Source: a virus. Taken from it: a DNA stretch of 59,165 nucleotides. Of this stretch, positions 1 to 59,165 are shown in pieces. The notes beneath the pieces are model-generated. The model did no database searches. It saw only the letters and a list, made by a program, of their open reading frames with translations, and was not told the origin of the DNA. The DNA lies in the IMG/VR virus record IMGVR_UViG_3300028418_000005, positions 1 through 59,165 of that record, one strand, 5' to 3'. Position 1 is the first letter of the stretch. Each line of letters starts with the position of its first letter. A program made the translations under genes and the position numbers.

Positions 1-93
1 ATATTCTTCTCTATCTCTTTTCCACCAATCTGTATTATTTACATAATGATTAGTAATATATACTATTTTTTGTAATGCTTCTTTATCATTCAT
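1..93 (-). CDS. Partial small hypothetical protein, cut by left edge
   Basis: An open frame begins with ATG at 93 on the minus strand and runs 31 codons off the left edge without a stop. The visible part is hydrophilic, with Tyr and Trp (a TDWWKRD stretch) and mixed charge. It follows the next leftward gene by one base, like the other members of this cluster. I do not recognise it. Confidence 0.5.
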   Translation of the reverse strand, partial: MNDKEALQKIVYITNHYVNNTDWWKRDREEY

Positions 94-94
94 A

Positions 95-316
95 TTATTT
101 TAAATCTTCATGAGTTTTTGGAGAGAACAGTTCACTTCTCATATACTTTACTATCTTTACAGTCATTTCATTGAACAAATCAAAGTAAGCATCGTTAGTT
201 TCTGGAAAGTTTTCGTGTTCTTGTAGTTCATATTCTAACTCATTAGCTAGTTTCTCATATAGTGAGTCAACTACTCTCCAAGTAATTTCGTCTTTTTCTT
301 CGTTAGTTATTTTCAT
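95..316 (-). CDS. Small acidic hypothetical protein, 73 aa
   Basis: The predicted protein is acidic and mostly helical, with many Glu and Asp and no membrane segment or cysteines. Its start overlaps the end of the upstream gene (303-569) by 14 bases, and its stop lies one base before the start of the partial gene at the left edge. This packing argues for a real gene in a polycistronic leftward unit. Such genes in phages are often early host-takeover factors, but nothing in the sequence gives a function. Confidence 0.6.
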   Translation of the reverse strand: MKITNEEKDEITWRVVDSLYEKLANELEYELQEHENFPETNDAYFDLFNEMTVKIVKYMRSELFSPKTHEDLK

Positions 317-569
317 ATTTATTTATTTCATTTATTAGTAAGTCTTCAGTTTCATTAAGATATTCAAGATAATACTCACCTAAATCTGTAATTACATTAT
401 CTTTATCTATATCACTTCGCATCCACTCTTTCATATCTTGAATATTATTTAAAGCTTCACTTATTAGATATTTATCTCGTTCTACTGAGTTAACTATTGT
501 ACCATCTTTTTCTGCTGGTGAGATTAGTAAAGAACTAACCACACCGATTGTTAGTATTATTTTATTCAT
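303..569 (-). CDS. Small exported or membrane-anchored protein, 88 aa
   Basis: The N-terminus has the form of a signal peptide: MNK followed by a hydrophobic stretch (about residues 4-16, IILTIGVVSSLLI), then SPAEK, which could hold a cleavage site. The remaining 70 residues are acidic and helical. The protein is therefore likely secreted to the periplasm or held by an uncleaved N-terminal helix. It sits in a chain of tiny leftward genes, two bases downstream of a 20-residue hydrophobic peptide gene. A role at the cell envelope, such as superinfection exclusion, is possible but not shown. Confidence 0.6.
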   Translation of the reverse strand: MNKIILTIGVVSSLLISPAEKDGTIVNSVERDKYLISEALNNIQDMKEWMRSDIDKDNVITDLGEYYLEYLNETEDLLINEINKYENN

Positions 570-571
570 AT

Positions 572-634
572 TTAGTTTTCTATTAATCCAATTATTAATG
601 ATATAGTTGTTAAGGTTATAATTAGTGTTATCAT
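572..634 (-). CDS. 20-residue hydrophobic micropeptide
   Basis: ATG at 634 opens a 20-codon frame ending in TAA at 572. Almost the whole product is hydrophobic (ITLIITLTTISLIIGLI), enough for one membrane helix, with a short IEN tail. It fills the space between two neighbours, with gaps of two bases on each side, which is unlikely if this were plain spacer. No function can be assigned. Short single-helix phage peptides can act on membranes or as inhibitors, but that is only an analogy. Confidence 0.45.
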   Translation of the reverse strand: MITLIITLTTISLIIGLIEN

Positions 635-636
635 AT

Positions 637-849
637 TTATTTAGTTTTATAGTTTAAAATTCCTAGTTTTTCACATAGTTTGTCAGTTTCACTTTGATAA
701 CCTTCCTGTTTCCAAAATGGATTTAACCAGTCAGGGTTATTTACCATTTCATCATGACACCATTGTTTCTCGTTGTCACCGAGTTGATAGTAGTGCATAT
801 CAAATTCTGACATTGCTACTTTATCTATTGTAGTATTTAAATTACTCAT
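637..849 (-). CDS. Small hypothetical protein, 70 aa
   Basis: A soluble, Trp- and Asn-rich acidic protein. Its start at 849 overlaps the stop of the upstream gene (846-1046) in an ATGA-type junction, so the two are translationally coupled. The middle holds aromatic residues around DEMVNNPDWLNPFWKQEGY. No catalytic or metal-binding pattern is visible. Confidence 0.6.
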   Translation of the reverse strand: MSNLNTTIDKVAMSEFDMHYYQLGDNEKQWCHDEMVNNPDWLNPFWKQEGYQSETDKLCEKLGILNYKTK

Positions 850-1046
850 AATATTTGATTTAGTATTTCATAAACATTATCTTGTTGTGGTTTACTTAAT
901 GTCATAAAGACACCGTTAGCTTCACCAGGATAATCGAGTACGTGATTTATACATTGTTGAGTCATTTCTGATTCATGAACACACTTGTTCATTTCATCGA
1001 AGGCTTTTGACCAAGACCAGTTTGAAGGATTATTTATATTATACAT
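846..1046 (-). CDS. Small hypothetical protein, 66 aa
   Basis: A soluble 66-residue protein with three Cys and an aromatic N-terminus (NPSNWSWSKAFDEMNKC). It overlaps the downstream gene start by four bases. About 55 bases upstream lies a plausible minus-strand promoter (1102-1129), so this may be the first gene of the leftward unit 1-1046. No family is recognised. Confidence 0.6.
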   Translation of the reverse strand: MYNINNPSNWSWSKAFDEMNKCVHESEMTQQCINHVLDYPGEANGVFMTLSKPQQDNVYEILNQIL

Positions 1047-1101
1047 AGTTATTTATTTTATTAGTTATTAATTAGTTTGGTGGAGTCAAGTGTTCGTTTT
1101 A

Positions 1102-1129
1102 TTTATAGACGCTAAAGTATGACTATCAA
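1102..1129 (-). promoter_or_regulatory. Sigma-70-like promoter for the leftward gene cluster
   Basis: Read on the minus strand, TTGATA (1129-1124) is followed by a 16-base spacer and TATAAA (1107-1102). The spacer contains GTCATACTTT, which recurs at 1426-1435 ahead of the lipoprotein gene. The flanks 1110-1106 and 1138-1134 can also pair (AGACG/CGTCT). This is a pattern match only. Confidence 0.4.
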
Positions 1130-1149
1130 CTACGTCTGTTGTTTATTAT

Positions 1150-1179
1150 ATTATCTTTATAGCTTTGTATTTAATTTGT
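1150..1179 (-). repeat. 30-base intergenic repeat, copy 1
   Basis: This AT-rich 30-mer (plus strand begins ATTATCTTTATAG and ends TTTAATTTGT) recurs almost unchanged at 1761-1790 and with conserved ends at 2070-2099. All three lie ahead of leftward genes. This copy includes the last codons of the lipoprotein gene. It could be a promoter or regulator site. Confidence 0.5.
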
Positions 1180-1329
1180 AAAGCTACATGGATAACTCTC
1201 ATGACCTACCATTTTTAATTTAGTAACTTGTTGTGAAGTAGTACAAGAACTAGCGCATAATACTGTTAGTATTACTATTGAAATTACTATTGTTAAAGTA
1301 CCGATATGAGTTATGTTTAGTTTATTCAT
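1171..1329 (-). CDS. Small putative lipoprotein, 52 aa
   Basis: ATG at 1329 opens a 52-codon frame. The first 24 residues form a signal-like segment: NKLNITHIG followed by a hydrophobic run (TLTIVISIVILTVL). A lipobox-like CASSC follows at residues 25-29, with Cys29 (or Cys25) as candidate lipid-attachment site. The remaining tail is short and polar with one more Cys. Bacteroidota lipoproteins commonly have a Ser-Ser/Thr-Ser-Cys end to the signal, so an inner- or outer-membrane anchor is plausible. It could be an o-spanin-type lysis lipoprotein or an exclusion factor. It lies far from the lysis cassette, so its role is open. Confidence 0.5.
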   Translation of the reverse strand: MNKLNITHIGTLTIVISIVILTVLCASSCTTSQQVTKLKMVGHESYPCSFTN

Positions 1330-1425
1330 TTTATTGTTTTAAAAGGTGTATATTTATTTATTAGTTATTATTAGTTGTTAGGTCTTACACTTGTTATCTC
1401 ATTAACTTACATAGTTAATATTATA

Positions 1426-1435
1426 AAAGTATGAC
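1426..1435 (-). promoter_or_regulatory. Shared 10-mer ahead of the lipoprotein gene, possible promoter
   Basis: GTCATACTTT on the minus strand is identical to the core of the promoter-like element at 1102-1129. Here it runs straight into TATAAT on the minus strand (1426-1421). No good -35 hexamer is visible at the usual distance. The lipoprotein ATG is about 90 bases downstream. Confidence 0.3.
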
Positions 1436-1481
1436 ATTAGCCTATTAGATAAGTAGAGTAACTACCTATTGTCACAGTTTA

Positions 1482-1715
1482 TTAAGACTGAGTACTTAAT
1501 TCTCTACAGAATTTTGGAACAGTATTACTATTTGTATAAGATTTGTACTGTTGAAAGCAAGACATTGATTCAAACTTTTCTTGAAATGTTGAGTAAATCT
1601 CGTCATGGTCATAAGTGAAAGTAATATCTTTCTTGTTAGTAAATGTTACTACTGTATTAGTACCGAGTAAAGATTTTCTTATTACAAATCTTTTTGTTGT
1701 TATTTTATTATTCAT
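1482..1715 (-). CDS. Small hypothetical protein, 77 aa
   Basis: A Thr-, Lys- and Phe-rich soluble protein with two Cys and an N-terminal half of alternating hydrophobic and polar residues, suggesting beta strands (TKRFVIRKSLLGTNTVVTF). It stands alone, with untranslated stretches of 76 and about 150 bases on either side, so it is probably transcribed from its own promoter. The repeat at 1761-1790 lies 46 bases ahead. No family is recognised. Confidence 0.5.
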   Translation of the reverse strand: MNNKITTKRFVIRKSLLGTNTVVTFTNKKDITFTYDHDEIYSTFQEKFESMSCFQQYKSYTNSNTVPKFCRELSTQS

Positions 1716-1760
1716 AGTTTATATATTTATTTGTTATTAATTTAGTTTAGTTATGTTATT

Positions 1761-1790
1761 ATTATCTTTTATAGTTTGTATTTAGTTTGT
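1761..1790 (-). repeat. 30-base intergenic repeat, copy 2
   Basis: Near-identical to 1150-1179, differing by single-base indels and a few substitutions. It lies between the stop of the 82-residue gene and the start of the 77-residue gene, where a promoter for the latter would be expected. Confidence 0.5.
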
Positions 1791-1791
1791 G

Positions 1792-2040
1792 TTATATTAT
1801 TATATATTGTAGTTCTAATTCGTCAGTATGAATAGAATAGTTAATATTGTTTTGTTTTAATAGTTGAATAGTTTCTGGTAAGTGAGATGTATATTCAAAT
1901 AGAATAAATTTATTATTGTTGAATTGAGAAGGATTAATATTATTTTCTGAAAAGAATTCTGATGAATCGATTATGTAATGGATTTCAGAGTTGTCATTTA
2001 GAATTGAATTAAGTTTATTATATTTTAAGTTAGTAATCAT
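1792..2040 (-). CDS. Small hypothetical protein, 82 aa
   Basis: An Asn-, Ile- and Ser-rich acidic protein without cysteines. Alternating segments such as NSEIHYIIDSSEFF and NKFILFEYTSHL suggest a small alpha/beta domain. It is the first leftward gene next to the divergent control region, with a TATAAT-containing promoter-like motif 18 bases upstream of its ATG. A first-expressed early protein is likely by position. No function is recognised. Confidence 0.55.
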   Translation of the reverse strand: MITNLKYNKLNSILNDNSEIHYIIDSSEFFSENNINPSQFNNNKFILFEYTSHLPETIQLLKQNNINYSIHTDELELQYIII

Positions 2041-2055
2041 ATTGTTATTGTTTTA

Positions 2056-2068
2056 ATTATTATACTAT
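2056..2068 (-). promoter_or_regulatory. Promoter-like motif for leftward gene at 2040
   Basis: The minus strand reads ATAGTATAATAAT, identical over 13 bases to the motif at 6686-6698 on the plus strand. Its TATAAT ends 18 bases before the ATG at 2040, compared with 23 in the copy at 6690. It lacks the TATCA..TGATA dyad of the rightward copies. Confidence 0.35.
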
Positions 2069-2069
2069 T

Positions 2070-2099
2070 ATTATCTAAGTGACATCGTATTAAATTTGT
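2070..2099 (-). repeat. 30-base intergenic repeat, diverged copy 3
   Basis: It shares the first 7 bases (ATTATCT) and about 11 of the last 13 (GTATTAAATTTGT) with the copies at 1150 and 1761, while the middle differs. It lies 30 bases ahead of the leftward gene starting at 2040. Confidence 0.35.
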
Positions 2100-2292
2100 A
2101 TTATAGTTAGTTATTTAAATCGTTGAGGGCCTAATGGTATTGGAGGGCCCAGGGGTAAACGTCAAACGTATACGATAAGGGGAATAAAACGAAGGGGGCC
2201 CATGAAATGAAAACGTAAAAGGTTATAGGCCTTGGTGTTAGGGGGGAGGGGGCAATACAAATACTATATATATCTAAGGCCCGGGGTAAATA

Positions 2293-2338
2293 TGTGACAC
2301 TAGCCACCTAATATATAGAATAACAGGCAACTGTCACA
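2293..2338. repeat. Imperfect inverted repeat, 13-base arms
   Basis: Arm 1 (2293-2305, TGTGACACTAGCC) and arm 2 (2326-2338, GGCAACTGTCACA) are complementary at 11 of 13 positions around a 20-base AT-rich spacer. There is no T-tract, so it is not a simple terminator. The position in the divergent region suits an operator, origin hairpin or terminase recognition site. Confidence 0.5.
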
Positions 2339-2434
2339 CTATTAATATAGCTAGTTTATGTAAATTATTTAAAAAACATGTAAATAGCTATTAATATACG
2401 TATAAAAAGAATATTCATTTAAAAAAACATAATT

Positions 2435-2611
2435 ATGCCAAGTTATAATCCAGATAAAGGAGCAGTAAAAGGTCTAGCTGACCGAGGAAGAGCTAAGATA
2501 TTAGGCCATATGGGCGGAAGAGGAGTAGGAAAGAAGATTAATTTTGATTCTTCTACAAATAAAGGAATTAAAGGGTTAGGTAATCCTGATGCAGAGGGTA
2601 AATACATTTAG
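2435..2611 (+). CDS. Small basic Gly-rich hypothetical protein, 58 aa
   Basis: ATG at 2435 opens a 58-codon frame, the first rightward gene. The product is rich in Gly, Lys and Arg (GLADRGRAKILGHMGGRGVG), is likely flexible, and could bind nucleic acid. Its stop lies two bases before the next start, so the two are one unit. Small basic proteins at the start of this block also occur further on (10638-11113). No family is recognised. Confidence 0.6.
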   Translation: MPSYNPDKGAVKGLADRGRAKILGHMGGRGVGKKINFDSSTNKGIKGLGNPDAEGKYI

Positions 2612-2613
2612 AT

Positions 2614-2844
2614 ATGAAAAAAATGGACAAGTATGAGGATAAGAAAGCCTCAATGGACGATTACTCGCACGAAAGAAAACTAAGAATAGACGGTAGATAT
2701 GAAGCTGCACATGGAAAAATGGCTGCAGCTAAAAACGATTTTGATCATGCACATGCTTTAAAGAAAGATGCGCACTATGATGCAAAGAATAGAAGAGATA
2801 AGAATTATAGACACCCTATATTAAAACATAATCACTCTAAATAA
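2614..2844 (+). CDS. Small highly charged His/Lys/Asp-rich protein, 76 aa
   Basis: Nearly every residue is charged or Ala. Lys, Arg, Asp and about seven His (DFDHAHALKKDAHYD) predict a long single helix with possible metal affinity. There are no cysteines or membrane segments. It sits between two likely structural or accessory genes in the rightward unit. No function is recognised. Confidence 0.6.
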   Translation: MKKMDKYEDKKASMDDYSHERKLRIDGRYEAAHGKMAAAKNDFDHAHALKKDAHYDAKNRRDKNYRHPILKHNHSK

Positions 2845-2852
2845 TAAATAAA

Positions 2853-3632
2853 ATGGGTTTTTTAAAAAATTTATTAAGTAATGGACCTAGCGGTGGTGGA
2901 CCAGGCGGTGGAACTAGCGGTGGTGGACCAAGTGGTGGCTTACCAGTAGGTAACAAACCTACTAAAGGTAACAATTCTGGAATAACACTGGGTATCCCAA
3001 CAAAAACAGATCCTTTAGCAGGTCAAAAAGCAGCAAAGCCTGGTTATGGATTTCACCCAAATAAAGTTAATGTAGCTCAAAACATTATATATTCAAAAGG
3101 CACTAAACCAGGTAGTCAAGTTACTACAAATGTACCTTCTAAACAAAAAACAACAAACATAGGTACTAAAAAGTATTCCGGTAAAAAGAGTTATGTAGAC
3201 GTTTTAGGTGAATCAGGAAATTTTTCAAACCAGTCATTTGATCAGATGATGGTAGGTGCTGAAGGTAAACCTCACTTCGAAGATACTCCAGAAAATAGAG
3301 AAAAGTGGAAACAATATTACAAGCCTGTAACCGAAACAAAAGGTACTCCAGGAGGAAATGCAATTGTATCTGCACCAATAGACTTACCTGATGATCCAGC
3401 AGAAAAAACTACTAATGGTGAAACTACTGTAGAAACAGAAACAATTCCAGATGACAAAACAACTAAAGACAATAAGCTTGGTAACTTACCTATTGGCTCT
3501 GCAAATGTAACAAAAGGTGGCACTGGTAGAAAATCCAGTAACCCTATAAACCCTGTGTCTTTAGCAACTAGTGCTTCTCAAAGTAAAGACTTCAATCTGA
3601 AGCTTAACAATCAAGCTGTTAATAAAGCTTAA
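2853..3632 (+). CDS. Low-complexity Gly/Pro/Thr-rich protein, 259 aa, possible virion component
   Basis: After a short amphipathic N-terminus (MGFLKNLLS) comes a disordered stretch of GGGP/SGGG repeats (about residues 11-32). A Lys-, Thr- and Pro-rich sequence with little predicted structure fills the rest. A small folded patch may lie near residues 110-155, where aromatic and acidic residues cluster. There are no cysteines, unlike the large protein that follows directly. Its position just ahead of a likely appendage protein suggests a structural or assembly role, but nothing confirms it. Confidence 0.55.
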   Translation: MGFLKNLLSNGPSGGGPGGGTSGGGPSGGLPVGNKPTKGNNSGITLGIPTKTDPLAGQKAAKPGYGFHPNKVNVAQNIIYSKGTKPGSQVTTNVPSKQKTTNIGTKKYSGKKSYVDVLGESGNFSNQSFDQMMVGAEGKPHFEDTPENREKWKQYYKPVTETKGTPGGNAIVSAPIDLPDDPAEKTTNGETTVETETIPDDKTTKDNKLGNLPIGSANVTKGGTGRKSSNPINPVSLATSASQSKDFNLKLNNQAVNKA

Positions 3633-3643
3633 AAAAAATTTAA

Positions 3644-6634
3644 ATGGCAATAATATACACATATCCAAAACTGACTAATCCTCAAGGCAATGAATTAATA
3701 GTTGTATCGGATGTAAATAATAAAAATTCAACTAGATTAATCACAATACAGTCTATAGCTGATTTAGTTCCCGGAGGCGGAGGTGGTGGATGCGTGGATG
3801 CCATAACTGGTATACAAACACCAGTAGGAACATACAACGCTAACTTATGCACAACGACCTCTTTTACCTCTTCAGGTGGCAGTGTTTCAATAAGCAACAC
3901 TACTGATGGAGTTAATTTTGAAACTAACTGCATAAATAACTATGTTTTAAAACCTGTGATTTGTCAAGGACAACAATGCAACGCGTCTACAGCATCTGAA
4001 ACTTGGTTGTTTAGCTGTGATTCTTCATTAAGCCAATATGCTGGAATAAATACTCCTGTTATTTTAGAAAATAACGGATCAATAGTGCCACATTCGCAAA
4101 ATAATCACCCAAACAGCCCTACTAACTGCTTTTATGTAGAATTATGGAGTCCAACTGTTTCATTAACTAGCACTTGTCAGTCGTGTTGTGACGGAACTAC
4201 ACCAGAATTAAAATGTTTATATACTAAATGCTCTGGTTCAGATCCAGATATGCCATCTGATCTAACTTTTGATAAAGTTAACGATAATTGTACTACAGGC
4301 GTTATATATGTAACTGAAACTGCTACTAACAACTCTTGTTGTTACACTTTTACAAGCGAAGTTGATGCGCCAGTAGACACTGGTTACACCTTTGTACCAG
4401 CAAGTGATTGTACACAAGCTCCTTGTGTAGATACACCGCTAATAAAGACTTGGGACATATGTCCAGATGCTTGTGATACCGGCACACTTCCATCAGTAGT
4501 ATATGGTAATGACATAGAGGGAACTGGATTAGTAGTTCTTTCAAATGGTACTAGTGAAGCTTGTTATACATTGAGAATACCTGGTACTGATGCCGATCCA
4601 ACTACTGGAATAACTCAAGTATCACGCCACGACACTTTAGATTGTGACGCAGGCGTTACACAAAATAAATGTAAGAAACCTTTATTCCATTTTGTAAAAT
4701 GTGTTGATGCTAATTGTAGTGGCGATAGTGCTGGCGTTTTAAATATTTATTCAGAACTAAACTTTGAAGCCTCTACTGATGACGTTGTATTATTTGAATT
4801 TGATGATAGATCATCTTGTTGTTATGTATTACAATCAGAACAAATATGTGAAAAAGTTACTGAAGGTATAAATTTTGCCACTGCTACAAAGGTTGAAGGT
4901 TTAGATCCATGTGCAAGTGAAGCTTGTGGTGAGGATCCACCTCCAGCTGAAAAATGGATATATAATAGCTGTTCAGGAGGATGTGATCCAATAGTTTCAA
5001 CGAATGCATTACACACGCCAGGAATTGATTTATCTATGTGGTGGAACTGCTGTTATTATCAAATACCAGCAAATCCTGAAGCAACAGTTTTGGCAGATTC
5101 TGGAATATCTACTGAGGATATTATTAAAAGTGGTTTAAATTGTGAATCATTATTAGGTTTCAATCAAATAGAGTGGACAAAATGTGGTGACCCATCTACT
5201 AAAATATATACTGGTTGTTGTAATACTCAAGATACTTTACGTTTAGGTTTTGTTGCAAAAGGTTTTAGCGGACCAGCTGGTTGTTATGAAATAACAGGCT
5301 TAGATAAAGAACAAGACACTTCACCATGTGATAACATCATTGCAACAAATTGTGAAGATGAAGACTGTAACACTACTCCAGAACAGTTTAAATGGCAGCA
5401 AAGACTTTGCGGTGATACTCCATGGACAGATGTAAGTACAGATTACTCTAATGACGCACCTGACTTAAACACAATCTACACATTTGAAGGTTCAGAAAAT
5501 TGTTTTGAAATTCAAAAAGTAGTTGGAATTCCTAGTGGACCTGCTGGTCAATCTATCTTGTCCGGCCCATATAGTGGCACTAGAGATGAATCAGCTTGTC
5601 AGTGTTGTAATAATAAAGACAACCTTCAATATACTCAATGCTCAAGTTCTACTTTACCAGGCTGCGGAAATTTAGATCAAACTATCGTATTGAGTATTCC
5701 TCCTTCTCCTAGTGGCCCACCAAATACTTTACTTGTTCAACAAAATGAAACAGGCGACACTTGTTGTTATGAATTAGATGGCAGTACTTGTGCAGATATA
5801 ACAGCTGGTTATTCGATATCGAATGTACCTCAGGATTGTAATGACGAGCTATGTTTAGATGAACCACCAGTTAATAACTATGTTCTTAAAAAATGTACTG
5901 ACTCTACTTTACCTGGATGCGCGGAAATGCTTGGTGAATTAGTTACCTCTTCTTTTTCCACAGCTGGTACTGTAGTTTTAGTAACCAATACTATTACTGG
6001 TCGTACTTGTTGCTATGAATATCAAAGCGGTACTACTACAGCTAATCCAACAGCAAATCATACGATTGGAGCAGCTCTCGCCAGTGGATGTGGGGATGAA
6101 CAATGTTTAGATGATCCACCGGTTACTAACAGTGTTGTTAGGAAGTGTGGCACCTCTACTTTACCAGGGTGTGAAGATATGCAAGAAGAGATAGTTCTTT
6201 CTGGAGTTTCTGCTAATTCTACAGTACTAGTAAAAAATCAAGATGGATTATATTGCTGTTACTTTTGGACAAATTCTACTAATAATGCTCCTACGGTAGG
6301 TTATGCAGTTGAGCAAGTTCTCACAGATTGTGATGATGAAAACTGTCAGGGTTCGGGTTCTGGAACTAAATATGTATATGAAAAATGTCCGGCAGATCCA
6401 TCAGAACCATCTAGATCTTGTGACTCAATGCCACCATCAGTTATAATAGAAATTCCTAGTGGAGGGGCAGTACTACAAAACGTGGTGATTGAAAGCAACC
6501 TTGGAGATCAATGCTGTTATTCTACAAATCAAGAGCCAACAGTTGACCCTGTAAGTAATGGCTATTTCATAGTCTCACCTTTAACTGATTGCTCTAGTGA
6601 GTCATTATTGGGCGCTGGGTGTATTGGAGGTTAA
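3644..6634 (+). CDS. Cys-rich repeat protein, putative virion appendage, 996 aa
   Basis: The first 45 residues (TYPKLTNPQGNELIVVSDV, then RLITIQSIADL) resemble the short virion-attachment domain found at the start of tail and head fibres. A Gly run (residues 45-50) follows. The remainder is built of roughly eight to nine repeats of about 90-100 residues. Each has a Lys-Cys strand, often STLPGC, then a Cys-Cys-Tyr pair, then a D-C-x3-4-C element, often followed by xDxPP. About 70 of 996 residues are Cys, in paired spacing, so extensive disulphides or metal sites are likely. No enzyme motif is visible. It may be a surface fibre or decoration protein for receptor or glycan binding. The encoding DNA has normal AT-rich codon use. 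Confidence 0.65.
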   Translation: MAIIYTYPKLTNPQGNELIVVSDVNNKNSTRLITIQSIADLVPGGGGGGCVDAITGIQTPVGTYNANLCTTTSFTSSGGSVSISNTTDGVNFETNCINNYVLKPVICQGQQCNASTASETWLFSCDSSLSQYAGINTPVILENNGSIVPHSQNNHPNSPTNCFYVELWSPTVSLTSTCQSCCDGTTPELKCLYTKCSGSDPDMPSDLTFDKVNDNCTTGVIYVTETATNNSCCYTFTSEVDAPVDTGYTFVPASDCTQAPCVDTPLIKTWDICPDACDTGTLPSVVYGNDIEGTGLVVLSNGTSEACYTLRIPGTDADPTTGITQVSRHDTLDCDAGVTQNKCKKPLFHFVKCVDANCSGDSAGVLNIYSELNFEASTDDVVLFEFDDRSSCCYVLQSEQICEKVTEGINFATATKVEGLDPCASEACGEDPPPAEKWIYNSCSGGCDPIVSTNALHTPGIDLSMWWNCCYYQIPANPEATVLADSGISTEDIIKSGLNCESLLGFNQIEWTKCGDPSTKIYTGCCNTQDTLRLGFVAKGFSGPAGCYEITGLDKEQDTSPCDNIIATNCEDEDCNTTPEQFKWQQRLCGDTPWTDVSTDYSNDAPDLNTIYTFEGSENCFEIQKVVGIPSGPAGQSILSGPYSGTRDESACQCCNNKDNLQYTQCSSSTLPGCGNLDQTIVLSIPPSPSGPPNTLLVQQNETGDTCCYELDGSTCADITAGYSISNVPQDCNDELCLDEPPVNNYVLKKCTDSTLPGCAEMLGELVTSSFSTAGTVVLVTNTITGRTCCYEYQSGTTTANPTANHTIGAALASGCGDEQCLDDPPVTNSVVRKCGTSTLPGCEDMQEEIVLSGVSANSTVLVKNQDGLYCCYFWTNSTNNAPTVGYAVEQVLTDCDDENCQGSGSGTKYVYEKCPADPSEPSRSCDSMPPSVIIEIPSGGAVLQNVVIESNLGDQCCYSTNQEPTVDPVSNGYFIVSPLTDCSSESLLGAGCIGG

Positions 6635-6675
6635 TAAATAATATTTAAATATTCTACAAACCGTAGAAAACCAAA

Positions 6676-6698
6676 CTATCATGTGATAGTATAATAAT
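6676..6698 (+). promoter_or_regulatory. Dyad plus TATAAT motif, candidate phage promoter
   Basis: The perfect dyad CTATCA-TG-TGATAG (6676-6689) runs directly into TATAATAATAA. The 12-mer GTGATAGTATAA is repeated exactly at 13920-13931, and both copies lie about 29 bases before the next ATG. No TTGACA-type -35 is seen, so recognition by the phage's own sigma factor (56109-56867) or a regulator is possible. A small hairpin TTCTAC/GTAGAA (6652-6668) precedes it and could end the upstream transcript weakly. Confidence 0.45.
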
Positions 6699-6718
6699 AA
6701 CCATATAAAAAATAAACC

Positions 6719-7003
6719 ATGACATTTTTATATACCAGCGGCTTTGCAGCTGCTACACGACCAGATCAGAGAGTGATTGACATTTGGAAGTACATAACCG
6801 AAAAGAAAAATTGGAGAATTGTGCAATTACCAAATGGGTTTTTTCAAACCGAATACTTGAATCCAGAAACTGAACAATGGACTGACGTAACTAGAAGAGA
6901 AACGATGGATGGAGCTGAAGCTGCTATTAACGGATCTATAGAGCATTACGCTAAGAAGTTAGAGTTTTTAAAAGGACCAAAAGTAGTTAAAACTTTCGAG
7001 TAA
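6719..7003 (+). CDS. Hypothetical protein upstream of groEL, 94 aa
   Basis: A soluble 94-residue protein with a Trp-rich centre (WKYITEKKNWRIVQ, then a hairpin-like LPNGFFQTEYLNPETEQW) and a helical C-terminal half with Lys. The centre looks like a small beta sheet. It heads the transcription unit that starts at the motif at 6676 and is followed 26 bases later by groEL. Function unknown; co-expression with the chaperonins is all that can be inferred. Confidence 0.6.
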   Translation: MTFLYTSGFAAATRPDQRVIDIWKYITEKKNWRIVQLPNGFFQTEYLNPETEQWTDVTRRETMDGAEAAINGSIEHYAKKLEFLKGPKVVKTFE

Positions 7004-7029
7004 AAATAAATATAATTTAATTTAATAAA

Positions 7030-8586
7030 ATGAGTGAAACAATAGTTAAGCATTTAAACTTCGGTGATGATGCTAGAAATAAGATATTCTCAGGAATTGA
7101 AAAACTCACTAAAGCTGTTAGCTCCACATTAGGAGCTAGCGGCAAGTGTGTTATAATGGAGGATAACGCAGGTAAACCAATAATAACCAAAGATGGTGTA
7201 ACAGTTGCAGATACTATTACATTGTTAGATCCTGTTGAAAACATGGGTGCTAGACTTTTAAAAGAAGCAGCTCAAAGAACAGTTAAAGACGCAGGTGACG
7301 GAACAACAACAGCCACTATACTAGCTAAAGCTATATTAGATGAAGCTTACAAACACGACAAGGCAGATACATTAAGAAATATTAAAGAAGGTATAAATCA
7401 AGGTGTAGAAAATGTTGTCAACTACTTGCAGAAAAAAAGTAAAAAAGTTAGTGGTAAAAAAATTGATCAAGTTGCTACTATATCAGCTAATAACGATAGT
7501 ACACTTGGTAAAATAATAGGTGAAGCGTTTAGACTCGTAGATAGTACAGGTGTTGTTATGATGGAAACAAACGACGACACTACTACAGTGGTTGAAGTGG
7601 TAGATGGCGCTCAATATGAAAAAGGATTATTAAATACACATTTTGTAAATAATAAAGAGAAAAACTCATGTGAGCTAGATAACCCTTACGTATTATTAAT
7701 AGAGAATAGTATTGAAAATGTAAGGCAGATACAAAGTGTTTTAGAATTTATAATAAGAACCAATAAAAGCTTATTAATAATAGGAGACGCTGAGCCATCT
7801 GTAGTTTCTGCACTGGCTATGAACAGGGTAAAAGGTAATATAAAGGTTAACATAATAAGTGCGCCTACACACGGTGTAAACAAACAAGTAACATTAGAAG
7901 ACTTAGCTTTGATTACAGGCGCAACTTTAATAAACGAAGACCTAGGTGATGACATGGACATGCTCACTGAAGAGCATTTAGGTAGATGTAAAAAATCTAC
8001 AACTACTCAAAGTGAAACTATACTGCAGCTTGAAGATTTTAATGATGAAATTAAAAAAGTTATAGAAGTTATAAAAGACAAGTTGAAAAAGGAGAATAAT
8101 CCAAATAAAATAGTTGCTTTAGAAAAAAGATTAGCTAGATTATCAGGTAAGGTAGCAGTTGTGAAAGTAGGAGCTAACTCAGAAGTAGAATTAAAAGAAA
8201 AAAGAGATAGAGTTGAAGATGCTATTTGTGCTACAAAAGCCGCTATAAAAGAAGGTATAGTACCAGGAGGCGGGATTGCTTTGTTGAATGCAGCAAACAA
8301 GCTTGAACCTAATAATATAGGAGAGGAAGTTCTATATTGTGCTATTAAAAAACCTTTTTTAGTTATACTAGAAAATGCTGGTATAACTGATTATAGCGCT
8401 CCAGATAACGAAGGCGAAGGTTTAAACGTGGTTACAGGAAAAACGGTGGATATGGTAAAAGCCGGAATAATAGATCCTTTACTCGTAACAAAAAGTGCTT
8501 TACAAAACGCGGCTTCTGTGGCTACAACTATATTATCTACTGATTGTGTAATTAATAATTTAAGAGCAAATGAAAGCGGTAGGTAA
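7030..8586 (+). CDS. groEL: Chaperonin GroEL, phage-encoded
   Basis: This is a 60-kDa group I chaperonin subunit, which forms an ATP-driven folding ring with GroES. The equatorial ATP-binding motif DGTTTATILAKAIL is present (about residues 87-100), as is the hinge segment RVEDAICATKAAIKEG with the catalytic Asp position (GroEL Asp398), followed by the GIVPGGGIALL loop. At 518 residues it is shorter than the bacterial 540-550. It has a diverged apical domain and lacks the Gly-Gly-Met C-terminal tail, ending ESGR. It overlaps groES by 17 bases. In phages such chaperonins fold capsid or tail proteins. Large virion proteins here, such as those of 996, 1753 and 3287 residues, are possible clients, by inference. 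Confidence 0.95.
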   Translation: MSETIVKHLNFGDDARNKIFSGIEKLTKAVSSTLGASGKCVIMEDNAGKPIITKDGVTVADTITLLDPVENMGARLLKEAAQRTVKDAGDGTTTATILAKAILDEAYKHDKADTLRNIKEGINQGVENVVNYLQKKSKKVSGKKIDQVATISANNDSTLGKIIGEAFRLVDSTGVVMMETNDDTTTVVEVVDGAQYEKGLLNTHFVNNKEKNSCELDNPYVLLIENSIENVRQIQSVLEFIIRTNKSLLIIGDAEPSVVSALAMNRVKGNIKVNIISAPTHGVNKQVTLEDLALITGATLINEDLGDDMDMLTEEHLGRCKKSTTTQSETILQLEDFNDEIKKVIEVIKDKLKKENNPNKIVALEKRLARLSGKVAVVKVGANSEVELKEKRDRVEDAICATKAAIKEGIVPGGGIALLNAANKLEPNNIGEEVLYCAIKKPFLVILENAGITDYSAPDNEGEGLNVVTGKTVDMVKAGIIDPLLVTKSALQNAASVATTILSTDCVINNLRANESGR

Positions 8587-8830
8587 ATATATAGTTATAA
8601 CAGATGTTGAAGAAAAAACAAAAGAAACTAAAGGTGGTTTGCTTTTGTCGTCTAAACAAAGAGAAGACATTAGATACAGACAAGCTAGAGTACTTGAAAT
8701 AGGTACCGAAGTTGTAGGTGTTAAAAAAGATGATAAAATTTATTTTGATCGTCACGCTGGTTTTGACATAGAGATAGACAGTGATATATATAAGGTGATT
8801 AAAGATTCTGACGTTGTTATAGTAATATGA
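8570..8830 (+). CDS. groES: Co-chaperonin GroES
   Basis: The 86-residue product has the GroES beta-barrel pattern: KAVGKYIVITD at the start, a mobile loop with GGLLLSS at about residues 23-29 that would bind the GroEL apical domain, then the GTEVVGVKKDDKIYFDRHAG core and a C-terminal VVIVI strand. Length is slightly below the usual 95 residues. It starts inside the last codons of groEL, so the order is groEL then groES, the reverse of most bacterial operons. Its stop overlaps the next start (ATGA). It should cap the phage GroEL; use with host GroEL is also possible. Confidence 0.9.
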   Translation: MKAVGKYIVITDVEEKTKETKGGLLLSSKQREDIRYRQARVLEIGTEVVGVKKDDKIYFDRHAGFDIEIDSDIYKVIKDSDVVIVI

Positions 8831-9252
8831 GGCTAACAGCATCTGATCTAAGAGATTTAAATATACTTAAACATTATAGAATAATACGCAAATGGGCTTG
8901 TAAAACAAACAAGTTAAATGATGCGGATCTGGAACTTTTAATTTATTTAGACTCGTTAAAGTTATTTACAAAACATGATTTTAAACAAGGTACGTACTCC
9001 TACAGTTGGGATAATAGGCGCTGGAACAGATTGTTAAAGAGTGGTTGGATAGTAGTTTGGAGAGAACGAAACAGAACAACACAGAAATACAATATTTATA
9101 AAGTATCCGTAAAGTGTAAACAGCTAATAAGTCGTATGTACCGTATTATGTTAGGCGAAGAAGATATGCCTATTAATAAATTAAAAAACAACTATATGGA
9201 TGTAGTTTTAAAAACTTCCATACTAAACGTAAACAAAGATAAAACAAGATAA
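8827..9252 (+). CDS. Putative winged-helix DNA-binding protein, 141 aa
   Basis: The protein is basic. It has a helical first half (LRDLNILKHYRIIRKWACK, DADLELLIYLDSL), then a pattern suiting a recognition helix and wing (WDNRRWNRLLKSGWIVVWRE, then a turn and QKYNIYKVS), as in MarR-like winged-helix proteins. The C-terminal part is helical with Lys. It overlaps groES by four bases and is co-transcribed with the chaperonins. It may regulate rightward transcription, perhaps at the dyad motifs. The fold call rests on pattern only. Confidence 0.55.
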   Translation: MRLTASDLRDLNILKHYRIIRKWACKTNKLNDADLELLIYLDSLKLFTKHDFKQGTYSYSWDNRRWNRLLKSGWIVVWRERNRTTQKYNIYKVSVKCKQLISRMYRIMLGEEDMPINKLKNNYMDVVLKTSILNVNKDKTR

Positions 9253-9254
9253 TT

Positions 9255-9491
9255 ATGGCTATGATAACTCAAGTTAATGGTAAAACATTAAACACTATTG
9301 ATTCACAATACGCAACTGGCCAAGCCGCTGTACCAGCTGGACTTAGCTCTGCTGATAGTGCTCAAATATCTGGTATTGCTGGAAATATAAGCGCAGCACC
9401 AGGAGTTACGGGTGGAATTAATCCAAATACAAATGTTGTTGTACCTGGAAATACTCCAGTTGGACTAGGAGACATTAATCAACTAACTTAA
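9255..9491 (+). CDS. Small Gly/Ala/Asn-rich hypothetical protein, 78 aa
   Basis: A small neutral protein rich in Gly, Ala, Ser and Thr with no Cys, Trp or membrane segment. The second half (GNISAAPGVTGGINPNTN) looks unstructured. It could be a minor virion or decoration protein, since it lies in the late unit. No family is recognised. It begins two bases after the preceding stop. Confidence 0.5.
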   Translation: MAMITQVNGKTLNTIDSQYATGQAAVPAGLSSADSAQISGIAGNISAAPGVTGGINPNTNVVVPGNTPVGLGDINQLT

Positions 9492-9501
9492 TTAAAATAA
9501 G

Positions 9502-9681
9502 ATGCCAGAATACGGAAAAAAGCAAGTTCCAGCAGGAATGAAAAAAAATTGTAATCCTAATTACTTTAAACCAATGGGAGAAAGATCTATGGAGTCTAGA
9601 ATGACTACGGTTAAGACAGATTTAAAAATTGAAAACCTTGAATACAAGGGAAATGCTGTAATTAGAGCAAATAAAGGATAA
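9502..9681 (+). CDS. Small basic hypothetical protein, 59 aa
   Basis: ATG at 9502 opens a 59-codon frame. The first half is basic and aromatic with one Cys (GMKKNCNPNYFKPMGERSM), and the second half is mixed. Its stop overlaps the start of the next gene (TAATG), so it is coupled to the lysis cassette. No function is recognised. Confidence 0.55.
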   Translation: MPEYGKKQVPAGMKKNCNPNYFKPMGERSMESRMTTVKTDLKIENLEYKGNAVIRANKG

Positions 9682-9836
9682 TGGAAGACATTAAATTATA
9701 CTTATTAAATGCAGGAGCTTTTGGCATAACAATGATGGATTGGTTAGAGCCTGCGTTAAAAATAATGTTGCTTATTTTAACAATTGGTTATACTGTTCAT
9801 AAATGGGCATTACTACATAAGAAAAACAACCCATGA
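9681..9836 (+). CDS. Putative small holin, 51 aa
   Basis: The product has one clear membrane helix (about residues 24-39, PALKIMLLILTIGYTV). A weaker hydrophobic segment lies before it (LYLLNAGAFGITMM), and the C-terminus is positively charged (HKKNN). Short proteins with one or two helices and a basic tail directly upstream of an endolysin are typical phage holins, which time lysis by opening the inner membrane. It overlaps the preceding gene by one base and the amidase by four (ATGA). A second holin-like gene lies at 11273, so this one could instead be an antiholin or pinholin. Confidence 0.6.
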   Translation: MEDIKLYLLNAGAFGITMMDWLEPALKIMLLILTIGYTVHKWALLHKKNNP

Positions 9837-10246
9837 GAAGTATAAACGAAATTATAGTACATTGCTCTGCGACTAGAGAAGGTCAAGACATACCAGTTGA
9901 GACAATAAAAGAGTGGCACGTAGACGGTAGAGGATGGACAGACATAGGTTACCATTTTTACATAGAATTAGATGGTACTATTAAAAAAGGTAGAGATATA
10001 GATAAAACAGGAGCTCATTGCAAAGGGCACAATCGTAATTCTATAGGAATTTGTTATTGCGGTGGTGTAGAGAGCGATGGTAAGACACCAAAGGATACTA
10101 GAACAGAAACACAAAAAGAAAGCTTGTTACACGTCCTTAAAACATTAATGGCGATGTTCCCGCTTGCTACTATTTATTCACACAATGAGTTTGCTAATAA
10201 AGCATGCCCATCATTTGATGCGACGAAGGAATATGAAGATCTCTGA
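9833..10246 (+). CDS. Endolysin: N-acetylmuramoyl-L-alanine amidase, T7 lysozyme type
   Basis: The enzyme cleaves the amide bond between N-acetylmuramic acid and the stem peptide of peptidoglycan. Every T7-lysozyme landmark is visible: VHCSAT (His10), the WHV..RGWTDIGYHFYI block (Tyr40), GAHCKGHNRNSIGI, and the SHNE...KACPSFD end (His117, Lys123, Cys125). His10, His117 and Cys125 would bind zinc; Tyr40 and Lys123 match catalytic residues. The 137-residue length is slightly below the 150 of T7 lysozyme. No signal peptide is present, so export needs a holin, and candidates flank it. It lacks the T7 N-terminal segment that binds RNA polymerase. Confidence 0.93.
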   Translation: MRSINEIIVHCSATREGQDIPVETIKEWHVDGRGWTDIGYHFYIELDGTIKKGRDIDKTGAHCKGHNRNSIGICYCGGVESDGKTPKDTRTETQKESLLHVLKTLMAMFPLATIYSHNEFANKACPSFDATKEYEDL

Positions 10247-10634
10247 GAACACTGAGTTTAAGATTGATATAAAAACTGTAATTGGAATAATAATGTTTAC
10301 TACTACAATAGTAGGTATGTATTATACATTACAAGAGGATATAGCAGAAGCTAAAACTTTACCACCAGTTGAAGTATCTCGTTTAGAGTATGAACTAAAA
10401 GAAGAGTGGAATGAAAAAATGATTATAGATTTAAGTGAAAGAGTTAATATGCTTGAGCAAATTGACGATGTTGCTTTTGAAGAAATAAGTATTCTTTCAA
10501 CTTTAATAAAAGATGGTACTGAAAGTGATGGTAAGTTAGAGGAACTTAACAGACAACTAGAAGCTTTACAAAATAAAAAACCAAAAGTAATAGTTAAAGA
10601 AATTAAAGTAGATAAAAAAGGTAGAAAATTATAA
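10233..10634 (+). CDS. Putative i-spanin (Rz-like), 133 aa
   Basis: The start is taken at ATG 10233 (MKISENTEF). An in-frame Met 69 bases further upstream would lie deep inside the amidase gene and encode an unlikely basic leader. A single membrane helix (about residues 14-32, TVIGIIMFTTTIVGMYY) is followed by a long charged helical region with coiled-coil pattern (residues 45-120) and a Lys-rich end. N-in, single-pass, coiled-coil proteins next to the endolysin are the usual inner-membrane spanins, which disrupt the outer membrane after lysis. No embedded Rz1 lipoprotein frame was found; the lipoprotein at 1171-1329 might serve, speculatively. Confidence 0.6.
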   Translation: MKISENTEFKIDIKTVIGIIMFTTTIVGMYYTLQEDIAEAKTLPPVEVSRLEYELKEEWNEKMIIDLSERVNMLEQIDDVAFEEISILSTLIKDGTESDGKLEELNRQLEALQNKKPKVIVKEIKVDKKGRKL

Positions 10635-10637
10635 CTC

Positions 10638-10769
10638 ATGGCAAAAAAGAGAACAAAGAAAAACATGAAAAATCCTTGTTGGAAAGGTTATGAAGCTATA
10701 GGTATGAAGAAAAAAGGCGGTAAAAAAGTACCTAACTGTGTGCCTGTTAAAGGAAAAAAGAAAAAATAA
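10638..10769 (+). CDS. Lys-rich mini-protein with CWKGY..VPNCVP motif, 43 aa
   Basis: A 43-codon frame with 17 Lys or Arg. The central motif PCWKGYEAIGMKKKGGKKVP, followed by NCVP, places two Cys 20 residues apart. As far as I recall, similar short basic proteins with a CW-GY-E-GMK..VPNCVP core occur in many marine phages, without known function. It overlaps the next gene by one base (TAATGG). Nucleic-acid binding or co-packaging with DNA is a fair guess. Confidence 0.6.
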   Translation: MAKKRTKKNMKNPCWKGYEAIGMKKKGGKKVPNCVPVKGKKKK

Positions 10770-11017
10770 TGGCAATAAGAAAAACTACAAAAGGTAAAGG
10801 TCGTAACTTTAGAAGCACAGAAGAAGGTGCTGGTATGACATCTAAAGGTGTTAAAGCCTATAGAAAAGCTAATCCTGGTAGTAAACTTAAAACCGCTGTA
10901 ACTGGAAAAGTTAAAAAAGGCAGTAAGGCTGCTAAACGTAGAAAAGCTTTTTGTGCTAGATCCAAAGGTTGGAAAGGCGAAAGAGGTTTAGCTGCTAGAA
11001 AAAGATGGAAATGTTAA
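10769..11017 (+). CDS. Basic DUF5872/DUF6321-like protein, 82 aa
   Basis: A strongly basic protein with the core NPGSKLKTAVTGKVKKGSKA followed by AKRRKAFCARSKGWKG. I associate this pattern with an uncharacterised family (DUF5872/DUF6321-like) seen in phages and large algal viruses; the exact accession was not checked. Two Cys are near the C-terminus. It belongs to a run of three basic mini-genes (10638-11113) between the spanin and the second holin. DNA compaction or packaging is an inference from charge. Confidence 0.6.
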   Translation: MAIRKTTKGKGRNFRSTEEGAGMTSKGVKAYRKANPGSKLKTAVTGKVKKGSKAAKRRKAFCARSKGWKGERGLAARKRWKC

Positions 11018-11029
11018 AATAAAATAAAG

Positions 11030-11113
11030 ATGGCGTACGGTAAGAAAAAAATGACTAAAAAAACTACTAAAAAAAAGGTTGTAAAATCAAAGTCTAAAAA
11101 AACTAAAAAATAA
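11030..11113 (+). CDS. 27-residue poly-basic peptide
   Basis: ATG at 11030 opens 27 codons, of which 14 encode Lys (KKKMTKKTTKKKVVKSKSKK). It follows the preceding gene by 12 bases and precedes the next by 17, and it continues the basic mini-gene series. It could be a DNA-binding peptide or a low-complexity by-product of A-rich sequence. Confidence is limited for that reason. Confidence 0.4.
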   Translation: MAYGKKKMTKKTTKKKVVKSKSKKTKK

Positions 11114-11130
11114 AATAAAAACACAATTAA

Positions 11131-11304
11131 ATGGAATCAAATGAATCAAAGGGTTTAGGAGACTCAATAGAAAAATTCACAACAGCTACTGGTATAAAAA
11201 AATTAGCAGACAAAATACCAGGTGGCTGCGGTTGTAAAGCTAGAAAAGAAAAATTAAATCAAATGTTTCCTTATGGAAAAAAAGAAACAAAAAAAGAAGT
11301 TTAA
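11131..11304 (+). CDS. Small protein with CGCKARKEKLN motif, 57 aa
   Basis: A 57-codon frame. The first half is helical (SIEKFTTATGIKKLADKIP), then comes a compact GGCGCKARKEKLNQMFPYGK motif. I recall such Cys-x-Cys-Lys-x-Arg-Lys motifs in small phage proteins near lysis or packaging genes, function unknown. Its last 32 bases overlap the start of the holin-like gene in another frame. The two closely spaced Cys could bind metal in a dimer. Confidence 0.6.
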   Translation: MESNESKGLGDSIEKFTTATGIKKLADKIPGGCGCKARKEKLNQMFPYGKKETKKEV

Positions 11305-11731
11305 TGAAACAAAGGTAGGTATTTTTTTAAAAGAAAAAGCTCCTAGCATTATAAATAAGTTAGGTGATTTTCTGCCAGATCAAGGTGGTCTTGGAATTGT
11401 AAAAAATATTATAACAAGTGATTCTAGTATAGAACCACAGGATAAAGAAATAGCTTTAAACCTGTTAGAACAGGACATAGCTGAAATGACCAATATTTCT
11501 AGTCGCTGGAAAAGTGACATGAGTTCAGATTCTTGGCTAAGTAAAAACACTCGTCCACTTACATTAATTTACCTTACTTTATCAATGACAATTTTAATGG
11601 TATTAGATTCAACTGTTATATTAGATATAAATAACGGTTGGGTATCATTACTTGAAGCTTTATTAATAACGGTATATGTAGCATACTTCGGAAGTCGTGG
11701 GGCTGAAAAAATAACAAAAATAAGAAAATAA
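11273..11731 (+). CDS. Putative holin, GTA-type three-helix family, 152 aa
   Basis: The sequence has a basic N-terminus, a helical cytosolic region (FLKEKAPSIINKLGDFLP, then QDKEIALNLLEQDIAEM), and SWLSKNTRPLTLIYLTLSMT leading into the first clear membrane helix. One or two further hydrophobic segments follow (about residues 110-145), and the tail is basic. This order (W-x-x-D, SWLSKNTRPL, hydrophobic segments) is typical of the holin family first named from gene transfer agents (GTA_holin_3TM). It starts within the preceding gene. Together with the small membrane protein at 9681 it gives two holin candidates. Confidence 0.65.
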   Translation: MEKKKQKKKFNETKVGIFLKEKAPSIINKLGDFLPDQGGLGIVKNIITSDSSIEPQDKEIALNLLEQDIAEMTNISSRWKSDMSSDSWLSKNTRPLTLIYLTLSMTILMVLDSTVILDINNGWVSLLEALLITVYVAYFGSRGAEKITKIRK

Positions 11732-11737
11732 AAAAAA

Positions 11738-12475
11738 ATGAGTGTAATAGGAACAACACATAAACAACCAAGAGTTTTTGCACACGATGCAGTATCTCTT
11801 AGGAATTTACCAGGATGTATCTACAGAGGTATAACAAACATAGATTTAGTTAGCCAAAACGGAGGTTCTGGTTTTATGGCAGATCAGGTTTATAATGCTT
11901 TAACCACTGGTGCAGCTGGAACAGTTATACAAGTACAAGTTACTGCAGTAGACGTAGATGGTAAAATAGAATCATTGGATGTTTTAAATTCTAATTGTCA
12001 AAGTACTAATTTATCTCTTCTTGATAGTCTAACTGTTTTATGGGCGCCAGATGCAGATGGTGTATATGAAGAAGGTGAAGATGCTGTAGATTTTATAATA
12101 ATTGATGGATTAGATAATACTAGTTGGGATTACGGGTGTCCTATATCACCAGCAGGAACTAGATTTCCACTAGAAGACCCAGTTCCAGCTTCTTATAGCC
12201 CAATGTTATCTTACAGACAAAAAGATTTAATAGATTTAAAATGTCTTGAATGTAGTTACAAAGCTTTAAGTCCTGGAGCTGCGTTATACATAGGATATGA
12301 TTTAGAAAGTATTACGGTTACTATGGAAAGCGGTAACCAGACTACGTTTTACAACGTTCCAGCTGGTAGTTTTTTACCTGTTGCTGTTTTAACAGTTTGT
12401 CAAGCTAAAGCTATTGATGGCGATGAGGCTCCTACTGCCGAAGATTTAAAAGAATATATTACGTGCTTGTTTTAG
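11738..12475 (+). CDS. Putative virion protein, 245 aa
   Basis: A mostly beta, acidic protein of 245 residues. The N-terminal part (RVFAHDAVSLRNLPGCIYRG) and a C-terminal barrel-like stretch (GAALYIGYDLESITVTMESG, then TTFYNVPAGSFLPVAVLTV) look like small beta domains of phage head decoration or fibre proteins. Seven Cys are scattered along it. It lies directly upstream of fibre-type genes. No family is recognised; a structural role is inferred from composition and place. Confidence 0.55.
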   Translation: MSVIGTTHKQPRVFAHDAVSLRNLPGCIYRGITNIDLVSQNGGSGFMADQVYNALTTGAAGTVIQVQVTAVDVDGKIESLDVLNSNCQSTNLSLLDSLTVLWAPDADGVYEEGEDAVDFIIIDGLDNTSWDYGCPISPAGTRFPLEDPVPASYSPMLSYRQKDLIDLKCLECSYKALSPGAALYIGYDLESITVTMESGNQTTFYNVPAGSFLPVAVLTVCQAKAIDGDEAPTAEDLKEYITCLF

Positions 12476-12504
12476 GTAATAAAAATACTATTAATAACAG
12501 GTTA

Positions 12505-12591
12505 ATGACAACTAGACACAAAAGAAAAAGTATTGTATCTAAGCAAACTTTGTTTAGTGTTATTTTGTCTTTTTTTAAACGTAGTAACTAG
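12505..12591 (+). CDS. 28-residue basic peptide, possible gene
   Basis: ATG at 12505 opens 28 codons: a basic N-terminus (TRHKRKS) and a hydrophobic middle (LFSVILSFF) with a KRSN end. It could be a small membrane-associated peptide. It fits between neighbours with gaps of 29 and 6 bases. Evidence is only its placement. Confidence 0.3.
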   Translation: MTTRHKRKSIVSKQTLFSVILSFFKRSN

Positions 12592-12597
12592 ATAAAT

Positions 12598-12777
12598 ATG
12601 CCTATATTAAGCACTAAAAACACTATTGCCTGTGTTCGCTTGTTGAAAGGTTTGAAATCTCCTACTCCACCGGCACCAAGACCTGGAGATGATAAAATAA
12701 TTCAAGAACTAGGAGAGGAACCTATTTATATATTGCTTGAAAACAGTTCTAGTACAGATTTTATAATACAAGAATAA
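12598..12777 (+). CDS. Small hypothetical protein, 59 aa
   Basis: A 59-codon frame with a basic N-terminus (STKNTIACVRLLKGLK), a Pro-rich linker (SPTPPAPRPG) and an acidic C-terminal half (EEPIYILLENSSSTDFII). It overlaps the collagen-like gene by one base (TAATGG), so the two are likely co-translated. It could be a fibre chaperone or linker. This is unproven. Confidence 0.5.
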   Translation: MPILSTKNTIACVRLLKGLKSPTPPAPRPGDDKIIQELGEEPIYILLENSSSTDFIIQE

Positions 12778-13898
12778 TGGCTAATAAAAAAATATCACAA
12801 TTTACACCTCAAACTGACATAACTCAAATACAAGGTTTAGCTGGTTATGACCGCAATGAAAACATTAAAATTAGTGGTTCAGAACTAATAAGTTCTTTGA
12901 TAAATAATGGACTTGGTGGCATACAAGGACCTCCTGGCGAGCAAGGTGAACAAGGTATACAAGGAGAAACAGGTATTCAAGGACCTCCAGGTGAACAAGG
13001 AGAAGATGGTGTGCGAGGTTCTCAAGGTCTGCGAGGTGAAAAAGGTGATCCAGGAGAACAAGGTGAACAAGGAGAAAGTGGCGCTAACGGAGCTCAGGGA
13101 ATACAAGGAGTAAATGGAACTAATGGGACTAACGGAGCTCAGGGAGAAAGAGGAGAACCTGGAACAAACGGTAGAGATGGAGCTCAAGGAATACAAGGAG
13201 AGCCAGGAGAACAAGGTATTCAAGGATTACCTGGAGTTACAGGGGCGCAAGGTGGTGTAGGACCTGGTATTACACTTAAAGGTAATGTTGCTAATGTAAG
13301 TGATTTACCTGCAAGTGGAAATGCACAAGGAGACGCTTATATAGTACAATCAAATGATTCGATATGGATTTGGGATGGAGACGAATGGATTGATGGTGGG
13401 TCTATTCAAGGTCCTCAAGGGGTTCAGGGATTACCTGGAACAAACGGAACTAATGGAGCTAGAGGTATTCAAGGGGAAACTGGTGAACAAGGAGAGCAAG
13501 GTGAACCTGGAGTCGCTGGAGCTAGAGGACCAGCAGGAACTAACGGGACTAATGGAGCACAAGGAATACCTGGGGTTAATGGAACTAACGGTAGAGATGG
13601 AGCTAACGGATCACAAGGTGCTCAAGGTGAGCAAGGTGAAGAAGGAGCACAAGGTGCTCAAGGTCCAGCAGGTAGTCAAGGGCCAGCGGGCGCACAAGGT
13701 CCACAAGGTTTACAAGGCGACCCAGCTAAAACAGTTGACGTTATTGTTGATTTTGCTATTAATGAAGGTCCAATTACAAATATAGATTTAAACTCAAGAA
13801 GTGGTTGTGTAACTTTCACAACGGCATCTGGCTTTCAATTTGCGTTGGCTCCAGGAGAATGTAGACCTGAACTAAATCCAGATGATGAAGGTAGATAG
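12777..13898 (+). CDS. Collagen-like fibre protein, 373 aa
   Basis: Residues 1-42 (KKISQFTPQTDITQIQGLAG, then IKISGSELISSL) form a virion-attachment domain like those at the start of other phage fibres. Two long collagen tracts of Gly-X-Y triplets rich in Gln and Glu follow (about residues 48-160 and 212-318), which would form trimeric triple helices. A globular insert sits between them (about 161-211, with NVANVSDLP and DSIWIWDGDEW), resembling inserts in other tail fibres. A small C-terminal knob (about 320-373) may drive trimerisation. Likely role: a surface fibre used for attachment. The repetitive DNA produces open frames in other phases that are not genes. Confidence 0.85.
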   Translation: MANKKISQFTPQTDITQIQGLAGYDRNENIKISGSELISSLINNGLGGIQGPPGEQGEQGIQGETGIQGPPGEQGEDGVRGSQGLRGEKGDPGEQGEQGESGANGAQGIQGVNGTNGTNGAQGERGEPGTNGRDGAQGIQGEPGEQGIQGLPGVTGAQGGVGPGITLKGNVANVSDLPASGNAQGDAYIVQSNDSIWIWDGDEWIDGGSIQGPQGVQGLPGTNGTNGARGIQGETGEQGEQGEPGVAGARGPAGTNGTNGAQGIPGVNGTNGRDGANGSQGAQGEQGEEGAQGAQGPAGSQGPAGAQGPQGLQGDPAKTVDVIVDFAINEGPITNIDLNSRSGCVTFTTASGFQFALAPGECRPELNPDDEGR

Positions 13899-13913
13899 GG
13901 TTAATAAATTAAT

Positions 13914-13931
13914 TATCAAGTGATAGTATAA
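13914..13931 (+). promoter_or_regulatory. Dyad plus GTGATAGTATAA motif, candidate phage promoter
   Basis: TATCA-AG-TGATA is followed by GTATAAGTAATAAC, sharing the exact 12-mer GTGATAGTATAA with 6683-6694. It precedes the packaging gene block, with the next ATG at 13956. This is the second of two strong copies. Confidence 0.45.
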
Positions 13932-13955
13932 GTAATAACAATTAAATAAAATAAA

Positions 13956-14213
13956 ATGAAAATAAAAGAAGAACACTTAAAAACAATTCAAGAACAACAA
14001 TCAAAGTTGAATAATCTATTAAATCAAATAGGTTATGTTTCCGCACAAAAACATTCTTTACTTCACGACTTTTCTAAAGTAAATAAAGAAACTGAAGATT
14101 TTAAATCTATATTAGAAGAAGAGTATGGCTCGATAAATATAGACGTTACTACAGGTGAATATACTATAGTTGAAAAAGAAGCCAAGCTAGAAGTAGTTAA
14201 GGAGGACAAATAA
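13956..14213 (+). CDS. Small coiled-coil protein, 85 aa
   Basis: The first 60 residues form a probable helical hairpin or coiled coil (LKTIQEQQSKLNNLLNQIGY, then SLLHDFSKVNKETEDFKSIL). A short strand-turn segment (GSINIDVTTGEYTIVE) follows. The shape recalls small head- or tail-assembly chaperones but is not diagnostic. It is the first gene after the promoter-like motif at 13914 and overlaps the next start by one base. Confidence 0.6.
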   Translation: MKIKEEHLKTIQEQQSKLNNLLNQIGYVSAQKHSLLHDFSKVNKETEDFKSILEEEYGSINIDVTTGEYTIVEKEAKLEVVKEDK

Positions 14214-14446
14214 TGTCTACTGTTATAAGAAAAATTAGTATAGGATCTGATTACAAAAATGATGCCATGCATTATTCAGTAGGTCAAGAAGTTTATGGTG
14301 GTCACACTATATGTGACATACTAAATGACGAAGCTAAAGGTGAATATTCTATTTATATTAAAAAAGAGGGAGAGGTTTTACCTTGGAAAAGGTTTAATTC
14401 TAACATGGCAATAGCTGTAGAATATAATTTACACTACGGTGAATAG
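14213..14446 (+). CDS. Small hypothetical protein, 77 aa
   Basis: A 77-residue alpha/beta protein with HYSVGQEVYGGHTICDIL and EYSIYIKKEGEVLPW segments, perhaps a small beta barrel. An AAGGAGG sits seven bases before its ATG, unusual here, though it also encodes the end of the preceding gene. The stop region overlaps the next gene's GTG start by eight bases. No function is recognised. Confidence 0.6.
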   Translation: MSTVIRKISIGSDYKNDAMHYSVGQEVYGGHTICDILNDEAKGEYSIYIKKEGEVLPWKRFNSNMAIAVEYNLHYGE

Positions 14447-15143
14447 TATATATGACTATATAGTAAAACCAATAGGTGAAAGATACAACAATACTAAAAA
14501 AGTTGGTAATAAAAACTTAATTTTAAATACTAAAATAGAAACTTTTAAAGTTATCAACAAAAAAGCTATTGTAATTTCTACTCCATCTGGTTATAAACTA
14601 CCTATAAAAAAAGGCGATATTGTCTACATACATCATAATGTATTTAGAAAATATTACAACATGAAAGGCAAACAGCAGAATAGTAGATCTTATTTTAAAG
14701 ATGATATGTATTTTTGCTCACCAGATCAAATATATTTATATGAAAGAAATAAACAAAAATATTCTTTTATGGATAGGTGTTTTATTAAACCATTGGTTTC
14801 AAGTAAGATTGGTGAAAAGACTATTAAAAACATGGGCTTGCTTAAATATAGTAATAAAATATTAAGTAAGTTAGGTGTAAATGAAAACGATATAGTTAGC
14901 TTTCCTAATAAAAGAGAGTGGGAGTTTGTTATAGATGGTGAATTATTATATTGTATGAAATCTAAAGATATATTATTAAAACATGAACGTCAAGGAAACG
15001 AAGAAGAATATAATTCAAGCAGCACAACTTGCTGTCAAGGAGTTGATAAAAGTTGCAAAAGAGCCGATAGTGGATACGGGGGAAGATGTGACTGCGGATC
15101 GTTTGAAAAATGCCGCTGCAACAAAGAAGTTAGCTATATTTGA
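14439..15143 (+). CDS. Hypothetical protein with possible GroES-like core and overprinted Cys-rich tail, 234 aa
   Basis: The start codon is GTG at 14439, inside the last codons of the preceding gene; no in-frame ATG is near. Residues 1-115 contain strand-rich segments (IETFKVINKKAIVISTPSGY, then LPIKKGDIVYIHHNVFRKYY and a YFKDDMYFCSPDQIYLY end) that recall a GroES-like barrel. That is a weak similarity. The last 54 residues are read from DNA that also encodes the next gene in another frame. That tail has seven Cys in CC, CxC and CxC groups (CCQGVDKSCKRADSGYGGRC and after), unlike the rest of the protein. Either it is an overprinted metal-binding tail or a lost stop codon. Confidence 0.6.
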   Translation: MNSIYDYIVKPIGERYNNTKKVGNKNLILNTKIETFKVINKKAIVISTPSGYKLPIKKGDIVYIHHNVFRKYYNMKGKQQNSRSYFKDDMYFCSPDQIYLYERNKQKYSFMDRCFIKPLVSSKIGEKTIKNMGLLKYSNKILSKLGVNENDIVSFPNKREWEFVIDGELLYCMKSKDILLKHERQGNEEEYNSSSTTCCQGVDKSCKRADSGYGGRCDCGSFEKCRCNKEVSYI

Positions 15144-15258
15144 TGCGTTTGAAATATTAACAAGAATTCAAGAAGAAGAAGATAAGTTAAGTGTAAAACC
15201 AAAAGAAGAAAAAGAAGAAAGAAATTTTAGAGGTTTTGCGGAAGGGCGTAGTAAATGA
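14983..15258 (+). CDS. Putative terminase small subunit, 91 aa
   Basis: A small helical protein (IIQAAQLAVKELIKVAKEP, DRLKNAAATKKLAIFDAFEI) with a charged tail, directly upstream of and overlapping (four bases) the large terminase. Position and size suit a small terminase subunit, which selects viral DNA for packaging. A DNA-binding motif is not obvious, so the call rests mainly on context. Its first 161 bases overlap the preceding gene in a different frame. Confidence 0.6.
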   Translation: MNVKETKKNIIQAAQLAVKELIKVAKEPIVDTGEDVTADRLKNAAATKKLAIFDAFEILTRIQEEEDKLSVKPKEEKEERNFRGFAEGRSK

Positions 15259-17477
15259 CTTACATACAATCACTGTGGAAAAAAGTTGACAATGCTGTTA
15301 ATGATAAAATATTTTCTAAAAATAATAGGTTTAAAAAATGGGAGTATGGTTATAACTCTGATTATGATTTTATAGTAATAAGTAAAACTGGAAAAATTGG
15401 ACAAATCATTGAAATACAGAATCTCAGGATTGCTTTACCAGCAACAGATGAACCGTTTAAACGAAGTGAAGAAAAAGCGGAGCAATATTGGGAAAAACAA
15501 GAGTACCCAAAAGAACTAAGTAGAATTAAAAGTAGATTCGACTGGGAAGAATACCCAGCAGAATTTAAAGAAAAGTGGTACGATTACATAGATGCAGAGT
15601 TTAAAAGAAGAGAACAAGGTTACTGGTTCTATAATAATGGTACTCCTATTTATATTACTGGTACTCATTACATGTACTTACAATGGTCAAAGATCGACGT
15701 TGGCGCAGCCGATTACAGGGAAGCAAATAGATTATTCTTTATATTTTGGGAAGCATGTAAAGCAGATAACAGGTGTTACGGAATGTGCTACCTTAAAAAC
15801 AGAAGATCTGGGTTTTCATTTATGTCCTCAGCTGAACTTGTTAACCAAGCAACAATATCTTCAGATGCTAGGTTTGGTATACTTTCAAAAACTGGATCAG
15901 ATGCAAAGAAAATGTTTACAGATAAAGTTGTTCCAATATCCGTTAATTATCCATTTTTCTTCAAACCGATTCAAGATGGTATGGATAGGCCGAAGACTGA
16001 ATTGGCATATAGGGTTCCAGCTTCAAAACTTACTAGACGTAAACTAGATGATAATGTAAAGTTAAAAGAATTAAGAGGCTTAGATACAACTATTGACTGG
16101 AAAAATACTGGTGACAACTCTTACGATGGTGAAAAGCTAAAATTATTAGCTCATGATGAAAGTGGTAAATGGGAAAGACCTGATAATATATTAAACAACT
16201 GGAGAGTTACAAAAACTACATTAAGACTAGGTCGTAGAATCGTAGGTAAATGTATGATGGGTTCAACTTCAAATGCTTTAGAAAAAGGTGGAAACAATTT
16301 CAAAAAATTATACGACAGTTCAAGCGTTACAAGAAGAAATAAAAACGGACAAACAGCTTCTGGATTGTATTCTTTATTCATCCCTATGGAATGGAACTAC
16401 GAAGGATTCATGGATACTTTTGGATCACCTGTATTCGTTACGCCGAAAAATAAAACTTTCGGAGTTGACGGTATTGAAGTTACAACTGGAGTTATCGAAC
16501 ACTGGGAAAACGAAGTTGATGGATTAAAGGATGATCCTGATAGTTTAAATGAATATTACAGGCAATTTCCAAGAACTGAAAAACACGCTTTCAGAGATGA
16601 AATTAAATCTTCATTATTTAATTTAACTAAAATATACGAGCAAATAGATTTTAATGAAGAATTAAATAATACAGTGCAAACTACTATTGGTAATTTTCAA
16701 TGGTCAAAAGGTATTAAAGACACTAGCGTTGTTTTTTTACCTTCTAAAAATGGTAGGTTTAATGTAAGCTGGGTTCCGCCATTGGATTTACAAAATAATG
16801 TAATTAATAAAAATGGAGTTAAACAACCAGGTAACGAGCATATTGGAGCATTCGGTTGTGATTCTTATGATATTAGCGGTACTGTTGACGGTCGTGGTTC
16901 TAAAGGAGCGTTACATGGATTAACAAAGTTTTCTTTAGAAGATGCGCCTCCTAATCACTTTTTTTTAGAATACATAGCTAGACCTCAAACAGCTGAAATA
17001 TTTTTTGAAGACGTTTTAATGGCTTTGGTTTTTTATGGAATGCCTATACTAGCTGAAAATAACAAACCAAGACTATTGTACTATTTAAAAAGAAGAGGTT
17101 ACAGGCAGTTTAGTATTAACAGGCCAGACAAAGTTTGGAATAAACTTTCTATAGCGGAAAAAGAAATAGGTGGTATACCAAACTCTAGTGAAGATATTAA
17201 ACAAGTTCATGCTGCAGCTATTGAAGCCTATATAGAAGACTTTGTAGGCTTGAGAGAGTCTGGATACGGAGATATGTATCATCAGCGTACTTTAGAAGAT
17301 TGGTCACAATTTGATATAAACAAAAGAACCAAACACGATGCTTCTATTAGTTCTGGCTTAGCAATAATGGCTTGTAATAAAAATAAATACAAACCAAACT
17401 TAAAAAGACAAGTTAAGAGCATTGATTTAGGTTTTAAAAGATATGACAACGACGGAGTAACTTCAAAAATAACATAA
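15255..17477 (+). CDS. terL: Terminase large subunit
   Basis: The 740-residue ATPase-nuclease that drives DNA into the prohead. An N-terminal region ahead of the ATPase contains aromatic blocks (GYWFYNNGTPIYITGTHYMY). The P-loop position reads YLKNRRSGFSF (about residues 179-189), an arginine-rich variant without the usual GK[ST]. The C-terminal nuclease has the acidic motif GAFGCDSYDISGT, with further Asp in EAYIEDF and the TKHDAS end. The size is above the usual 450-600 because of the N-terminal extension, as in crAss-like phages. It sits between the small subunit and the portal, four bases from the latter. Confidence 0.85.
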   Translation: MTYIQSLWKKVDNAVNDKIFSKNNRFKKWEYGYNSDYDFIVISKTGKIGQIIEIQNLRIALPATDEPFKRSEEKAEQYWEKQEYPKELSRIKSRFDWEEYPAEFKEKWYDYIDAEFKRREQGYWFYNNGTPIYITGTHYMYLQWSKIDVGAADYREANRLFFIFWEACKADNRCYGMCYLKNRRSGFSFMSSAELVNQATISSDARFGILSKTGSDAKKMFTDKVVPISVNYPFFFKPIQDGMDRPKTELAYRVPASKLTRRKLDDNVKLKELRGLDTTIDWKNTGDNSYDGEKLKLLAHDESGKWERPDNILNNWRVTKTTLRLGRRIVGKCMMGSTSNALEKGGNNFKKLYDSSSVTRRNKNGQTASGLYSLFIPMEWNYEGFMDTFGSPVFVTPKNKTFGVDGIEVTTGVIEHWENEVDGLKDDPDSLNEYYRQFPRTEKHAFRDEIKSSLFNLTKIYEQIDFNEELNNTVQTTIGNFQWSKGIKDTSVVFLPSKNGRFNVSWVPPLDLQNNVINKNGVKQPGNEHIGAFGCDSYDISGTVDGRGSKGALHGLTKFSLEDAPPNHFFLEYIARPQTAEIFFEDVLMALVFYGMPILAENNKPRLLYYLKRRGYRQFSINRPDKVWNKLSIAEKEIGGIPNSSEDIKQVHAAAIEAYIEDFVGLRESGYGDMYHQRTLEDWSQFDINKRTKHDASISSGLAIMACNKNKYKPNLKRQVKSIDLGFKRYDNDGVTSKIT

Positions 17478-17480
17478 TAA

Positions 17481-19889
17481 ATGATTTACACTAATACACA
17501 AAGTTCCTTTCCTGATCAGGTAGTTCCCCAAGAAGAGAAAATGACACTTGACTATGGTTTGCAAGTAGGCAGAGCCATTGAGGGAGAGTGGTGGGCTGCT
17601 GGAGTTGGCGGAGCTAGATATACAAATAATTACAATGTGTTTCATAGAAGAAGGCTATATGCTAGAGCAGAGCAGTCTATACAAAAATACAAAGATGAAA
17701 TGGCTATTGATGGTGATTTGTCTTACTTAAACTTAGATTGGACACCTGTAGCAATTATACCTAAGTTTGTAGATATAGTAGTTAACGGTATGTCAGAAAA
17801 AATATATGACATAAAAGCTTATGCTCAGGATCCAGCTTCTCAAAGAAAGAGAACAGCTTATGCTGAAAAACTTCATAAAAATATAGTTACTAGAGATTTT
17901 ATAGAAGAGGTTAAAGCTCAAATGGGAGTTGATATATCTGAAGTTAAAAACATGAGTAACCCTCCTGAAAATGAAGAAGAACTTGAAATACACTTACAAC
18001 TAGATTATAAACAATCTGTAGAAATAGCTGAAGAAGAAGTTATTAATAACACACTAGATAGAAATAAATATGAATTAACTAAACGAAGGCTTTACAGAGA
18101 TTTAGTTGAACTTGGTATCGGTGTTGTTAAAACCTCTTGGAACAAATCAGAAGGTGTTGTTGTTGACTATGTAGATCCAGTTAACGTTGTTTATTCATAT
18201 ACTGATGATCCTAATTTTGAAGATATATATTATGTAGGTGAGGTGAAAAACATTTCACTACCAGAACTTAAAAAGCAGTTTCCGAACATAACAAATGAAG
18301 AATTAGAAACAATTCAGAAAATGCCTGGTAATACTAACTACAGAAGAAGTTACAGGGGAAATAGAGATAGTGATACAATACAGGTTTTATATTTTGAATA
18401 CAAAACATATAGTGACCAAGTATTTAAAATAAAGAAAACAGCTAATGGATTAGAGAAGGCTTTGGAAAAACCAGATACTTTTGCTCCACCACCAAATGAT
18501 GGTTTTGAAAGAGTAAGTAGGTCTATAGAGGTTCTTTACCATGGTGCAAAAATACTAGGACATCCAATAATGTTAGATTGGAAAGTTGCTGAAAATATGA
18601 CTAGACCTAATTCTAATCTTTGCAAGGTTAATATGAATTATACTCTATGTGCACCTTCAATGTATAAAGGTAGAATAACATCTTTAGTTGAGCGTATGAT
18701 AACCTTCGGTGACATGATACAGTTAACATCGTTAAAGTTACAGCAGGTATTAGCTAGGATGGTTCCTGATGGTGTTTATTTAGACGTAGACGGTTTAGCA
18801 GAGGTTGATTTAGGTAATGGAACTAGTTACAACCCTCGTGAAGCTTTAAACATGTATTTCCAAACTGGTAGCATTGTTGGTAGATCAATGACACAGGATG
18901 GTGATATGAACCCTGGCAGAGTGCCAATACAGGAATTACAAACTTCAGCTCACCAAGCTAAAATACAAAGTTTGATACAAACTTATCAGTATTATTTACA
19001 AATGATAAGAGATGTAACCGGGCTTAACGAAGCTAGAGATGGTAGTAACCCAGATAAAGATGCTTTATTAGGATTACAAAAACTAGCTGTTGCTCAATCA
19101 AACGTTGCAACTAGACATATATTAGATGCAGGTTTGTATGTCACATTAAAAACTTGTGAAAATGTAGCTTTAAGAGTTGCTGATTCTTTAGAGTTTGAAC
19201 TAACTAACGAGTCACTAGTAAATAGTATAAGTTTATACAACGTTGCTACTTTAGAAGAAATAAAAGATTTACATCTTTATGATTTTGGTATTTTTCTAGA
19301 CTTAGAGCCAGATGAAGAAGATAAACAAATATTAGAACAAAATATTGAAATAGCTTTAAAAGGTAATCAAATAAATCTTGAAGATGCTATTGACATACGA
19401 AACATACATAATCTTAGATTAGCTAATCAATTATTAAAGCTTAAAAGAAGACAAAAAGCTAAACAAGATCAAGAAGCTCAACAAAGAATGATTCAGTCGC
19501 AGGCTCAAGCAAACGCTGAGTCAGCTGAAAAAGCTGCTATGTATGAAGTACAAAAGAGAGAAGCTATAGCTCAAACAGAGTTACAATTAGAGAAAGGTAA
19601 GTCTGATTTTAAGATACAACAAATGGGTGCTGAACTACAAAATCAACTAACTTTAGCTCAGCAAAAATTCGAGTTTGATAAACAACTAGCTCAAATAAAT
19701 TTACAAAAAGACGTTAATAGAGAGCAAATGATTGAAGATCGTAAAGATCAAAGATCAAAAATGGAAGCTACTCAACAAAGCGCTATGATACAGCAAAGAC
19801 AAGACGGTTTATTACCAACTGACTTTGCTACTCAAAACCAAGGACCACCGTTAACGGAAGAACTAGGAGGTCAAATTCCACAAATGTAG
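17481..19889 (+). CDS. Portal protein
   Basis: The dodecameric ring at the head vertex through which DNA enters and leaves. At 802 residues it resembles portals of crAss-like and other short-tailed phages. It has an N-terminal region with YARAEQSIQKYKDEMAIDG, a wing with VDPVNVVYSYTDDPNFEDI, and a stem-clip region followed by a very long helical C-terminal barrel rich in Gln and Ala (about residues 640-770, AKQDQEAQQRMIQSQAQANA). The barrel would project into the head. Position directly after terL is standard. The identification rests on gene order plus overall sequence character. Confidence 0.8.
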   Translation: MIYTNTQSSFPDQVVPQEEKMTLDYGLQVGRAIEGEWWAAGVGGARYTNNYNVFHRRRLYARAEQSIQKYKDEMAIDGDLSYLNLDWTPVAIIPKFVDIVVNGMSEKIYDIKAYAQDPASQRKRTAYAEKLHKNIVTRDFIEEVKAQMGVDISEVKNMSNPPENEEELEIHLQLDYKQSVEIAEEEVINNTLDRNKYELTKRRLYRDLVELGIGVVKTSWNKSEGVVVDYVDPVNVVYSYTDDPNFEDIYYVGEVKNISLPELKKQFPNITNEELETIQKMPGNTNYRRSYRGNRDSDTIQVLYFEYKTYSDQVFKIKKTANGLEKALEKPDTFAPPPNDGFERVSRSIEVLYHGAKILGHPIMLDWKVAENMTRPNSNLCKVNMNYTLCAPSMYKGRITSLVERMITFGDMIQLTSLKLQQVLARMVPDGVYLDVDGLAEVDLGNGTSYNPREALNMYFQTGSIVGRSMTQDGDMNPGRVPIQELQTSAHQAKIQSLIQTYQYYLQMIRDVTGLNEARDGSNPDKDALLGLQKLAVAQSNVATRHILDAGLYVTLKTCENVALRVADSLEFELTNESLVNSISLYNVATLEEIKDLHLYDFGIFLDLEPDEEDKQILEQNIEIALKGNQINLEDAIDIRNIHNLRLANQLLKLKRRQKAKQDQEAQQRMIQSQAQANAESAEKAAMYEVQKREAIAQTELQLEKGKSDFKIQQMGAELQNQLTLAQQKFEFDKQLAQINLQKDVNREQMIEDRKDQRSKMEATQQSAMIQQRQDGLLPTDFATQNQGPPLTEELGGQIPQM

Positions 19890-19927
19890 TAAACGGTAAC
19901 AATACAATAATTATATAATATCATATC

Positions 19928-21088
19928 ATGGAAAATAACAAAATAGAAAACACACCTCAAGAAGGTGAGTTTAAAATGAAAAAGAAAAAAGGTAGACCTA
20001 AAAAACTAGCTAACAACTCAAAAGCTACAGCTAGAATAGATCTAAGTAATAAAGAAACAAAAACTGAAGAAAATGCCGTTCAAGCACAAGAAGCAAGCAA
20101 TAGCGATGTTGTTGTCGAAGAAAAGAAAGACGAGACAAGTGGCAAAGAAGTGGTTGAAGAAGTACGGAATGCCGAAGAACTAGTTGAGGAAAATTCAAAA
20201 CCTGTAATAGAAGAAATATCAAGCGAAGAAGATATTAAAGAACCTGAGGTGGTTGTTGAAGAAAAACAAAAATTACCAGAAGGTGTAAATAAGCTGGTAC
20301 AGTTTATGGAAGAAACAGGTGGTAACATGCAGGATTATATTAGATTAAATGCTGATTACAGTAATGTTGATGATGATACACTGTTAAAAGAATATTATAA
20401 AAATACTAAACCACACTTAGAACCTGATGAAATTGACTTTATAATGGAAGAGAATTTTAAGGTGGAAGAAGATTACGACGAAGAGCGAGAGATACGTCGA
20501 AAAAAACTCGCAAAAAAGGAAGAGGTTGCAAAAGCGAAAACGTTTTTAGATAGTTTAAAAGATAAGTATTACGAAGAAATCAAGTTGAGGCCTACAGTAA
20601 ACAACGAACTTACAAAAGCGAGAGAGTTTTTCAACAAATTTTCCAAAGACAAAGAGGTAGCGCAAAAGCGACATGAGATGTTTAAAAACGATACCAAAAC
20701 ATATTTCTCTGATTTCAAAGGTTTTGAATTTAGTTTAGGAGAAAAAAAGTTTAGGTATGGTATTAATAATCCAGAAGATGTTGCCAATGCTCAATCTGAC
20801 ATTTCAAATGTAGTTAAGAAGTTCTTAAATGATAAAGGAGAGGTTACTGATGTTAAAGGCTATCATAAAGCTATATATGCCGCTAGAAATGCTGATAATA
20901 TAGCACAACATTTTTATGAGCAAGGTAAAGCCGACGCTGTTAAAGATGTAGTTGCTAAATCTAAAAATATAAATAAAGATGCACGACAAAGTGCACCTGA
21001 AGATATTCATATAAAAGGATTTAAATTAAAAGCAATCAATGGTATAAATAGTAATAAACTAAAAATAAAAACGATAAACAAAACTTAA
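19928..21088 (+). CDS. Putative scaffolding protein, 386 aa
   Basis: The protein is highly charged, with a Lys-rich start (MKKKKGRPKKLANNSK), a long disordered Glu/Val-rich section (residues 45-115) and a helical remainder. It lies between portal and major capsid protein, where the assembly scaffold is usually encoded. No protease is seen nearby. Function is inferred from position, charge and predicted helix content. Confidence 0.6.
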   Translation: MENNKIENTPQEGEFKMKKKKGRPKKLANNSKATARIDLSNKETKTEENAVQAQEASNSDVVVEEKKDETSGKEVVEEVRNAEELVEENSKPVIEEISSEEDIKEPEVVVEEKQKLPEGVNKLVQFMEETGGNMQDYIRLNADYSNVDDDTLLKEYYKNTKPHLEPDEIDFIMEENFKVEEDYDEEREIRRKKLAKKEEVAKAKTFLDSLKDKYYEEIKLRPTVNNELTKAREFFNKFSKDKEVAQKRHEMFKNDTKTYFSDFKGFEFSLGEKKFRYGINNPEDVANAQSDISNVVKKFLNDKGEVTDVKGYHKAIYAARNADNIAQHFYEQGKADAVKDVVAKSKNINKDARQSAPEDIHIKGFKLKAINGINSNKLKIKTINKT

Positions 21089-21099
21089 AATAATAAATT

Positions 21100-22557
21100 A
21101 TGGCTTTAGGAAATTTCACAAAGCAAAATGCTGGACTTACACCTACTCAAGATCAGTCGGTTCTCTCTTCAAACTACTTACAGTGGAATGAAAAAGGTGG
21201 AGAAAACTTTGCTGATTTTGCACAACAATATCTACCTGAGCTCTACGAGCAAGAGGTAGAAAGATTTGGTAACAGAACGTTATCAGGTTTTTTAAGAATG
21301 GTTGGCGCTGAAATGCCAATGACATCGGATCAAGTAATTTGGTCTGAACAAAATAGACTACACTTAGGTTATGATAACGTAACACGTTCTGGTAATACAT
21401 TCACTGTAACACTACCAACTGGTGAGGGCGAATTAGTTATTAGAAAGAATCAAACTTTCGTAGTTCACAACCCAGTTGATGGCGTAACTTTAAAAGGTTT
21501 AGTTACCAGTGCTCCAAACCCAGGTAATGCAACAACATATACTTTTGATGGAGCTTGTTATACTGCTGCAAACTTTAATGCTGTAGGAACAGGAAGTGAA
21601 AATCCACTTAAACTATTTGTTTATGGTTCTGATTTCGCAAAAGGAACACTCGGTATGGAAGGATCTGTAACTCCAACATTAACTCAGTTCAGTAACAGAC
21701 CTATCATTATAAAAGATAAGTATTTAGTTAATGGTTCTGACACTGCTCAAATTGGTTGGGTTGAAGTTGCAACTGAAGACGGAACATCTGGATTTTTGTG
21801 GTATATGAAAGCTGAATCAGAGACTAGATTAAGATATGAAGATTATCTTGAAATGTCAATGGTTGAAGGTGAACTTGCTGCTACTGGATCTGCTGTTGCT
21901 GGCTTGGCTGCATCAACTGATGCTGGTAAAGGTACACAAGGTTTATTCTCTGCTATAGAAGAAAGAGGTAATGTGTATCAAGGATTTGCTGGAGCTGCTA
22001 ACCCTGGAACAGGTGCTTTAGGTGATTTTGATGAGATCTTACAGCAATTAGATCTACAAGGAGCTATTGAGGAAAACATGTTATTTTTAGATAGAGCTAC
22101 TGCTCTTGATTTTGACGACATGATTGCTTCTATGGCGGGTGGAAGTTTTGCTTCTACTGCTGCTGCTTCTTTCGGTTTATTCGATAACGAAGCTGAAATG
22201 GCACTTAACTTTGGTTTTTCAGGTTTTAGAAGAGGTTCTTATGACTTTTACAAAACTGACTGGAAATACTTAAATGATGCTTCTACTAGAGGTATGGTTG
22301 ATAACGTTAAAGGTGTGTTAATACCAGCTGGAACATCTACAGTATATGATCAAATGTTAGGATCAAATATCAGACGACCTTTCTTACATGTAAGATATAG
22401 AGCTTCTGAAACTGATGATCGTAGAATGAAGTCATGGATTACTGGTTCTGTTGGTGGTGCTTACACATCATCTTTAGATGCTATGGAGGTTCATTACTTA
22501 TCTGAAAGATGTCTATGTGTTCAAGCTGCTAATAACTTCGTGTTATTTACAGCATAA
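21100..22557 (+). CDS. Major capsid protein
   Basis: The 485-residue protein follows the scaffold and ends at a strong terminator, as expected for the most abundant head protein. Its mixed alpha/beta sequence with a long N-terminal arm (LSSNYLQWNEKGGENFADFA, then a helix QQYLPELYEQEVERF) fits an HK97-fold shell protein of the crAss-like size class. A beta-rich insert (about residues 100-240) probably forms a surface domain. Codon use is regular. No decisive motif is available, so confidence comes from order and length. Confidence 0.8.
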   Translation: MALGNFTKQNAGLTPTQDQSVLSSNYLQWNEKGGENFADFAQQYLPELYEQEVERFGNRTLSGFLRMVGAEMPMTSDQVIWSEQNRLHLGYDNVTRSGNTFTVTLPTGEGELVIRKNQTFVVHNPVDGVTLKGLVTSAPNPGNATTYTFDGACYTAANFNAVGTGSENPLKLFVYGSDFAKGTLGMEGSVTPTLTQFSNRPIIIKDKYLVNGSDTAQIGWVEVATEDGTSGFLWYMKAESETRLRYEDYLEMSMVEGELAATGSAVAGLAASTDAGKGTQGLFSAIEERGNVYQGFAGAANPGTGALGDFDEILQQLDLQGAIEENMLFLDRATALDFDDMIASMAGGSFASTAAASFGLFDNEAEMALNFGFSGFRRGSYDFYKTDWKYLNDASTRGMVDNVKGVLIPAGTSTVYDQMLGSNIRRPFLHVRYRASETDDRRMKSWITGSVGGAYTSSLDAMEVHYLSERCLCVQAANNFVLFTA

Positions 22558-22578
22558 TATACATTTTACAAAATAAAT

Positions 22579-22604
22579 GTGGAGGGTTAACGCTCTCCAC
22601 TTTA
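22579..22604 (+). terminator. Rho-independent terminator after capsid gene
   Basis: GTGGAG (22579-22584) and CTCCAC (22595-22600) form a stem with a short loop, followed by TTTATT. It lies 22 bases after the capsid stop and may set capsid transcript level relative to downstream genes. Confidence 0.75.
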
Positions 22605-22627
22605 TTAACATTTAAAAAAATTAGAAA

Positions 22628-22942
22628 ATGGAAAACCCGATTTTAAACATTGAATGGGAAGCTGGAGGAAAACTTCCAATAAATGCTAAATTAGCTTACA
22701 GGTGTGATCAAGGTAATAGTTCTAGTAGAATAAAAATTTATTATTCAAATACTTATAACCTATGGAGATTAGAACTTGATTTTGACAAAGACATAACTGA
22801 GCACGATAAATTAACTTTAGAAACAGCTTTAATAAACGCACAACAAGAGCCTGGCTCTTTGGTAGATTTTAAAATGCCTAGTGGAGCGGTTTTAAAGTCT
22901 GACATTCCTTTTACTCAATTCCAAACATACAACAATAACTAA
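22628..22942 (+). CDS. Hypothetical head-associated protein, 104 aa
   Basis: A soluble alpha/beta protein (IKIYYSNTYNLWRLELDFDK) with an Asn-rich end. It lies just after the capsid terminator and one base before the next gene. By position it may be a head completion or decoration protein. No family is recognised. Confidence 0.6.
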   Translation: MENPILNIEWEAGGKLPINAKLAYRCDQGNSSSRIKIYYSNTYNLWRLELDFDKDITEHDKLTLETALINAQQEPGSLVDFKMPSGAVLKSDIPFTQFQTYNNN

Positions 22943-22943
22943 A

Positions 22944-23645
22944 ATGGGAAACATAATAAAAATACCAACAACTAACACTGGGTTAAACACAAGTCAAAGC
23001 AGCCCTTTATGGAATGAAGATAATTGGGTAGCAGTAGACGGGTCCGTTAATGGGCAGCAATACAGCGGGCTATACAACGGAGTACCAATAGATACAGATG
23101 GAGATGGATCTGGACTATCAGTTGAATTTCAACTCTTGCTCCCGCCTGAATTTAGGCTTAGCCTCTATTACGAATCTGAACCAACAGGTTATAAAGTTGG
23201 AGATAGATTATTTTTTACAGTACCAGCGGGCTCTAACTTGGGTAACGAATATGAGTTTACTATGCAAACTACAATAACAGAAGATATGCTGACTTATGAG
23301 AGTGATAAGATGCAATATTTACCAGTTTTTGATTCTTTAAATGGATTAGTATTAACTGTTGTACCACCACCTATTGGTATTAATAATTACTGGCAAATCC
23401 CAAAAGCATGGGGAAATAATGAAGGTTGTTGGAAAATAAATATTACTGGTGGTAATGACGATAATAGAGTATTAATAACTAAGGCTATTAATGAAGTTTT
23501 TATAAAAGCTGCTCAATCACCAAATTCACACCCCACTTTAGAATTACCAATAGGTGTAACTTGCGATAGTGTTGATCAAGCAGAATTTCAATTTCAAAGC
23601 CCAGTGCCAGGGCCAGGTGATAATGGTAATGGTAACGAAGCCTAG
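22944..23645 (+). CDS. Hypothetical beta-rich virion protein, 233 aa
   Basis: A 233-residue acidic protein with strand-rich segments (LSVEFQLLLPPEFRLSLYYE, NEYEFTMQTTITEDM) and a Gly/Asn/Pro-rich C-terminus. Two Cys are present, one on each side of the centre. It ends at a strong terminator and is paired with the 104-residue gene before it. A capsid decoration or head-tail connector role is plausible by position only. Confidence 0.6.
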   Translation: MGNIIKIPTTNTGLNTSQSSPLWNEDNWVAVDGSVNGQQYSGLYNGVPIDTDGDGSGLSVEFQLLLPPEFRLSLYYESEPTGYKVGDRLFFTVPAGSNLGNEYEFTMQTTITEDMLTYESDKMQYLPVFDSLNGLVLTVVPPPIGINNYWQIPKAWGNNEGCWKINITGGNDDNRVLITKAINEVFIKAAQSPNSHPTLELPIGVTCDSVDQAEFQFQSPVPGPGDNGNGNEA

Positions 23646-23669
23646 AAATAGAAAGTAAAAACACAATAA

Positions 23670-23692
23670 TCCCGCACAAGCGGGAATTTTTT
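23670..23692 (+). terminator. Rho-independent terminator
   Basis: TCCCGC-ACAA-GCGGGA (23670-23685) forms a GC stem with a four-base loop, followed by ATTTTTT. It closes the head gene unit 25 bases after the stop codon at 23645. Confidence 0.85.
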
Positions 23693-23713
23693 AAAACAAT
23701 TATATTATATATT

Positions 23714-24463
23714 ATGAAAAACGAAGAAACATGGGAGATTAAAGATAGAAATTATTACTTAAGTAATGATTTGTCTCCATTAACTTATACATTAGCATCT
23801 AAACACTCGAGAAGGTTTCCACTTATTTATTTTGATAAAGAAACAGGAGAACAAAGAGAGTTAAGATACGCTACTAATCAAAACAGTCCATTTGTAGACG
23901 AACAAAACGGAATGGTTACATTAGAACATGTAGTGTTTAGAAATGGAACGTTATCAGTTCCAAAAGAAAAACAATCTCTACAAAAACTTTTATCTATGTA
24001 CCATCCTTATAGAAATAAAAAATATAAGGAGTTAGATACTGTGGTTGAAGCAACTAACGAAATTGAAGATATAGAGATTGAGTTTGCTGCATTGTCAGCT
24101 GCTAGAGATTTAGATATTGATCATTGTGAAGCTATACTAAGAGTTGAGATAGGTTCTAGAGTGTCAGATATGAGTTCTAGTGAAGTAAAAAGAGATTTAC
24201 TTATATTTGCTAAAAGAAACCCTAATTTATTCTTAGAGTTAGTAAACGATGAAAATGTAGAACTTAGAAATTTCGCTATAAAAGCTGCAGAGGCTAACAT
24301 AATTAAATTATCTCAAGATCAAAGAACATTTAGTTGGGTTAGCAATGGTAAGAAATTAATGCAAGTACCTTTTGATGAGCATCCATACTCAGCGTTTGCT
24401 GTTTATTTAAAAACAGATGAGGGTATTGAAATTTATAAATCTATACAGAAAAAACTCAAATAA
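23714..24463 (+). CDS. Hypothetical structural protein, 249 aa
   Basis: The N-terminal half is beta-rich (RFPLIYFDKETGEQRELRYA, QNGMVTLEHVVFRNGTL), the middle is acidic and helical (about residues 95-175), and the end is mixed. It has its own short unit, with terminators on both sides. Similar proteins sit between capsid and connector genes in other marine phages as far as I recall, with no known role. A head-vertex or DNA-end binding function is possible. Confidence 0.6.
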   Translation: MKNEETWEIKDRNYYLSNDLSPLTYTLASKHSRRFPLIYFDKETGEQRELRYATNQNSPFVDEQNGMVTLEHVVFRNGTLSVPKEKQSLQKLLSMYHPYRNKKYKELDTVVEATNEIEDIEIEFAALSAARDLDIDHCEAILRVEIGSRVSDMSSSEVKRDLLIFAKRNPNLFLELVNDENVELRNFAIKAAEANIIKLSQDQRTFSWVSNGKKLMQVPFDEHPYSAFAVYLKTDEGIEIYKSIQKKLK

Positions 24464-24478
24464 CAAGTGATTATAATT

Positions 24479-24504
24479 AAGGCGGCTATGCGGCCGCCTT
24501 TTTT
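24479..24504 (+). terminator. Rho-independent terminator
   Basis: GGCGGC-TATGCG-GCCGCC (24481-24498), preceded by AA and followed by TTTTTT, is a very strong stem. It lies 15 bases after the stop at 24463. The bases before it (AAGTGATTATAATTAA, 24465-24480) resemble the motifs at 6683 and 13920 but cannot act as an ordinary promoter so close to a terminator. Confidence 0.9.
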
Positions 24505-24521
24505 ATTACAAAAATATTAAA

Positions 24522-25325
24522 ATGGCTATAAACGTAAACACAGTATATCAAACAGTCTTATTATTACTTAATAAAGAACAAAGAGGCTACATTACTCCTA
24601 ACGAGTTTAACAAAATAGCCACACAAGTACAATTAGAAATATTCGAACAATACTTTGAAGATTTAAACCAACAATTAAGAGGTCCTGGTCTTCAAGATGA
24701 ATATGCAGACAGAGTAGATAATATAGAAGAAAAAATATCTATATTTAAAACATTTGGACAAGCATTTTACTACGGTGCAGATGTAAACGGACCCATAGCT
24801 AGTCCTTATTTTTATTTACCAGCAAACGTGCATCGTATTGGCACTATAATGTATAAAGACGAACAACACTTGCAAATGACTAACAGGGGTGAGTATTTAC
24901 ATTTAAATATGTCTAAGTTAACTCGTCCAAGTAAAAAATACCCATTATATATACAAGAAGGTAACGTTAGCCCTGTTGATCCACTTAATAGTTCTGTTAT
25001 ATTATGTCCAGAATGTATAAGAATATATGTTTACCCTAGAGAAATAACAGAAGAAATAAGTATTTCCTACATTAGAAAACCTTTGGATGTTGTATGGGCT
25101 TATAGCGTAGGTAATCTTGGACAATATATATGGGATGGAACACCTAATTCTTCTGGTGTAGTAGTTCCAAATACAGGTTCTCAAAACTTTGAAATAGATA
25201 GCACTGAACAAACAGAGGTAATAATAAGAATATTAATGTACTCTGGCGTTGTTATAAGAGATCCACAAATAATTCAAGCTGCTGCAGCTCAAGCTCAAGC
25301 CACTGAAGTTAATCAAAAAAGTTAA
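24522..25325 (+). CDS. Putative head-tail connector (ring) protein, 267 aa
   Basis: The protein begins with a helical domain (VYQTVLLLLNKEQRGYITPN, then FNKIATQVQLEIFEQYF). A beta-rich part with IRIYVYPREI and ISISYIRKPLDVVW follows, and the C-terminus is Gln/Ala-rich. The 'reinforced' start, a helix that samples the DNA end followed by a sandwich domain, is common in ring and adaptor proteins that sit under the portal in crAss-like and P22-like phages. It is followed six bases later by the next connector gene. Assignment is by pattern and order. Confidence 0.6.
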   Translation: MAINVNTVYQTVLLLLNKEQRGYITPNEFNKIATQVQLEIFEQYFEDLNQQLRGPGLQDEYADRVDNIEEKISIFKTFGQAFYYGADVNGPIASPYFYLPANVHRIGTIMYKDEQHLQMTNRGEYLHLNMSKLTRPSKKYPLYIQEGNVSPVDPLNSSVILCPECIRIYVYPREITEEISISYIRKPLDVVWAYSVGNLGQYIWDGTPNSSGVVVPNTGSQNFEIDSTEQTEVIIRILMYSGVVIRDPQIIQAAAAQAQATEVNQKS

Positions 25326-25331
25326 TAATAT

Positions 25332-26660
25332 ATGTCATTTTTAAATAACACTCCAAATGGTGGCTCAATAACAGAGACCAATCAACAGTATTACGTTGGC
25401 ACGCAAAGTAATATAGCTAGTTATACTAACTTAGTGTTGGATTCTATGGTATATACATTCAATGAAATATTAGAAATGGGTTCTTTAGATTCTTGGGATC
25501 CTAGTAATTATGAATACCATTTAAACAATTTTTACGTAGAGGTTAGTCCTGATGGTCTTTCTCCTTATGAATTATGGGATGGAACTGGAGGTGTTAACTC
25601 ACCAGCTGGGCCAAATGGAACTGGTGGAGGTTTTACTATATCTCAATTTTCAAATACACAATCTTTCAGCGTTTTAAAATTCAATAATCCCGATGCAGTT
25701 ACAGACGGGTACTATGTTAGGGTAAAATTAAAATCTCAATTAGTTGATGGAGCACCTAACTATGGTGATTATCAATACTTGTCTATATTTGAACTAGTAA
25801 ATAACTTTATGATAGGTTATGTTGGTAATGATAAGTTAATAAGTAAAGTTAAGAGGTCTGATGTGTTGTTTTATGCTAAAAGAGGTTTGCAGGAATTTTC
25901 ATATGATACATTAAGAAGTGTTAAATCAATGGAGTTGACTATACCACCTAGTCTATCTGTTATAATTCCTCAAGATTATGTTAATTATGTAGGTATCGCT
26001 TGGATAGATAAGTCAGGTATAAAACATCCAATATATCCAACTAACTTAACTGGTAATCCTACAGAATCACCTATACAAGATACTAATACAACTAATAATC
26101 CTTTTGGTTTTAACTTCCCTAGCTCTGGACATGGCATACCTGTTCAAGATCAATTTGGTGAAAACTTAGAAGGAGCATCAATAACTGAAGGTCAATGGCA
26201 AGGTAATAACCCAAACGATCAACCTACTGAAGGAACTATATTTAGAGACGGTATTGGAGATAGTATATACGCAACCAGAGAAATTGCTTTACTAGGTCAA
26301 AGATTTGGATTAGAGCCTGAGTTAGCTAACTATAATGGTTGGTTTACTATGAACACGCGTGAAGGTAAAATATCTTTTAGCAGTAACTTAAGTGGTAGGC
26401 TAATAATATTAGACTATATATCTGATGGTTTAGCTTATGATCAAGATACTAAAATACCTAAATTAGCAGAAGAAGCTTTATATATGCACATAGCCTACAG
26501 CATATTAGCAAGCAGAAAAAATGTTCCAGAGTATCTAGTTGCTAGATTTAAAAAAGACAGAAGAGCTCAATTGCGTAATGCAAAAATAAGATTATCAAAT
26601 ATAAAACCCCAAGAGTTTGTCCAAGTTATGAGAGGCAAAGCTAAGTGGATTAAATACTAA
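25332..26660 (+). CDS. Putative tail adaptor, P22 gp4/crAss ring-like, 442 aa
   Basis: The C-terminal 250 residues carry a recognisable pattern for short-tailed phage adaptors. A helix (SDVLFYAKRGLQEFSYDTLR) precedes a strand pair (MELTIPPSLSVIIPQDYVNY and VGIAWID); a final helical part (PKLAEEALYMHIAYSILASR) has basic residues (ARFKKDRRAQLRNAKIRL). The N-terminal 130 residues form an added beta domain. It would attach the tail to the portal. It lies between the ring protein and the large stabilisation protein, which supports the call. Confidence 0.65.
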   Translation: MSFLNNTPNGGSITETNQQYYVGTQSNIASYTNLVLDSMVYTFNEILEMGSLDSWDPSNYEYHLNNFYVEVSPDGLSPYELWDGTGGVNSPAGPNGTGGGFTISQFSNTQSFSVLKFNNPDAVTDGYYVRVKLKSQLVDGAPNYGDYQYLSIFELVNNFMIGYVGNDKLISKVKRSDVLFYAKRGLQEFSYDTLRSVKSMELTIPPSLSVIIPQDYVNYVGIAWIDKSGIKHPIYPTNLTGNPTESPIQDTNTTNNPFGFNFPSSGHGIPVQDQFGENLEGASITEGQWQGNNPNDQPTEGTIFRDGIGDSIYATREIALLGQRFGLEPELANYNGWFTMNTREGKISFSSNLSGRLIILDYISDGLAYDQDTKIPKLAEEALYMHIAYSILASRKNVPEYLVARFKKDRRAQLRNAKIRLSNIKPQEFVQVMRGKAKWIKY

Positions 26661-26664
26661 TTAA

Positions 26665-29600
26665 ATGCCAGAAGCTAAAAATACATTTATCCAGTCCAAA
26701 ATGAATAAGGACATGGATGGTAGAATACTACCTAATGGTCAATATAGAGACGGTGAAAACGTTCAAATAAGTAGATCAGAAGGAGACGATGTTGGAGCAT
26801 TAGAAACAGTTTTAGGTAATGTAAAACTTACAGACTTTGGTTTAAGTGGTGAAAATTTAAAAACAATTGGAAGTTACTTTGACGATAATAGTAATCGTGT
26901 GTTTTTATTTTTAACTAATTACACAGACTCTTCACCAAATCAACTAGATAATGAAGCTATAAATGTTACAGGAGTTTTTTGTTATATAGTATCTTACAAT
27001 GTTCAAACTAAAGTATCTTCAATATTAGTAGAAGGTAGTTTTTTAAATTTTTCTCAAACTCATCATATTGTTGGGGTTAATTTACTAGAAAATCTATTGT
27101 TTTTTACAGATAATAGAAACCAACCTAGAAAAATTGATATTAACTTAGCAGGCTCTAATTACTACTATACAGAAGATCAAATATCTGTTGCTAAATACTA
27201 TCCCTATAAAGCTCCATTACTAATGAAATTTATACCAGGTAGTGGACCTGATGCTATTAAATGGGAGTCAACAATGACTGATACAACTAGTGAGTACTTG
27301 CCAATACATACAGCGGCTCAGGTAAAAAACTTTGATAGCACTGATTCCAGCGTGGTTTACCTTACTGGTTGTTACACTAATATAATGCCTAAAACACCTG
27401 GTTACGTAGGTCAACCAAATGGTTGTTTAATAACCGGGCAAGGTGTTGCAGCTGGTACTACTTTAGAAGAAGTATTAAGTATTGACACTGCAAATAATGT
27501 AACTACTATAAAAACAAGTCTACCAATAAGCGGAGGTAGTATTAAACCTATACTTTATTTTCAATTCAAAAATCCAGAATACTCCATAATATGGCCAGGT
27601 GATCCTGAGTATTTAAAAGAAAAATTTGTTAGATTTAGCTATAGATTCAAATTTGACAACAATGAATATTCTTTAATAGCTCCATTCACACAAACTGCTT
27701 TCATACCTCAACAAGATGGTTATTTCATAGGTGATAAATATAAACTTGATTCAACAGTTTTAGTAAGCAACGAACCTTCACCTCCTTCTATTTTTGGTCA
27801 AGAAGCAGAAACATTTGATTCTACTGTTGTTCCTTTTATGCAAAACAAAGTGACTAATATAGAAATATGTTTAATATCACCAACCAATGGTAATGATGAA
27901 ACTTATATAAATTGGTCTCAATTAAATGATGTTTTAAAAGTTATAGAGGTTGATATACTAATAAAAGACTCTTCTAGCAATAACGTTTATGTTGTTGAAA
28001 CACTTGGCTTATCAGAATTAAAAAACGTAAATAGCAAATATTTATTATACGATTATCAAAGTAAAAAACCATGGAGAGTTTTACCAACAGATCAAGTAAC
28101 TAGAGTAAGCGATGTTATCCCACTTAGAGCATTGGCCCAGGAAATATCTGGGAACAGAGTAATATATGCAAACTTTGTTGAAAAAAATGCATCACCAGAA
28201 AGACTAGACTATTATTTATCTGTTGGGCAAAAACCTTTTATACCTGATTATACTGACGGAGCAACAGTGGTTGATCAAGAGTTTCAGTACGTTAGAAAAG
28301 AATATCAAAACCATACTTTAAAACAAAATAGAACATATCAAGTTGGTGTAGTATTATCTGATAGGTATGGTAGAAGATCAAATGTAATTCTTTCTGAATT
28401 AGTAGACTTTCAAGAAAATCCTAGTGCAAAAAAGAACTCAACTATATTTCATAATTATGCAGATTCTAATAATTTAATAATATATGACAAGAATCAAATA
28501 CCTAACGAAGCCGCCAATACTTGGCCAGGTGATAATTTAAGTATTGTTTGGAATAACGTAATACCAGAAGAAAAAACTAATGATGGTTATCCAGGAGTAT
28601 ACTCTATTAATGATGGAACTTTAGTTAACATTTTAGTAAACCCAGGTCTTACGGCAACTTTTCCTGCTAACAGTAGTTGCACGTTTGATGTTACAAATAG
28701 TCTTTTTAGCCCCACAGCTAACGCTCAAATTAAAGCATTTAGTGATGCTGATGGTAATGTATCTGAAATTGAAATTAAATCAAGTGATAATAATTGGGTG
28801 GATGGTATGGAAGTGGTTGCTCCTTGGCAGGGTTCTGTTTTCCCGTGCCCAGGTTGGGTAGGTGAATCGTTTAGAGGTAATGCAGTTTGCCCAGCTGACA
28901 GGCCTTTAGGTTGGTATAGTTATAATATAGTAGTAAAACAAACAGAGCAAGAATATTACAATGTATATATGCCTAGCGCTTTAGCTGGCTACCCATGTAA
29001 TCAAAACATTGATGGAAAAGTTGATGATACTTTTGGCGAAACTCCTAAAATGATTTATCCTCTAGGTCAACAAAACGCAACATCACATTTAACCTTAATT
29101 GGAGACAATATAAACAAAGTGCCTAGAGATTTAAACGAAGTAGGCCCTGAGCAGAAGTCTTTTAGAAGTTCAGAAAGATTGTTTCATAGAGTAGAGGGTA
29201 TTTTACTTCAGGACAACAACGACGATATTCAATACTCTAGTCAGTCTTATTCACCTTCTTTAAAAGGAGATAAAGTTGTTACTATATCAAATATGTCAAA
29301 ATTAGATTTAGGTAATTTAATAACTAATCCTGCTTATCCTATATTACCTAATTCAATATATAAAGCAGAAACTGATCCTTTTATAGCTAGAATAAGTACG
29401 GACAAAAAGTTTGGTATAGTAGCAAATAGCAGTATTAATGGTTGTATAACAATAGAGAAAAAGGTAGATCCTGATGATGATACTAAAAATCTTATAGAAG
29501 TTAACAACACTGAGTTTGCTATTGGACCTACATTAAGCGTAAGTGAAACTAAACCAGTAGAAAGTTTATTAGATATATTTTGGGAAACATCTAGTAGTGG

Positions 29601-31926
29601 CTTGATAAGTGATTTAAATGAAAAAATTAAAAGTGTAGATAATACAGCGCCATCTGGATTTTCTCCAGTTTCTATAAGTTGGAGCGAAGGTGATCCCTAT
29701 GGTAGTTCTATATCTGGACAGTTTTCAGCAGTTGGACCAACTGGTTTAACATTAGTAGGTTCTTCAGAAATATCTTTAATTGAAGTTACTAGAGGTGACA
29801 ATGTACCCTGTATTGATCAATTTGAGTTGGTTCAATTAGGCTTTGGTGAAGTTGAACTAAAGATAGCTGCAGCTAGCCAAACTAATCCAGGTTTCTTACA
29901 TTGGCAAGATCAACTGAAAAATCAATATACATTTAAGTTTGAACTAACAAACACTACAACTAACTCTTCGAGTTTTACTTCTTTAACAGGTTATCTAAGT
30001 AACAAACCGCCAGTTGAAAGATTAGAAGCTGTTAATAGTAATGGTAATAATGTTGAAATAAACTGGGTGGACGTTAAAGAATCTATATGTGTAAGAGGTG
30101 ACCTAGATACTCAGTCTAAAAGAGAAGATGCACAAACCATGTCTTTAAAAGCTGTTCAAGGTAGTCAAAAATTTGGTATCAGATGGGATGATAACCCTTT
30201 GCTTAGCAAATCGTGGAGAAGTTATGTTGATCCTGAATCTTCTTTTTCAAATACTACTGTTAACTTTGGAGTTATAGAACCAACTACAGTTAAATATATC
30301 AATGCTGCACCATATTTTAATGAATCATCTCCATGTTGCGTAGACACAAATGAAGATAGTGGCGATATTAGACAATCAGGAATGTATGACTTTGGGTGGT
30401 TTGGTGGACCCACATTACCTGGTACTCAAGATAGTAAAAACGGTGATGGTAGATTTAGACCAACTACTTACCAACCGGGTGATAGTAGTTTAAATAGCTG
30501 CACGTATTCTCAAAAAATATATGCTCCAGATCCTTCACTATACCCTATTAATAATGATAATTACCCAGTTTCAGGTAATAGTGGCGAGTATTTGGAAATG
30601 CCTAAATATTTTAGAGGAGCTACAGGTTGGAGTTCTCAACCAGATATAAAGTTTAATAGTTCTATACTTGAAGAAACTGCATTTACCAAAGACGTACAAA
30701 CAAACACAGGTACCGCTGAGTGGGATGGTTCTTTTGCTGTTATGAACGGGGAATTTGGCAGTGAAATACTTGAAAGTTGGCCAAATATAAATGGATCACC
30801 ATCTGGTATAGGAACCGCATTAGAGATACAATGGTCTATTCCTAGAATGTACCAGGTTAGCATGATGATTCCACATGGTAATGAAATACCATTTGGAAAT
30901 ACATCAGACTTCTTTTTTGGAACAAATATCCTAGCGGACGTTATGGATTGTTATGGTGATAAAAATTTTTTAACAAAATTTCCTTTTGATCAACCTTATT
31001 ACTGGGAAATGCCTTCAAGAACATCCGCACCTCTAGTTATTCCTAAATCAACAGGTGCTAAATATTTTGATGTTCAACCAGCTGGTGAAGTTGTATTTGG
31101 TTTAATACCTGAAACTGTTATCAACTCCTTAAGTAACAGCGATAGAAATGCTATATTAAAATACATACCAAGGGGTCCAATATACTGGGATAACAGTTCT
31201 AATTCTACTAGAGCTGGTTTTCAAGGAGAAAGCCAACTAGATCCAGAAAACAAACTTGGAGAACAAGTAGTAGGTTTTAAACAAAACGCATATCAAACTA
31301 GTGATTCAGCAAATGAATATCCTCATCATTATTGGCCAGATATAAATGGTTTACTCCAGAACGATCCAGAAGGTCTTTATAGTGCTTTTAAAAGCACGCC
31401 TAGCTATGCAAACGCTCCAGACTTTATGAAAATAAGAAATGGTGCAAATACTTTTTATCAGTTTAATCTTGAACACACTGGTTATATTAGTAAGGTTGTT
31501 TGCGGTGACTCTGATCAATATGATTTTTTTCCATACTATTCTAATGCTGCAAAAACTATTGGTAACTGGGCACCTAATGCGTCTCAAGTAGCTAATGCTA
31601 TGGGTCATTTGTTTTATCTAGGTGGTATTAATAACTCTGGATACGGTAGTTCTACAAATGGTCAAGCGTTCTTTATACAACCAGAGCAAACGCAACCTGG
31701 CTATCAAAAAGCAAAAGCAAAGATACATGCTGGAACTCCAGGTGCCACTTCGCAATCATGGAATGGTCCTAATGCGTTTGGTGTTGGGTTACCAGGTGGT
31801 AGATATGTTGTTACAGTAAGAGCAACTGATGTAGGTGGTGATGGCGCTTTTGTAGAGTGGGATGTACCTGTATACTTGCCATGGTGGAGTACTAGAACAA
31901 ATACACCTCTGAGGTTGAACCCGTAA
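26665..31926 (+). CDS. Tail stabilisation/tubular-type protein, 1753 aa
   Basis: The N-terminus (FIQSKMNKDMDGRILPNGQY followed by RDGENVQISRSEG) is the signature I associate with the large tail stabilisation or tube proteins of crAss-like and related short-tailed phages. A beta-propeller-like region follows (VFLFLTNY.., LLFFTDNRNQPRKIDINL). The later part has many beta domains rich in Asn, Ser and Gly without enzyme motifs. It builds the short tail below the connector. The 1753-residue length is large for the family even without the C-terminal portion, which seems to be in the next gene. Confidence 0.7.
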   Translation: MPEAKNTFIQSKMNKDMDGRILPNGQYRDGENVQISRSEGDDVGALETVLGNVKLTDFGLSGENLKTIGSYFDDNSNRVFLFLTNYTDSSPNQLDNEAINVTGVFCYIVSYNVQTKVSSILVEGSFLNFSQTHHIVGVNLLENLLFFTDNRNQPRKIDINLAGSNYYYTEDQISVAKYYPYKAPLLMKFIPGSGPDAIKWESTMTDTTSEYLPIHTAAQVKNFDSTDSSVVYLTGCYTNIMPKTPGYVGQPNGCLITGQGVAAGTTLEEVLSIDTANNVTTIKTSLPISGGSIKPILYFQFKNPEYSIIWPGDPEYLKEKFVRFSYRFKFDNNEYSLIAPFTQTAFIPQQDGYFIGDKYKLDSTVLVSNEPSPPSIFGQEAETFDSTVVPFMQNKVTNIEICLISPTNGNDETYINWSQLNDVLKVIEVDILIKDSSSNNVYVVETLGLSELKNVNSKYLLYDYQSKKPWRVLPTDQVTRVSDVIPLRALAQEISGNRVIYANFVEKNASPERLDYYLSVGQKPFIPDYTDGATVVDQEFQYVRKEYQNHTLKQNRTYQVGVVLSDRYGRRSNVILSELVDFQENPSAKKNSTIFHNYADSNNLIIYDKNQIPNEAANTWPGDNLSIVWNNVIPEEKTNDGYPGVYSINDGTLVNILVNPGLTATFPANSSCTFDVTNSLFSPTANAQIKAFSDADGNVSEIEIKSSDNNWVDGMEVVAPWQGSVFPCPGWVGESFRGNAVCPADRPLGWYSYNIVVKQTEQEYYNVYMPSALAGYPCNQNIDGKVDDTFGETPKMIYPLGQQNATSHLTLIGDNINKVPRDLNEVGPEQKSFRSSERLFHRVEGILLQDNNDDIQYSSQSYSPSLKGDKVVTISNMSKLDLGNLITNPAYPILPNSIYKAETDPFIARISTDKKFGIVANSSINGCITIEKKVDPDDDTKNLIEVNNTEFAIGPTLSVSETKPVESLLDIFWETSSSGLISDLNEKIKSVDNTAPSGFSPVSISWSEGDPYGSSISGQFSAVGPTGLTLVGSSEISLIEVTRGDNVPCIDQFELVQLGFGEVELKIAAASQTNPGFLHWQDQLKNQYTFKFELTNTTTNSSSFTSLTGYLSNKPPVERLEAVNSNGNNVEINWVDVKESICVRGDLDTQSKREDAQTMSLKAVQGSQKFGIRWDDNPLLSKSWRSYVDPESSFSNTTVNFGVIEPTTVKYINAAPYFNESSPCCVDTNEDSGDIRQSGMYDFGWFGGPTLPGTQDSKNGDGRFRPTTYQPGDSSLNSCTYSQKIYAPDPSLYPINNDNYPVSGNSGEYLEMPKYFRGATGWSSQPDIKFNSSILEETAFTKDVQTNTGTAEWDGSFAVMNGEFGSEILESWPNINGSPSGIGTALEIQWSIPRMYQVSMMIPHGNEIPFGNTSDFFFGTNILADVMDCYGDKNFLTKFPFDQPYYWEMPSRTSAPLVIPKSTGAKYFDVQPAGEVVFGLIPETVINSLSNSDRNAILKYIPRGPIYWDNSSNSTRAGFQGESQLDPENKLGEQVVGFKQNAYQTSDSANEYPHHYWPDINGLLQNDPEGLYSAFKSTPSYANAPDFMKIRNGANTFYQFNLEHTGYISKVVCGDSDQYDFFPYYSNAAKTIGNWAPNASQVANAMGHLFYLGGINNSGYGSSTNGQAFFIQPEQTQPGYQKAKAKIHAGTPGATSQSWNGPNAFGVGLPGGRYVVTVRATDVGGDGAFVEWDVPVYLPWWSTRTNTPLRLNP

Positions 31927-31955
31927 AAAATTAAAAAACAAAGTGATTATATATT

Positions 31956-33962
31956 ATGGCTTATCAATTACCAATTAAATATTACAACGCTTTTTGGTTA
32001 AAAAAAGTAGTAGGAAGTTCTATAAAATCAACTCAAAGTGATAATGCTTCAACAGTAACAACAGAGGTTGAAGTTGGAGGAAATGAAAATTCAACTGGAA
32101 CACTCAAAGGTGGTTACATAATACCTACATGGCCTGGTTTACCTTGGGGTGATAAACTATCAAAACCTGATGTTACAAATCCAGATGTGCTAATTCCATA
32201 CCCTTGTTTTCCTTGGGGAGGAAGAGATTGGAATTCTTATAATCCTATAGGTGGATCTGGGTCTCAATTAGATTTACCCGAATGCGGCGGCAGCTTAGTT
32301 AGTGTAAACCCTACTGAAGAACAAGGTAAAGAAAGACAGTGGGCTATTGAGGAAGCTAGAATATTTGGTGGTTACAATAACACCACTGTAGATTTTGGCG
32401 TTAAAGCTTACACTGTTGAAGAAGATAATCAACAAACAATTAGAAGCTCTTCGTTAATTTATTCCGGTATATTTAATTCATTAACTGGTGTAAATAATAC
32501 AAATGTTTTTTCAACAGCAAATCCTATAACTAAAAGTGTAGATCCAGAAAATGGATCTATTCAGAAGCTTTATTCCTATGATACTAACTTAACTATATTT
32601 CAAGAAAATAAAGTTAGCAAAGCATTGATAGACAAAGACGCAATATATTCTGCTGAAGGCGTTGGAACACCTGTTTCTTCTACTAAAACGGTTATAGGAC
32701 AGATTGTTCCTTACGTTGGTGAATTTGGTATAAGCAAAAATCCCGAGTCATGGGCTCAATTTGGTTTTAGACAGTATTTTACAGATAAATATAGAAACGC
32801 TGTAATGAGATTATCTAGAGATGGTTTAACTGAAATATCCTCATATGGTATGACTGATTATTTTAGAGATAGGTTTTCCACAATAACTGACCAACCTTTA
32901 AGAAGATCTTTATCATTTAGATATTTTGACGAAGGTTTAGTTGCTGAACAATATATAAATACCATTGAAATTTTTGATAGCTCTTGTAGTGCTGATAATA
33001 TAATAATAGGTTCTTCTATTCAAATAAATAACATACAAGTACCAGGTCTTTTTGTTACTAATGTATCGACAGGTAGTGGCTCTGGCATAAGGGTTGTTTC
33101 GGTTTCACTGCCATGGAGACCAGATACATTTGGATTAACATCATACAGTGAAATAGCAAGTGATTATCCAATATCTTTTGTTACATACGTTTATGATGAG
33201 CTTTTAGGTGCTTTTGATAACCATAACAATAATTACGTGTTATCTATAAAAGATGGTGTTACGCAACCATGTTCTAGAGTTTCAGAAGGTAGAGAAGTTG
33301 GAGACAACTTCGACTATACAAATCAATTTAGAACTTACAACACGTTTAATACAGTTAACTTTGACGAAAGCATAAATGGTTGGGTTAGTTTTTACAGCTA
33401 CAATCCTACAACGATGGGTAGTTTAAAAAATGAGTTTTATACTGTTAATAATTTCGACTTATATCAACATTATCAAGGAGGCCAACTAAATCATGGTAAT
33501 TTTTATGGTACACAATATAAATCTTCAATAGAATTTATATTTAATCCTAAGCCATCTATATCTAAAAACTTCCAAACAATAGGATATGAAGGTAGTAATG
33601 GTTGGCAAGTAGAATACTTTGTGTCAGATAGTACCGCAGCGTTGTTTAATACTTTTTCAAATACTTACTACCCAGCTCAAGACAAGATAAATAGTATTCC
33701 AAGTCTTCAAGAAGGTGAATATATAGATGAAAACACCCAAATGAAGCAATACGCTGGATTTTATTTAAAAGAAAACAAATATGTAGCTAATTTAGTTAAT
33801 GCTTCACAACCATTCGATGGTGAAGTTGTATTTGGAAATTCAATGAGTGGTATAAAAGGTTTTTACACAACAGTTAAATTAAGTACAGATGATTCTACTC
33901 AGCTAGGTGGAGTTAAAGAACTATATTGCGTGTCAAGTAAATTTGTGGTGTCATCACAATAA
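31956..33962 (+). CDS. Putative C-terminal partner of stabilisation protein, tail/host-contact protein, 668 aa
   Basis: The middle (about residues 140-320) has a distinctive pattern: YSYDTNLTIFQENKVSKALI, then PESWAQFGFRQYFTDKYRNA, then VMRLSRDGLTEISSYGM. I recall this from the C-terminal part of the single large stabilisation protein of other phages. Here it is a separate gene 29 bases after the 1753-residue one. The rest is beta-rich with Tyr/Asn-rich surfaces, suiting tail tip or receptor contact. A Trp/Pro-rich N-terminal stretch (IIPTWPGLPWGD, PYPCFPWGG) may be an interaction segment. Confidence 0.55.
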   Translation: MAYQLPIKYYNAFWLKKVVGSSIKSTQSDNASTVTTEVEVGGNENSTGTLKGGYIIPTWPGLPWGDKLSKPDVTNPDVLIPYPCFPWGGRDWNSYNPIGGSGSQLDLPECGGSLVSVNPTEEQGKERQWAIEEARIFGGYNNTTVDFGVKAYTVEEDNQQTIRSSSLIYSGIFNSLTGVNNTNVFSTANPITKSVDPENGSIQKLYSYDTNLTIFQENKVSKALIDKDAIYSAEGVGTPVSSTKTVIGQIVPYVGEFGISKNPESWAQFGFRQYFTDKYRNAVMRLSRDGLTEISSYGMTDYFRDRFSTITDQPLRRSLSFRYFDEGLVAEQYINTIEIFDSSCSADNIIIGSSIQINNIQVPGLFVTNVSTGSGSGIRVVSVSLPWRPDTFGLTSYSEIASDYPISFVTYVYDELLGAFDNHNNNYVLSIKDGVTQPCSRVSEGREVGDNFDYTNQFRTYNTFNTVNFDESINGWVSFYSYNPTTMGSLKNEFYTVNNFDLYQHYQGGQLNHGNFYGTQYKSSIEFIFNPKPSISKNFQTIGYEGSNGWQVEYFVSDSTAALFNTFSNTYYPAQDKINSIPSLQEGEYIDENTQMKQYAGFYLKENKYVANLVNASQPFDGEVVFGNSMSGIKGFYTTVKLSTDDSTQLGGVKELYCVSSKFVVSSQ

Positions 33963-33968
33963 TATTAT

Positions 33969-34370
33969 ATGAAATTAAATACAAGACAATTACAACAAAA
34001 AGATTTAGATACAATAAGAAAATGGTGGGAAGCTTGGCCTGATTGGGTTGATCCTGGTGAAGGGTTTTTACCTAAAACAGGTTTAGTTGTAACATCAAAT
34101 GACAAGTTAATAATGGCTTCTTTTGTTTATTTAACCAATGCAGATGTAGCTTTATATGAATGGATTATATCAGACCCAGATTATAGAGAGGACGATAGAC
34201 AAGAAGCTGTAGAGTTAATGACTAATGAAGCTGAGAAAATGGTTAAAAGCTTAGGATATAAGTTTTTATTTTCTATTTGCAGACATAAGAAACTCGGAGA
34301 AACGTATAAAAAATTAGGATGGCACAAAGATGAAGAGCCATCGTTTGAATTTGTAAAACTTATAAAATAA
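33969..34370 (+). CDS. GNAT-family acetyltransferase-like protein, 133 aa
   Basis: The sequence follows a small GNAT fold: an N-terminal strand-helix (NTRQLQQKDLDTIRKWWEAW), central strands (LIMASFVYLTNADVALYEWI), an acidic linker, the helix EAVELMTNEAEKMVKSLGYK, and the typical end IC..LGETYKKLGWHKDE. The Q/R-x-x-G-x-G/A acetyl-CoA loop is not clear, so activity is uncertain. It lies between tail and ejection genes. Small GNAT-like proteins in such positions are recurrent in marine phages to my knowledge, substrate unknown; it may modify virion or host proteins. Confidence 0.65.
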   Translation: MKLNTRQLQQKDLDTIRKWWEAWPDWVDPGEGFLPKTGLVVTSNDKLIMASFVYLTNADVALYEWIISDPDYREDDRQEAVELMTNEAEKMVKSLGYKFLFSICRHKKLGETYKKLGWHKDEEPSFEFVKLIK

Positions 34371-34376
34371 ATAAAT

Positions 34377-35096
34377 ATGGCATTAGTAACAGCAGCCGTA
34401 GTTGGAACAGTAGTAGGAGCGGGTATGGGTATAGCATCCGCTGTAAAAGCTGGTAACGATCAACGTGAGGCAGAGAAAAAACTAAGAGAGCAAGAAGCAA
34501 TGATAAAAACTCTTGAAGACTCTAGACAAGATGTAATAAACCCTATGGCTGGGTTGACCAATGAAGCTGAGAAAGTAGGTGTTGCTACACAAGCTGCTAA
34601 GTTTCAAGCTGAAGAAGCAGATCAAGCTTTAGCAAACACTTTAGACACTATCTTACAAACTGGTGGTGGTGCTGCTGGCGCTACAGCGTTAGCTCAAATG
34701 GCTCTTAAGTCTAAACAAGGTATATCAGCTGATATTCAAAAACAAGAAAGACAAAACGCTGTAAACGTAGCTAACTCACAACAAGTGATAAATCAACAAA
34801 TAGCTGAAGGTGAAAAGTTTGCTTGGCAATATCAAGAAACTAGAGAATTACAAAAACTTAATAGAGCACAAAATTTAGCAGATAAATTTGAAGCTCAAGG
34901 TTTTGCTGCTGAACAAGCTAAATGGGCAGCTTACGGTAATATTGCTAGTAGTATAACTGGTGGAGCGGGTAACATTGCTGGTGCTGTTAATACAAATCAA
35001 TTGCAAGGTCAGTATGATCAATATTTGGCTCAAGCAAACGCGGGTCAAAATGTGTCACCACCAGTAGCAGTTGGTCAAGGTTCAATAGGAGGTTAA
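34377..35096 (+). CDS. Internal virion (ejection) protein, T7 gp14-like, 239 aa
   Basis: The N-terminus is a hydrophobic Gly/Ala-rich segment (ALVTAAVVGTVVGAGMGIAS) able to enter membranes. A long Gln/Ala/Glu-rich helical body (residues 27-190) and a second Gly/Ala segment (SITGGAGNIAGAVN) follow. This layout and its place ahead of two larger internal proteins match T7 gp14, which is ejected and forms a channel in the outer membrane. No enzyme motif is visible. Confidence 0.7.
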   Translation: MALVTAAVVGTVVGAGMGIASAVKAGNDQREAEKKLREQEAMIKTLEDSRQDVINPMAGLTNEAEKVGVATQAAKFQAEEADQALANTLDTILQTGGGAAGATALAQMALKSKQGISADIQKQERQNAVNVANSQQVINQQIAEGEKFAWQYQETRELQKLNRAQNLADKFEAQGFAAEQAKWAAYGNIASSITGGAGNIAGAVNTNQLQGQYDQYLAQANAGQNVSPPVAVGQGSIGG

Positions 35097-35109
35097 AAAA
35101 AATAAAATT

Positions 35110-37626
35110 ATGGGCTACGAAAATCCAAGAATACAGATAAACCAAACCAACGCTGAGATTAATAAGCAGGTAAGAAGATTTAACGAAGACTTTAATGAAG
35201 AGTTCGATGCTATCAATGCTCAACAAGCTGCTAACATAGAAGCTAATATGGAAATATTGGAAGAACAGCAGAAGAAAAGAGCTATGGGTGACGAAATGTG
35301 GTATCAGCAAGTAGAGAAATACAAGCCAAAAGGTGACTACGCTAAAGATACTAAAGCTTTTTTACATAATATGCATAATAAGTATTATGAACTTTTAGGT
35401 TGTGAAACTAGTGAATGTAGAGAAGAGTTAGAAAACTTAAAAAATGTGCCTAGACAACTATCTGAAGTTGGTGGAGCTTGGACAAGTATGAATGAAAAAT
35501 ACAATGAAGCTGGCGGTAAAAAACTATTTGCACCTGGGTCATTAAATGCTAGAACACCAAACTATATCATGCAGGTAATGGAAAACGGTGGTACAACTAA
35601 AAAAGTTTATAACGAAAAAACTGGTCATGTAGAGTTTGAAGTTTACGACGCTAAAGGTGGTCGTGTAATGGAATTAGACAAAGATGGTAAAAAAACAAGT
35701 AACCCATTAATGGTGGATGCTGTTGATTTCACTAAAGGTGCTTTAAGTGGTAATGTAACTGTAAACACCTATGGTGATCCTGCGGGATTAAGAAGAGAGT
35801 TTCAGGCTGGTATAGCTAAAGACATGGATTATAATGATTATGTTCAAAAAATTACTGATAACACTGATCAATACAATAAAAAAGGTTATCAAGACTACAC
35901 AGAGGCTAATAGTTTATATAAGCAAAACCTAGAAGGATCAAATGCTGGGGCTTTAATGGATGATAAAAAACTAATGACTGATAACTATCCCGTTATAATA
36001 AATGGTTTATTTGAGCAAGCTAAAGGTGGAGATCAAGCTGCTTTAGCTTCTTTAGAGAAATTAGATCAACAAACAGGAGGTAAGATATTAGGTGGTGATG
36101 GCTTAGGTGGTACTAATGATTTAGATTTATCAAGTGGTTTAGCTGTTCAGTCAGCTATAGGTATGTGGGATAACTCTGATATTCAAAGAGAAGCTGCTGA
36201 TGCTTATTTCAAGCATTATGATGAATCTTCAAACTTGTTAAAACCAGATAGAATAGACAAAACAAATGTTAAGAGTTCAATAACTAATGCCGAGAGAAGA
36301 GCTCAAGCAAATTTCAATAAAACTCAAACAAAAGATATAGCTAATCTTAAAGCTGCAAATAATGAAAAAGAGTTTGTTACTAATTTTGATAACATGTTTG
36401 CTAATGCTAAATCATCCGACGATATTTACAAAATATTACAAAATGATCTTGGAAATTTCGCAATGAAGAATAGTAACGCTGGTAGTGGTAGTATTCTTGA
36501 GTTTACAGGTGATGAACCAAAAGATCGACAATTTGACATAGATGATAATGGGGATGGTACTTTTTCTATAAAATTAAATAAAATTTCTAAAGATCCTAAA
36601 ACAAATGAAGTTACTACAGGAGATGCAGTAAGAATTTATAATACTGGAAATGCTAATGATATGAGCTCTCTTAGAAGAGACTTTGGTATAAACAATAAAA
36701 CTTACAAATTACAAGGTGAAGCTCCTAGTGAGCAAGAAGAACAAGCTACTTCCGCTACCCAACAAAACAATCCACTAAATGCTGCTAGTTTTAATAAAAA
36801 TAATCAACCTAAACCTAAACCAGAGGCTAAAAGTGACTTTATTCCAGATCCAAATGTAAACTACGAAAGTTTACCAATGATGGATAAAAGAAGAGTAGAA
36901 TATGAAAATTGGAAACAATCACAAGTTCCTGAAGAGCTGCAAGATCCTGTTTCTAAAGTTAAACCTGCTCCTGAAGTTAAACCTGCTCCTGAAGTAAAAC
37001 CTGAACAAGTAAAAAGTAAGGCACCACAAACAAGTAGGGATTTAAAAGCTGAAAATAAAAAGCAAGAAGATTTAATGAGAAACTCTGAGGTTACTTACGG
37101 TGGTAAATCAGGTGATGACACTATTGGTTTAACAGATTATGAAGATTATGATTTTAAATATTACTTAAATAGTGAAAAACAAGTACAAGAAGGAGTTGAT
37201 AGAAATGGTGAAATGGCTACATATTGGGGAGGTGATCAACCTAAGAAAGGTTTGAAAAAAGATTTAGGTGAAAAAGTTTATGATGGATTATCTGATGGAC
37301 AACAAGCTATGATGCGAATGCAGCATGTTAATATAGGCTGGGATCCTAGAGTTACTATGCTACTAGCATCTGGAGCAATCAAGCCTAGTGAAAGAGGAGA
37401 ATATCTTAGAAACTACAAGAAAACAACTACTAAATATAATGATAATAAAGCTAAGTTTAAAAATATAGATGATCAAGCAATGTTTGATCAATGGGTAGAT
37501 TTATATGCAAATAGTGAACCAAATACAAAAGGATTACAAAAGCAATATAAAAGAAGAGTAGAAGATATGGCTAAAAGTTATGGATTTAAGTTAACAAAAG
37601 AACAGCTTGATTTGTTTAAAGTATAA
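35110..37626 (+). CDS. Internal virion (ejection) protein, T7 gp15-like by position, 838 aa
   Basis: A long, hydrophilic, mostly helical protein with Gln-, Asn- and Lys-rich coils at the N-terminus (AQQAANIEANMEILEEQQKK). It has a central mixed domain and a disordered Pro-rich linker at about residues 610-650 with tandem KPAPEV repeats. The final 190-residue domain contains aromatic and charged blocks. It sits between the gp14-like gene and the giant protein, as gp15 sits between gp14 and gp16 in T7. Direct similarity was not tested, so the role is inferred from order and size. Confidence 0.55.
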   Translation: MGYENPRIQINQTNAEINKQVRRFNEDFNEEFDAINAQQAANIEANMEILEEQQKKRAMGDEMWYQQVEKYKPKGDYAKDTKAFLHNMHNKYYELLGCETSECREELENLKNVPRQLSEVGGAWTSMNEKYNEAGGKKLFAPGSLNARTPNYIMQVMENGGTTKKVYNEKTGHVEFEVYDAKGGRVMELDKDGKKTSNPLMVDAVDFTKGALSGNVTVNTYGDPAGLRREFQAGIAKDMDYNDYVQKITDNTDQYNKKGYQDYTEANSLYKQNLEGSNAGALMDDKKLMTDNYPVIINGLFEQAKGGDQAALASLEKLDQQTGGKILGGDGLGGTNDLDLSSGLAVQSAIGMWDNSDIQREAADAYFKHYDESSNLLKPDRIDKTNVKSSITNAERRAQANFNKTQTKDIANLKAANNEKEFVTNFDNMFANAKSSDDIYKILQNDLGNFAMKNSNAGSGSILEFTGDEPKDRQFDIDDNGDGTFSIKLNKISKDPKTNEVTTGDAVRIYNTGNANDMSSLRRDFGINNKTYKLQGEAPSEQEEQATSATQQNNPLNAASFNKNNQPKPKPEAKSDFIPDPNVNYESLPMMDKRRVEYENWKQSQVPEELQDPVSKVKPAPEVKPAPEVKPEQVKSKAPQTSRDLKAENKKQEDLMRNSEVTYGGKSGDDTIGLTDYEDYDFKYYLNSEKQVQEGVDRNGEMATYWGGDQPKKGLKKDLGEKVYDGLSDGQQAMMRMQHVNIGWDPRVTMLLASGAIKPSERGEYLRNYKKTTTKYNDNKAKFKNIDDQAMFDQWVDLYANSEPNTKGLQKQYKRRVEDMAKSYGFKLTKEQLDLFKV

Positions 37627-37632
37627 AATAAT

Positions 37633-40600
37633 ATGAACGAAGAGTATTTAGAGTTATTATTTTCCGCCTACGGAAACGAAGTAGGTGACGACTACGACGC
37701 ATTTAAAACTGCTATGAGTAATGAAGACTACTCAAGAATGCTATTTGAAACTCACTCTGAAGAATTAGGTGATGATTATGCGGAGTTTAATAAAGCTGTA
37801 GGTATAAATATTGAACCTTATGTTGAACCAGAGGAAGAAGTTTCTATGTCTGGAGAGTATGGGGTAAAAGAGCAAGATGTATTTGGCAGTTCTGAGCCAA
37901 TAAAACCAGTTATTAGTAAAGATATATCTTACGATGACTTTAATATGAAAGGACAAAATTCAGCTTTTGATAATGCTGAAGAGGATTTAGAAGATAAACT
38001 TTCTGCATTATATCCTAATTTAACCTTTGATACTCCTATAATGAACGGTGGTGTGTCTAGTGACATGCTAGATGTAACTAACGAAGACGGGGAAGTTTTT
38101 AGTTGGAAAATGAACACTGATTACAACGCTGGTAAAAGAGACTCAGATGGTGAGTATACAGTTGTAGATCCAGAAGATAGAGAGCAAGAAAGTAGAGATA
38201 ACTATATAAATTTTTTAGAGTTTGCCAATAAGTCTAAATATAAAGATGGTAAGTATAAAAATCCTAATGATATAAGAACTTTAGGCCCAGATTATATGGT
38301 TAAAAACGACCAAGGTCAAGATATAGAGATGCAAGTTACCCCTGGTTTGACTCAAAAAGCAATATCTATAATGAAATCAAACCCAGATGTAACATCATTA
38401 GATGAAGCTATAGATATAGCTGTTGACACTGAGTTTGGACAAATGAATATAGCTTGGCAAGGGTCTGTTCAAAATAAAAAAGCTAAAGAAAACTTTGAGT
38501 TTAAAAACAAAGTTAAATCATTAGCTTCTGATAATAATTTTAATCCTAACATAAGTGGTAGCGCAACTGGACTAGAAGCTAGTTCTGAATTAAATAATAC
38601 TATTGAAGTATTAGAAGAATTAGGTATGCCTAAAGAAGTTGTTGCTTCTGCTAGAGCTGATGCTGAGAATAATATAGGTTTTTTAGATTACCTAGCTAGT
38701 GGAGGATCTTCTAACCCTATGTCTTTTAACGCTGGAGACCCTACATTTACTAGACCTGCTTCTGTAGCTGCTAGAGGAGTTGTTAATTCAAACCAAGAAA
38801 TAAGAAACAACGTTAGAGCCTGGTTAGATGGTTCACAAACATGGGGAGAAAACACTAATGGACCGCTCGTTTTAAAAGCTTATAATGAGTTTGTTGATCA
38901 AAAAAGCAAAGAAGAAGCAGATAACAATATCAAACAAAAAGTAATTGAAGATGGTATAAACCAGGAACAGGTAATAAAAAGACAAGAACAATTATTAAAT
39001 GCCGAAGGTAATACGTTAAGTAAAGAGCAAGCTCTAGTACAAGCAGAGAAAGATGTAATAGCTTTAACTGTTCAAGATATTAAAACAAAAAAAGCTAAAG
39101 AAGATGGTGATAGAGTTTTAAAAGCTGAACTACCTTATTATGAGGGTAAGAGTAAAAGCAAAATAGAAGCATTACAATCTGAATTAGCTGAAATAAACAA
39201 ATTAGAAGAAGGGCAAGAAAAAGCAATAAAATATAAAGAATATTTAAATAAAGTTAGAGATTTCTTAGATGATGATGAGGTTAATTTATTAAAGCAGGGT
39301 GATAAGTTTGTAAGAAAAGACAGACAAGAACAAGCAGATAATTTAAATTCAATTGTTAAAAGTGGTGTTAAAGATTTACTTTTAGAAGCTCCGGACAAGC
39401 TAGATGAAAAGTTGTTAGATACAGACACTGAATTGTTAAACCTAGCTAAAGAAATAAAAAGAAAAGGTTTAAGTGAGACTTTAAATGAGGGCAGTGCTTT
39501 ACAACTAGTAGGAGCTTTAGGTCAAGAGCTTGTAGGAGCTGAAGGTAGTGCCTTTGAAGATTTTAGAAAAATAGAAAAATGGGTTGAAACTGGTGAAATG
39601 CCGGATTTATTAACACCATTGCCGGTATCAACTACAGATAGTTATTTAACTAGCCCTTATGGTGATGCTAGTGGTTCAGATCCTTTGGTAAAAAAATATA
39701 ATGATTTACTTCAATATAGATCTACATTACTTTTAGCTCAAAGTTTAAACGCGGATCCAACTTCTTTTGGTAAAACAGAAAGTGGTGTTGGTAGGTTTTT
39801 AGAAGGCGTAGTAGAAGCTACTCCTGAAGCAGTAGGCATGAATAGTGGTTTAACTAATGATAAACAGCGTGAATTAGGTTTTGACATCTTAGAAGACGTC
39901 TATGGTATTAAAAAGACGGATAAAGACAAGGCTAATCTATATCAAGTAGAGCACGATCTTTGGAAAAGTTCTGGTAAAATGATACCTGGCTTAATGAGAA
40001 TGGGAGCTGAGATATACTTAACAACTGTAGCAACTGGTGGCATGGGATTTGGTCCTGCTGTTTTAAGATCTGCTACATTTAGAACTCTACTAAGAGGTGG
40101 AGTATCAAGAGGTATGGCTGATAAAATTGCTGCTTACGGAACTGCTGTTATGACAGAATATGTAGGTTTACAAGGTAGTAATGCAATGGAAAGAAGTTTA
40201 GATTTTGGACCAGGTATAGAAAATCCAGGATTGTTTGCTCTAACAGCTAGTGCTATAAGATTAACAGGTGCACAAGCTTCTAGCAAGTTTAATGATGCCA
40301 TTATAGATACTTACAGAACAGGTTCTAATGCACAGAGAAATGCTTTAGAATATTTTTATGCTTTTCCTACTACGGCGTCTACAGAAGCTGGAGCTTTAAA
40401 ATATACTAATAGTTTAGTTGATAGATCAGTCAAGTCTTTAAGTAGAACTACAATGGCTGCTGGTGGTAAGATAACAGGAGCTGCTGGTGGTGCTTTAACC
40501 ATAAGCACAGCTGATAATGTTGGTGCAGTATTAGCAGGTGATAAAACTGTTGCTCAAGCCTTGAACGATGTTACCAATCCTGATCATTTAATGGAGTTAG

Positions 40601-43600
40601 GCGGAGCTTTATTGTTTTTAGGTATGTCTAGACCAGACAAGTATAGTAAACAGACTATAGAAAGATTTAGAACAGAGGTAGATTTAATAAGAGGGAACAA
40701 TCCACAGTGGAATAAACTTAGAAGATCTCTAGGTATGAAAACTGTTTCTGATAAAAGCGAAGAGTACGAACAAGGTGAAGAAGCTTTTTCTGAAAGAGTT
40801 GATTCAGCTTTAGAACTTAAAAAAGAGGAAATAAATAATAGTAACAAATCTGATGCTCAGAAAAATCAAGAAATATCTGCATTAGAATTTAACGCTAATA
40901 GATTAAAATTAAAAATACCTTTAGATGTTTTAGCTAAAGATTTGGCAAACCCAGCAGTCATGGGTAGCTATAAAGAATTAGAGCAAGCTGCTTATGCTAT
41001 ATCTACAGGAGGTTTTAATGCTAAGAACTTGTCTGTTATAGAAGCTGCATCTTTTACTAGTGACGGAACGTCTGGTGTTAAAATGTTAGAGTTTTATGGA
41101 TTAGATGCTGCTCAAGCCCAACAAGTTGTAGATTTTAGTTACTCAATGAGAGATGTAGCTAAAAGACATTTTCAAGGAGATTTAACTAATGCTAATTTTC
41201 AAAAATACATAGACGAATCTATAACAGAAAGTAGATTAGAATCTTCTAAGGAAAAAATAAAGAAAAATTATGAAGCTAAACGCATAGATAAAGCTGATTA
41301 TGAATCTCAAACAGAAGAAATAGATGCTCAACTAGATATTAACTTGAAATCTAAAAAGCGATTACTTGAAGCTGCTAAAGTAGAAAGAGCAGGCAAAGAG
41401 TTAGAAAAAATTGAAGAATACAAGAAAGCTGGTTTTGAAATTAAAGAAATGAACGATGCTGAAATGAAGAAATTCATGGAAGATAATGGTGGTAATTTTA
41501 GTTCAACTGGTTTTGGTTATCAAGGTGTTGTTAATGGTAAGTCTATAGCTTTAATTAACACGGATGCTACTGCTAGAGAAAATGTTGGTGGAACAGAGGT
41601 ACATGAAATATGGCATCATCCATTTGAAAGAAGACTAGGTGACGAAGCTATGGCTAAGAAAATAGAGTCTTTAATGAAAGATGAAAATCTAACAGAAGAG
41701 CAAGCATCAGCCAAAGTGGACAGCGAAGCTAGGGAATACTTAGATGGTTTTCAAAATGCTTTAGAAAACAGAGGTATATTAGACTTAGTTGACAAAGAAG
41801 TATTTTCAAGACCAGGAATACTAAAAGAGCTTGTAGAAATAGACAAAGACGGTAACGTAAGCCTTAAAGATATGTCTAATGTTTCTATACGTGAAATGAA
41901 AGAGTTTGTTAATGAGTTTATACAGTTAAATGAAAATGGTGCTTTTAATAATTTAAAATCTGAAGGACAAAGAAAAGCTGCTGAAAAACAAAACACTAAA
42001 GATCTTACAGAAAAAGAGTACAACGACGCGTTAAATGATCCTATTAAATTTGTAGACTTTGTCTTGAGTGGTAAGTATAATAGTAAAAATATTAATGATT
42101 TTTTAAAGCGTGAAGCAGATGCTTTAGGTATGGAAACTGAAACAACGGGTTTACAAGCATCGGAAAAAATAATATCTAAAGGTAGTAAAGACGCTTCTGA
42201 AGTAAACAAAAAAATTGAAACTAAAATTATTGATCAAGGTAGTGGTGGTGTAAGAGTTAGGGATATAAAAGATTCTAAGTTTAAAAAACAAATTACAGAT
42301 GAATTAACTAAAGCTAATAACACCATGATAGAGGTTAGAGCTAGAAGAGCAGCTAATAATCCTAGAATACAAGCTTTAGAACCTTCTAAAAGAGTTTCTG
42401 AAAAAGAATTTCAATCTGCTTTTAATGCTGAGTTTGTTGAAGCTTTAGGTCAGTACAAGCCAGTTGTTGATGGTAAAAGAATACCATTTGGAGCATATAT
42501 GAATCAACGTTTGACTCAACGATTTAAACAAGCTTTAGACAAAGCTAAGCAAGGTCAATTTGAAGGTCCTGAAGTTAGATTAGAACAACCCACGAAAGAA
42601 GGTGAAAGAGGTTTTGATACTGAATCAAAAGATCTTAACCCTGAAGAAGCTATGATAGCTAAAGAGTCAGGTAAAACTGAAACTACTAAAGAAACTAAAA
42701 CAATAAATCCATTAGAAGCTCCAAATGTAAAACCTAAAGCAAAAGAAATTGAAGATGCTATAGACTTTACAGAGGCAGATGCTGTAGGTATGCGTACAGG
42801 TGGTTTTAAAGGAGTAGGTGAAACTTACGGAGGTAAAGCTGCTTCAATAGCTTTTGGAGTTCCTGAAGCTAAAATAATGGATCCAAAGAAAAATCTTACT
42901 TATGCTAAGAAGATTAAAGATGGTATTCCAGAACCATCTGAAGCTGGTAATATTCAACAAGCTTTTACTAATAAAAGTAAAGTAGAAACATTTATTAAAA
43001 ACCTACCTGAGACAAATGTTAGTGACATGCAGACTAATATTGGTTTAGAAAAACTAAATGTATCAAGAGATGTATATGGTTATGGAACTGGTATTAATAA
43101 TAGAGTATTAAAAACTTTTTATAATAAAACTGGTAAAAGATCTAAAGGTTTGACTAGTCAACCTGCTATATGGGAATTAAAACCAGAGTTTAAAGGTAAA
43201 ATATCTAATGAGACTATAGCTAAAGTACAAAAAGAATTAGGTATTACAGAAGCTGGTCAATTAAATAAGTATGATAGAAACATTGGTCAATTACTTAAAG
43301 GAGTTGCTAAGCTAGAAGGTTATCAAATAGCTAATACAGTTGTAAGAAAAAAGATAGAGGGTATGGATATTAAGTCCGCAACCCCTACAAAACAATTATT
43401 AGCAGATTTAAAGGCTGGAGCAAATAGATTTCAGGCGTCAGCAAAAAAGAAAAGCATTCAAGAAAAAAGTGATGAAAGACTAGATAAAAAAGCTCCAGGC
43501 ACAAAATCAATTCAAAGTCAAATTGGTCAAAAAACAGTTGTTCAAAGAGTTACTAAAGCTATGCTTGGGGACGTGGCTGATGCAGGAGGAAACTTTTTCC

Positions 43601-46600
43601 TTAAACAAGGAGGTTTCATGGGTTCGTCAGTGTGGAACAATTCTGGTGCATTGTTTGAAGCTGCTTTAAGAAAAGGTTTTCCTTTTGTAGGAAATTATTT
43701 AAATAAAATAGAGTCGCTCACTAAAGACTTCATTGTTAAAGAAGAAATGACAGAAGCTAAAGCTAGAAAAAAAGCTGAAGAGGTAATGTCTTTAACTAAA
43801 GAAGCTTTAGATTTAGGTTTAACTTTAGAAACTTCTTCATTGCAGAAAGCGATGAAAGAACAAATAAAAAGTAATCCAGAAAAATACAACAAGTATAGTG
43901 ACAAACAATTAAAGCAATTAGATAAAGCTATTAATGCTCAAGACTATAAAAAGTTAGAGAAAAACTTAACAGAATTATCTGATATAAAAGCAGGTAAAGA
44001 CTTGTTAATAGATATGTTTAAAGAAATATATGATAAAGATTCTAAAAACTTAGATGTATTATCTTACATGATGTATCATGCTAATTCTAACTCACATCCT
44101 ATGAGAAACTTTGCTACTGTATTAGGCAAGGAGTTAGGTTTAAAAGGTAGAGGACATGAAGAACACACTCTTCCTTTTGGTGAATTTAGTCAACTAATGT
44201 TAGATGCTATAACAGGGAAAAATGTAGATCTACCTGGTTTTAAAAAATGGATTAATGAAAATTACTTTCAAGAAGTAACTAGTAAAGGAGATCCTAATAA
44301 TGGAATATTTAAAACTAAAGAAATATTAGATCACCCTAGAAGATCAACTGATAAATTAGGCAATGATCTAGAATCTTGGGACTCCGCTAATCAACTTCAT
44401 CCCGAACTTAAAATACAACTTGCTGAAGCATTAGCTGGTAAAAGAAAATTTAAAGATGTAATATCGGCAGATATAAGAAAATATAATGAGTATTCGTCAG
44501 AAAGAGGTTATGTAAATCCTAATAAAATGAATAGACTAGGTGTTACTGACGCTAAAAGATACAACGTTGAGGTTCCTAAAAAGTTACAAAACAATTCTAA
44601 CATAATAGAAATACAAAATCATTTAATACACCAGCAGCTTATAGGCAAGATGAGTGCTAAAGAAGCTAGAGAAATGATGGATTTAGCTATTAAAGATGCA
44701 CCTGCTAGGTTAAAAGCTACAAGAGCTGATTATAAAATGTTAAAACAATCTCCTGTACTTAACTTAAGTGAAAAAATGTCTACTAATGATTTGGTTAGAA
44801 AAGCTAGAATTATAGACAAGGCACTGGCTAATGCTAGAAAAACGAACAAAAAACCTAAAAAAATTAGAGTATTTGATTTTGATGATACTGTTGGTGTTAG
44901 CAAAAATAAAGTATTTGCATTAAGAGAAGGTGTAAAAAAAGTATTAAATGCGGAGGAGTTTGCTAAAGAAGGTTTAGATCTTATAGATGAGGGTTGGGAA
45001 ATGGACTTTTCTGATTTCAATAAAGTAACTGAAGGTGGTAAAGGTCCATTATTTGACTTGATGAAGACAATGAAAGAAGCTAAAGGTGAAAGAGATATGT
45101 TCATACTAACTGCTAGAGCTCCTGAAGCTGCACCTGCAATACACATGTTTTTAAAGGAAATGGGTATTGATATACCTATAGAAAACGTTGTTGGACTAGG
45201 TAAATCTACAGGCGAAGCTAAAGCTAATTGGCTAGTTGGTAAAGCTGCAGAAGGATATAATGATTTTTATTTTGCTGACGATGCACCTCAAAATGTTAAA
45301 GCAGTTCGTGACGCTTTAGAAGTTCTTGATATTAAATCTCAAGTTCAACAAGCTAGAATGAATGCTAGTGAAAAGCTAAGTGAGGACTTTAATAAAATAC
45401 TAGAAGAAAAAACAGGTATAGGTGCGGAGAAAGTGTTTTCTGATATTAAAGCTGAAATAAGAGGTAATAAAGCTAGAAAGCAAAAATTCTTTATACCACC
45501 ATCTGCCGAGGATTTCTTAGGTTTATTATACGCTACATTACCAAAAGGTAAAAAAGGTGAAGCTGCATTAGACTTTTATCAAAAGAATTTATTTGATCCT
45601 TACACTAGAGCTACAGATAATTTATCAAGAGATAGAGTGAATTTAATGGATGATTTTAAAGCTCTTAAAAAAGAATTAGATGTTCCAGCAGATCTTAGAA
45701 AAGAAACTAAATCAGGTTTTACTAATGAACAAGCTGTAAGAGTTTATATGTGGGGAAAAGAAGGTAAGGATGTTCCTGGATTATCTAAGTCTGATTTTAA
45801 AGAACTAAATGACATTATTGAAGGTGATGCTAAATTAAAATCTTTTGCTGATCAAATATTTGAAATAACAAAAGGAGATGGATACAATACCCCGGGTAAG
45901 GACTGGGCTGTAGGTACTATAACAACAGATCTTATAGAGGTTCTTAACAAAACTAAAAGAGCTAAGTATCTAGAACCTTGGAAACAGAATGCTGACATTA
46001 TATTTAGTAAGGAGAACTTAAATAAGCTTGAGGCAGCTTATGGCAAAAAATATAGAGAAGCTATGGAAAACACGCTTTCTCGTATGAAATCTGGTAGTAA
46101 TAGAACATCAGGTGGTAATAGATTAAGTAATCAAGTTTTGGATTATATAAATAACTCAACTGGTGTCACCATGTTCCTTAACACTAGATCTGCGCTACTA
46201 CAAACAATATCAGCTGCCAACTTTGTAAACTGGAGTTTTAATAATCCGCTAATGGCTGGTAAAGCTTTTGCTAATCAACCTCAATACTGGAAAGACTTTG
46301 TTAAGCTAATGAACTCTGATTATTTAAAAGACAGGCGTAATGGTCTTAAACTTAATATAAATGAATCTGAAATAGCTGATGCTGCTAAAACGTCAAAGAA
46401 TAAAGCTAAAGCTGCTTTAAATTATATATTAGAAAAAGGTTACTTACCTACTAAATATGCAGATAGTTTTGCTATAGCATCTGGTGGAGCTATGTTTTAT
46501 AGAAATAGAATAAATGATCTTGTTAAAAAAGGTTTTACTATTAGTGAAGCAGAAACTCAAGCAATGAAAGAGTTTAGACAAGTGTCAGAAAAATCTCAAC

Positions 46601-47496
46601 AGTCTTCTGATCCTAGTAAAATATCTTCTCAACAGTCTGGTGATTTAGGTAGGATAATACTACAGTATGCTAATACACCTATGCAGTATGCTCGTATACA
46701 AAAAAGAGCTGTACAAGATATAGTGAACGGAAGAGGAGATATGAAAGCTAATGTTAGTAAAATAATATACTATGGATTTTTACAAAACTTAATATTCAAT
46801 GCTTTACAACAAGGAGCATTTGCTTTAGGATTTGGAGATGACTTTAGTGATAAAGATAAAGATGATAAGTTAGTTAATACTGTTAACGGTATGTTAGATT
46901 CTTCTCTTAGAGGTTTAGGATTAGGCGGTGTATCTCTTCAAGTTCTTAAAAATTTAGGTTTAGATGTTTATAAAAGATCAAAAAGAGATAGACCAGAATA
47001 TGTAGATTCTTACTATAAGCTGCTTGAATTTTCACCTGCTATAAAAAGTAAGCTATCAAGGTTTAAGTCTGCAGCCTACCCGTTTGATAGTAAAAAACGT
47101 AGAGCAGAAGTTTTTGATAAAGGTTTTAGCTTGGACAATCCTGCTTATGAATCGATGGCTAAGGTTGTAACAGCAGTTACTAATGTGCCTTTAGATAGAA
47201 TGTATTTGAAAATTGATAATTTGAAAAATGCTACAGCAGATGAGACTGAAACTTGGATGGGAGTTGCTAACTTTCTAGGTTGGCCAACATGGCAGCTAGA
47301 ACCTAAAGAATATAATAAAGCTAATAATGTTAGTGTTAAATCAACAGTTCCAAAAGTTAAAACAAAAAAGGAAAAAATTGATAAATTAAAATCTATGACC
47401 TATATACAGCTAAGGAATAAAGCTAAAAAAGAAGGTAAAGAGTATTCAGGTAAGAATAAAAAAGAATTGATAGATATACTAAAGAAAAATATGTAA
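37633..47496 (+). CDS. Giant multidomain ejection (polyvalent) protein, 3287 aa
   Basis: The largest gene in the window. The N-terminus has two copies of a 24-residue repeat (YLELLFSAYGNEVGDDYDAF and YSRMLFETHSEELGDDYAEF, about residues 5-56). Gly/Ala-rich hydrophobic stretches follow (about 790-990), which might cross membranes. HEIWH at 1324-1328 fits a zinc metallopeptidase site. A Lys/Glu-rich middle follows. A HAD phosphatase-like domain spans about 2411-2575, with DFDDT (Asp2415, Asp2417), Thr2493 in LTAR and acidic pair Asp2549-Asp2550 in FADD. A long conserved-looking domain has aromatic and basic blocks (about 2600-3220). The end is SAP-like (about 3250-3287, MTYIQLRNKAKKEGKEYSGK). 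Such giant proteins in phages are packaged and injected, and may protect or process DNA or host factors on entry. The domain calls are motif-based. Confidence 0.75.
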   Translation: MNEEYLELLFSAYGNEVGDDYDAFKTAMSNEDYSRMLFETHSEELGDDYAEFNKAVGINIEPYVEPEEEVSMSGEYGVKEQDVFGSSEPIKPVISKDISYDDFNMKGQNSAFDNAEEDLEDKLSALYPNLTFDTPIMNGGVSSDMLDVTNEDGEVFSWKMNTDYNAGKRDSDGEYTVVDPEDREQESRDNYINFLEFANKSKYKDGKYKNPNDIRTLGPDYMVKNDQGQDIEMQVTPGLTQKAISIMKSNPDVTSLDEAIDIAVDTEFGQMNIAWQGSVQNKKAKENFEFKNKVKSLASDNNFNPNISGSATGLEASSELNNTIEVLEELGMPKEVVASARADAENNIGFLDYLASGGSSNPMSFNAGDPTFTRPASVAARGVVNSNQEIRNNVRAWLDGSQTWGENTNGPLVLKAYNEFVDQKSKEEADNNIKQKVIEDGINQEQVIKRQEQLLNAEGNTLSKEQALVQAEKDVIALTVQDIKTKKAKEDGDRVLKAELPYYEGKSKSKIEALQSELAEINKLEEGQEKAIKYKEYLNKVRDFLDDDEVNLLKQGDKFVRKDRQEQADNLNSIVKSGVKDLLLEAPDKLDEKLLDTDTELLNLAKEIKRKGLSETLNEGSALQLVGALGQELVGAEGSAFEDFRKIEKWVETGEMPDLLTPLPVSTTDSYLTSPYGDASGSDPLVKKYNDLLQYRSTLLLAQSLNADPTSFGKTESGVGRFLEGVVEATPEAVGMNSGLTNDKQRELGFDILEDVYGIKKTDKDKANLYQVEHDLWKSSGKMIPGLMRMGAEIYLTTVATGGMGFGPAVLRSATFRTLLRGGVSRGMADKIAAYGTAVMTEYVGLQGSNAMERSLDFGPGIENPGLFALTASAIRLTGAQASSKFNDAIIDTYRTGSNAQRNALEYFYAFPTTASTEAGALKYTNSLVDRSVKSLSRTTMAAGGKITGAAGGALTISTADNVGAVLAGDKTVAQALNDVTNPDHLMELGGALLFLGMSRPDKYSKQTIERFRTEVDLIRGNNPQWNKLRRSLGMKTVSDKSEEYEQGEEAFSERVDSALELKKEEINNSNKSDAQKNQEISALEFNANRLKLKIPLDVLAKDLANPAVMGSYKELEQAAYAISTGGFNAKNLSVIEAASFTSDGTSGVKMLEFYGLDAAQAQQVVDFSYSMRDVAKRHFQGDLTNANFQKYIDESITESRLESSKEKIKKNYEAKRIDKADYESQTEEIDAQLDINLKSKKRLLEAAKVERAGKELEKIEEYKKAGFEIKEMNDAEMKKFMEDNGGNFSSTGFGYQGVVNGKSIALINTDATARENVGGTEVHEIWHHPFERRLGDEAMAKKIESLMKDENLTEEQASAKVDSEAREYLDGFQNALENRGILDLVDKEVFSRPGILKELVEIDKDGNVSLKDMSNVSIREMKEFVNEFIQLNENGAFNNLKSEGQRKAAEKQNTKDLTEKEYNDALNDPIKFVDFVLSGKYNSKNINDFLKREADALGMETETTGLQASEKIISKGSKDASEVNKKIETKIIDQGSGGVRVRDIKDSKFKKQITDELTKANNTMIEVRARRAANNPRIQALEPSKRVSEKEFQSAFNAEFVEALGQYKPVVDGKRIPFGAYMNQRLTQRFKQALDKAKQGQFEGPEVRLEQPTKEGERGFDTESKDLNPEEAMIAKESGKTETTKETKTINPLEAPNVKPKAKEIEDAIDFTEADAVGMRTGGFKGVGETYGGKAASIAFGVPEAKIMDPKKNLTYAKKIKDGIPEPSEAGNIQQAFTNKSKVETFIKNLPETNVSDMQTNIGLEKLNVSRDVYGYGTGINNRVLKTFYNKTGKRSKGLTSQPAIWELKPEFKGKISNETIAKVQKELGITEAGQLNKYDRNIGQLLKGVAKLEGYQIANTVVRKKIEGMDIKSATPTKQLLADLKAGANRFQASAKKKSIQEKSDERLDKKAPGTKSIQSQIGQKTVVQRVTKAMLGDVADAGGNFFLKQGGFMGSSVWNNSGALFEAALRKGFPFVGNYLNKIESLTKDFIVKEEMTEAKARKKAEEVMSLTKEALDLGLTLETSSLQKAMKEQIKSNPEKYNKYSDKQLKQLDKAINAQDYKKLEKNLTELSDIKAGKDLLIDMFKEIYDKDSKNLDVLSYMMYHANSNSHPMRNFATVLGKELGLKGRGHEEHTLPFGEFSQLMLDAITGKNVDLPGFKKWINENYFQEVTSKGDPNNGIFKTKEILDHPRRSTDKLGNDLESWDSANQLHPELKIQLAEALAGKRKFKDVISADIRKYNEYSSERGYVNPNKMNRLGVTDAKRYNVEVPKKLQNNSNIIEIQNHLIHQQLIGKMSAKEAREMMDLAIKDAPARLKATRADYKMLKQSPVLNLSEKMSTNDLVRKARIIDKALANARKTNKKPKKIRVFDFDDTVGVSKNKVFALREGVKKVLNAEEFAKEGLDLIDEGWEMDFSDFNKVTEGGKGPLFDLMKTMKEAKGERDMFILTARAPEAAPAIHMFLKEMGIDIPIENVVGLGKSTGEAKANWLVGKAAEGYNDFYFADDAPQNVKAVRDALEVLDIKSQVQQARMNASEKLSEDFNKILEEKTGIGAEKVFSDIKAEIRGNKARKQKFFIPPSAEDFLGLLYATLPKGKKGEAALDFYQKNLFDPYTRATDNLSRDRVNLMDDFKALKKELDVPADLRKETKSGFTNEQAVRVYMWGKEGKDVPGLSKSDFKELNDIIEGDAKLKSFADQIFEITKGDGYNTPGKDWAVGTITTDLIEVLNKTKRAKYLEPWKQNADIIFSKENLNKLEAAYGKKYREAMENTLSRMKSGSNRTSGGNRLSNQVLDYINNSTGVTMFLNTRSALLQTISAANFVNWSFNNPLMAGKAFANQPQYWKDFVKLMNSDYLKDRRNGLKLNINESEIADAAKTSKNKAKAALNYILEKGYLPTKYADSFAIASGGAMFYRNRINDLVKKGFTISEAETQAMKEFRQVSEKSQQSSDPSKISSQQSGDLGRIILQYANTPMQYARIQKRAVQDIVNGRGDMKANVSKIIYYGFLQNLIFNALQQGAFALGFGDDFSDKDKDDKLVNTVNGMLDSSLRGLGLGGVSLQVLKNLGLDVYKRSKRDRPEYVDSYYKLLEFSPAIKSKLSRFKSAAYPFDSKKRRAEVFDKGFSLDNPAYESMAKVVTAVTNVPLDRMYLKIDNLKNATADETETWMGVANFLGWPTWQLEPKEYNKANNVSVKSTVPKVKTKKEKIDKLKSMTYIQLRNKAKKEGKEYSGKNKKELIDILKKNM

Positions 47497-47547
47497 AATA
47501 AGGAACAATAAAATACTGGGCACCATACCCAAAAGTTCCTGTAACCA

Positions 47548-47580
47548 AAAAAGGGGAGGTCATTACGACTTCCCCTTTTT
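47548..47580. terminator. Bidirectional terminator between convergent blocks
   Basis: AAAAAGGGGAGGT (47548-47560) pairs with ACTTCCCCTTTTT (47568-47580) at 12 of 13 positions around CATTACG. It has A and T tracts on both sides, so it can end the rightward ejection unit and the leftward ribonucleotide reductase unit. Confidence 0.9.
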
Positions 47581-47584
47581 ATAT

Positions 47585-47626
47585 TTAACACCATGGGCAA
47601 AATCCGCCCGGACATCCGTCACACAT
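47585..47626 (-). CDS. 13-residue Cys-rich peptide, possible gene
   Basis: ATG at 47626, three bases after the stop of the 51-residue gene, opens MCDGCPGGFCPWC and stops at 47585, just before the terminator. Four of the 13 residues are Cys, in CxxC and CPWC spacing. It could be a metal-binding or redox micropeptide, or chance. CPWC resembles thioredoxin/glutaredoxin active sites, and the unit also carries ribonucleotide reductase, but that link is speculative. Confidence 0.3.
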   Translation of the reverse strand: MCDGCPGGFCPWC

Positions 47627-47629
47627 AAT

Positions 47630-47785
47630 TCATATTTTAAAAGTTATACCTATTGACACTATAAAAGCGCCACTTGCTATTGCAAGAGTGTTTGGGTTAC
47701 TGCCAAAACCTTGGCCATGCCACATCATGTTTGCACCTGACATTGTCATCATGCCAATACCGCTTATAATTGCTAGTTTTTTCAT
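47630..47785 (-). CDS. Small membrane or exported protein, 51 aa
   Basis: A 51-codon frame starting with KKLAIISGIGMMTMSGANMM (signal-like or first helix), a short polar loop (WHGQGFGSNPN), and a second hydrophobic segment (TLAIASGAFIVSIGITF). It overlaps the preceding membrane-protein gene (ATGA). The pair may form a small membrane complex. No family is recognised. Confidence 0.5.
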   Translation of the reverse strand: MKKLAIISGIGMMTMSGANMMWHGQGFGSNPNTLAIASGAFIVSIGITFKI

Positions 47786-48042
47786 TTTTTTATTTTTATT
47801 ATAAGATAAACGTTAGAGAACATTATACTTATTAAAATAATAGTTGCATATATTATAGCATCACCTAAATAAGGTTTAACTGCTAAAGTAAACGCAGATA
47901 AAGTTACCATTTTAATAAATAAACTTCCGTACATAATACCATAGCCGGCTTTTGCAAACCGACTAGTTAGTATTATTACCATAAATGTTATTACAAGAAC
48001 CAGTATTGCAGCAACAAATCCGTAAACAGCTGATGCTATCAT
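47782..48042 (-). CDS. Small membrane protein with three helices, 86 aa
   Basis: Three predicted membrane helices (about residues 5-27, 37-56 and 60-82) with a short basic loop (TSRFAKAGYG) and a basic C-terminus. It overlaps the start of the next gene (ATGA) and the stop of nrdJ at 48039. It could be an alternative holin, ion channel or exclusion protein. Being in the nucleotide-metabolism unit rather than the lysis cassette argues against a holin. Confidence 0.55.
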   Translation of the reverse strand: MIASAVYGFVAAILVLVITFMVIILTSRFAKAGYGIMYGSLFIKMVTLSAFTLAVKPYLGDAIIYATIILISIMFSNVYLIIKIKK

Positions 48043-49901
48043 TTTATTTCACATCCATCTGCACCACAAGCAATTTCTCCAGCAAGATCTGTTTCATCTT
48101 CTGTTTCTACAATTTTACTAAGATCAATGTCTTTAAGATGTTTCATTGCCATATCATACTGAACCTTGCTTATATCTTCAAATGGTGCTTGAGTATAAGT
48201 TCCGCCATCGTATGGTAATACAGATAATCCATTATAATGATCTCTGTTTTCCCACATCCATTCACCTGCTTTATCCCATTCTTTTTGTTTTAAACTAACA
48301 GTAGCAGAAACATTATGAGTATTAGATCCTTTTCTGTGTCCAGGCTTAACCCATTCAGTAGCTACCTTTTTTATACGTTCAAGTAGATCAAATGGTGATT
48401 CATGTCTTAGTATAGAATCTTCAGGTGCCTTTTGTGGTATACTAATTACAGCAGTGTCATGAGGTCTAAAAAACTCATCTTCAATTAACTCAGGATGATT
48501 AGTAGATAAATACTTATACATAGATTCGTTTTTACCAACTCTAATCCTACGTGTATAATAATCATTATGCCACGCATGAATACCAGATGAAGTTCCTAAT
48601 GCCAGAGATGTTGTCCCAGCAGGCTTCACGGTCGTGCATCTAGCTGCTGGATTAATACCAATTGCTTTAGCTGTCTTTGTATTCTCTCTTTTTACTATAT
48701 TTGCAGCGGCCTTCATATCCAACGGCAGCACAGCGGCACTCGCGATTCCTGTCATTGATACACCGATAAGGGCGTCCTTCTCTGTCGTATCTCTCCATAC
48801 ATCTCTTAAATAATGAAAGTCAGTGTAACCAGCTTGTAATGTACCTATAAAGCTTGCTTTTCTAACTCTATCGTTAAAATCTTCTTGTGATTCAATATCA
48901 CTAGCATTTACTTCACATAGGTTGCAAAACTGAAAAGGTCTTAATGCTATTTCACAACAAGGGTTTGTACCCCAGTCTTTATCATTGTTAAGGTATATAC
49001 CAGGTTCACCTGATCCTGATAGCTCTACACGTTTCCATAGATCCATAAAAAAGCCTTTAGTTACTTTATGTCTCATAAGAACAGCTGAATTATTAGCTCT
49101 ACCTCTTTGTGGGTTTGTTTCCCACCAGTTACCTGATTTACAACTAATCATTTCATTGTCTTCAGCAGAGAATAAACTAATTAAAGCAGCTCTACGAATA
49201 CCACCAGCTAAAACTGAATCAGCTATGTGACAAACAATATCATGAGCCTCAACAGTAGTTAATTTTGTACCGTCATCTTTAGCATCTAATATACCTTTAA
49301 TCTTTAGTATACACTCTTTTAATGGCTGAGGACCTGGTGCTTTACCACCTGATGTAACTAACTGTGCGCCTTTAGCTCTAATATCTGAGTAGTCAAAGTC
49401 TACAGTAGAGCTTCTTTTATCACCCATATAAGACTTCATAAGCACCTTAATTGCGTCAGCCCAACCTTCGATACTATCACCAATTAAAAACCTTCTAGTT
49501 CTTTTAGCATAAGGTTGATTAACTGGTTGCATTTTACTTACGTGATGATTTTGTACAGAATATCCAACACCGGTTCCTCCAAGTAGCAAGAACATTGTTT
49601 CGTGAAAACTATCAATGTGATCAATTGGTAAATAAGCGCAATTATACACGCGATTAGGGCTAATTTCAATCGGTTTTCCTCCGAATTGAAGTGATCGCAT
49701 AGAAGGTAGTATCTTTTTGCTATATACGCTTTTATAAGCTTCATCAATTTCATTATGTAATTTAGGGTATTTTTTAATATGCATATTTTTGTTACGAGTA
49801 ACTAACTCTTCCCAAGTTTCTCTACGATTCAACTCAGGAATAAATTTAGCATACTTCATATACACAGTTATATCACTTAGTATTTTGTTTGATAGCTCCA
49901 T
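48039..49901 (-). CDS. nrdJ: Class II (B12-dependent) ribonucleotide reductase, monomeric
   Basis: The enzyme makes deoxyribonucleotides from ribonucleotides using adenosylcobalamin, without oxygen. Visible landmarks are PSMRSLQFGG, the first redox Cys in YNCAYL, the GGTGVGYSVQ loop, SGGKAPGPQPL, the catalytic NPCCE at 313-317 followed by FQFCNLCE with the partner Cys, and KPAGTTSLALGTSSGIHAWH. The C-terminal end CGADGC is a shuttle pair for thioredoxin/glutaredoxin-type reductants. The 620 residues are short for monomeric NrdJ (about 740), as in other phages. It overlaps the membrane-protein gene downstream and the coiled-coil gene upstream. B12 must come from the host or medium. Confidence 0.93.
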   Translation of the reverse strand: MELSNKILSDITVYMKYAKFIPELNRRETWEELVTRNKNMHIKKYPKLHNEIDEAYKSVYSKKILPSMRSLQFGGKPIEISPNRVYNCAYLPIDHIDSFHETMFLLLGGTGVGYSVQNHHVSKMQPVNQPYAKRTRRFLIGDSIEGWADAIKVLMKSYMGDKRSSTVDFDYSDIRAKGAQLVTSGGKAPGPQPLKECILKIKGILDAKDDGTKLTTVEAHDIVCHIADSVLAGGIRRAALISLFSAEDNEMISCKSGNWWETNPQRGRANNSAVLMRHKVTKGFFMDLWKRVELSGSGEPGIYLNNDKDWGTNPCCEIALRPFQFCNLCEVNASDIESQEDFNDRVRKASFIGTLQAGYTDFHYLRDVWRDTTEKDALIGVSMTGIASAAVLPLDMKAAANIVKRENTKTAKAIGINPAARCTTVKPAGTTSLALGTSSGIHAWHNDYYTRRIRVGKNESMYKYLSTNHPELIEDEFFRPHDTAVISIPQKAPEDSILRHESPFDLLERIKKVATEWVKPGHRKGSNTHNVSATVSLKQKEWDKAGEWMWENRDHYNGLSVLPYDGGTYTQAPFEDISKVQYDMAMKHLKDIDLSKIVETEDETDLAGEIACGADGCEIK

Positions 49902-50094
49902 CTTCTTTTTCTTTTTTAGTTACTTCTTTTTTTAGAAACTCTATCGCTTTTTCATAACCTGGCATAAGCTTTAAAGTTTCTAATGTACCTACAGATAAAT
50001 CTCTTAGCTGTGTATTTTCATTTATTAATTGCTGTAACACGTTTGTTATAGCTTTTATTTTATTCTGCATCTCTAGCAAAGTACTTTCTTTCAT
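49873..50094 (-). CDS. Small coiled-coil protein, 73 aa
   Basis: A mostly helical 73-residue protein (MQNKIKAITNVLQQLINENT) with a Lys/Glu-rich end. Its last 29 bases overlap the start of nrdJ in another frame. It may couple translation to nrdJ. No function is recognised. Confidence 0.55.
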   Translation of the reverse strand: MKESTLLEMQNKIKAITNVLQQLINENTQLRDLSVGTLETLKLMPGYEKAIEFLKKEVTKKEKEDGAIKQNTK

Positions 50095-50233
50095 ATTTTA
50101 TAAGTTCTTTATATTTTAAATATCCTTTTTGTTCTATACTCCAATCAATAAACTTTTGTAATTGACGTTCGGCATATTTTCTTCTAGCTAAGTCTTTCTT
50201 TTCCCAAGAATTAAGCTCACGGTTTCGTCGCAT
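50060..50233 (-). CDS. Small basic helical protein, 57 aa
   Basis: ATG at 50233 opens 57 codons rich in Lys, Arg, Glu and Tyr (RRNRELNSWEKKDLARRKYA). It overlaps the nuclease gene upstream by 46 bases and the coiled-coil gene downstream by 35. It fills a gap that would otherwise be non-coding, so it is likely real. The charge suits DNA binding or binding to the neighbouring resolvase; this is unproven. Confidence 0.5.
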   Translation of the reverse strand: MRRNRELNSWEKKDLARRKYAERQLQKFIDWSIEQKGYLKYKELIKYERKYFARDAE

Positions 50234-50631
50234 TCTTTTTGATTTTGTGGTTTATATAGAGTAACGCTATTAAGTCGTTCGCTGACATACTTCTTAAATA
50301 GTTTCCAGCGTATAGGAAAAGATTCGTTTGCCCTTCCTTTACACTCAATGATAAATCCCCTTCCTGTAAAATCAGGTGTGTAAGAGATTTTAAGTATTTT
50401 TTTGCTTCCACGATCTTTGTACTCGCCTTTTCCGTTTGATTGTCTTTCATAACATTTATTTTTAAAGTCAAATGAAGGGGCAATTTCATACTTAACCCCT
50501 TCATATTCAGCCTGTATATCTGCTTCTTTCAAAGCTTTGTACATATACGCTTCTAAACCTGACTTAAATTCTATTCCATCTACAATTTTCTTTTTAGCTT
50601 GTACAGGACCTCTCTTTTTACGACGCAACAT
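50188..50631 (-). CDS. Endonuclease, T7 endonuclease I (gp3)-like resolvase, 147 aa
   Basis: It has a PD-(D/E)xK site in the T7 endonuclease I arrangement: SGLEAYMYKAL with Glu27, YTPDF with Asp87, and IIECKG with Glu96 and Lys98, in a basic, compact protein. T7 gp3 (149 residues) cuts branched DNA such as Holliday junctions during replication and packaging. The same role is likely here, next to recombination and replication genes. One Cys pair sits in the insert (residues 60-97). The alternative reading frame 50217-50504 is a shadow. Confidence 0.75.
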   Translation of the reverse strand: MLRRKKRGPVQAKKKIVDGIEFKSGLEAYMYKALKEADIQAEYEGVKYEIAPSFDFKNKCYERQSNGKGEYKDRGSKKILKISYTPDFTGRGFIIECKGRANESFPIRWKLFKKYVSERLNSVTLYKPQNQKECDETVSLILGKRKT

Positions 50632-50959
50632 CTGTTACGTAATAAGGTATACCTTTAGCGTCACTAGGATGTGGTGGTCTAAAAGAATCAGATAAAGGTT
50701 TGTTAACACCTAATATATTTTCTTTATCATCTTCTGCTAACTCTTCTTTAGCCGCTTGAATATAAAGAATAGCATCCATAAGCTCTTCTTGCACATCATT
50801 AAGATAACCAGCTAAATCTTTATGTTTACCAGTTCTTTCATCGTGTAATGTTCTACCATATTTAGCATAGCCAACATCTGATCTTGTAACGAACTTGTCG
50901 CAGACTCTTTCTACAACAGGATCTCTGAATAATATAGTCTTACTTTTCATCTTTAACAA
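50618..50959 (-). CDS. MazG-like helical protein, 113 aa
   Basis: The helical core KHKDLAGYLNDVQEELMDAI followed by LYIQAAKEEL has the acidic E-x-x-x-D pattern of all-alpha nucleotide pyrophosphatases (MazG/dUTPase superfamily), which hydrolyse NTPs or dNTPs to monophosphates. An upstream part with YGRTLHDERTGK and a C-terminal Pro-rich tail complete it. Only one clear metal-binding helix is visible, so activity is uncertain. It overlaps genes on both sides. The true start may be the Met at residue 4. Confidence 0.5.
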   Translation of the reverse strand: MLKMKSKTILFRDPVVERVCDKFVTRSDVGYAKYGRTLHDERTGKHKDLAGYLNDVQEELMDAILYIQAAKEELAEDDKENILGVNKPLSDSFRPPHPSDAKGIPYYVTDVAS

Positions 50960-51788
50960 ATGTTCCGTTAACCATTTTACCAGTACGTTTAGATATTACT
51001 TTGTATGCCGCGTCGATACAGTCCTCAATAGTTGTACCACCGAGATGTGCCATATTAGTTAATACTACAACCATATCGCCTATGGCATCTACAAATTCAG
51101 GTTGATCGTCTTTAAGTACAGCGCGACCTAGTTCACCAGCTTCTTCCATTAGCTTACAGAACTGAGTCTTCTTATCGCCTTTAGTATATAAACCTCTTTC
51201 ACCAGCCCAGTCTCTTATTAATTGAAACCTATTATCTGTTTTCATGTATTCTATTGAACCGTTCAGCTTAGCTCTTTTACCTAAAGTATCATAGTAAGCT
51301 TGATATACGTTATTTTTATTAGAATCTGTAAATTTAGCTAAAGCTTTATTGTATACATAAGATCTTTCTGTAGTATACATAGAAGTTTTAACGTTATCCA
51401 TTATCCATTTAATAGTATCAAGATTTATTTCAAACTCTCCGTGAGATGTTATCCATTTTTTACCTAGTTGATCCATTAGTCTTCCCTTTAATTTAGATAC
51501 CGGCACTGGAAATGTGCTAGTCTGCTCTGTCGCGTTTATGTGCATTGTATTTGATTTAATTTTATTAATATATAGATCTTTATATTTTTGTCTGTCAACT
51601 CTATAGCCATGAGACAATTGAAGTTCTAACTCGCGGTCAGATATATAATCAATATCTGTACTTTGTTCTAGAACTTCTACTTCGTCTAAGCTGTAACCTT
51701 GTTGGTCTACGACTCTAGATATAAGATCACGTGTAACACCTATTTTTTTACCCGGTATATGGTATAAATAATAATTAATTTTATCCAT
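50940..51788 (-). CDS. GIY-YIG-like/MazG fusion protein, 282 aa
   Basis: Residues 1-75 look like a GIY-YIG-type domain of the T5orf172 kind: YYLYHIPGKKIGVTRDLISR with the KIGVT..R motif, then an acidic helix SDRELELQLSHGYRVD with a candidate catalytic Glu. The middle (about 95-185) is helical and unassigned. Residues 195-270 form a MazG domain, with EEAGE (Glu215, Glu216, Glu219) and EFVDAIGD (Glu231, Asp234, Asp238) metal ligands. MazG hydrolyses dNTPs or alarmone-linked nucleotides in phages. The fusion of a nuclease-type and a nucleotide-hydrolase domain is unusual. The first-domain call is the weaker one. Confidence 0.6.
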   Translation of the reverse strand: MDKINYYLYHIPGKKIGVTRDLISRVVDQQGYSLDEVEVLEQSTDIDYISDRELELQLSHGYRVDRQKYKDLYINKIKSNTMHINATEQTSTFPVPVSKLKGRLMDQLGKKWITSHGEFEINLDTIKWIMDNVKTSMYTTERSYVYNKALAKFTDSNKNNVYQAYYDTLGKRAKLNGSIEYMKTDNRFQLIRDWAGERGLYTKGDKKTQFCKLMEEAGELGRAVLKDDQPEFVDAIGDMVVVLTNMAHLGGTTIEDCIDAAYKVISKRTGKMVNGTFVKDEK

Positions 51789-52467
51789 ATTGTCTAGCTC
51801 TTGATGTTAATGTGTTTCTCTCTGGTATTTGATCATCGTATAAATGTAAGTTGTGTGCAAAATGGTAGTATGTACCTATCTCATATCCTGTTCTCTCTGA
51901 TACTAGTTCTTGTAGTTTACTGAAACAATATTGATCAATACAGAAACCAAACCATAGATCATTAGATCGCATCGTAACGCACATATTTAATTTGTTATTA
52001 ACAACTGTAAACTGTATTGCGTATGTACAAGGCGTATCATATTTATAATTAGATATTTCTTTACCATCATAAATAGATATTGCAGCTTGTCTAGTGTTAG
52101 GATTATTTTTTAACATAGCTACAACCTTATCTAGTTGCCAACCTCGCTCCCATTGAGCACCGTAATTAGAATTAACCTTACCATTTTCATCAGCCATCTT
52201 TTGCCATATCTTAGGTATCTTACCATATATACTACCAAGAGTATCTATTGTAGGTTCACCAGATAAATACCATTGCCATTCAGCTTCAGCATATTTTAAA
52301 TTAAACTCTCTAGTTTCGTTTGTTATAACGCGGTCTGTAGGGTTTAATATAGTAAAGCCTTGGTTAAACATAGCTATTGTGTTGTCAAACTTTTGACCGT
52401 CATATGGTATTGTACCATAATAAAAGCTAAAAGCTTCGTCTGCATTTTTAAATTTATAATCTATCAT
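51781..52467 (-). CDS. Thymidylate-synthase-fold enzyme, dCMP hydroxymethylase-like, 228 aa
   Basis: The TS family layout is clear: nucleophile TPC (Cys147), MRSNDLWFGF (Arg167, Ser168, Asn169, Asp170), and a C-terminal HFAHNLHLYDDQI element matching the TS DLHLY..H..Q region. TS selects uracil through Asn177 (E. coli numbering), 31 residues after catalytic Cys146. Here residue 178, also 31 after Cys147, is Asp (FCIDQY). T4 dCMP hydroxymethylase has the same Cys148/Asp179 pair. This predicts 5-hydroxymethyl-dCMP (or other dCMP C5) chemistry rather than dTMP. No dCMP kinase or glucosyltransferase is in the window. It overlaps the MazG gene by eight bases. Confidence 0.75.
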   Translation of the reverse strand: MIDYKFKNADEAFSFYYGTIPYDGQKFDNTIAMFNQGFTILNPTDRVITNETREFNLKYAEAEWQWYLSGEPTIDTLGSIYGKIPKIWQKMADENGKVNSNYGAQWERGWQLDKVVAMLKNNPNTRQAAISIYDGKEISNYKYDTPCTYAIQFTVVNNKLNMCVTMRSNDLWFGFCIDQYCFSKLQELVSERTGYEIGTYYHFAHNLHLYDDQIPERNTLTSRARQYG

Positions 52468-52474
52468 ATGTTTA

Positions 52475-52744
52475 TTATCCCTTACCTTTCGTATTTAATT
52501 TGTAATAATATCTATACATTTCAAATAGCTTAGGTAGTATTTCATGTTTTTTATATTCGCCTGGGCTAATCATTTCCTTGTTATTAGCTACAATCCTTAT
52601 TTTCCATTGTTGATTTTTAAAACCTTCAACAGCTGCTAGCATGCCTATTTTTATTCCGTGGTTTATACACCAGCTATATGCAGCATCATCTTCTTTAGTT
52701 CTCTTATATGGATCAGGTTGTATACACTTATCAACTAGTCCCAA
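52475..52744 (-). CDS. Small hypothetical protein, 89 aa
   Basis: An 89-residue basic protein containing CIQPDPYKRTKEDDAAYSWC and an aromatic C-terminal helix (LFEMYRYYYKLNTKG). It lies between the primase-helicase (overlap of ten bases) and the TS-like gene (seven-base gap). Similar short genes occur in replication blocks of marine phages as far as I recall, with no known role. Confidence 0.55.
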   Translation of the reverse strand: MGLVDKCIQPDPYKRTKEDDAAYSWCINHGIKIGMLAAVEGFKNQQWKIRIVANNKEMISPGEYKKHEILPKLFEMYRYYYKLNTKGKG

Positions 52745-54447
52745 GGCATTTTCTCATCTAAGTCAGGCATTTCATGCGGAACAAAGCAACCAGACTTTGG
52801 TTCCCAAGTAAAATGGGCTTCAGCTCCGTTCTCACCTAAGTTTTGAAACTTGCATTTCAATACCTTAACTTTTGTGGTTTTGTTTTCGTAGTTTCTATGA
52901 ACTAACAAGCCGTGGTAACTAGCATCATACCATTCACCACCACCTTTTATATTATACATCGTTGGCTCTTCAATCTTACCATCTTGTGTCTTATACATTT
53001 TAGTAGGATGTGCAACTATAAATACTAACACATCATACTTCTTAGCAAACGTTTCGATCTTAGTTAGATATTCCATTGTGTAACGATTAATGTCCTCTGT
53101 CTTACAATCAATGTCTCTAACCTTATTAAATGGATCTATAACTAGACATTTAATACCTTTACGTTTAACTAGCTCAGCTCCTTTACGCAGTACAGATTCT
53201 AAAGTATAACGTTCCATATCAATAAAGAAAAAGTTATCATTAACATGATTAGCTACTTGATTCCATTTGTCTCCACCAATATGGCCTTTATTAGGCATGT
53301 CACCCCATACTTTACGCATAAGCTTATGTGCATGTAAGAACGTAGGAGCATTTTCAGGAGATGCAAACGCAGTCTTCCATTTATATTCTCTATTGTAGCC
53401 TACAACCATTTGATCTACAAAATCTGATTTACCTGAACTAGGTATACCTGTTACAGTTATAAACTGTTTAGTGTACGTAGAAAAGATGTTGTCAAAATTA
53501 GGTAAACCAACTTGAAAACCACGTTTAAAACCATTACGAACAAAGTCTGTAACTTCATCTTCAATATCTTTAAACGTTGTAACGTTTTCTAATGGAACAG
53601 GTCTTGCATCTAAGACCCTAGACTTGAGCTCTGATGCATTATATTTAATTAGATATTCATTTGCATCTTTGCAATCATCAAATGATGCTAGATAACAAAC
53701 CTCAGCACCAAGACGTCTTACAAGCTCTGATTGTAATGCTAAACCTGGTGGATCATTATCTACTGCAATGATTATCTTTTCTTTGTCTGTAAAGTAATCA
53801 ATACAATTATCTAAGTAATCTAAGTTATTGCTATTTAATGTAGCACCATTTGGAACTGATATAGCATTTGTTACACCTGCTTCATGTAAAGCTAACACAT
53901 CCATTTCGCCTTCAACTATAATACATGTATCATGTCCTACAGTATTATCTATATTGTAAAATACTTTTTCAGCTCCTTTATATAGCTTAAAGTTCTTACG
54001 TCCATCTCTATATTTAACATTTGTAAGTATTCCACCTACAAAATAATTAAATTGAATAGTATTCTCGGGTTTACCGGTCTGTGGCATAAACTCTTTTCCA
54101 ACACTTACTTCAACATCTTTTAATGTTTGTTCAGATATACCTCTTGTTTTAAACCACTCTACAATCTTATTGTCTAAGTTTCCAACAGTAGTTTTTTCAG
54201 GTACTACATAATCACGTTCAGCTTTGCCTTTACGTTTAAATGTATGTAGTTGAAAAGTTTTATCACAGTTATGGCAAGTACCGATACCACGACCCCAGTC
54301 ATAAGAAGAGCATTTAGCTTTCTTGTTCTCAGGTTTCCTAGAAGATGAACACAGGGGACAAATCCCCTGCGTTTTACCTACTTCTAAGCCGTGCTGATTA
54401 AAAGTTTCAATTAAGAAACCATTTATTTCTTTATCTTCGACTTGCAT
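52735..54447 (-). CDS. Primase-helicase, T7 gp4 type, 570 aa
   Basis: One protein primes and unwinds at the replication fork. A zinc ribbon at residues 30-61 (CPLC...CHNC; Cys30, Cys33, Cys58, Cys61) is followed by a Toprim domain with IIVEGEMDV (Glu179) and AVDNDPPG (Asp230, Asp232). The DnaB-type helicase has TGIPSSGKSD (Lys340, Ser341) and CLVIDPFNK (Asp438), with later motifs IVAHPTKM and GGGEWYDASYHGLLV. T7 gp4 is 566 residues. It overlaps the 89-residue gene downstream and is 13 bases after the SSB gene. The polymerase it would work with lies outside the window. Confidence 0.92.
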   Translation of the reverse strand: MQVEDKEINGFLIETFNQHGLEVGKTQGICPLCSSSRKPENKKAKCSSYDWGRGIGTCHNCDKTFQLHTFKRKGKAERDYVVPEKTTVGNLDNKIVEWFKTRGISEQTLKDVEVSVGKEFMPQTGKPENTIQFNYFVGGILTNVKYRDGRKNFKLYKGAEKVFYNIDNTVGHDTCIIVEGEMDVLALHEAGVTNAISVPNGATLNSNNLDYLDNCIDYFTDKEKIIIAVDNDPPGLALQSELVRRLGAEVCYLASFDDCKDANEYLIKYNASELKSRVLDARPVPLENVTTFKDIEDEVTDFVRNGFKRGFQVGLPNFDNIFSTYTKQFITVTGIPSSGKSDFVDQMVVGYNREYKWKTAFASPENAPTFLHAHKLMRKVWGDMPNKGHIGGDKWNQVANHVNDNFFFIDMERYTLESVLRKGAELVKRKGIKCLVIDPFNKVRDIDCKTEDINRYTMEYLTKIETFAKKYDVLVFIVAHPTKMYKTQDGKIEEPTMYNIKGGGEWYDASYHGLLVHRNYENKTTKVKVLKCKFQNLGENGAEAHFTWEPKSGCFVPHEMPDLDEKMPWD

Positions 54448-54460
54448 TTATTTTATTTAA

Positions 54461-54787
54461 TTAAAATGGTAGATCTGGATCAGCAGCTACTGCTTGTGGT
54501 TTATTGTTCTGTGGCTGTTGCTGTTGACCTCCGCCTTCGTAAGGTATTTTTTCAGGAAATGTTCCGTTAGTCCATAAGACTTTTACATTGCCTAAATATG
54601 TCTTAGCTACCTTAGCTTCTCTTTCTTCTTTCGATTGCTCTACACATACAGGGCCTTGATTTCCAAACTGATCTGGTTCATCATTTACTGTAATCGTAAT
54701 AGGTAGGTATTTACCTTTCTTGCCTTCGATTATTTTTGATTTATCAATTGCATTTAAATTGATACTTGCTTTTATTATTCCTGCCAT
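54461..54787 (-). CDS. Single-stranded DNA-binding protein, 108 aa
   Basis: Residues 1-80 fit a small OB-type domain: AGIIKASINLNAIDKSKI, a KGKYLPITITVN strand, and the TYLGNVKVLW strand. A Gln/Asn-rich linker and the acidic tip DPDLPF follow. That tip matches the protein-binding end of bacterial SSB (DDDIPF), which recruits replication and repair enzymes. The neighbours, primase-helicase and exonuclease, support the call. The OB fold itself is inferred. Confidence 0.65.
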   Translation of the reverse strand: MAGIIKASINLNAIDKSKIIEGKKGKYLPITITVNDEPDQFGNQGPVCVEQSKEEREAKVAKTYLGNVKVLWTNGTFPEKIPYEGGGQQQQPQNNKPQAVAADPDLPF

Positions 54788-54788
54788 A

Positions 54789-55523
54789 TTATAGGGTTTT
54801 ATTTATAAAATAATTGTTAGGATCGAAATCCTTGTTATTAAAGAACAGATCGTATATTTCAGATGCTTTTTCAACCTTTTCAAAACCTGTTTTGTAAAAG
54901 TTATCTGAGCAATCATATATACCAATTTGTCCTGTGTTCTTATCTATAGCCATAAATAACATATCATAGCCAAATAAGTTCTTATATACATAAGCTTGTG
55001 AATCGTAATTATATTTTTTAGCCGACCAATGGAACTTTTCCAAGTCTGCAGTAGTCTTTAAATCAATAACTAATTTTTCACTGTGGTTAACAATATCAGC
55101 TTTACCTTTCCACCAATTACCTGCTAATTCACAGACACCGGGAACTTCAAACTCATTACCTTCAGCATGTATAAAATCACGACAAACCTTATTGTTCATC
55201 ATTTTTTCTACTAACGCTTCAACTTTGTCAACCTCATGTTGTAATAAACAAACTTCTCCGTTTGTTATTTCTTTGTAAGCTTTAGTATTACGCGAGGTAG
55301 CTTCCACAATCTTAAAATTCTTGATTTTGTCTGGTTCAAGAATAGCAGTATGGAAGTAACCTCCTATAAGAAAGTGAGGAGCTGATTCAGATGGCTTTTT
55401 AAAATCAAGTGGACTTGTCATCAGTGTTCTTATATCTGAGTTAGATATAAACTGCCTTCCAAACTCACCGTAATAATCATCATCGTTCTTCAGCCTCTCT
55501 AGTATTTCTTTTTTATTTTTCAT
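54789..55523 (-). CDS. RecE-like PD-(D/E)xK exonuclease, 244 aa
   Basis: The motifs follow RecE/lambda-exonuclease-like nucleases: IGGYFHTAILEP near residue 50, WWKGKADIV (metal-binding Asp), LVIDLKTTAD (Asp...Lys), and SAKKYNYDSQAYVYK (Gln/Tyr motif). The enzyme would resect double-stranded DNA 5' ends, giving 3' tails for annealing. It overlaps the Erf gene by four bases, forming an exonuclease-annealase pair. Length is typical for the family. The alternative is a Cas4-like nuclease, but the Cas4 Cys cluster is absent. Confidence 0.8.
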   Translation of the reverse strand: MKNKKEILERLKNDDDYYGEFGRQFISNSDIRTLMTSPLDFKKPSESAPHFLIGGYFHTAILEPDKIKNFKIVEATSRNTKAYKEITNGEVCLLQHEVDKVEALVEKMMNNKVCRDFIHAEGNEFEVPGVCELAGNWWKGKADIVNHSEKLVIDLKTTADLEKFHWSAKKYNYDSQAYVYKNLFGYDMLFMAIDKNTGQIGIYDCSDNFYKTGFEKVEKASEIYDLFFNNKDFDPNNYFINKTL

Positions 55524-56065
55524 AATGTAGCTAATTCTTTCTCTTGATCTTTTGTTAATTTATATTTAGATTTAATAGCATCTAACTTACCACCACTTTT
55601 AACATACTCTTTAGCTTTAATTAGCTGAGCTGTTGATATAGCTTTTTGTGTGATAGTTTCTTTATTATGTGTATTCGTAGCATCTGAATCTTGAGTGTCA
55701 TCTATCAAGAACAAATTGCCAAGTGCATATTTTTTACCGTATGAACTTGCAGAACCGTATCTTTGAGGCATTTGCATTCCTTTTTGATCAGTATCAACTC
55801 CTACAATAGCTGTAGCTTTTATAGTGTCCTTACCGTCTGATATAGTTGCTACTGTTTTAATAACAGGTAAATCACAACTACCAGGTTTCATTGTAAGTAA
55901 CTCTTCATCTATAGTTATTGTAACTTTTAACTCTTTCAAAAAAGGTTTTGTTGCTTCTAGGATGTCTTCGGCAGATCGGAAATAATACTTACCGAATGAG
56001 TTAAATCTACTTTTCTTTGATTTAAACTCAGATTGAATTTTAGATAATTTTTCGTTAATTGTCAT
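55520..56065 (-). CDS. erf: Erf-type single-strand annealing recombinase, 181 aa
   Basis: The ERF signature is visible: Q-x-PQRYGSASSYGKKYALGN (about residues 100-117) followed by LFLIDDTQDSDA. The upstream core has YYFRSAEDILEATKPFLKEL and beta strands LKVTITID and KTVATIS. The protein anneals complementary single strands for recombination and genome end processing. A Lys-rich helix ends it. It is paired with the RecE-like exonuclease, the functional equivalent of lambda Red. Confidence 0.85.
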   Translation of the reverse strand: MTINEKLSKIQSEFKSKKSRFNSFGKYYFRSAEDILEATKPFLKELKVTITIDEELLTMKPGSCDLPVIKTVATISDGKDTIKATAIVGVDTDQKGMQMPQRYGSASSYGKKYALGNLFLIDDTQDSDATNTHNKETITQKAISTAQLIKAKEYVKSGGKLDAIKSKYKLTKDQEKELATL

Positions 56066-56108
56066 ATTTATATAATTACATATTTATTTATTGTTTTACA
56101 TGAGTAAC

Positions 56109-56867
56109 TTACAGGAAGTCAACCACTTGCGAGTGATCTACATTCTCTATAAGTTTGTCTACAGCTTGCTTTTTTAACTCTGAAACCCGCACATAAGAGG
56201 ATATACCTTTTATATCTAGTTTTTCTGCTATTTGTTTAGCTGACCACTTAGGACCATCAAGTCCATAACTTTTACTAAGAGTAAAAACTTCGTTCCACTC
56301 TAGGTGTTTTGTTAATAAACTCATAATATAGGTGTTTAACATTTCTTCGTTATAAGGATCTGACTGATCAGGTATTTGATAAATCATATCTTCGTCGTCA
56401 TATGGTTTTTTGTCTATACTTAAAAACATAGAATTAAAAAACATAGCAACCATTTTTTTATCTTTACCTCCATCTTTGCGTATTTCATTTAGCTTGTGTT
56501 CTGGTATCCTCATTTGAGCTCTGTTTTTGTCTATTTCTCTTCTTATACCTCCACGTATGCGTTTAGCAAAAAAAGATTTTAATGATTTCAACTTGTCTTC
56601 TGATTCTAATAACTTATCTCTATCAAGCTTACCTACAGCTTTACAAAGTTGCATGCTACCTTCTTGTAATAAATCCATGATAGACATAACACCTGAAGCT
56701 TCTTGAGCTGTTGAAAATTTTCTAGCTACATTTTCCACTAAAGGTAAAAATATTAATTTAAGCTCTTCATCAGTGTAATCTACATAGTCTCTTACAGGTA
56801 TTATAGCTAAAGCTCTTTTAATATCTTCTTTATACCTTATATAGTTTTTTACATTATATTTTTTCAT
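56109..56867 (-). CDS. Sigma-70-family sigma factor, 252 aa
   Basis: Region 2 is visible: FLPLVENVARKF, then a MSIMDLLQEGSMQLCKAVGK helix. Next comes FFAKRIRGGIRREIDKNRAQ with MRIPEHKLNEIRK, closely following the bacterial region 2.4-3.0 pattern (RTIRIP). Region 4 has SAKQIAEKLDIKGISSYVRV as the recognition helix. The protein would replace host sigma on RNA polymerase and read phage promoters. It overlaps the next upstream gene by four bases, and a 43-base AT-rich gap separates it from erf. The dyad/TATAAT motifs at 6676 and 13914 are candidate targets. Confidence 0.8.
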   Translation of the reverse strand: MKKYNVKNYIRYKEDIKRALAIIPVRDYVDYTDEELKLIFLPLVENVARKFSTAQEASGVMSIMDLLQEGSMQLCKAVGKLDRDKLLESEDKLKSLKSFFAKRIRGGIRREIDKNRAQMRIPEHKLNEIRKDGGKDKKMVAMFFNSMFLSIDKKPYDDEDMIYQIPDQSDPYNEEMLNTYIMSLLTKHLEWNEVFTLSKSYGLDGPKWSAKQIAEKLDIKGISSYVRVSELKKQAVDKLIENVDHSQVVDFL

Positions 56868-57475
56868 AAGCTTTTATTTAATAAATCTTTTTCATTTTTT
56901 AATTCTGAACTCATATTTCTATGTATTGTTCTACTTGAACAGTTTAATAAACCGGCTATGCGGCCTATAGTTATTTTTTTACCCGTGTCGTTTAATTCTA
57001 ACATACATTGATAAATTTTTTCTTCATCCATACTTTTTCTACCTATTAATTGGCCTACAATACTTAGTTTTTGTTTTTTATCTAGTCCTGTACCATCTTT
57101 AAAAACCACTTTACGTAATTTATTTTTAGGTGGTTGTTCTAGATCTTGCATATAAACATCTTTTACAACTTTATGTAATAGTTTTTTAGGTACTTTAAAA
57201 GTAACAAAACCATTTTTTTTATAACAAATAACCTCAGACAGTTGTTTGAATCTTTTTAAATCCATATCAGGATTCAAATACCAAAGAGTTAATAAATGCC
57301 ATTTTAAAGATCTTAAAGTGTTTATTTTAGCATCACTATTAAATAGACTATAATACCCGTGAGTACCATCAGCATAATACCAACCCCACTCATATTCTTG
57401 AGTAGGTAAGTCTTCTGAATACTTCCTATACACGATACGGTTATCATTTAAATATTTCATAGCTCTATATGACAT
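56864..57475 (-). CDS. Putative HTH DNA-binding protein, 203 aa
   Basis: The C-terminal 60 residues include a helix-turn-helix pattern (KKITIGRIAGLLNCSSRTIH), typical of DNA-binding regulators. The N-terminal 130 residues are aromatic and basic (YEWGWYYADGTHGYYSLFNS), without a known domain. It shares a translational overlap with the sigma factor, suggesting a joint role in the switch of gene expression. It may also be a replication initiator. The function is unsettled. Confidence 0.6.
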   Translation of the reverse strand: MSYRAMKYLNDNRIVYRKYSEDLPTQEYEWGWYYADGTHGYYSLFNSDAKINTLRSLKWHLLTLWYLNPDMDLKRFKQLSEVICYKKNGFVTFKVPKKLLHKVVKDVYMQDLEQPPKNKLRKVVFKDGTGLDKKQKLSIVGQLIGRKSMDEEKIYQCMLELNDTGKKITIGRIAGLLNCSSRTIHRNMSSELKNEKDLLNKSL

Positions 57476-57488
57476 TAGCCTGTTACTA

Positions 57489-57623
57489 TTAATCTTTATA
57501 TCTTATGTCACACAATGTTTCGTAAAACATTTGCTCATTTGCATCTAAGTTGTATTTTTCTATAATATCCTCTAATGTAGCATGATCATAATACTGCATA
57601 TAAGTTCTTTTACTTCCTCCCAT
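57489..57623 (-). CDS. Small acidic protein, 44 aa
   Basis: ATG at 57623 opens 44 codons, acidic and Tyr-rich (YMQYYDHATLEDIIEKYNLD). The start overlaps the end of the upstream gene by 14 bases, and the stop is 13 bases before the HTH gene start. Size and packing suggest a real small gene. No function is recognised. Confidence 0.45.
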   Translation of the reverse strand: MGGSKRTYMQYYDHATLEDIIEKYNLDANEQMFYETLCDIRYKD

Positions 57624-57795
57624 TTTTCATTAATTGTATTTTGTTTTTATATTTTAATAATTGTTTTCTTTTTTCTAAATTAACAAGACCAGTGTCCATT
57701 GCTTCTTGAAATATTTCGTTTTGTAATTCTGCCATACGTTGTGAAACATATCTTTTATGAGACAAACACCGGCGCTTTTTTATAAACTCTTTCAT
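57610..57795 (-). CDS. Small basic helical protein, 61 aa
   Basis: A Lys/Arg-rich helical protein (KRRCLSHKRYVSQRMAELQN) with one Cys. It overlaps the end of the 159-residue gene upstream by 41 bases and the 44-residue gene downstream by 14. A DNA-binding or anti-host role is possible by charge only. Confidence 0.5.
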   Translation of the reverse strand: MKEFIKKRRCLSHKRYVSQRMAELQNEIFQEAMDTGLVNLEKRKQLLKYKNKIQLMKNGRK

Positions 57796-58234
57796 TTTTA
57801 TTTGCTATATTATGTTTTTCTCCTATATAATAATTCCAATAAGCTTTTACGCTACATTCGTCTTTATATTCATCAGGCATACACTGAGGTGGTTGTTCAA
57901 ATACACCATCAGGCATACCTACAGGGTATCTGTATAATGGTAAGAAACATTTACTTATTGATAAATGTATTTTACCATACCTAGCTGTATATTCATCACC
58001 CAACGCTATCATATGATTAAATAACCATCTGTAATGATTTTTATTTTGTCTAGTCCATATTGTAGACGGGTGATTGTAATGAGCTTTTTTATATGGTACA
58101 TCTGTGTTTTCATCATAATGATGATGTGCCGTACAAAGCATTTGAGCTGATTCTAAGATCATTTTTACAACATGTTTGTTATATTGTACCTCAGCAGCTT
58201 TATAAGGGTCTTTATGTAAATAAAATATATTCAT
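57755..58234 (-). CDS. Conserved phage protein with NIFYLHKDP motif, 159 aa
   Basis: The start is set at ATG 58234. A frame beginning at 58285 would run through the terminator at 58245-58267 and add a leader unlike the family. The protein begins MNIFYLHKDPYKAAEVQYNK, continues HVVKMILESAQMLCTAHHHY, then has HYNHPSTIWTRQNKNHYRWL and a P-x-CMPDEYK end. I recall this arrangement of many His, Asp and Glu from a widespread phage family of unknown function, sometimes labelled a DNA glycosylase without clear support. The invariant-looking DKH-type and HxxNHP motifs suggest an enzyme, possibly metal-dependent. Confidence 0.65.
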   Translation of the reverse strand: MNIFYLHKDPYKAAEVQYNKHVVKMILESAQMLCTAHHHYDENTDVPYKKAHYNHPSTIWTRQNKNHYRWLFNHMIALGDEYTARYGKIHLSISKCFLPLYRYPVGMPDGVFEQPPQCMPDEYKDECSVKAYWNYYIGEKHNIANKNERVYKKAPVFVS

Positions 58235-58244
58235 ACCTACAAAA

Positions 58245-58267
58245 GCCCGCACCTTGTGAGTGCGAGC
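58245..58267 (-). terminator. Rho-independent terminator, leftward
   Basis: On the minus strand GCTCGCAC (58267-58260) pairs with GTGCGGGC (58252-58245), one G-T pair included, around a seven-base loop, followed by TTTT. It lies six bases after the stop of the 39-residue gene and just ahead of the 159-residue gene. Confidence 0.7.
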
Positions 58268-58272
58268 TAGTA

Positions 58273-58392
58273 TTATTTTTCCCAACTATATTTAGTTTTA
58301 TCTCTTATTTTATTTAGCTTATCAATTAGTTTGTAAGCCACGTCTTCGCTGATCTCATCAGCATAGAACATATCGTATATTAATCTTCTCAT
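58273..58392 (-). CDS. Small charged protein, 39 aa
   Basis: ATG at 58392 opens 39 codons (LIYDMFYADEISEDVAYKLI, then a basic helix). The start overlaps the zinc-ribbon gene upstream by four bases (ATGA), and a terminator follows the stop. No function is recognised. Confidence 0.5.
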   Translation of the reverse strand: MRRLIYDMFYADEISEDVAYKLIDKLNKIRDKTKYSWEK

Positions 58393-58532
58393 AAATCTTC
58401 TTCTAAACAATCACCGCATATATCGCAGAAATCGTAGTCTTCTTGGTTCATAATTTTACTACACATCTCACACGTAGGCTTGCCCCACGATTCAGTAGAG
58501 GCAAGACCTGAATAGTTGCAGTTATTATTCAT
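58389..58532 (-). CDS. Zinc-ribbon micro-protein, 47 aa
   Basis: A 47-residue acidic protein with Cys at 5, 21, 24, 36, 39 and 42. The pairs CEMC (21-24) and CDICGDC (36-42) form a treble-clef or zinc-ribbon pattern. The frame is tightly overlapped on both sides (eight bases and four bases). It probably binds zinc and a protein or nucleic-acid partner. Confidence 0.55.
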   Translation of the reverse strand: MNNNCNYSGLASTESWGKPTCEMCSKIMNQEDYDFCDICGDCLEEDL

Positions 58533-58623
58533 AATATTGTGCATTTTCTTCCCAGCAATCACTACAGCAAGAGTCGTGACCGCTAGTTGTTAATGATTTG
58601 TTACACATATCGCATTTATTCAT
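58525..58623 (-). CDS. Zinc-ribbon micro-protein, 32 aa
   Basis: A 32-residue peptide with Cys at 4, 7, 19, 20 and 23 (CDMC ... CCSDC), a compact four-Cys zinc knuckle. It overlaps the ligase stop by eight bases and the next zinc-ribbon gene by eight. It could be a mini adapter, or the two together might form one treble clef. Real status rests on overlap and Cys spacing. Confidence 0.5.
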   Translation of the reverse strand: MNKCDMCNKSLTTSGHDSCCSDCWEENAQYYE

Positions 58624-59165
58624 AATTTCTTATCGCTTTATAGTGTGGGTGTCTGTAACTACCTGCTTTAGTTCGTTCGAAGTATGTAAATGTAGCATAC
58701 TGACCGATGTAGTCGTGTATATTTTCTAGCATATTAGCTAAGTCTTTGTAATTGTAGCCTTTACCTGGAGGACAGCCAAACTCATTACCTTCATAATCTT
58801 GCATAATAAATTTACCAAGTGTACCTTCACGTTTACCTTTACCTATTTCATAGCCAATAATTGTAGCTTCTGCATCGTGAAAGTCTTTAAACTTCATAAG
58901 ATCCCATGATCTTGTACCTTTGTACTTGCCTTCAAACGATCTGTATATAGAGCCTTCGTAACCTAGTTTAAGGTTTTTAGCATGTATTTTTTGTGCGTCG
59001 TCAAAATCTAGAGCTACTTGAGTATCACTTATACATAAACAACTGCTAGTTCTAAACATAGCTGAATTTTTAAGTGAGTTTACAAAATTCATACGCCAAG
59101 TGTAAGTAGCATGAGGAAAGCTAGCTACATCATATATATGATATTGTACTAGTTCTGCAGCTTCT
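58616..59165 (-). CDS. ATP-dependent DNA ligase, C-terminal part, cut by right edge
   Basis: The open frame continues upstream of the internal Met at 59092 to the window edge, so the 5' end lies outside. The visible 182 codons include the motif III-like YHIYDVASFPHATYTW, motif IV LGYEGSIYR, and motif V DLMKFKDFHDAEA with the Lys pair. An OB-fold end with GTLGKFIMQD and TYFERTKAGSYRHPHY follows. It seals nicks in replicated or recombined phage DNA, as in T7 and similar phages. The adenylation Lys motif is outside the window. Confidence 0.88.
   Translation of the reverse strand, partial: EAAELVQYHIYDVASFPHATYTWRMNFVNSLKNSAMFRTSSCLCISDTQVALDFDDAQKIHAKNLKLGYEGSIYRSFEGKYKGTRSWDLMKFKDFHDAEATIIGYEIGKGKREGTLGKFIMQDYEGNEFGCPPGKGYNYKDLANMLENIHDYIGQYATFTYFERTKAGSYRHPHYKAIRNYE

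Follow-up and report, generated by a model that had tools for sequence, protein, structure and literature searches.

The phage polyvalent proteins (Iyer et al. 2017, PMC5512222) are giant multidomain proteins, and their zincin metallopeptidase (MPTase) domains have an HExxH or HExxxH helix followed by a Glu-bearing helix. A HAD phosphatase is not mentioned in the main text of that paper, and the open-access literature yielded no report of one in a polyvalent protein. The product of a giant gene in the window, by which we mean the whole 59,165-nt stretch of viral DNA that was analyzed, is also a giant multidomain protein with a predicted HExxH plus Glu zincin and, in its relatives, HExxxH variants. 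One relative carries ART-PolyVal-like cargo, and the C-terminal core resembles proteins with an LPD annotation. Unlike in the described polyvalent proteins, the HAD is here the constant module, with other enzymes nested inside it.

The gp52, gp51, and gp50 proteins of phage N4 (Schitoviridae) have 150, 644, and 3500 residues, respectively. The gp50 protein is ejected, and its HExxH is followed by a large helical C2 domain (PMC12633501). The N4 vRNAP is packaged unprocessed, yet its MPTase region is required for encapsidation (PMC5512222), and its C-terminal domain inhibits the polymerase (PMC12633501). The present locus matches N4 in gene order, has proteins of similar sizes with a giant in the range of ~3300–3500 residues, and shares the succession of an HExxH domain and a large helical C-terminal domain. 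In contrast, no RNA polymerase domain was detected in the window protein, which has a HAD instead, and C-terminal homology was undetected by hhalign against the single N4 sequence. The T7 gp14-gp15-gp16 genes are similar to the window genes in that three genes of like order and relative size close the structural module. The window giant, which is likened to gp16 by gene order and size, is more than twice as large, and Pfam finds no lysozyme or transglycosylase domain in it.

For the HAD, the closest comparison is T4 PseT, since both match PHROG 415, a profile that covers the phosphatase half of PseT, and some relatives of the window protein add a kinase. The differences are that the window protein has no kinase, that the kinase of the relatives is nested in the HAD flap rather than being N-terminal, and that the window HAD is housed in a giant virion-type protein. 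HADs of jumbo phages are known as end-healing phosphatases, some of them fused to polynucleotide kinase (PMC7824862).

The cassette that holds the giant gene recurs, with homologous neighbors, in the Flavobacterium phage Elemovirus and in Cellulophaga phage phi38:1, where it ends in gp20 (3694 residues, with an HEIFH motif) and gp101 (1691 residues), respectively. These same-position giants are annotated as structural. Unlike the window protein, neither has a HAD motif or a C-terminal core with detectable homology, and phi38:1 gp101 also lacks an HExxH.

The Giant Gene and Its Cassette

The giant protein is encoded by a single intact frame of 3287 codons, exactly where the initial annotation had placed it. 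The HEIWH, DFDDT, Thr2493, and Asp2549–2550 motifs listed there are likewise all found at the residues given, which are shown with the other features in Table 1. The gene comes last in a cassette in which it is preceded, in order, by genes for a 133-residue GNAT-like protein, a 239-residue protein, and an 838-residue protein. Every one of 64 loci has a homologue of the 239-residue protein encoded upstream of the giant gene, and at 62 of them an ORF of more than 250 residues abuts the giant gene. The T7 gp14-15-16-like position that had been claimed for the giant is thus borne out by a recurrent small-middle-giant cassette, whose order is identical in N4.

Table 1. Features of the giant gene and its cassette in the window.
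Feature	Position	Strand	Basis or remarks
133-residue GNAT-like protein	33969..34370	+	homologues phi38:1 gp098, elemo gp23, ctfjg026
239-residue protein, hydrophobic N-terminus, T7 gp14/N4 gp52 position	34377..35096	+	
838-residue protein, T7 gp15/N4 gp51 position	35110..37626	+	
3287-residue giant protein gene	37633..47496	+	intact frame; relatives 2300–3700 residues
N-terminal tandem repeat, residues 2–28 and 30–56	37636..37800	+	alignment score 70 vs. shuffles
Gly/Ala-rich hydrophobic region, residues ~700–1040	39730..40752	+	iterative HMM; common to ~17 relatives
Zincin-like metallopeptidase core, residues ~1265–1380	41425..41772	+	motif conservation, AF2 model
HEIWH zinc motif, residues 1324–1328	41602..41616	+	invariant in alignment A1
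Putative third-ligand Glu1368, next helix	41734..41736	+	Glu in 64/65 relatives; model helix 1355–1379
Conserved domain with HEEHTLP motif, residues ~2116–2218	43978..44286	+	present in 44 relatives
HAD phosphatase domain, residues ~2407–2569	44851..45339	+	motifs, AF2 model, PHROG 415
HAD motif I DFDDT, residues 2415–2419	44875..44889	+	alignment of 55 relatives
HAD flap β-hairpin, residues 2427–2438	44911..44946	+	kinase or ART-like insertion point in relatives
Conserved all-helical C-terminal core, residues ~2600–3225	45430..47307	+	AF2 model; BFVD matches
C-terminal helix-loop-helix (SAP-like end)	47365..47490	+	low confidence, not conserved

The GNAT label of the 133-residue protein is taken from the annotation of ctfjg026, and a search against the PDB gave no match for this protein. 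Of its homologues, phi38:1 gp098 is annotated as structural and that of ctfjg026 as an acetyltransferase; taken together, these annotations suggest that an acetyltransferase may be packaged in the virions.

Searches with the whole giant protein against Pfam, NCBIfam, and PDB sequences returned only noise. The evidence for its make-up comes instead from conservation among relatives and from structural models. An MPTase-type motif and a HAD are kept together in one protein in 61 relatives, and the claim that a metallopeptidase and a full HAD reside in one giant protein is upheld by the conservation of the zincin-like motif and by the complete set of HAD motifs. In addition, a segment at residues ~1587–1689 (window 42391–42699; PFGAYMNQRLTQRFKQAL), which is also present in 11 relatives, has a sequence resembling region 2 of sigma factors.

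The Zincin-like Domain

Exactly one HExxH is present in 62 of 67 full-length relatives. Of the others, one (L040) has HEPGH, three (L011, L065, and L074) have HExxxH, and solely L007 is without any such motif. Thus, HExxH or HExxxH is found in 66 of the 67, as against 0.55% of shuffled sequences. The motif lies 854–1245 residues ahead of the HAD in full-length relatives (median 1072), and a Glu follows 40 residues beyond the second His in 64 of 65. In the AF2 model of this region (pLDDT 75), the HEIWH helix comes after a small β sheet, and Glu1368 is on the next long helix. The relatives are mostly only 10–17% identical in the zincin region, and the retention of HExxH and Glu in the face of such divergence indicates catalysis of some kind. 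Weak Pfam M78/M90 matches are obtained in this region with relatives, while the window protein gives none. From the motif, the placing of the Glu, and the model, HEIWH is predicted to mark a zincin like those of phage polyvalent proteins.

The initial annotation had held that its reading would fail if structure predictions placed HEIWH and DFDDT in unrelated folds. DFDDT does lie in a HAD fold. The model around HEIWH has the right arrangement of helix and Glu, although the fold search with the MPTase against solved zincins was swamped, its lists being filled by matches to an N-terminal coiled coil.

The HAD Phosphatase

The four HAD motifs are DFDDT at 2415–2419 (I), T2493 (II), K2530 (III), and D2549/D2550 (IV); the motif III Lys was missing from the initial annotation. 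All 55 aligned relatives have D2415, D2417, T2493, and K2530 unchanged, and D2549 and D2550 are conserved in at least 90% of them. In an AF2 model of residues 2341–3287 (pLDDT 75), residues 2407–2569 (model residues 67–229) align with HAD phosphatases in VIA-align, with Z from 9.5 to 7.3 and nearly all of the matches listed being HADs. The structural neighbors include the nucleotide-binding acid phosphatases AphA and e(P4). Foldseek matches of the multidomain model to the PDB were weak, and the HAD profile found no match among PDB sequences.

PHROG 415, “polynucleotide kinase”, is the sole PHROG that matches the window HAD (1.4e-6). It matches the HAD in 46 of the 55 relatives and also residues 154–298 of T4 PseT (3e-24), which are its 3′-phosphatase half. 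Since a direct hhalign comparison of the HAD with PseT aligned only motif I, with 42% probability, the connection to the polynucleotide kinase (PNK) sub-family is made through this shared profile, and we assign the HAD to a PNK-type sub-family with moderate confidence. Its substrate would be polynucleotide ends or nucleotides. The action on host nucleotides or RNA ends that had been suggested earlier fits this result as far as “RNA ends” are concerned, the closest HAD profile being that of the polynucleotide-kinase phosphatase family. One relative, L021, has lost motif I.

Domains Nested in the HAD of Relatives

The distance between motifs I and II is usually 70–89 residues. It is ~280 residues in eight relatives (L039, L041, L067, L088, L094, L105, L106, and L108), all of which have a zeta/PNK-like kinase insert; one scan targeted the kinase, so eight cases are not a representative frequency. 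In L041 and L067, the insert is a P-loop kinase by Pfam (Zeta_toxin, 5.6e-14; AAA_33, 1.4e-13), and the nested kinase also matches the T4-PNK profile phrog_505 (1.5e-9). Zeta-like kinases can phosphorylate UDP-GlcNAc. The kinase sits at the tip of the flap hairpin, right after motif I, and L014 has an ART-PolyVal-like domain at the same flap position (E = 0.0011, below the Pfam cut-off). Neither a kinase nor an ART-PolyVal domain was found by Pfam in the window protein. Among the scanned window genes, no RNA ligase was recognized, and there is a DNA ligase fragment at the window end.

In five other relatives (L038, L048, L051, L057, and L080), the HAD is directly followed by an extra domain of ~110–150 residues, which in L048 is a relative of phrog_16075.

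The Helical Core and the Termini

In BFVD searches, the model of the C-terminal core retrieves giant proteins, among which direct homologues reach E values as low as 1e-59. Other viral giants follow at 1e-15 to 1e-5, with large rmsd, and several of these bear the name large polyvalent protein, ART-PolyVal, or MuF. This modeled resemblance to LPD/ART-PolyVal-annotated giants, at large rmsd, supports membership in the polyvalent class. No significant match was obtained by hhalign of the core against the giants of phi38:1, elemo, ctfjg026, and N4 (a single sequence for N4). The ctfjg026 alignment lands in the equivalent place with P 0.04, and the C-terminus of ctfjg026, used as the query of a scan, turned up no relatives.

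An N-terminal repeat with a 24-residue unit had been described. A repeat is indeed present, with an alignment score of 70 where the best of 1000 shuffled sequences reached 44, but its unit is 27 residues, in two copies at a spacing of 28. No classical transmembrane helix rises above the hydropathy cut-off in the giant protein. The SAP-like DNA-binding end that had been proposed is not sustained as a defined domain: a single one of 51 relatives matches the HeH model YqbF_HeH (E = 0.0059, below the cut-off), the tail is modeled at a pLDDT of ~58, and tails differ among relatives.

Distribution and Host

A scan of IMG/VR located relatives at 268 places, so the family occurs in at least 268 viral contigs; 80 of these places were read. 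The relatives are giant proteins of ~2300–3700 residues. Residues ~2300–3225 are common to 71–72 of 73 proteins, and the remainder is found in fewer. On sequence comparison, what stays constant across the family is the HAD together with the helical C-terminus of 620 residues, and the other regions vary. A scan with the HAD only found 549 places. By tblastn, neither the giant protein nor its HAD has a relative among 50,697 phage records. In one of the relatives found in IMG/VR (L070:4537–13432), two consecutive frames encode the giant, with the break falling between the zincin and the HAD, which may reflect a frameshift or a real gene split.

The closest relatives of the terminase and portal are from phages of Flavobacterium, Cellulophaga, Tenacibaculum, and Maribacter, which agrees with a host in the Flavobacteriia. 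Matches in bacterial assemblies fall on contigs from Flavobacteriaceae bins and from other marine bins, and the binning is only suggestive of the host. Judged from these sequences, the source is probably an uncultured marine phage of Flavobacteriia.

Proposed Role of the Giant Protein

The description that fits the window protein best is that of an ejection protein of the phage polyvalent class, in which a zincin is combined with a PNK-type HAD. The identity of both enzymes is well supported, and gene position and analogy suggest that they would be delivered into the host with the DNA. We lean toward a giant ejected polyvalent protein that is probably self-processing and carries an end-healing or nucleotide phosphatase. 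The head would contain several copies. Packaging, as well as passage through an ejection channel that would be built with the 239- and 838-residue proteins, may depend on the hydrophobic region and the helical C-terminal module. The zincin would cut the chain, in the head or in the cell, freeing working pieces. During the first minutes of infection, the HAD would strip phosphate from polynucleotide ends or nucleotides, these being products of host nucleases or of defense. In some relatives, the kinase nested in the HAD would provide the matching 5′-kinase half. Some results speak against this reading: the window protein itself lacks a kinase, the scanned window genes included no recognizable RNA ligase, and the C-terminal core gave no detectable homology to the N4, phi38:1, elemo, or ctfjg026 giants.

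Self-cleavage is the uncertain step, given that the N4 vRNAP, with its MPTase, is packaged unprocessed. Instead, the zincin may cut some target in the host, or it may have been retained for a part in packaging or regulation, like that in N4; this alternative has an appreciable chance of being right, although we do not favor it. The need for the N4 MPTase region in encapsidation (PMC5512222) and the inhibition of the polymerase by the N4 C-terminal domain (PMC12633501) fit such a role, and the retention of HExxH and Glu through so much sequence divergence tells against it. The target of the HAD may also be other than polynucleotide ends, so that a delivered polyvalent protein would act on free nucleotides or on nucleotide second messengers of host defense. 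HAD phosphatases have broad substrates, AphA and e(P4) are among the structural neighbors, and signal-degrading enzymes have been proposed in injected polyvalent proteins (PMC7824862). We nevertheless consider this doubtful, as the best profile is that of the polynucleotide-kinase phosphatase family, which T4 PseT matches too, and as relatives nest a PNK/zeta-like kinase in the HAD; the latter point is not decisive, in view of the use of UDP-GlcNAc by zeta-like kinases.

The location of the gene inside the structural module, where its positional equivalents are annotated as structural, would suit a tail or head protein that is not ejected and whose HAD and zincin act in assembly. This seems improbable to us, for the gene order is that of the T7 and N4 ejection cassettes, and the swapping of cargo-like kinase and ART domains fits effectors better. 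Finally, poorly conserved middle regions and the silence of Pfam on the window protein might be expected if the motifs had arisen by chance in a disordered giant or if the frame were an assembly chimera. That explanation is contradicted by motif conservation far above that of shuffled sequences, by the HAD fold of the model, and by dozens of independent contigs in which the order is unchanged, and it deserves practically no credence.

Returning to the ejected, self-processing protein, it is possible to go further, and we do so tentatively. A widespread uncultured marine phage lineage, probably infecting Flavobacteriia, might inject a self-processing giant with a constant PNK-type HAD, the flap hairpin of which would be a docking port for a kinase or an ADP-ribosyltransferase; in some members, the injected kinase-phosphatase might then heal nucleic-acid ends at entry. 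Injected multi-tool proteins are known, and a constant phosphatase that accepts inserted enzymes appears to be new. Injected enzymes act ahead of phage gene expression and so decide the first contact with host defense. If a phosphatase whose catalytic residues are conserved across the lineage does enter with the DNA, this would point to a need for end repair or for the removal of signals at that stage, and the nested kinase and ART-like insertions make up a natural set of variants for testing giant-protein function.

Other Genes of the Window

An ATP-dependent DNA ligase (phrog_114) at 58616–59164 (−) is truncated by the window end, so the record is probably incomplete. On the same strand, 56109–56867 encodes a sigma-factor-like protein (phrog_351, 2.3e-11). 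On the plus strand, a GroEL-type chaperonin (Cpn60_TCP1, 2.4e-55) is encoded at 7030–8586, and phi38:1 has one too; a collagen-like repeat protein of 373 residues is encoded at 12777–13898.
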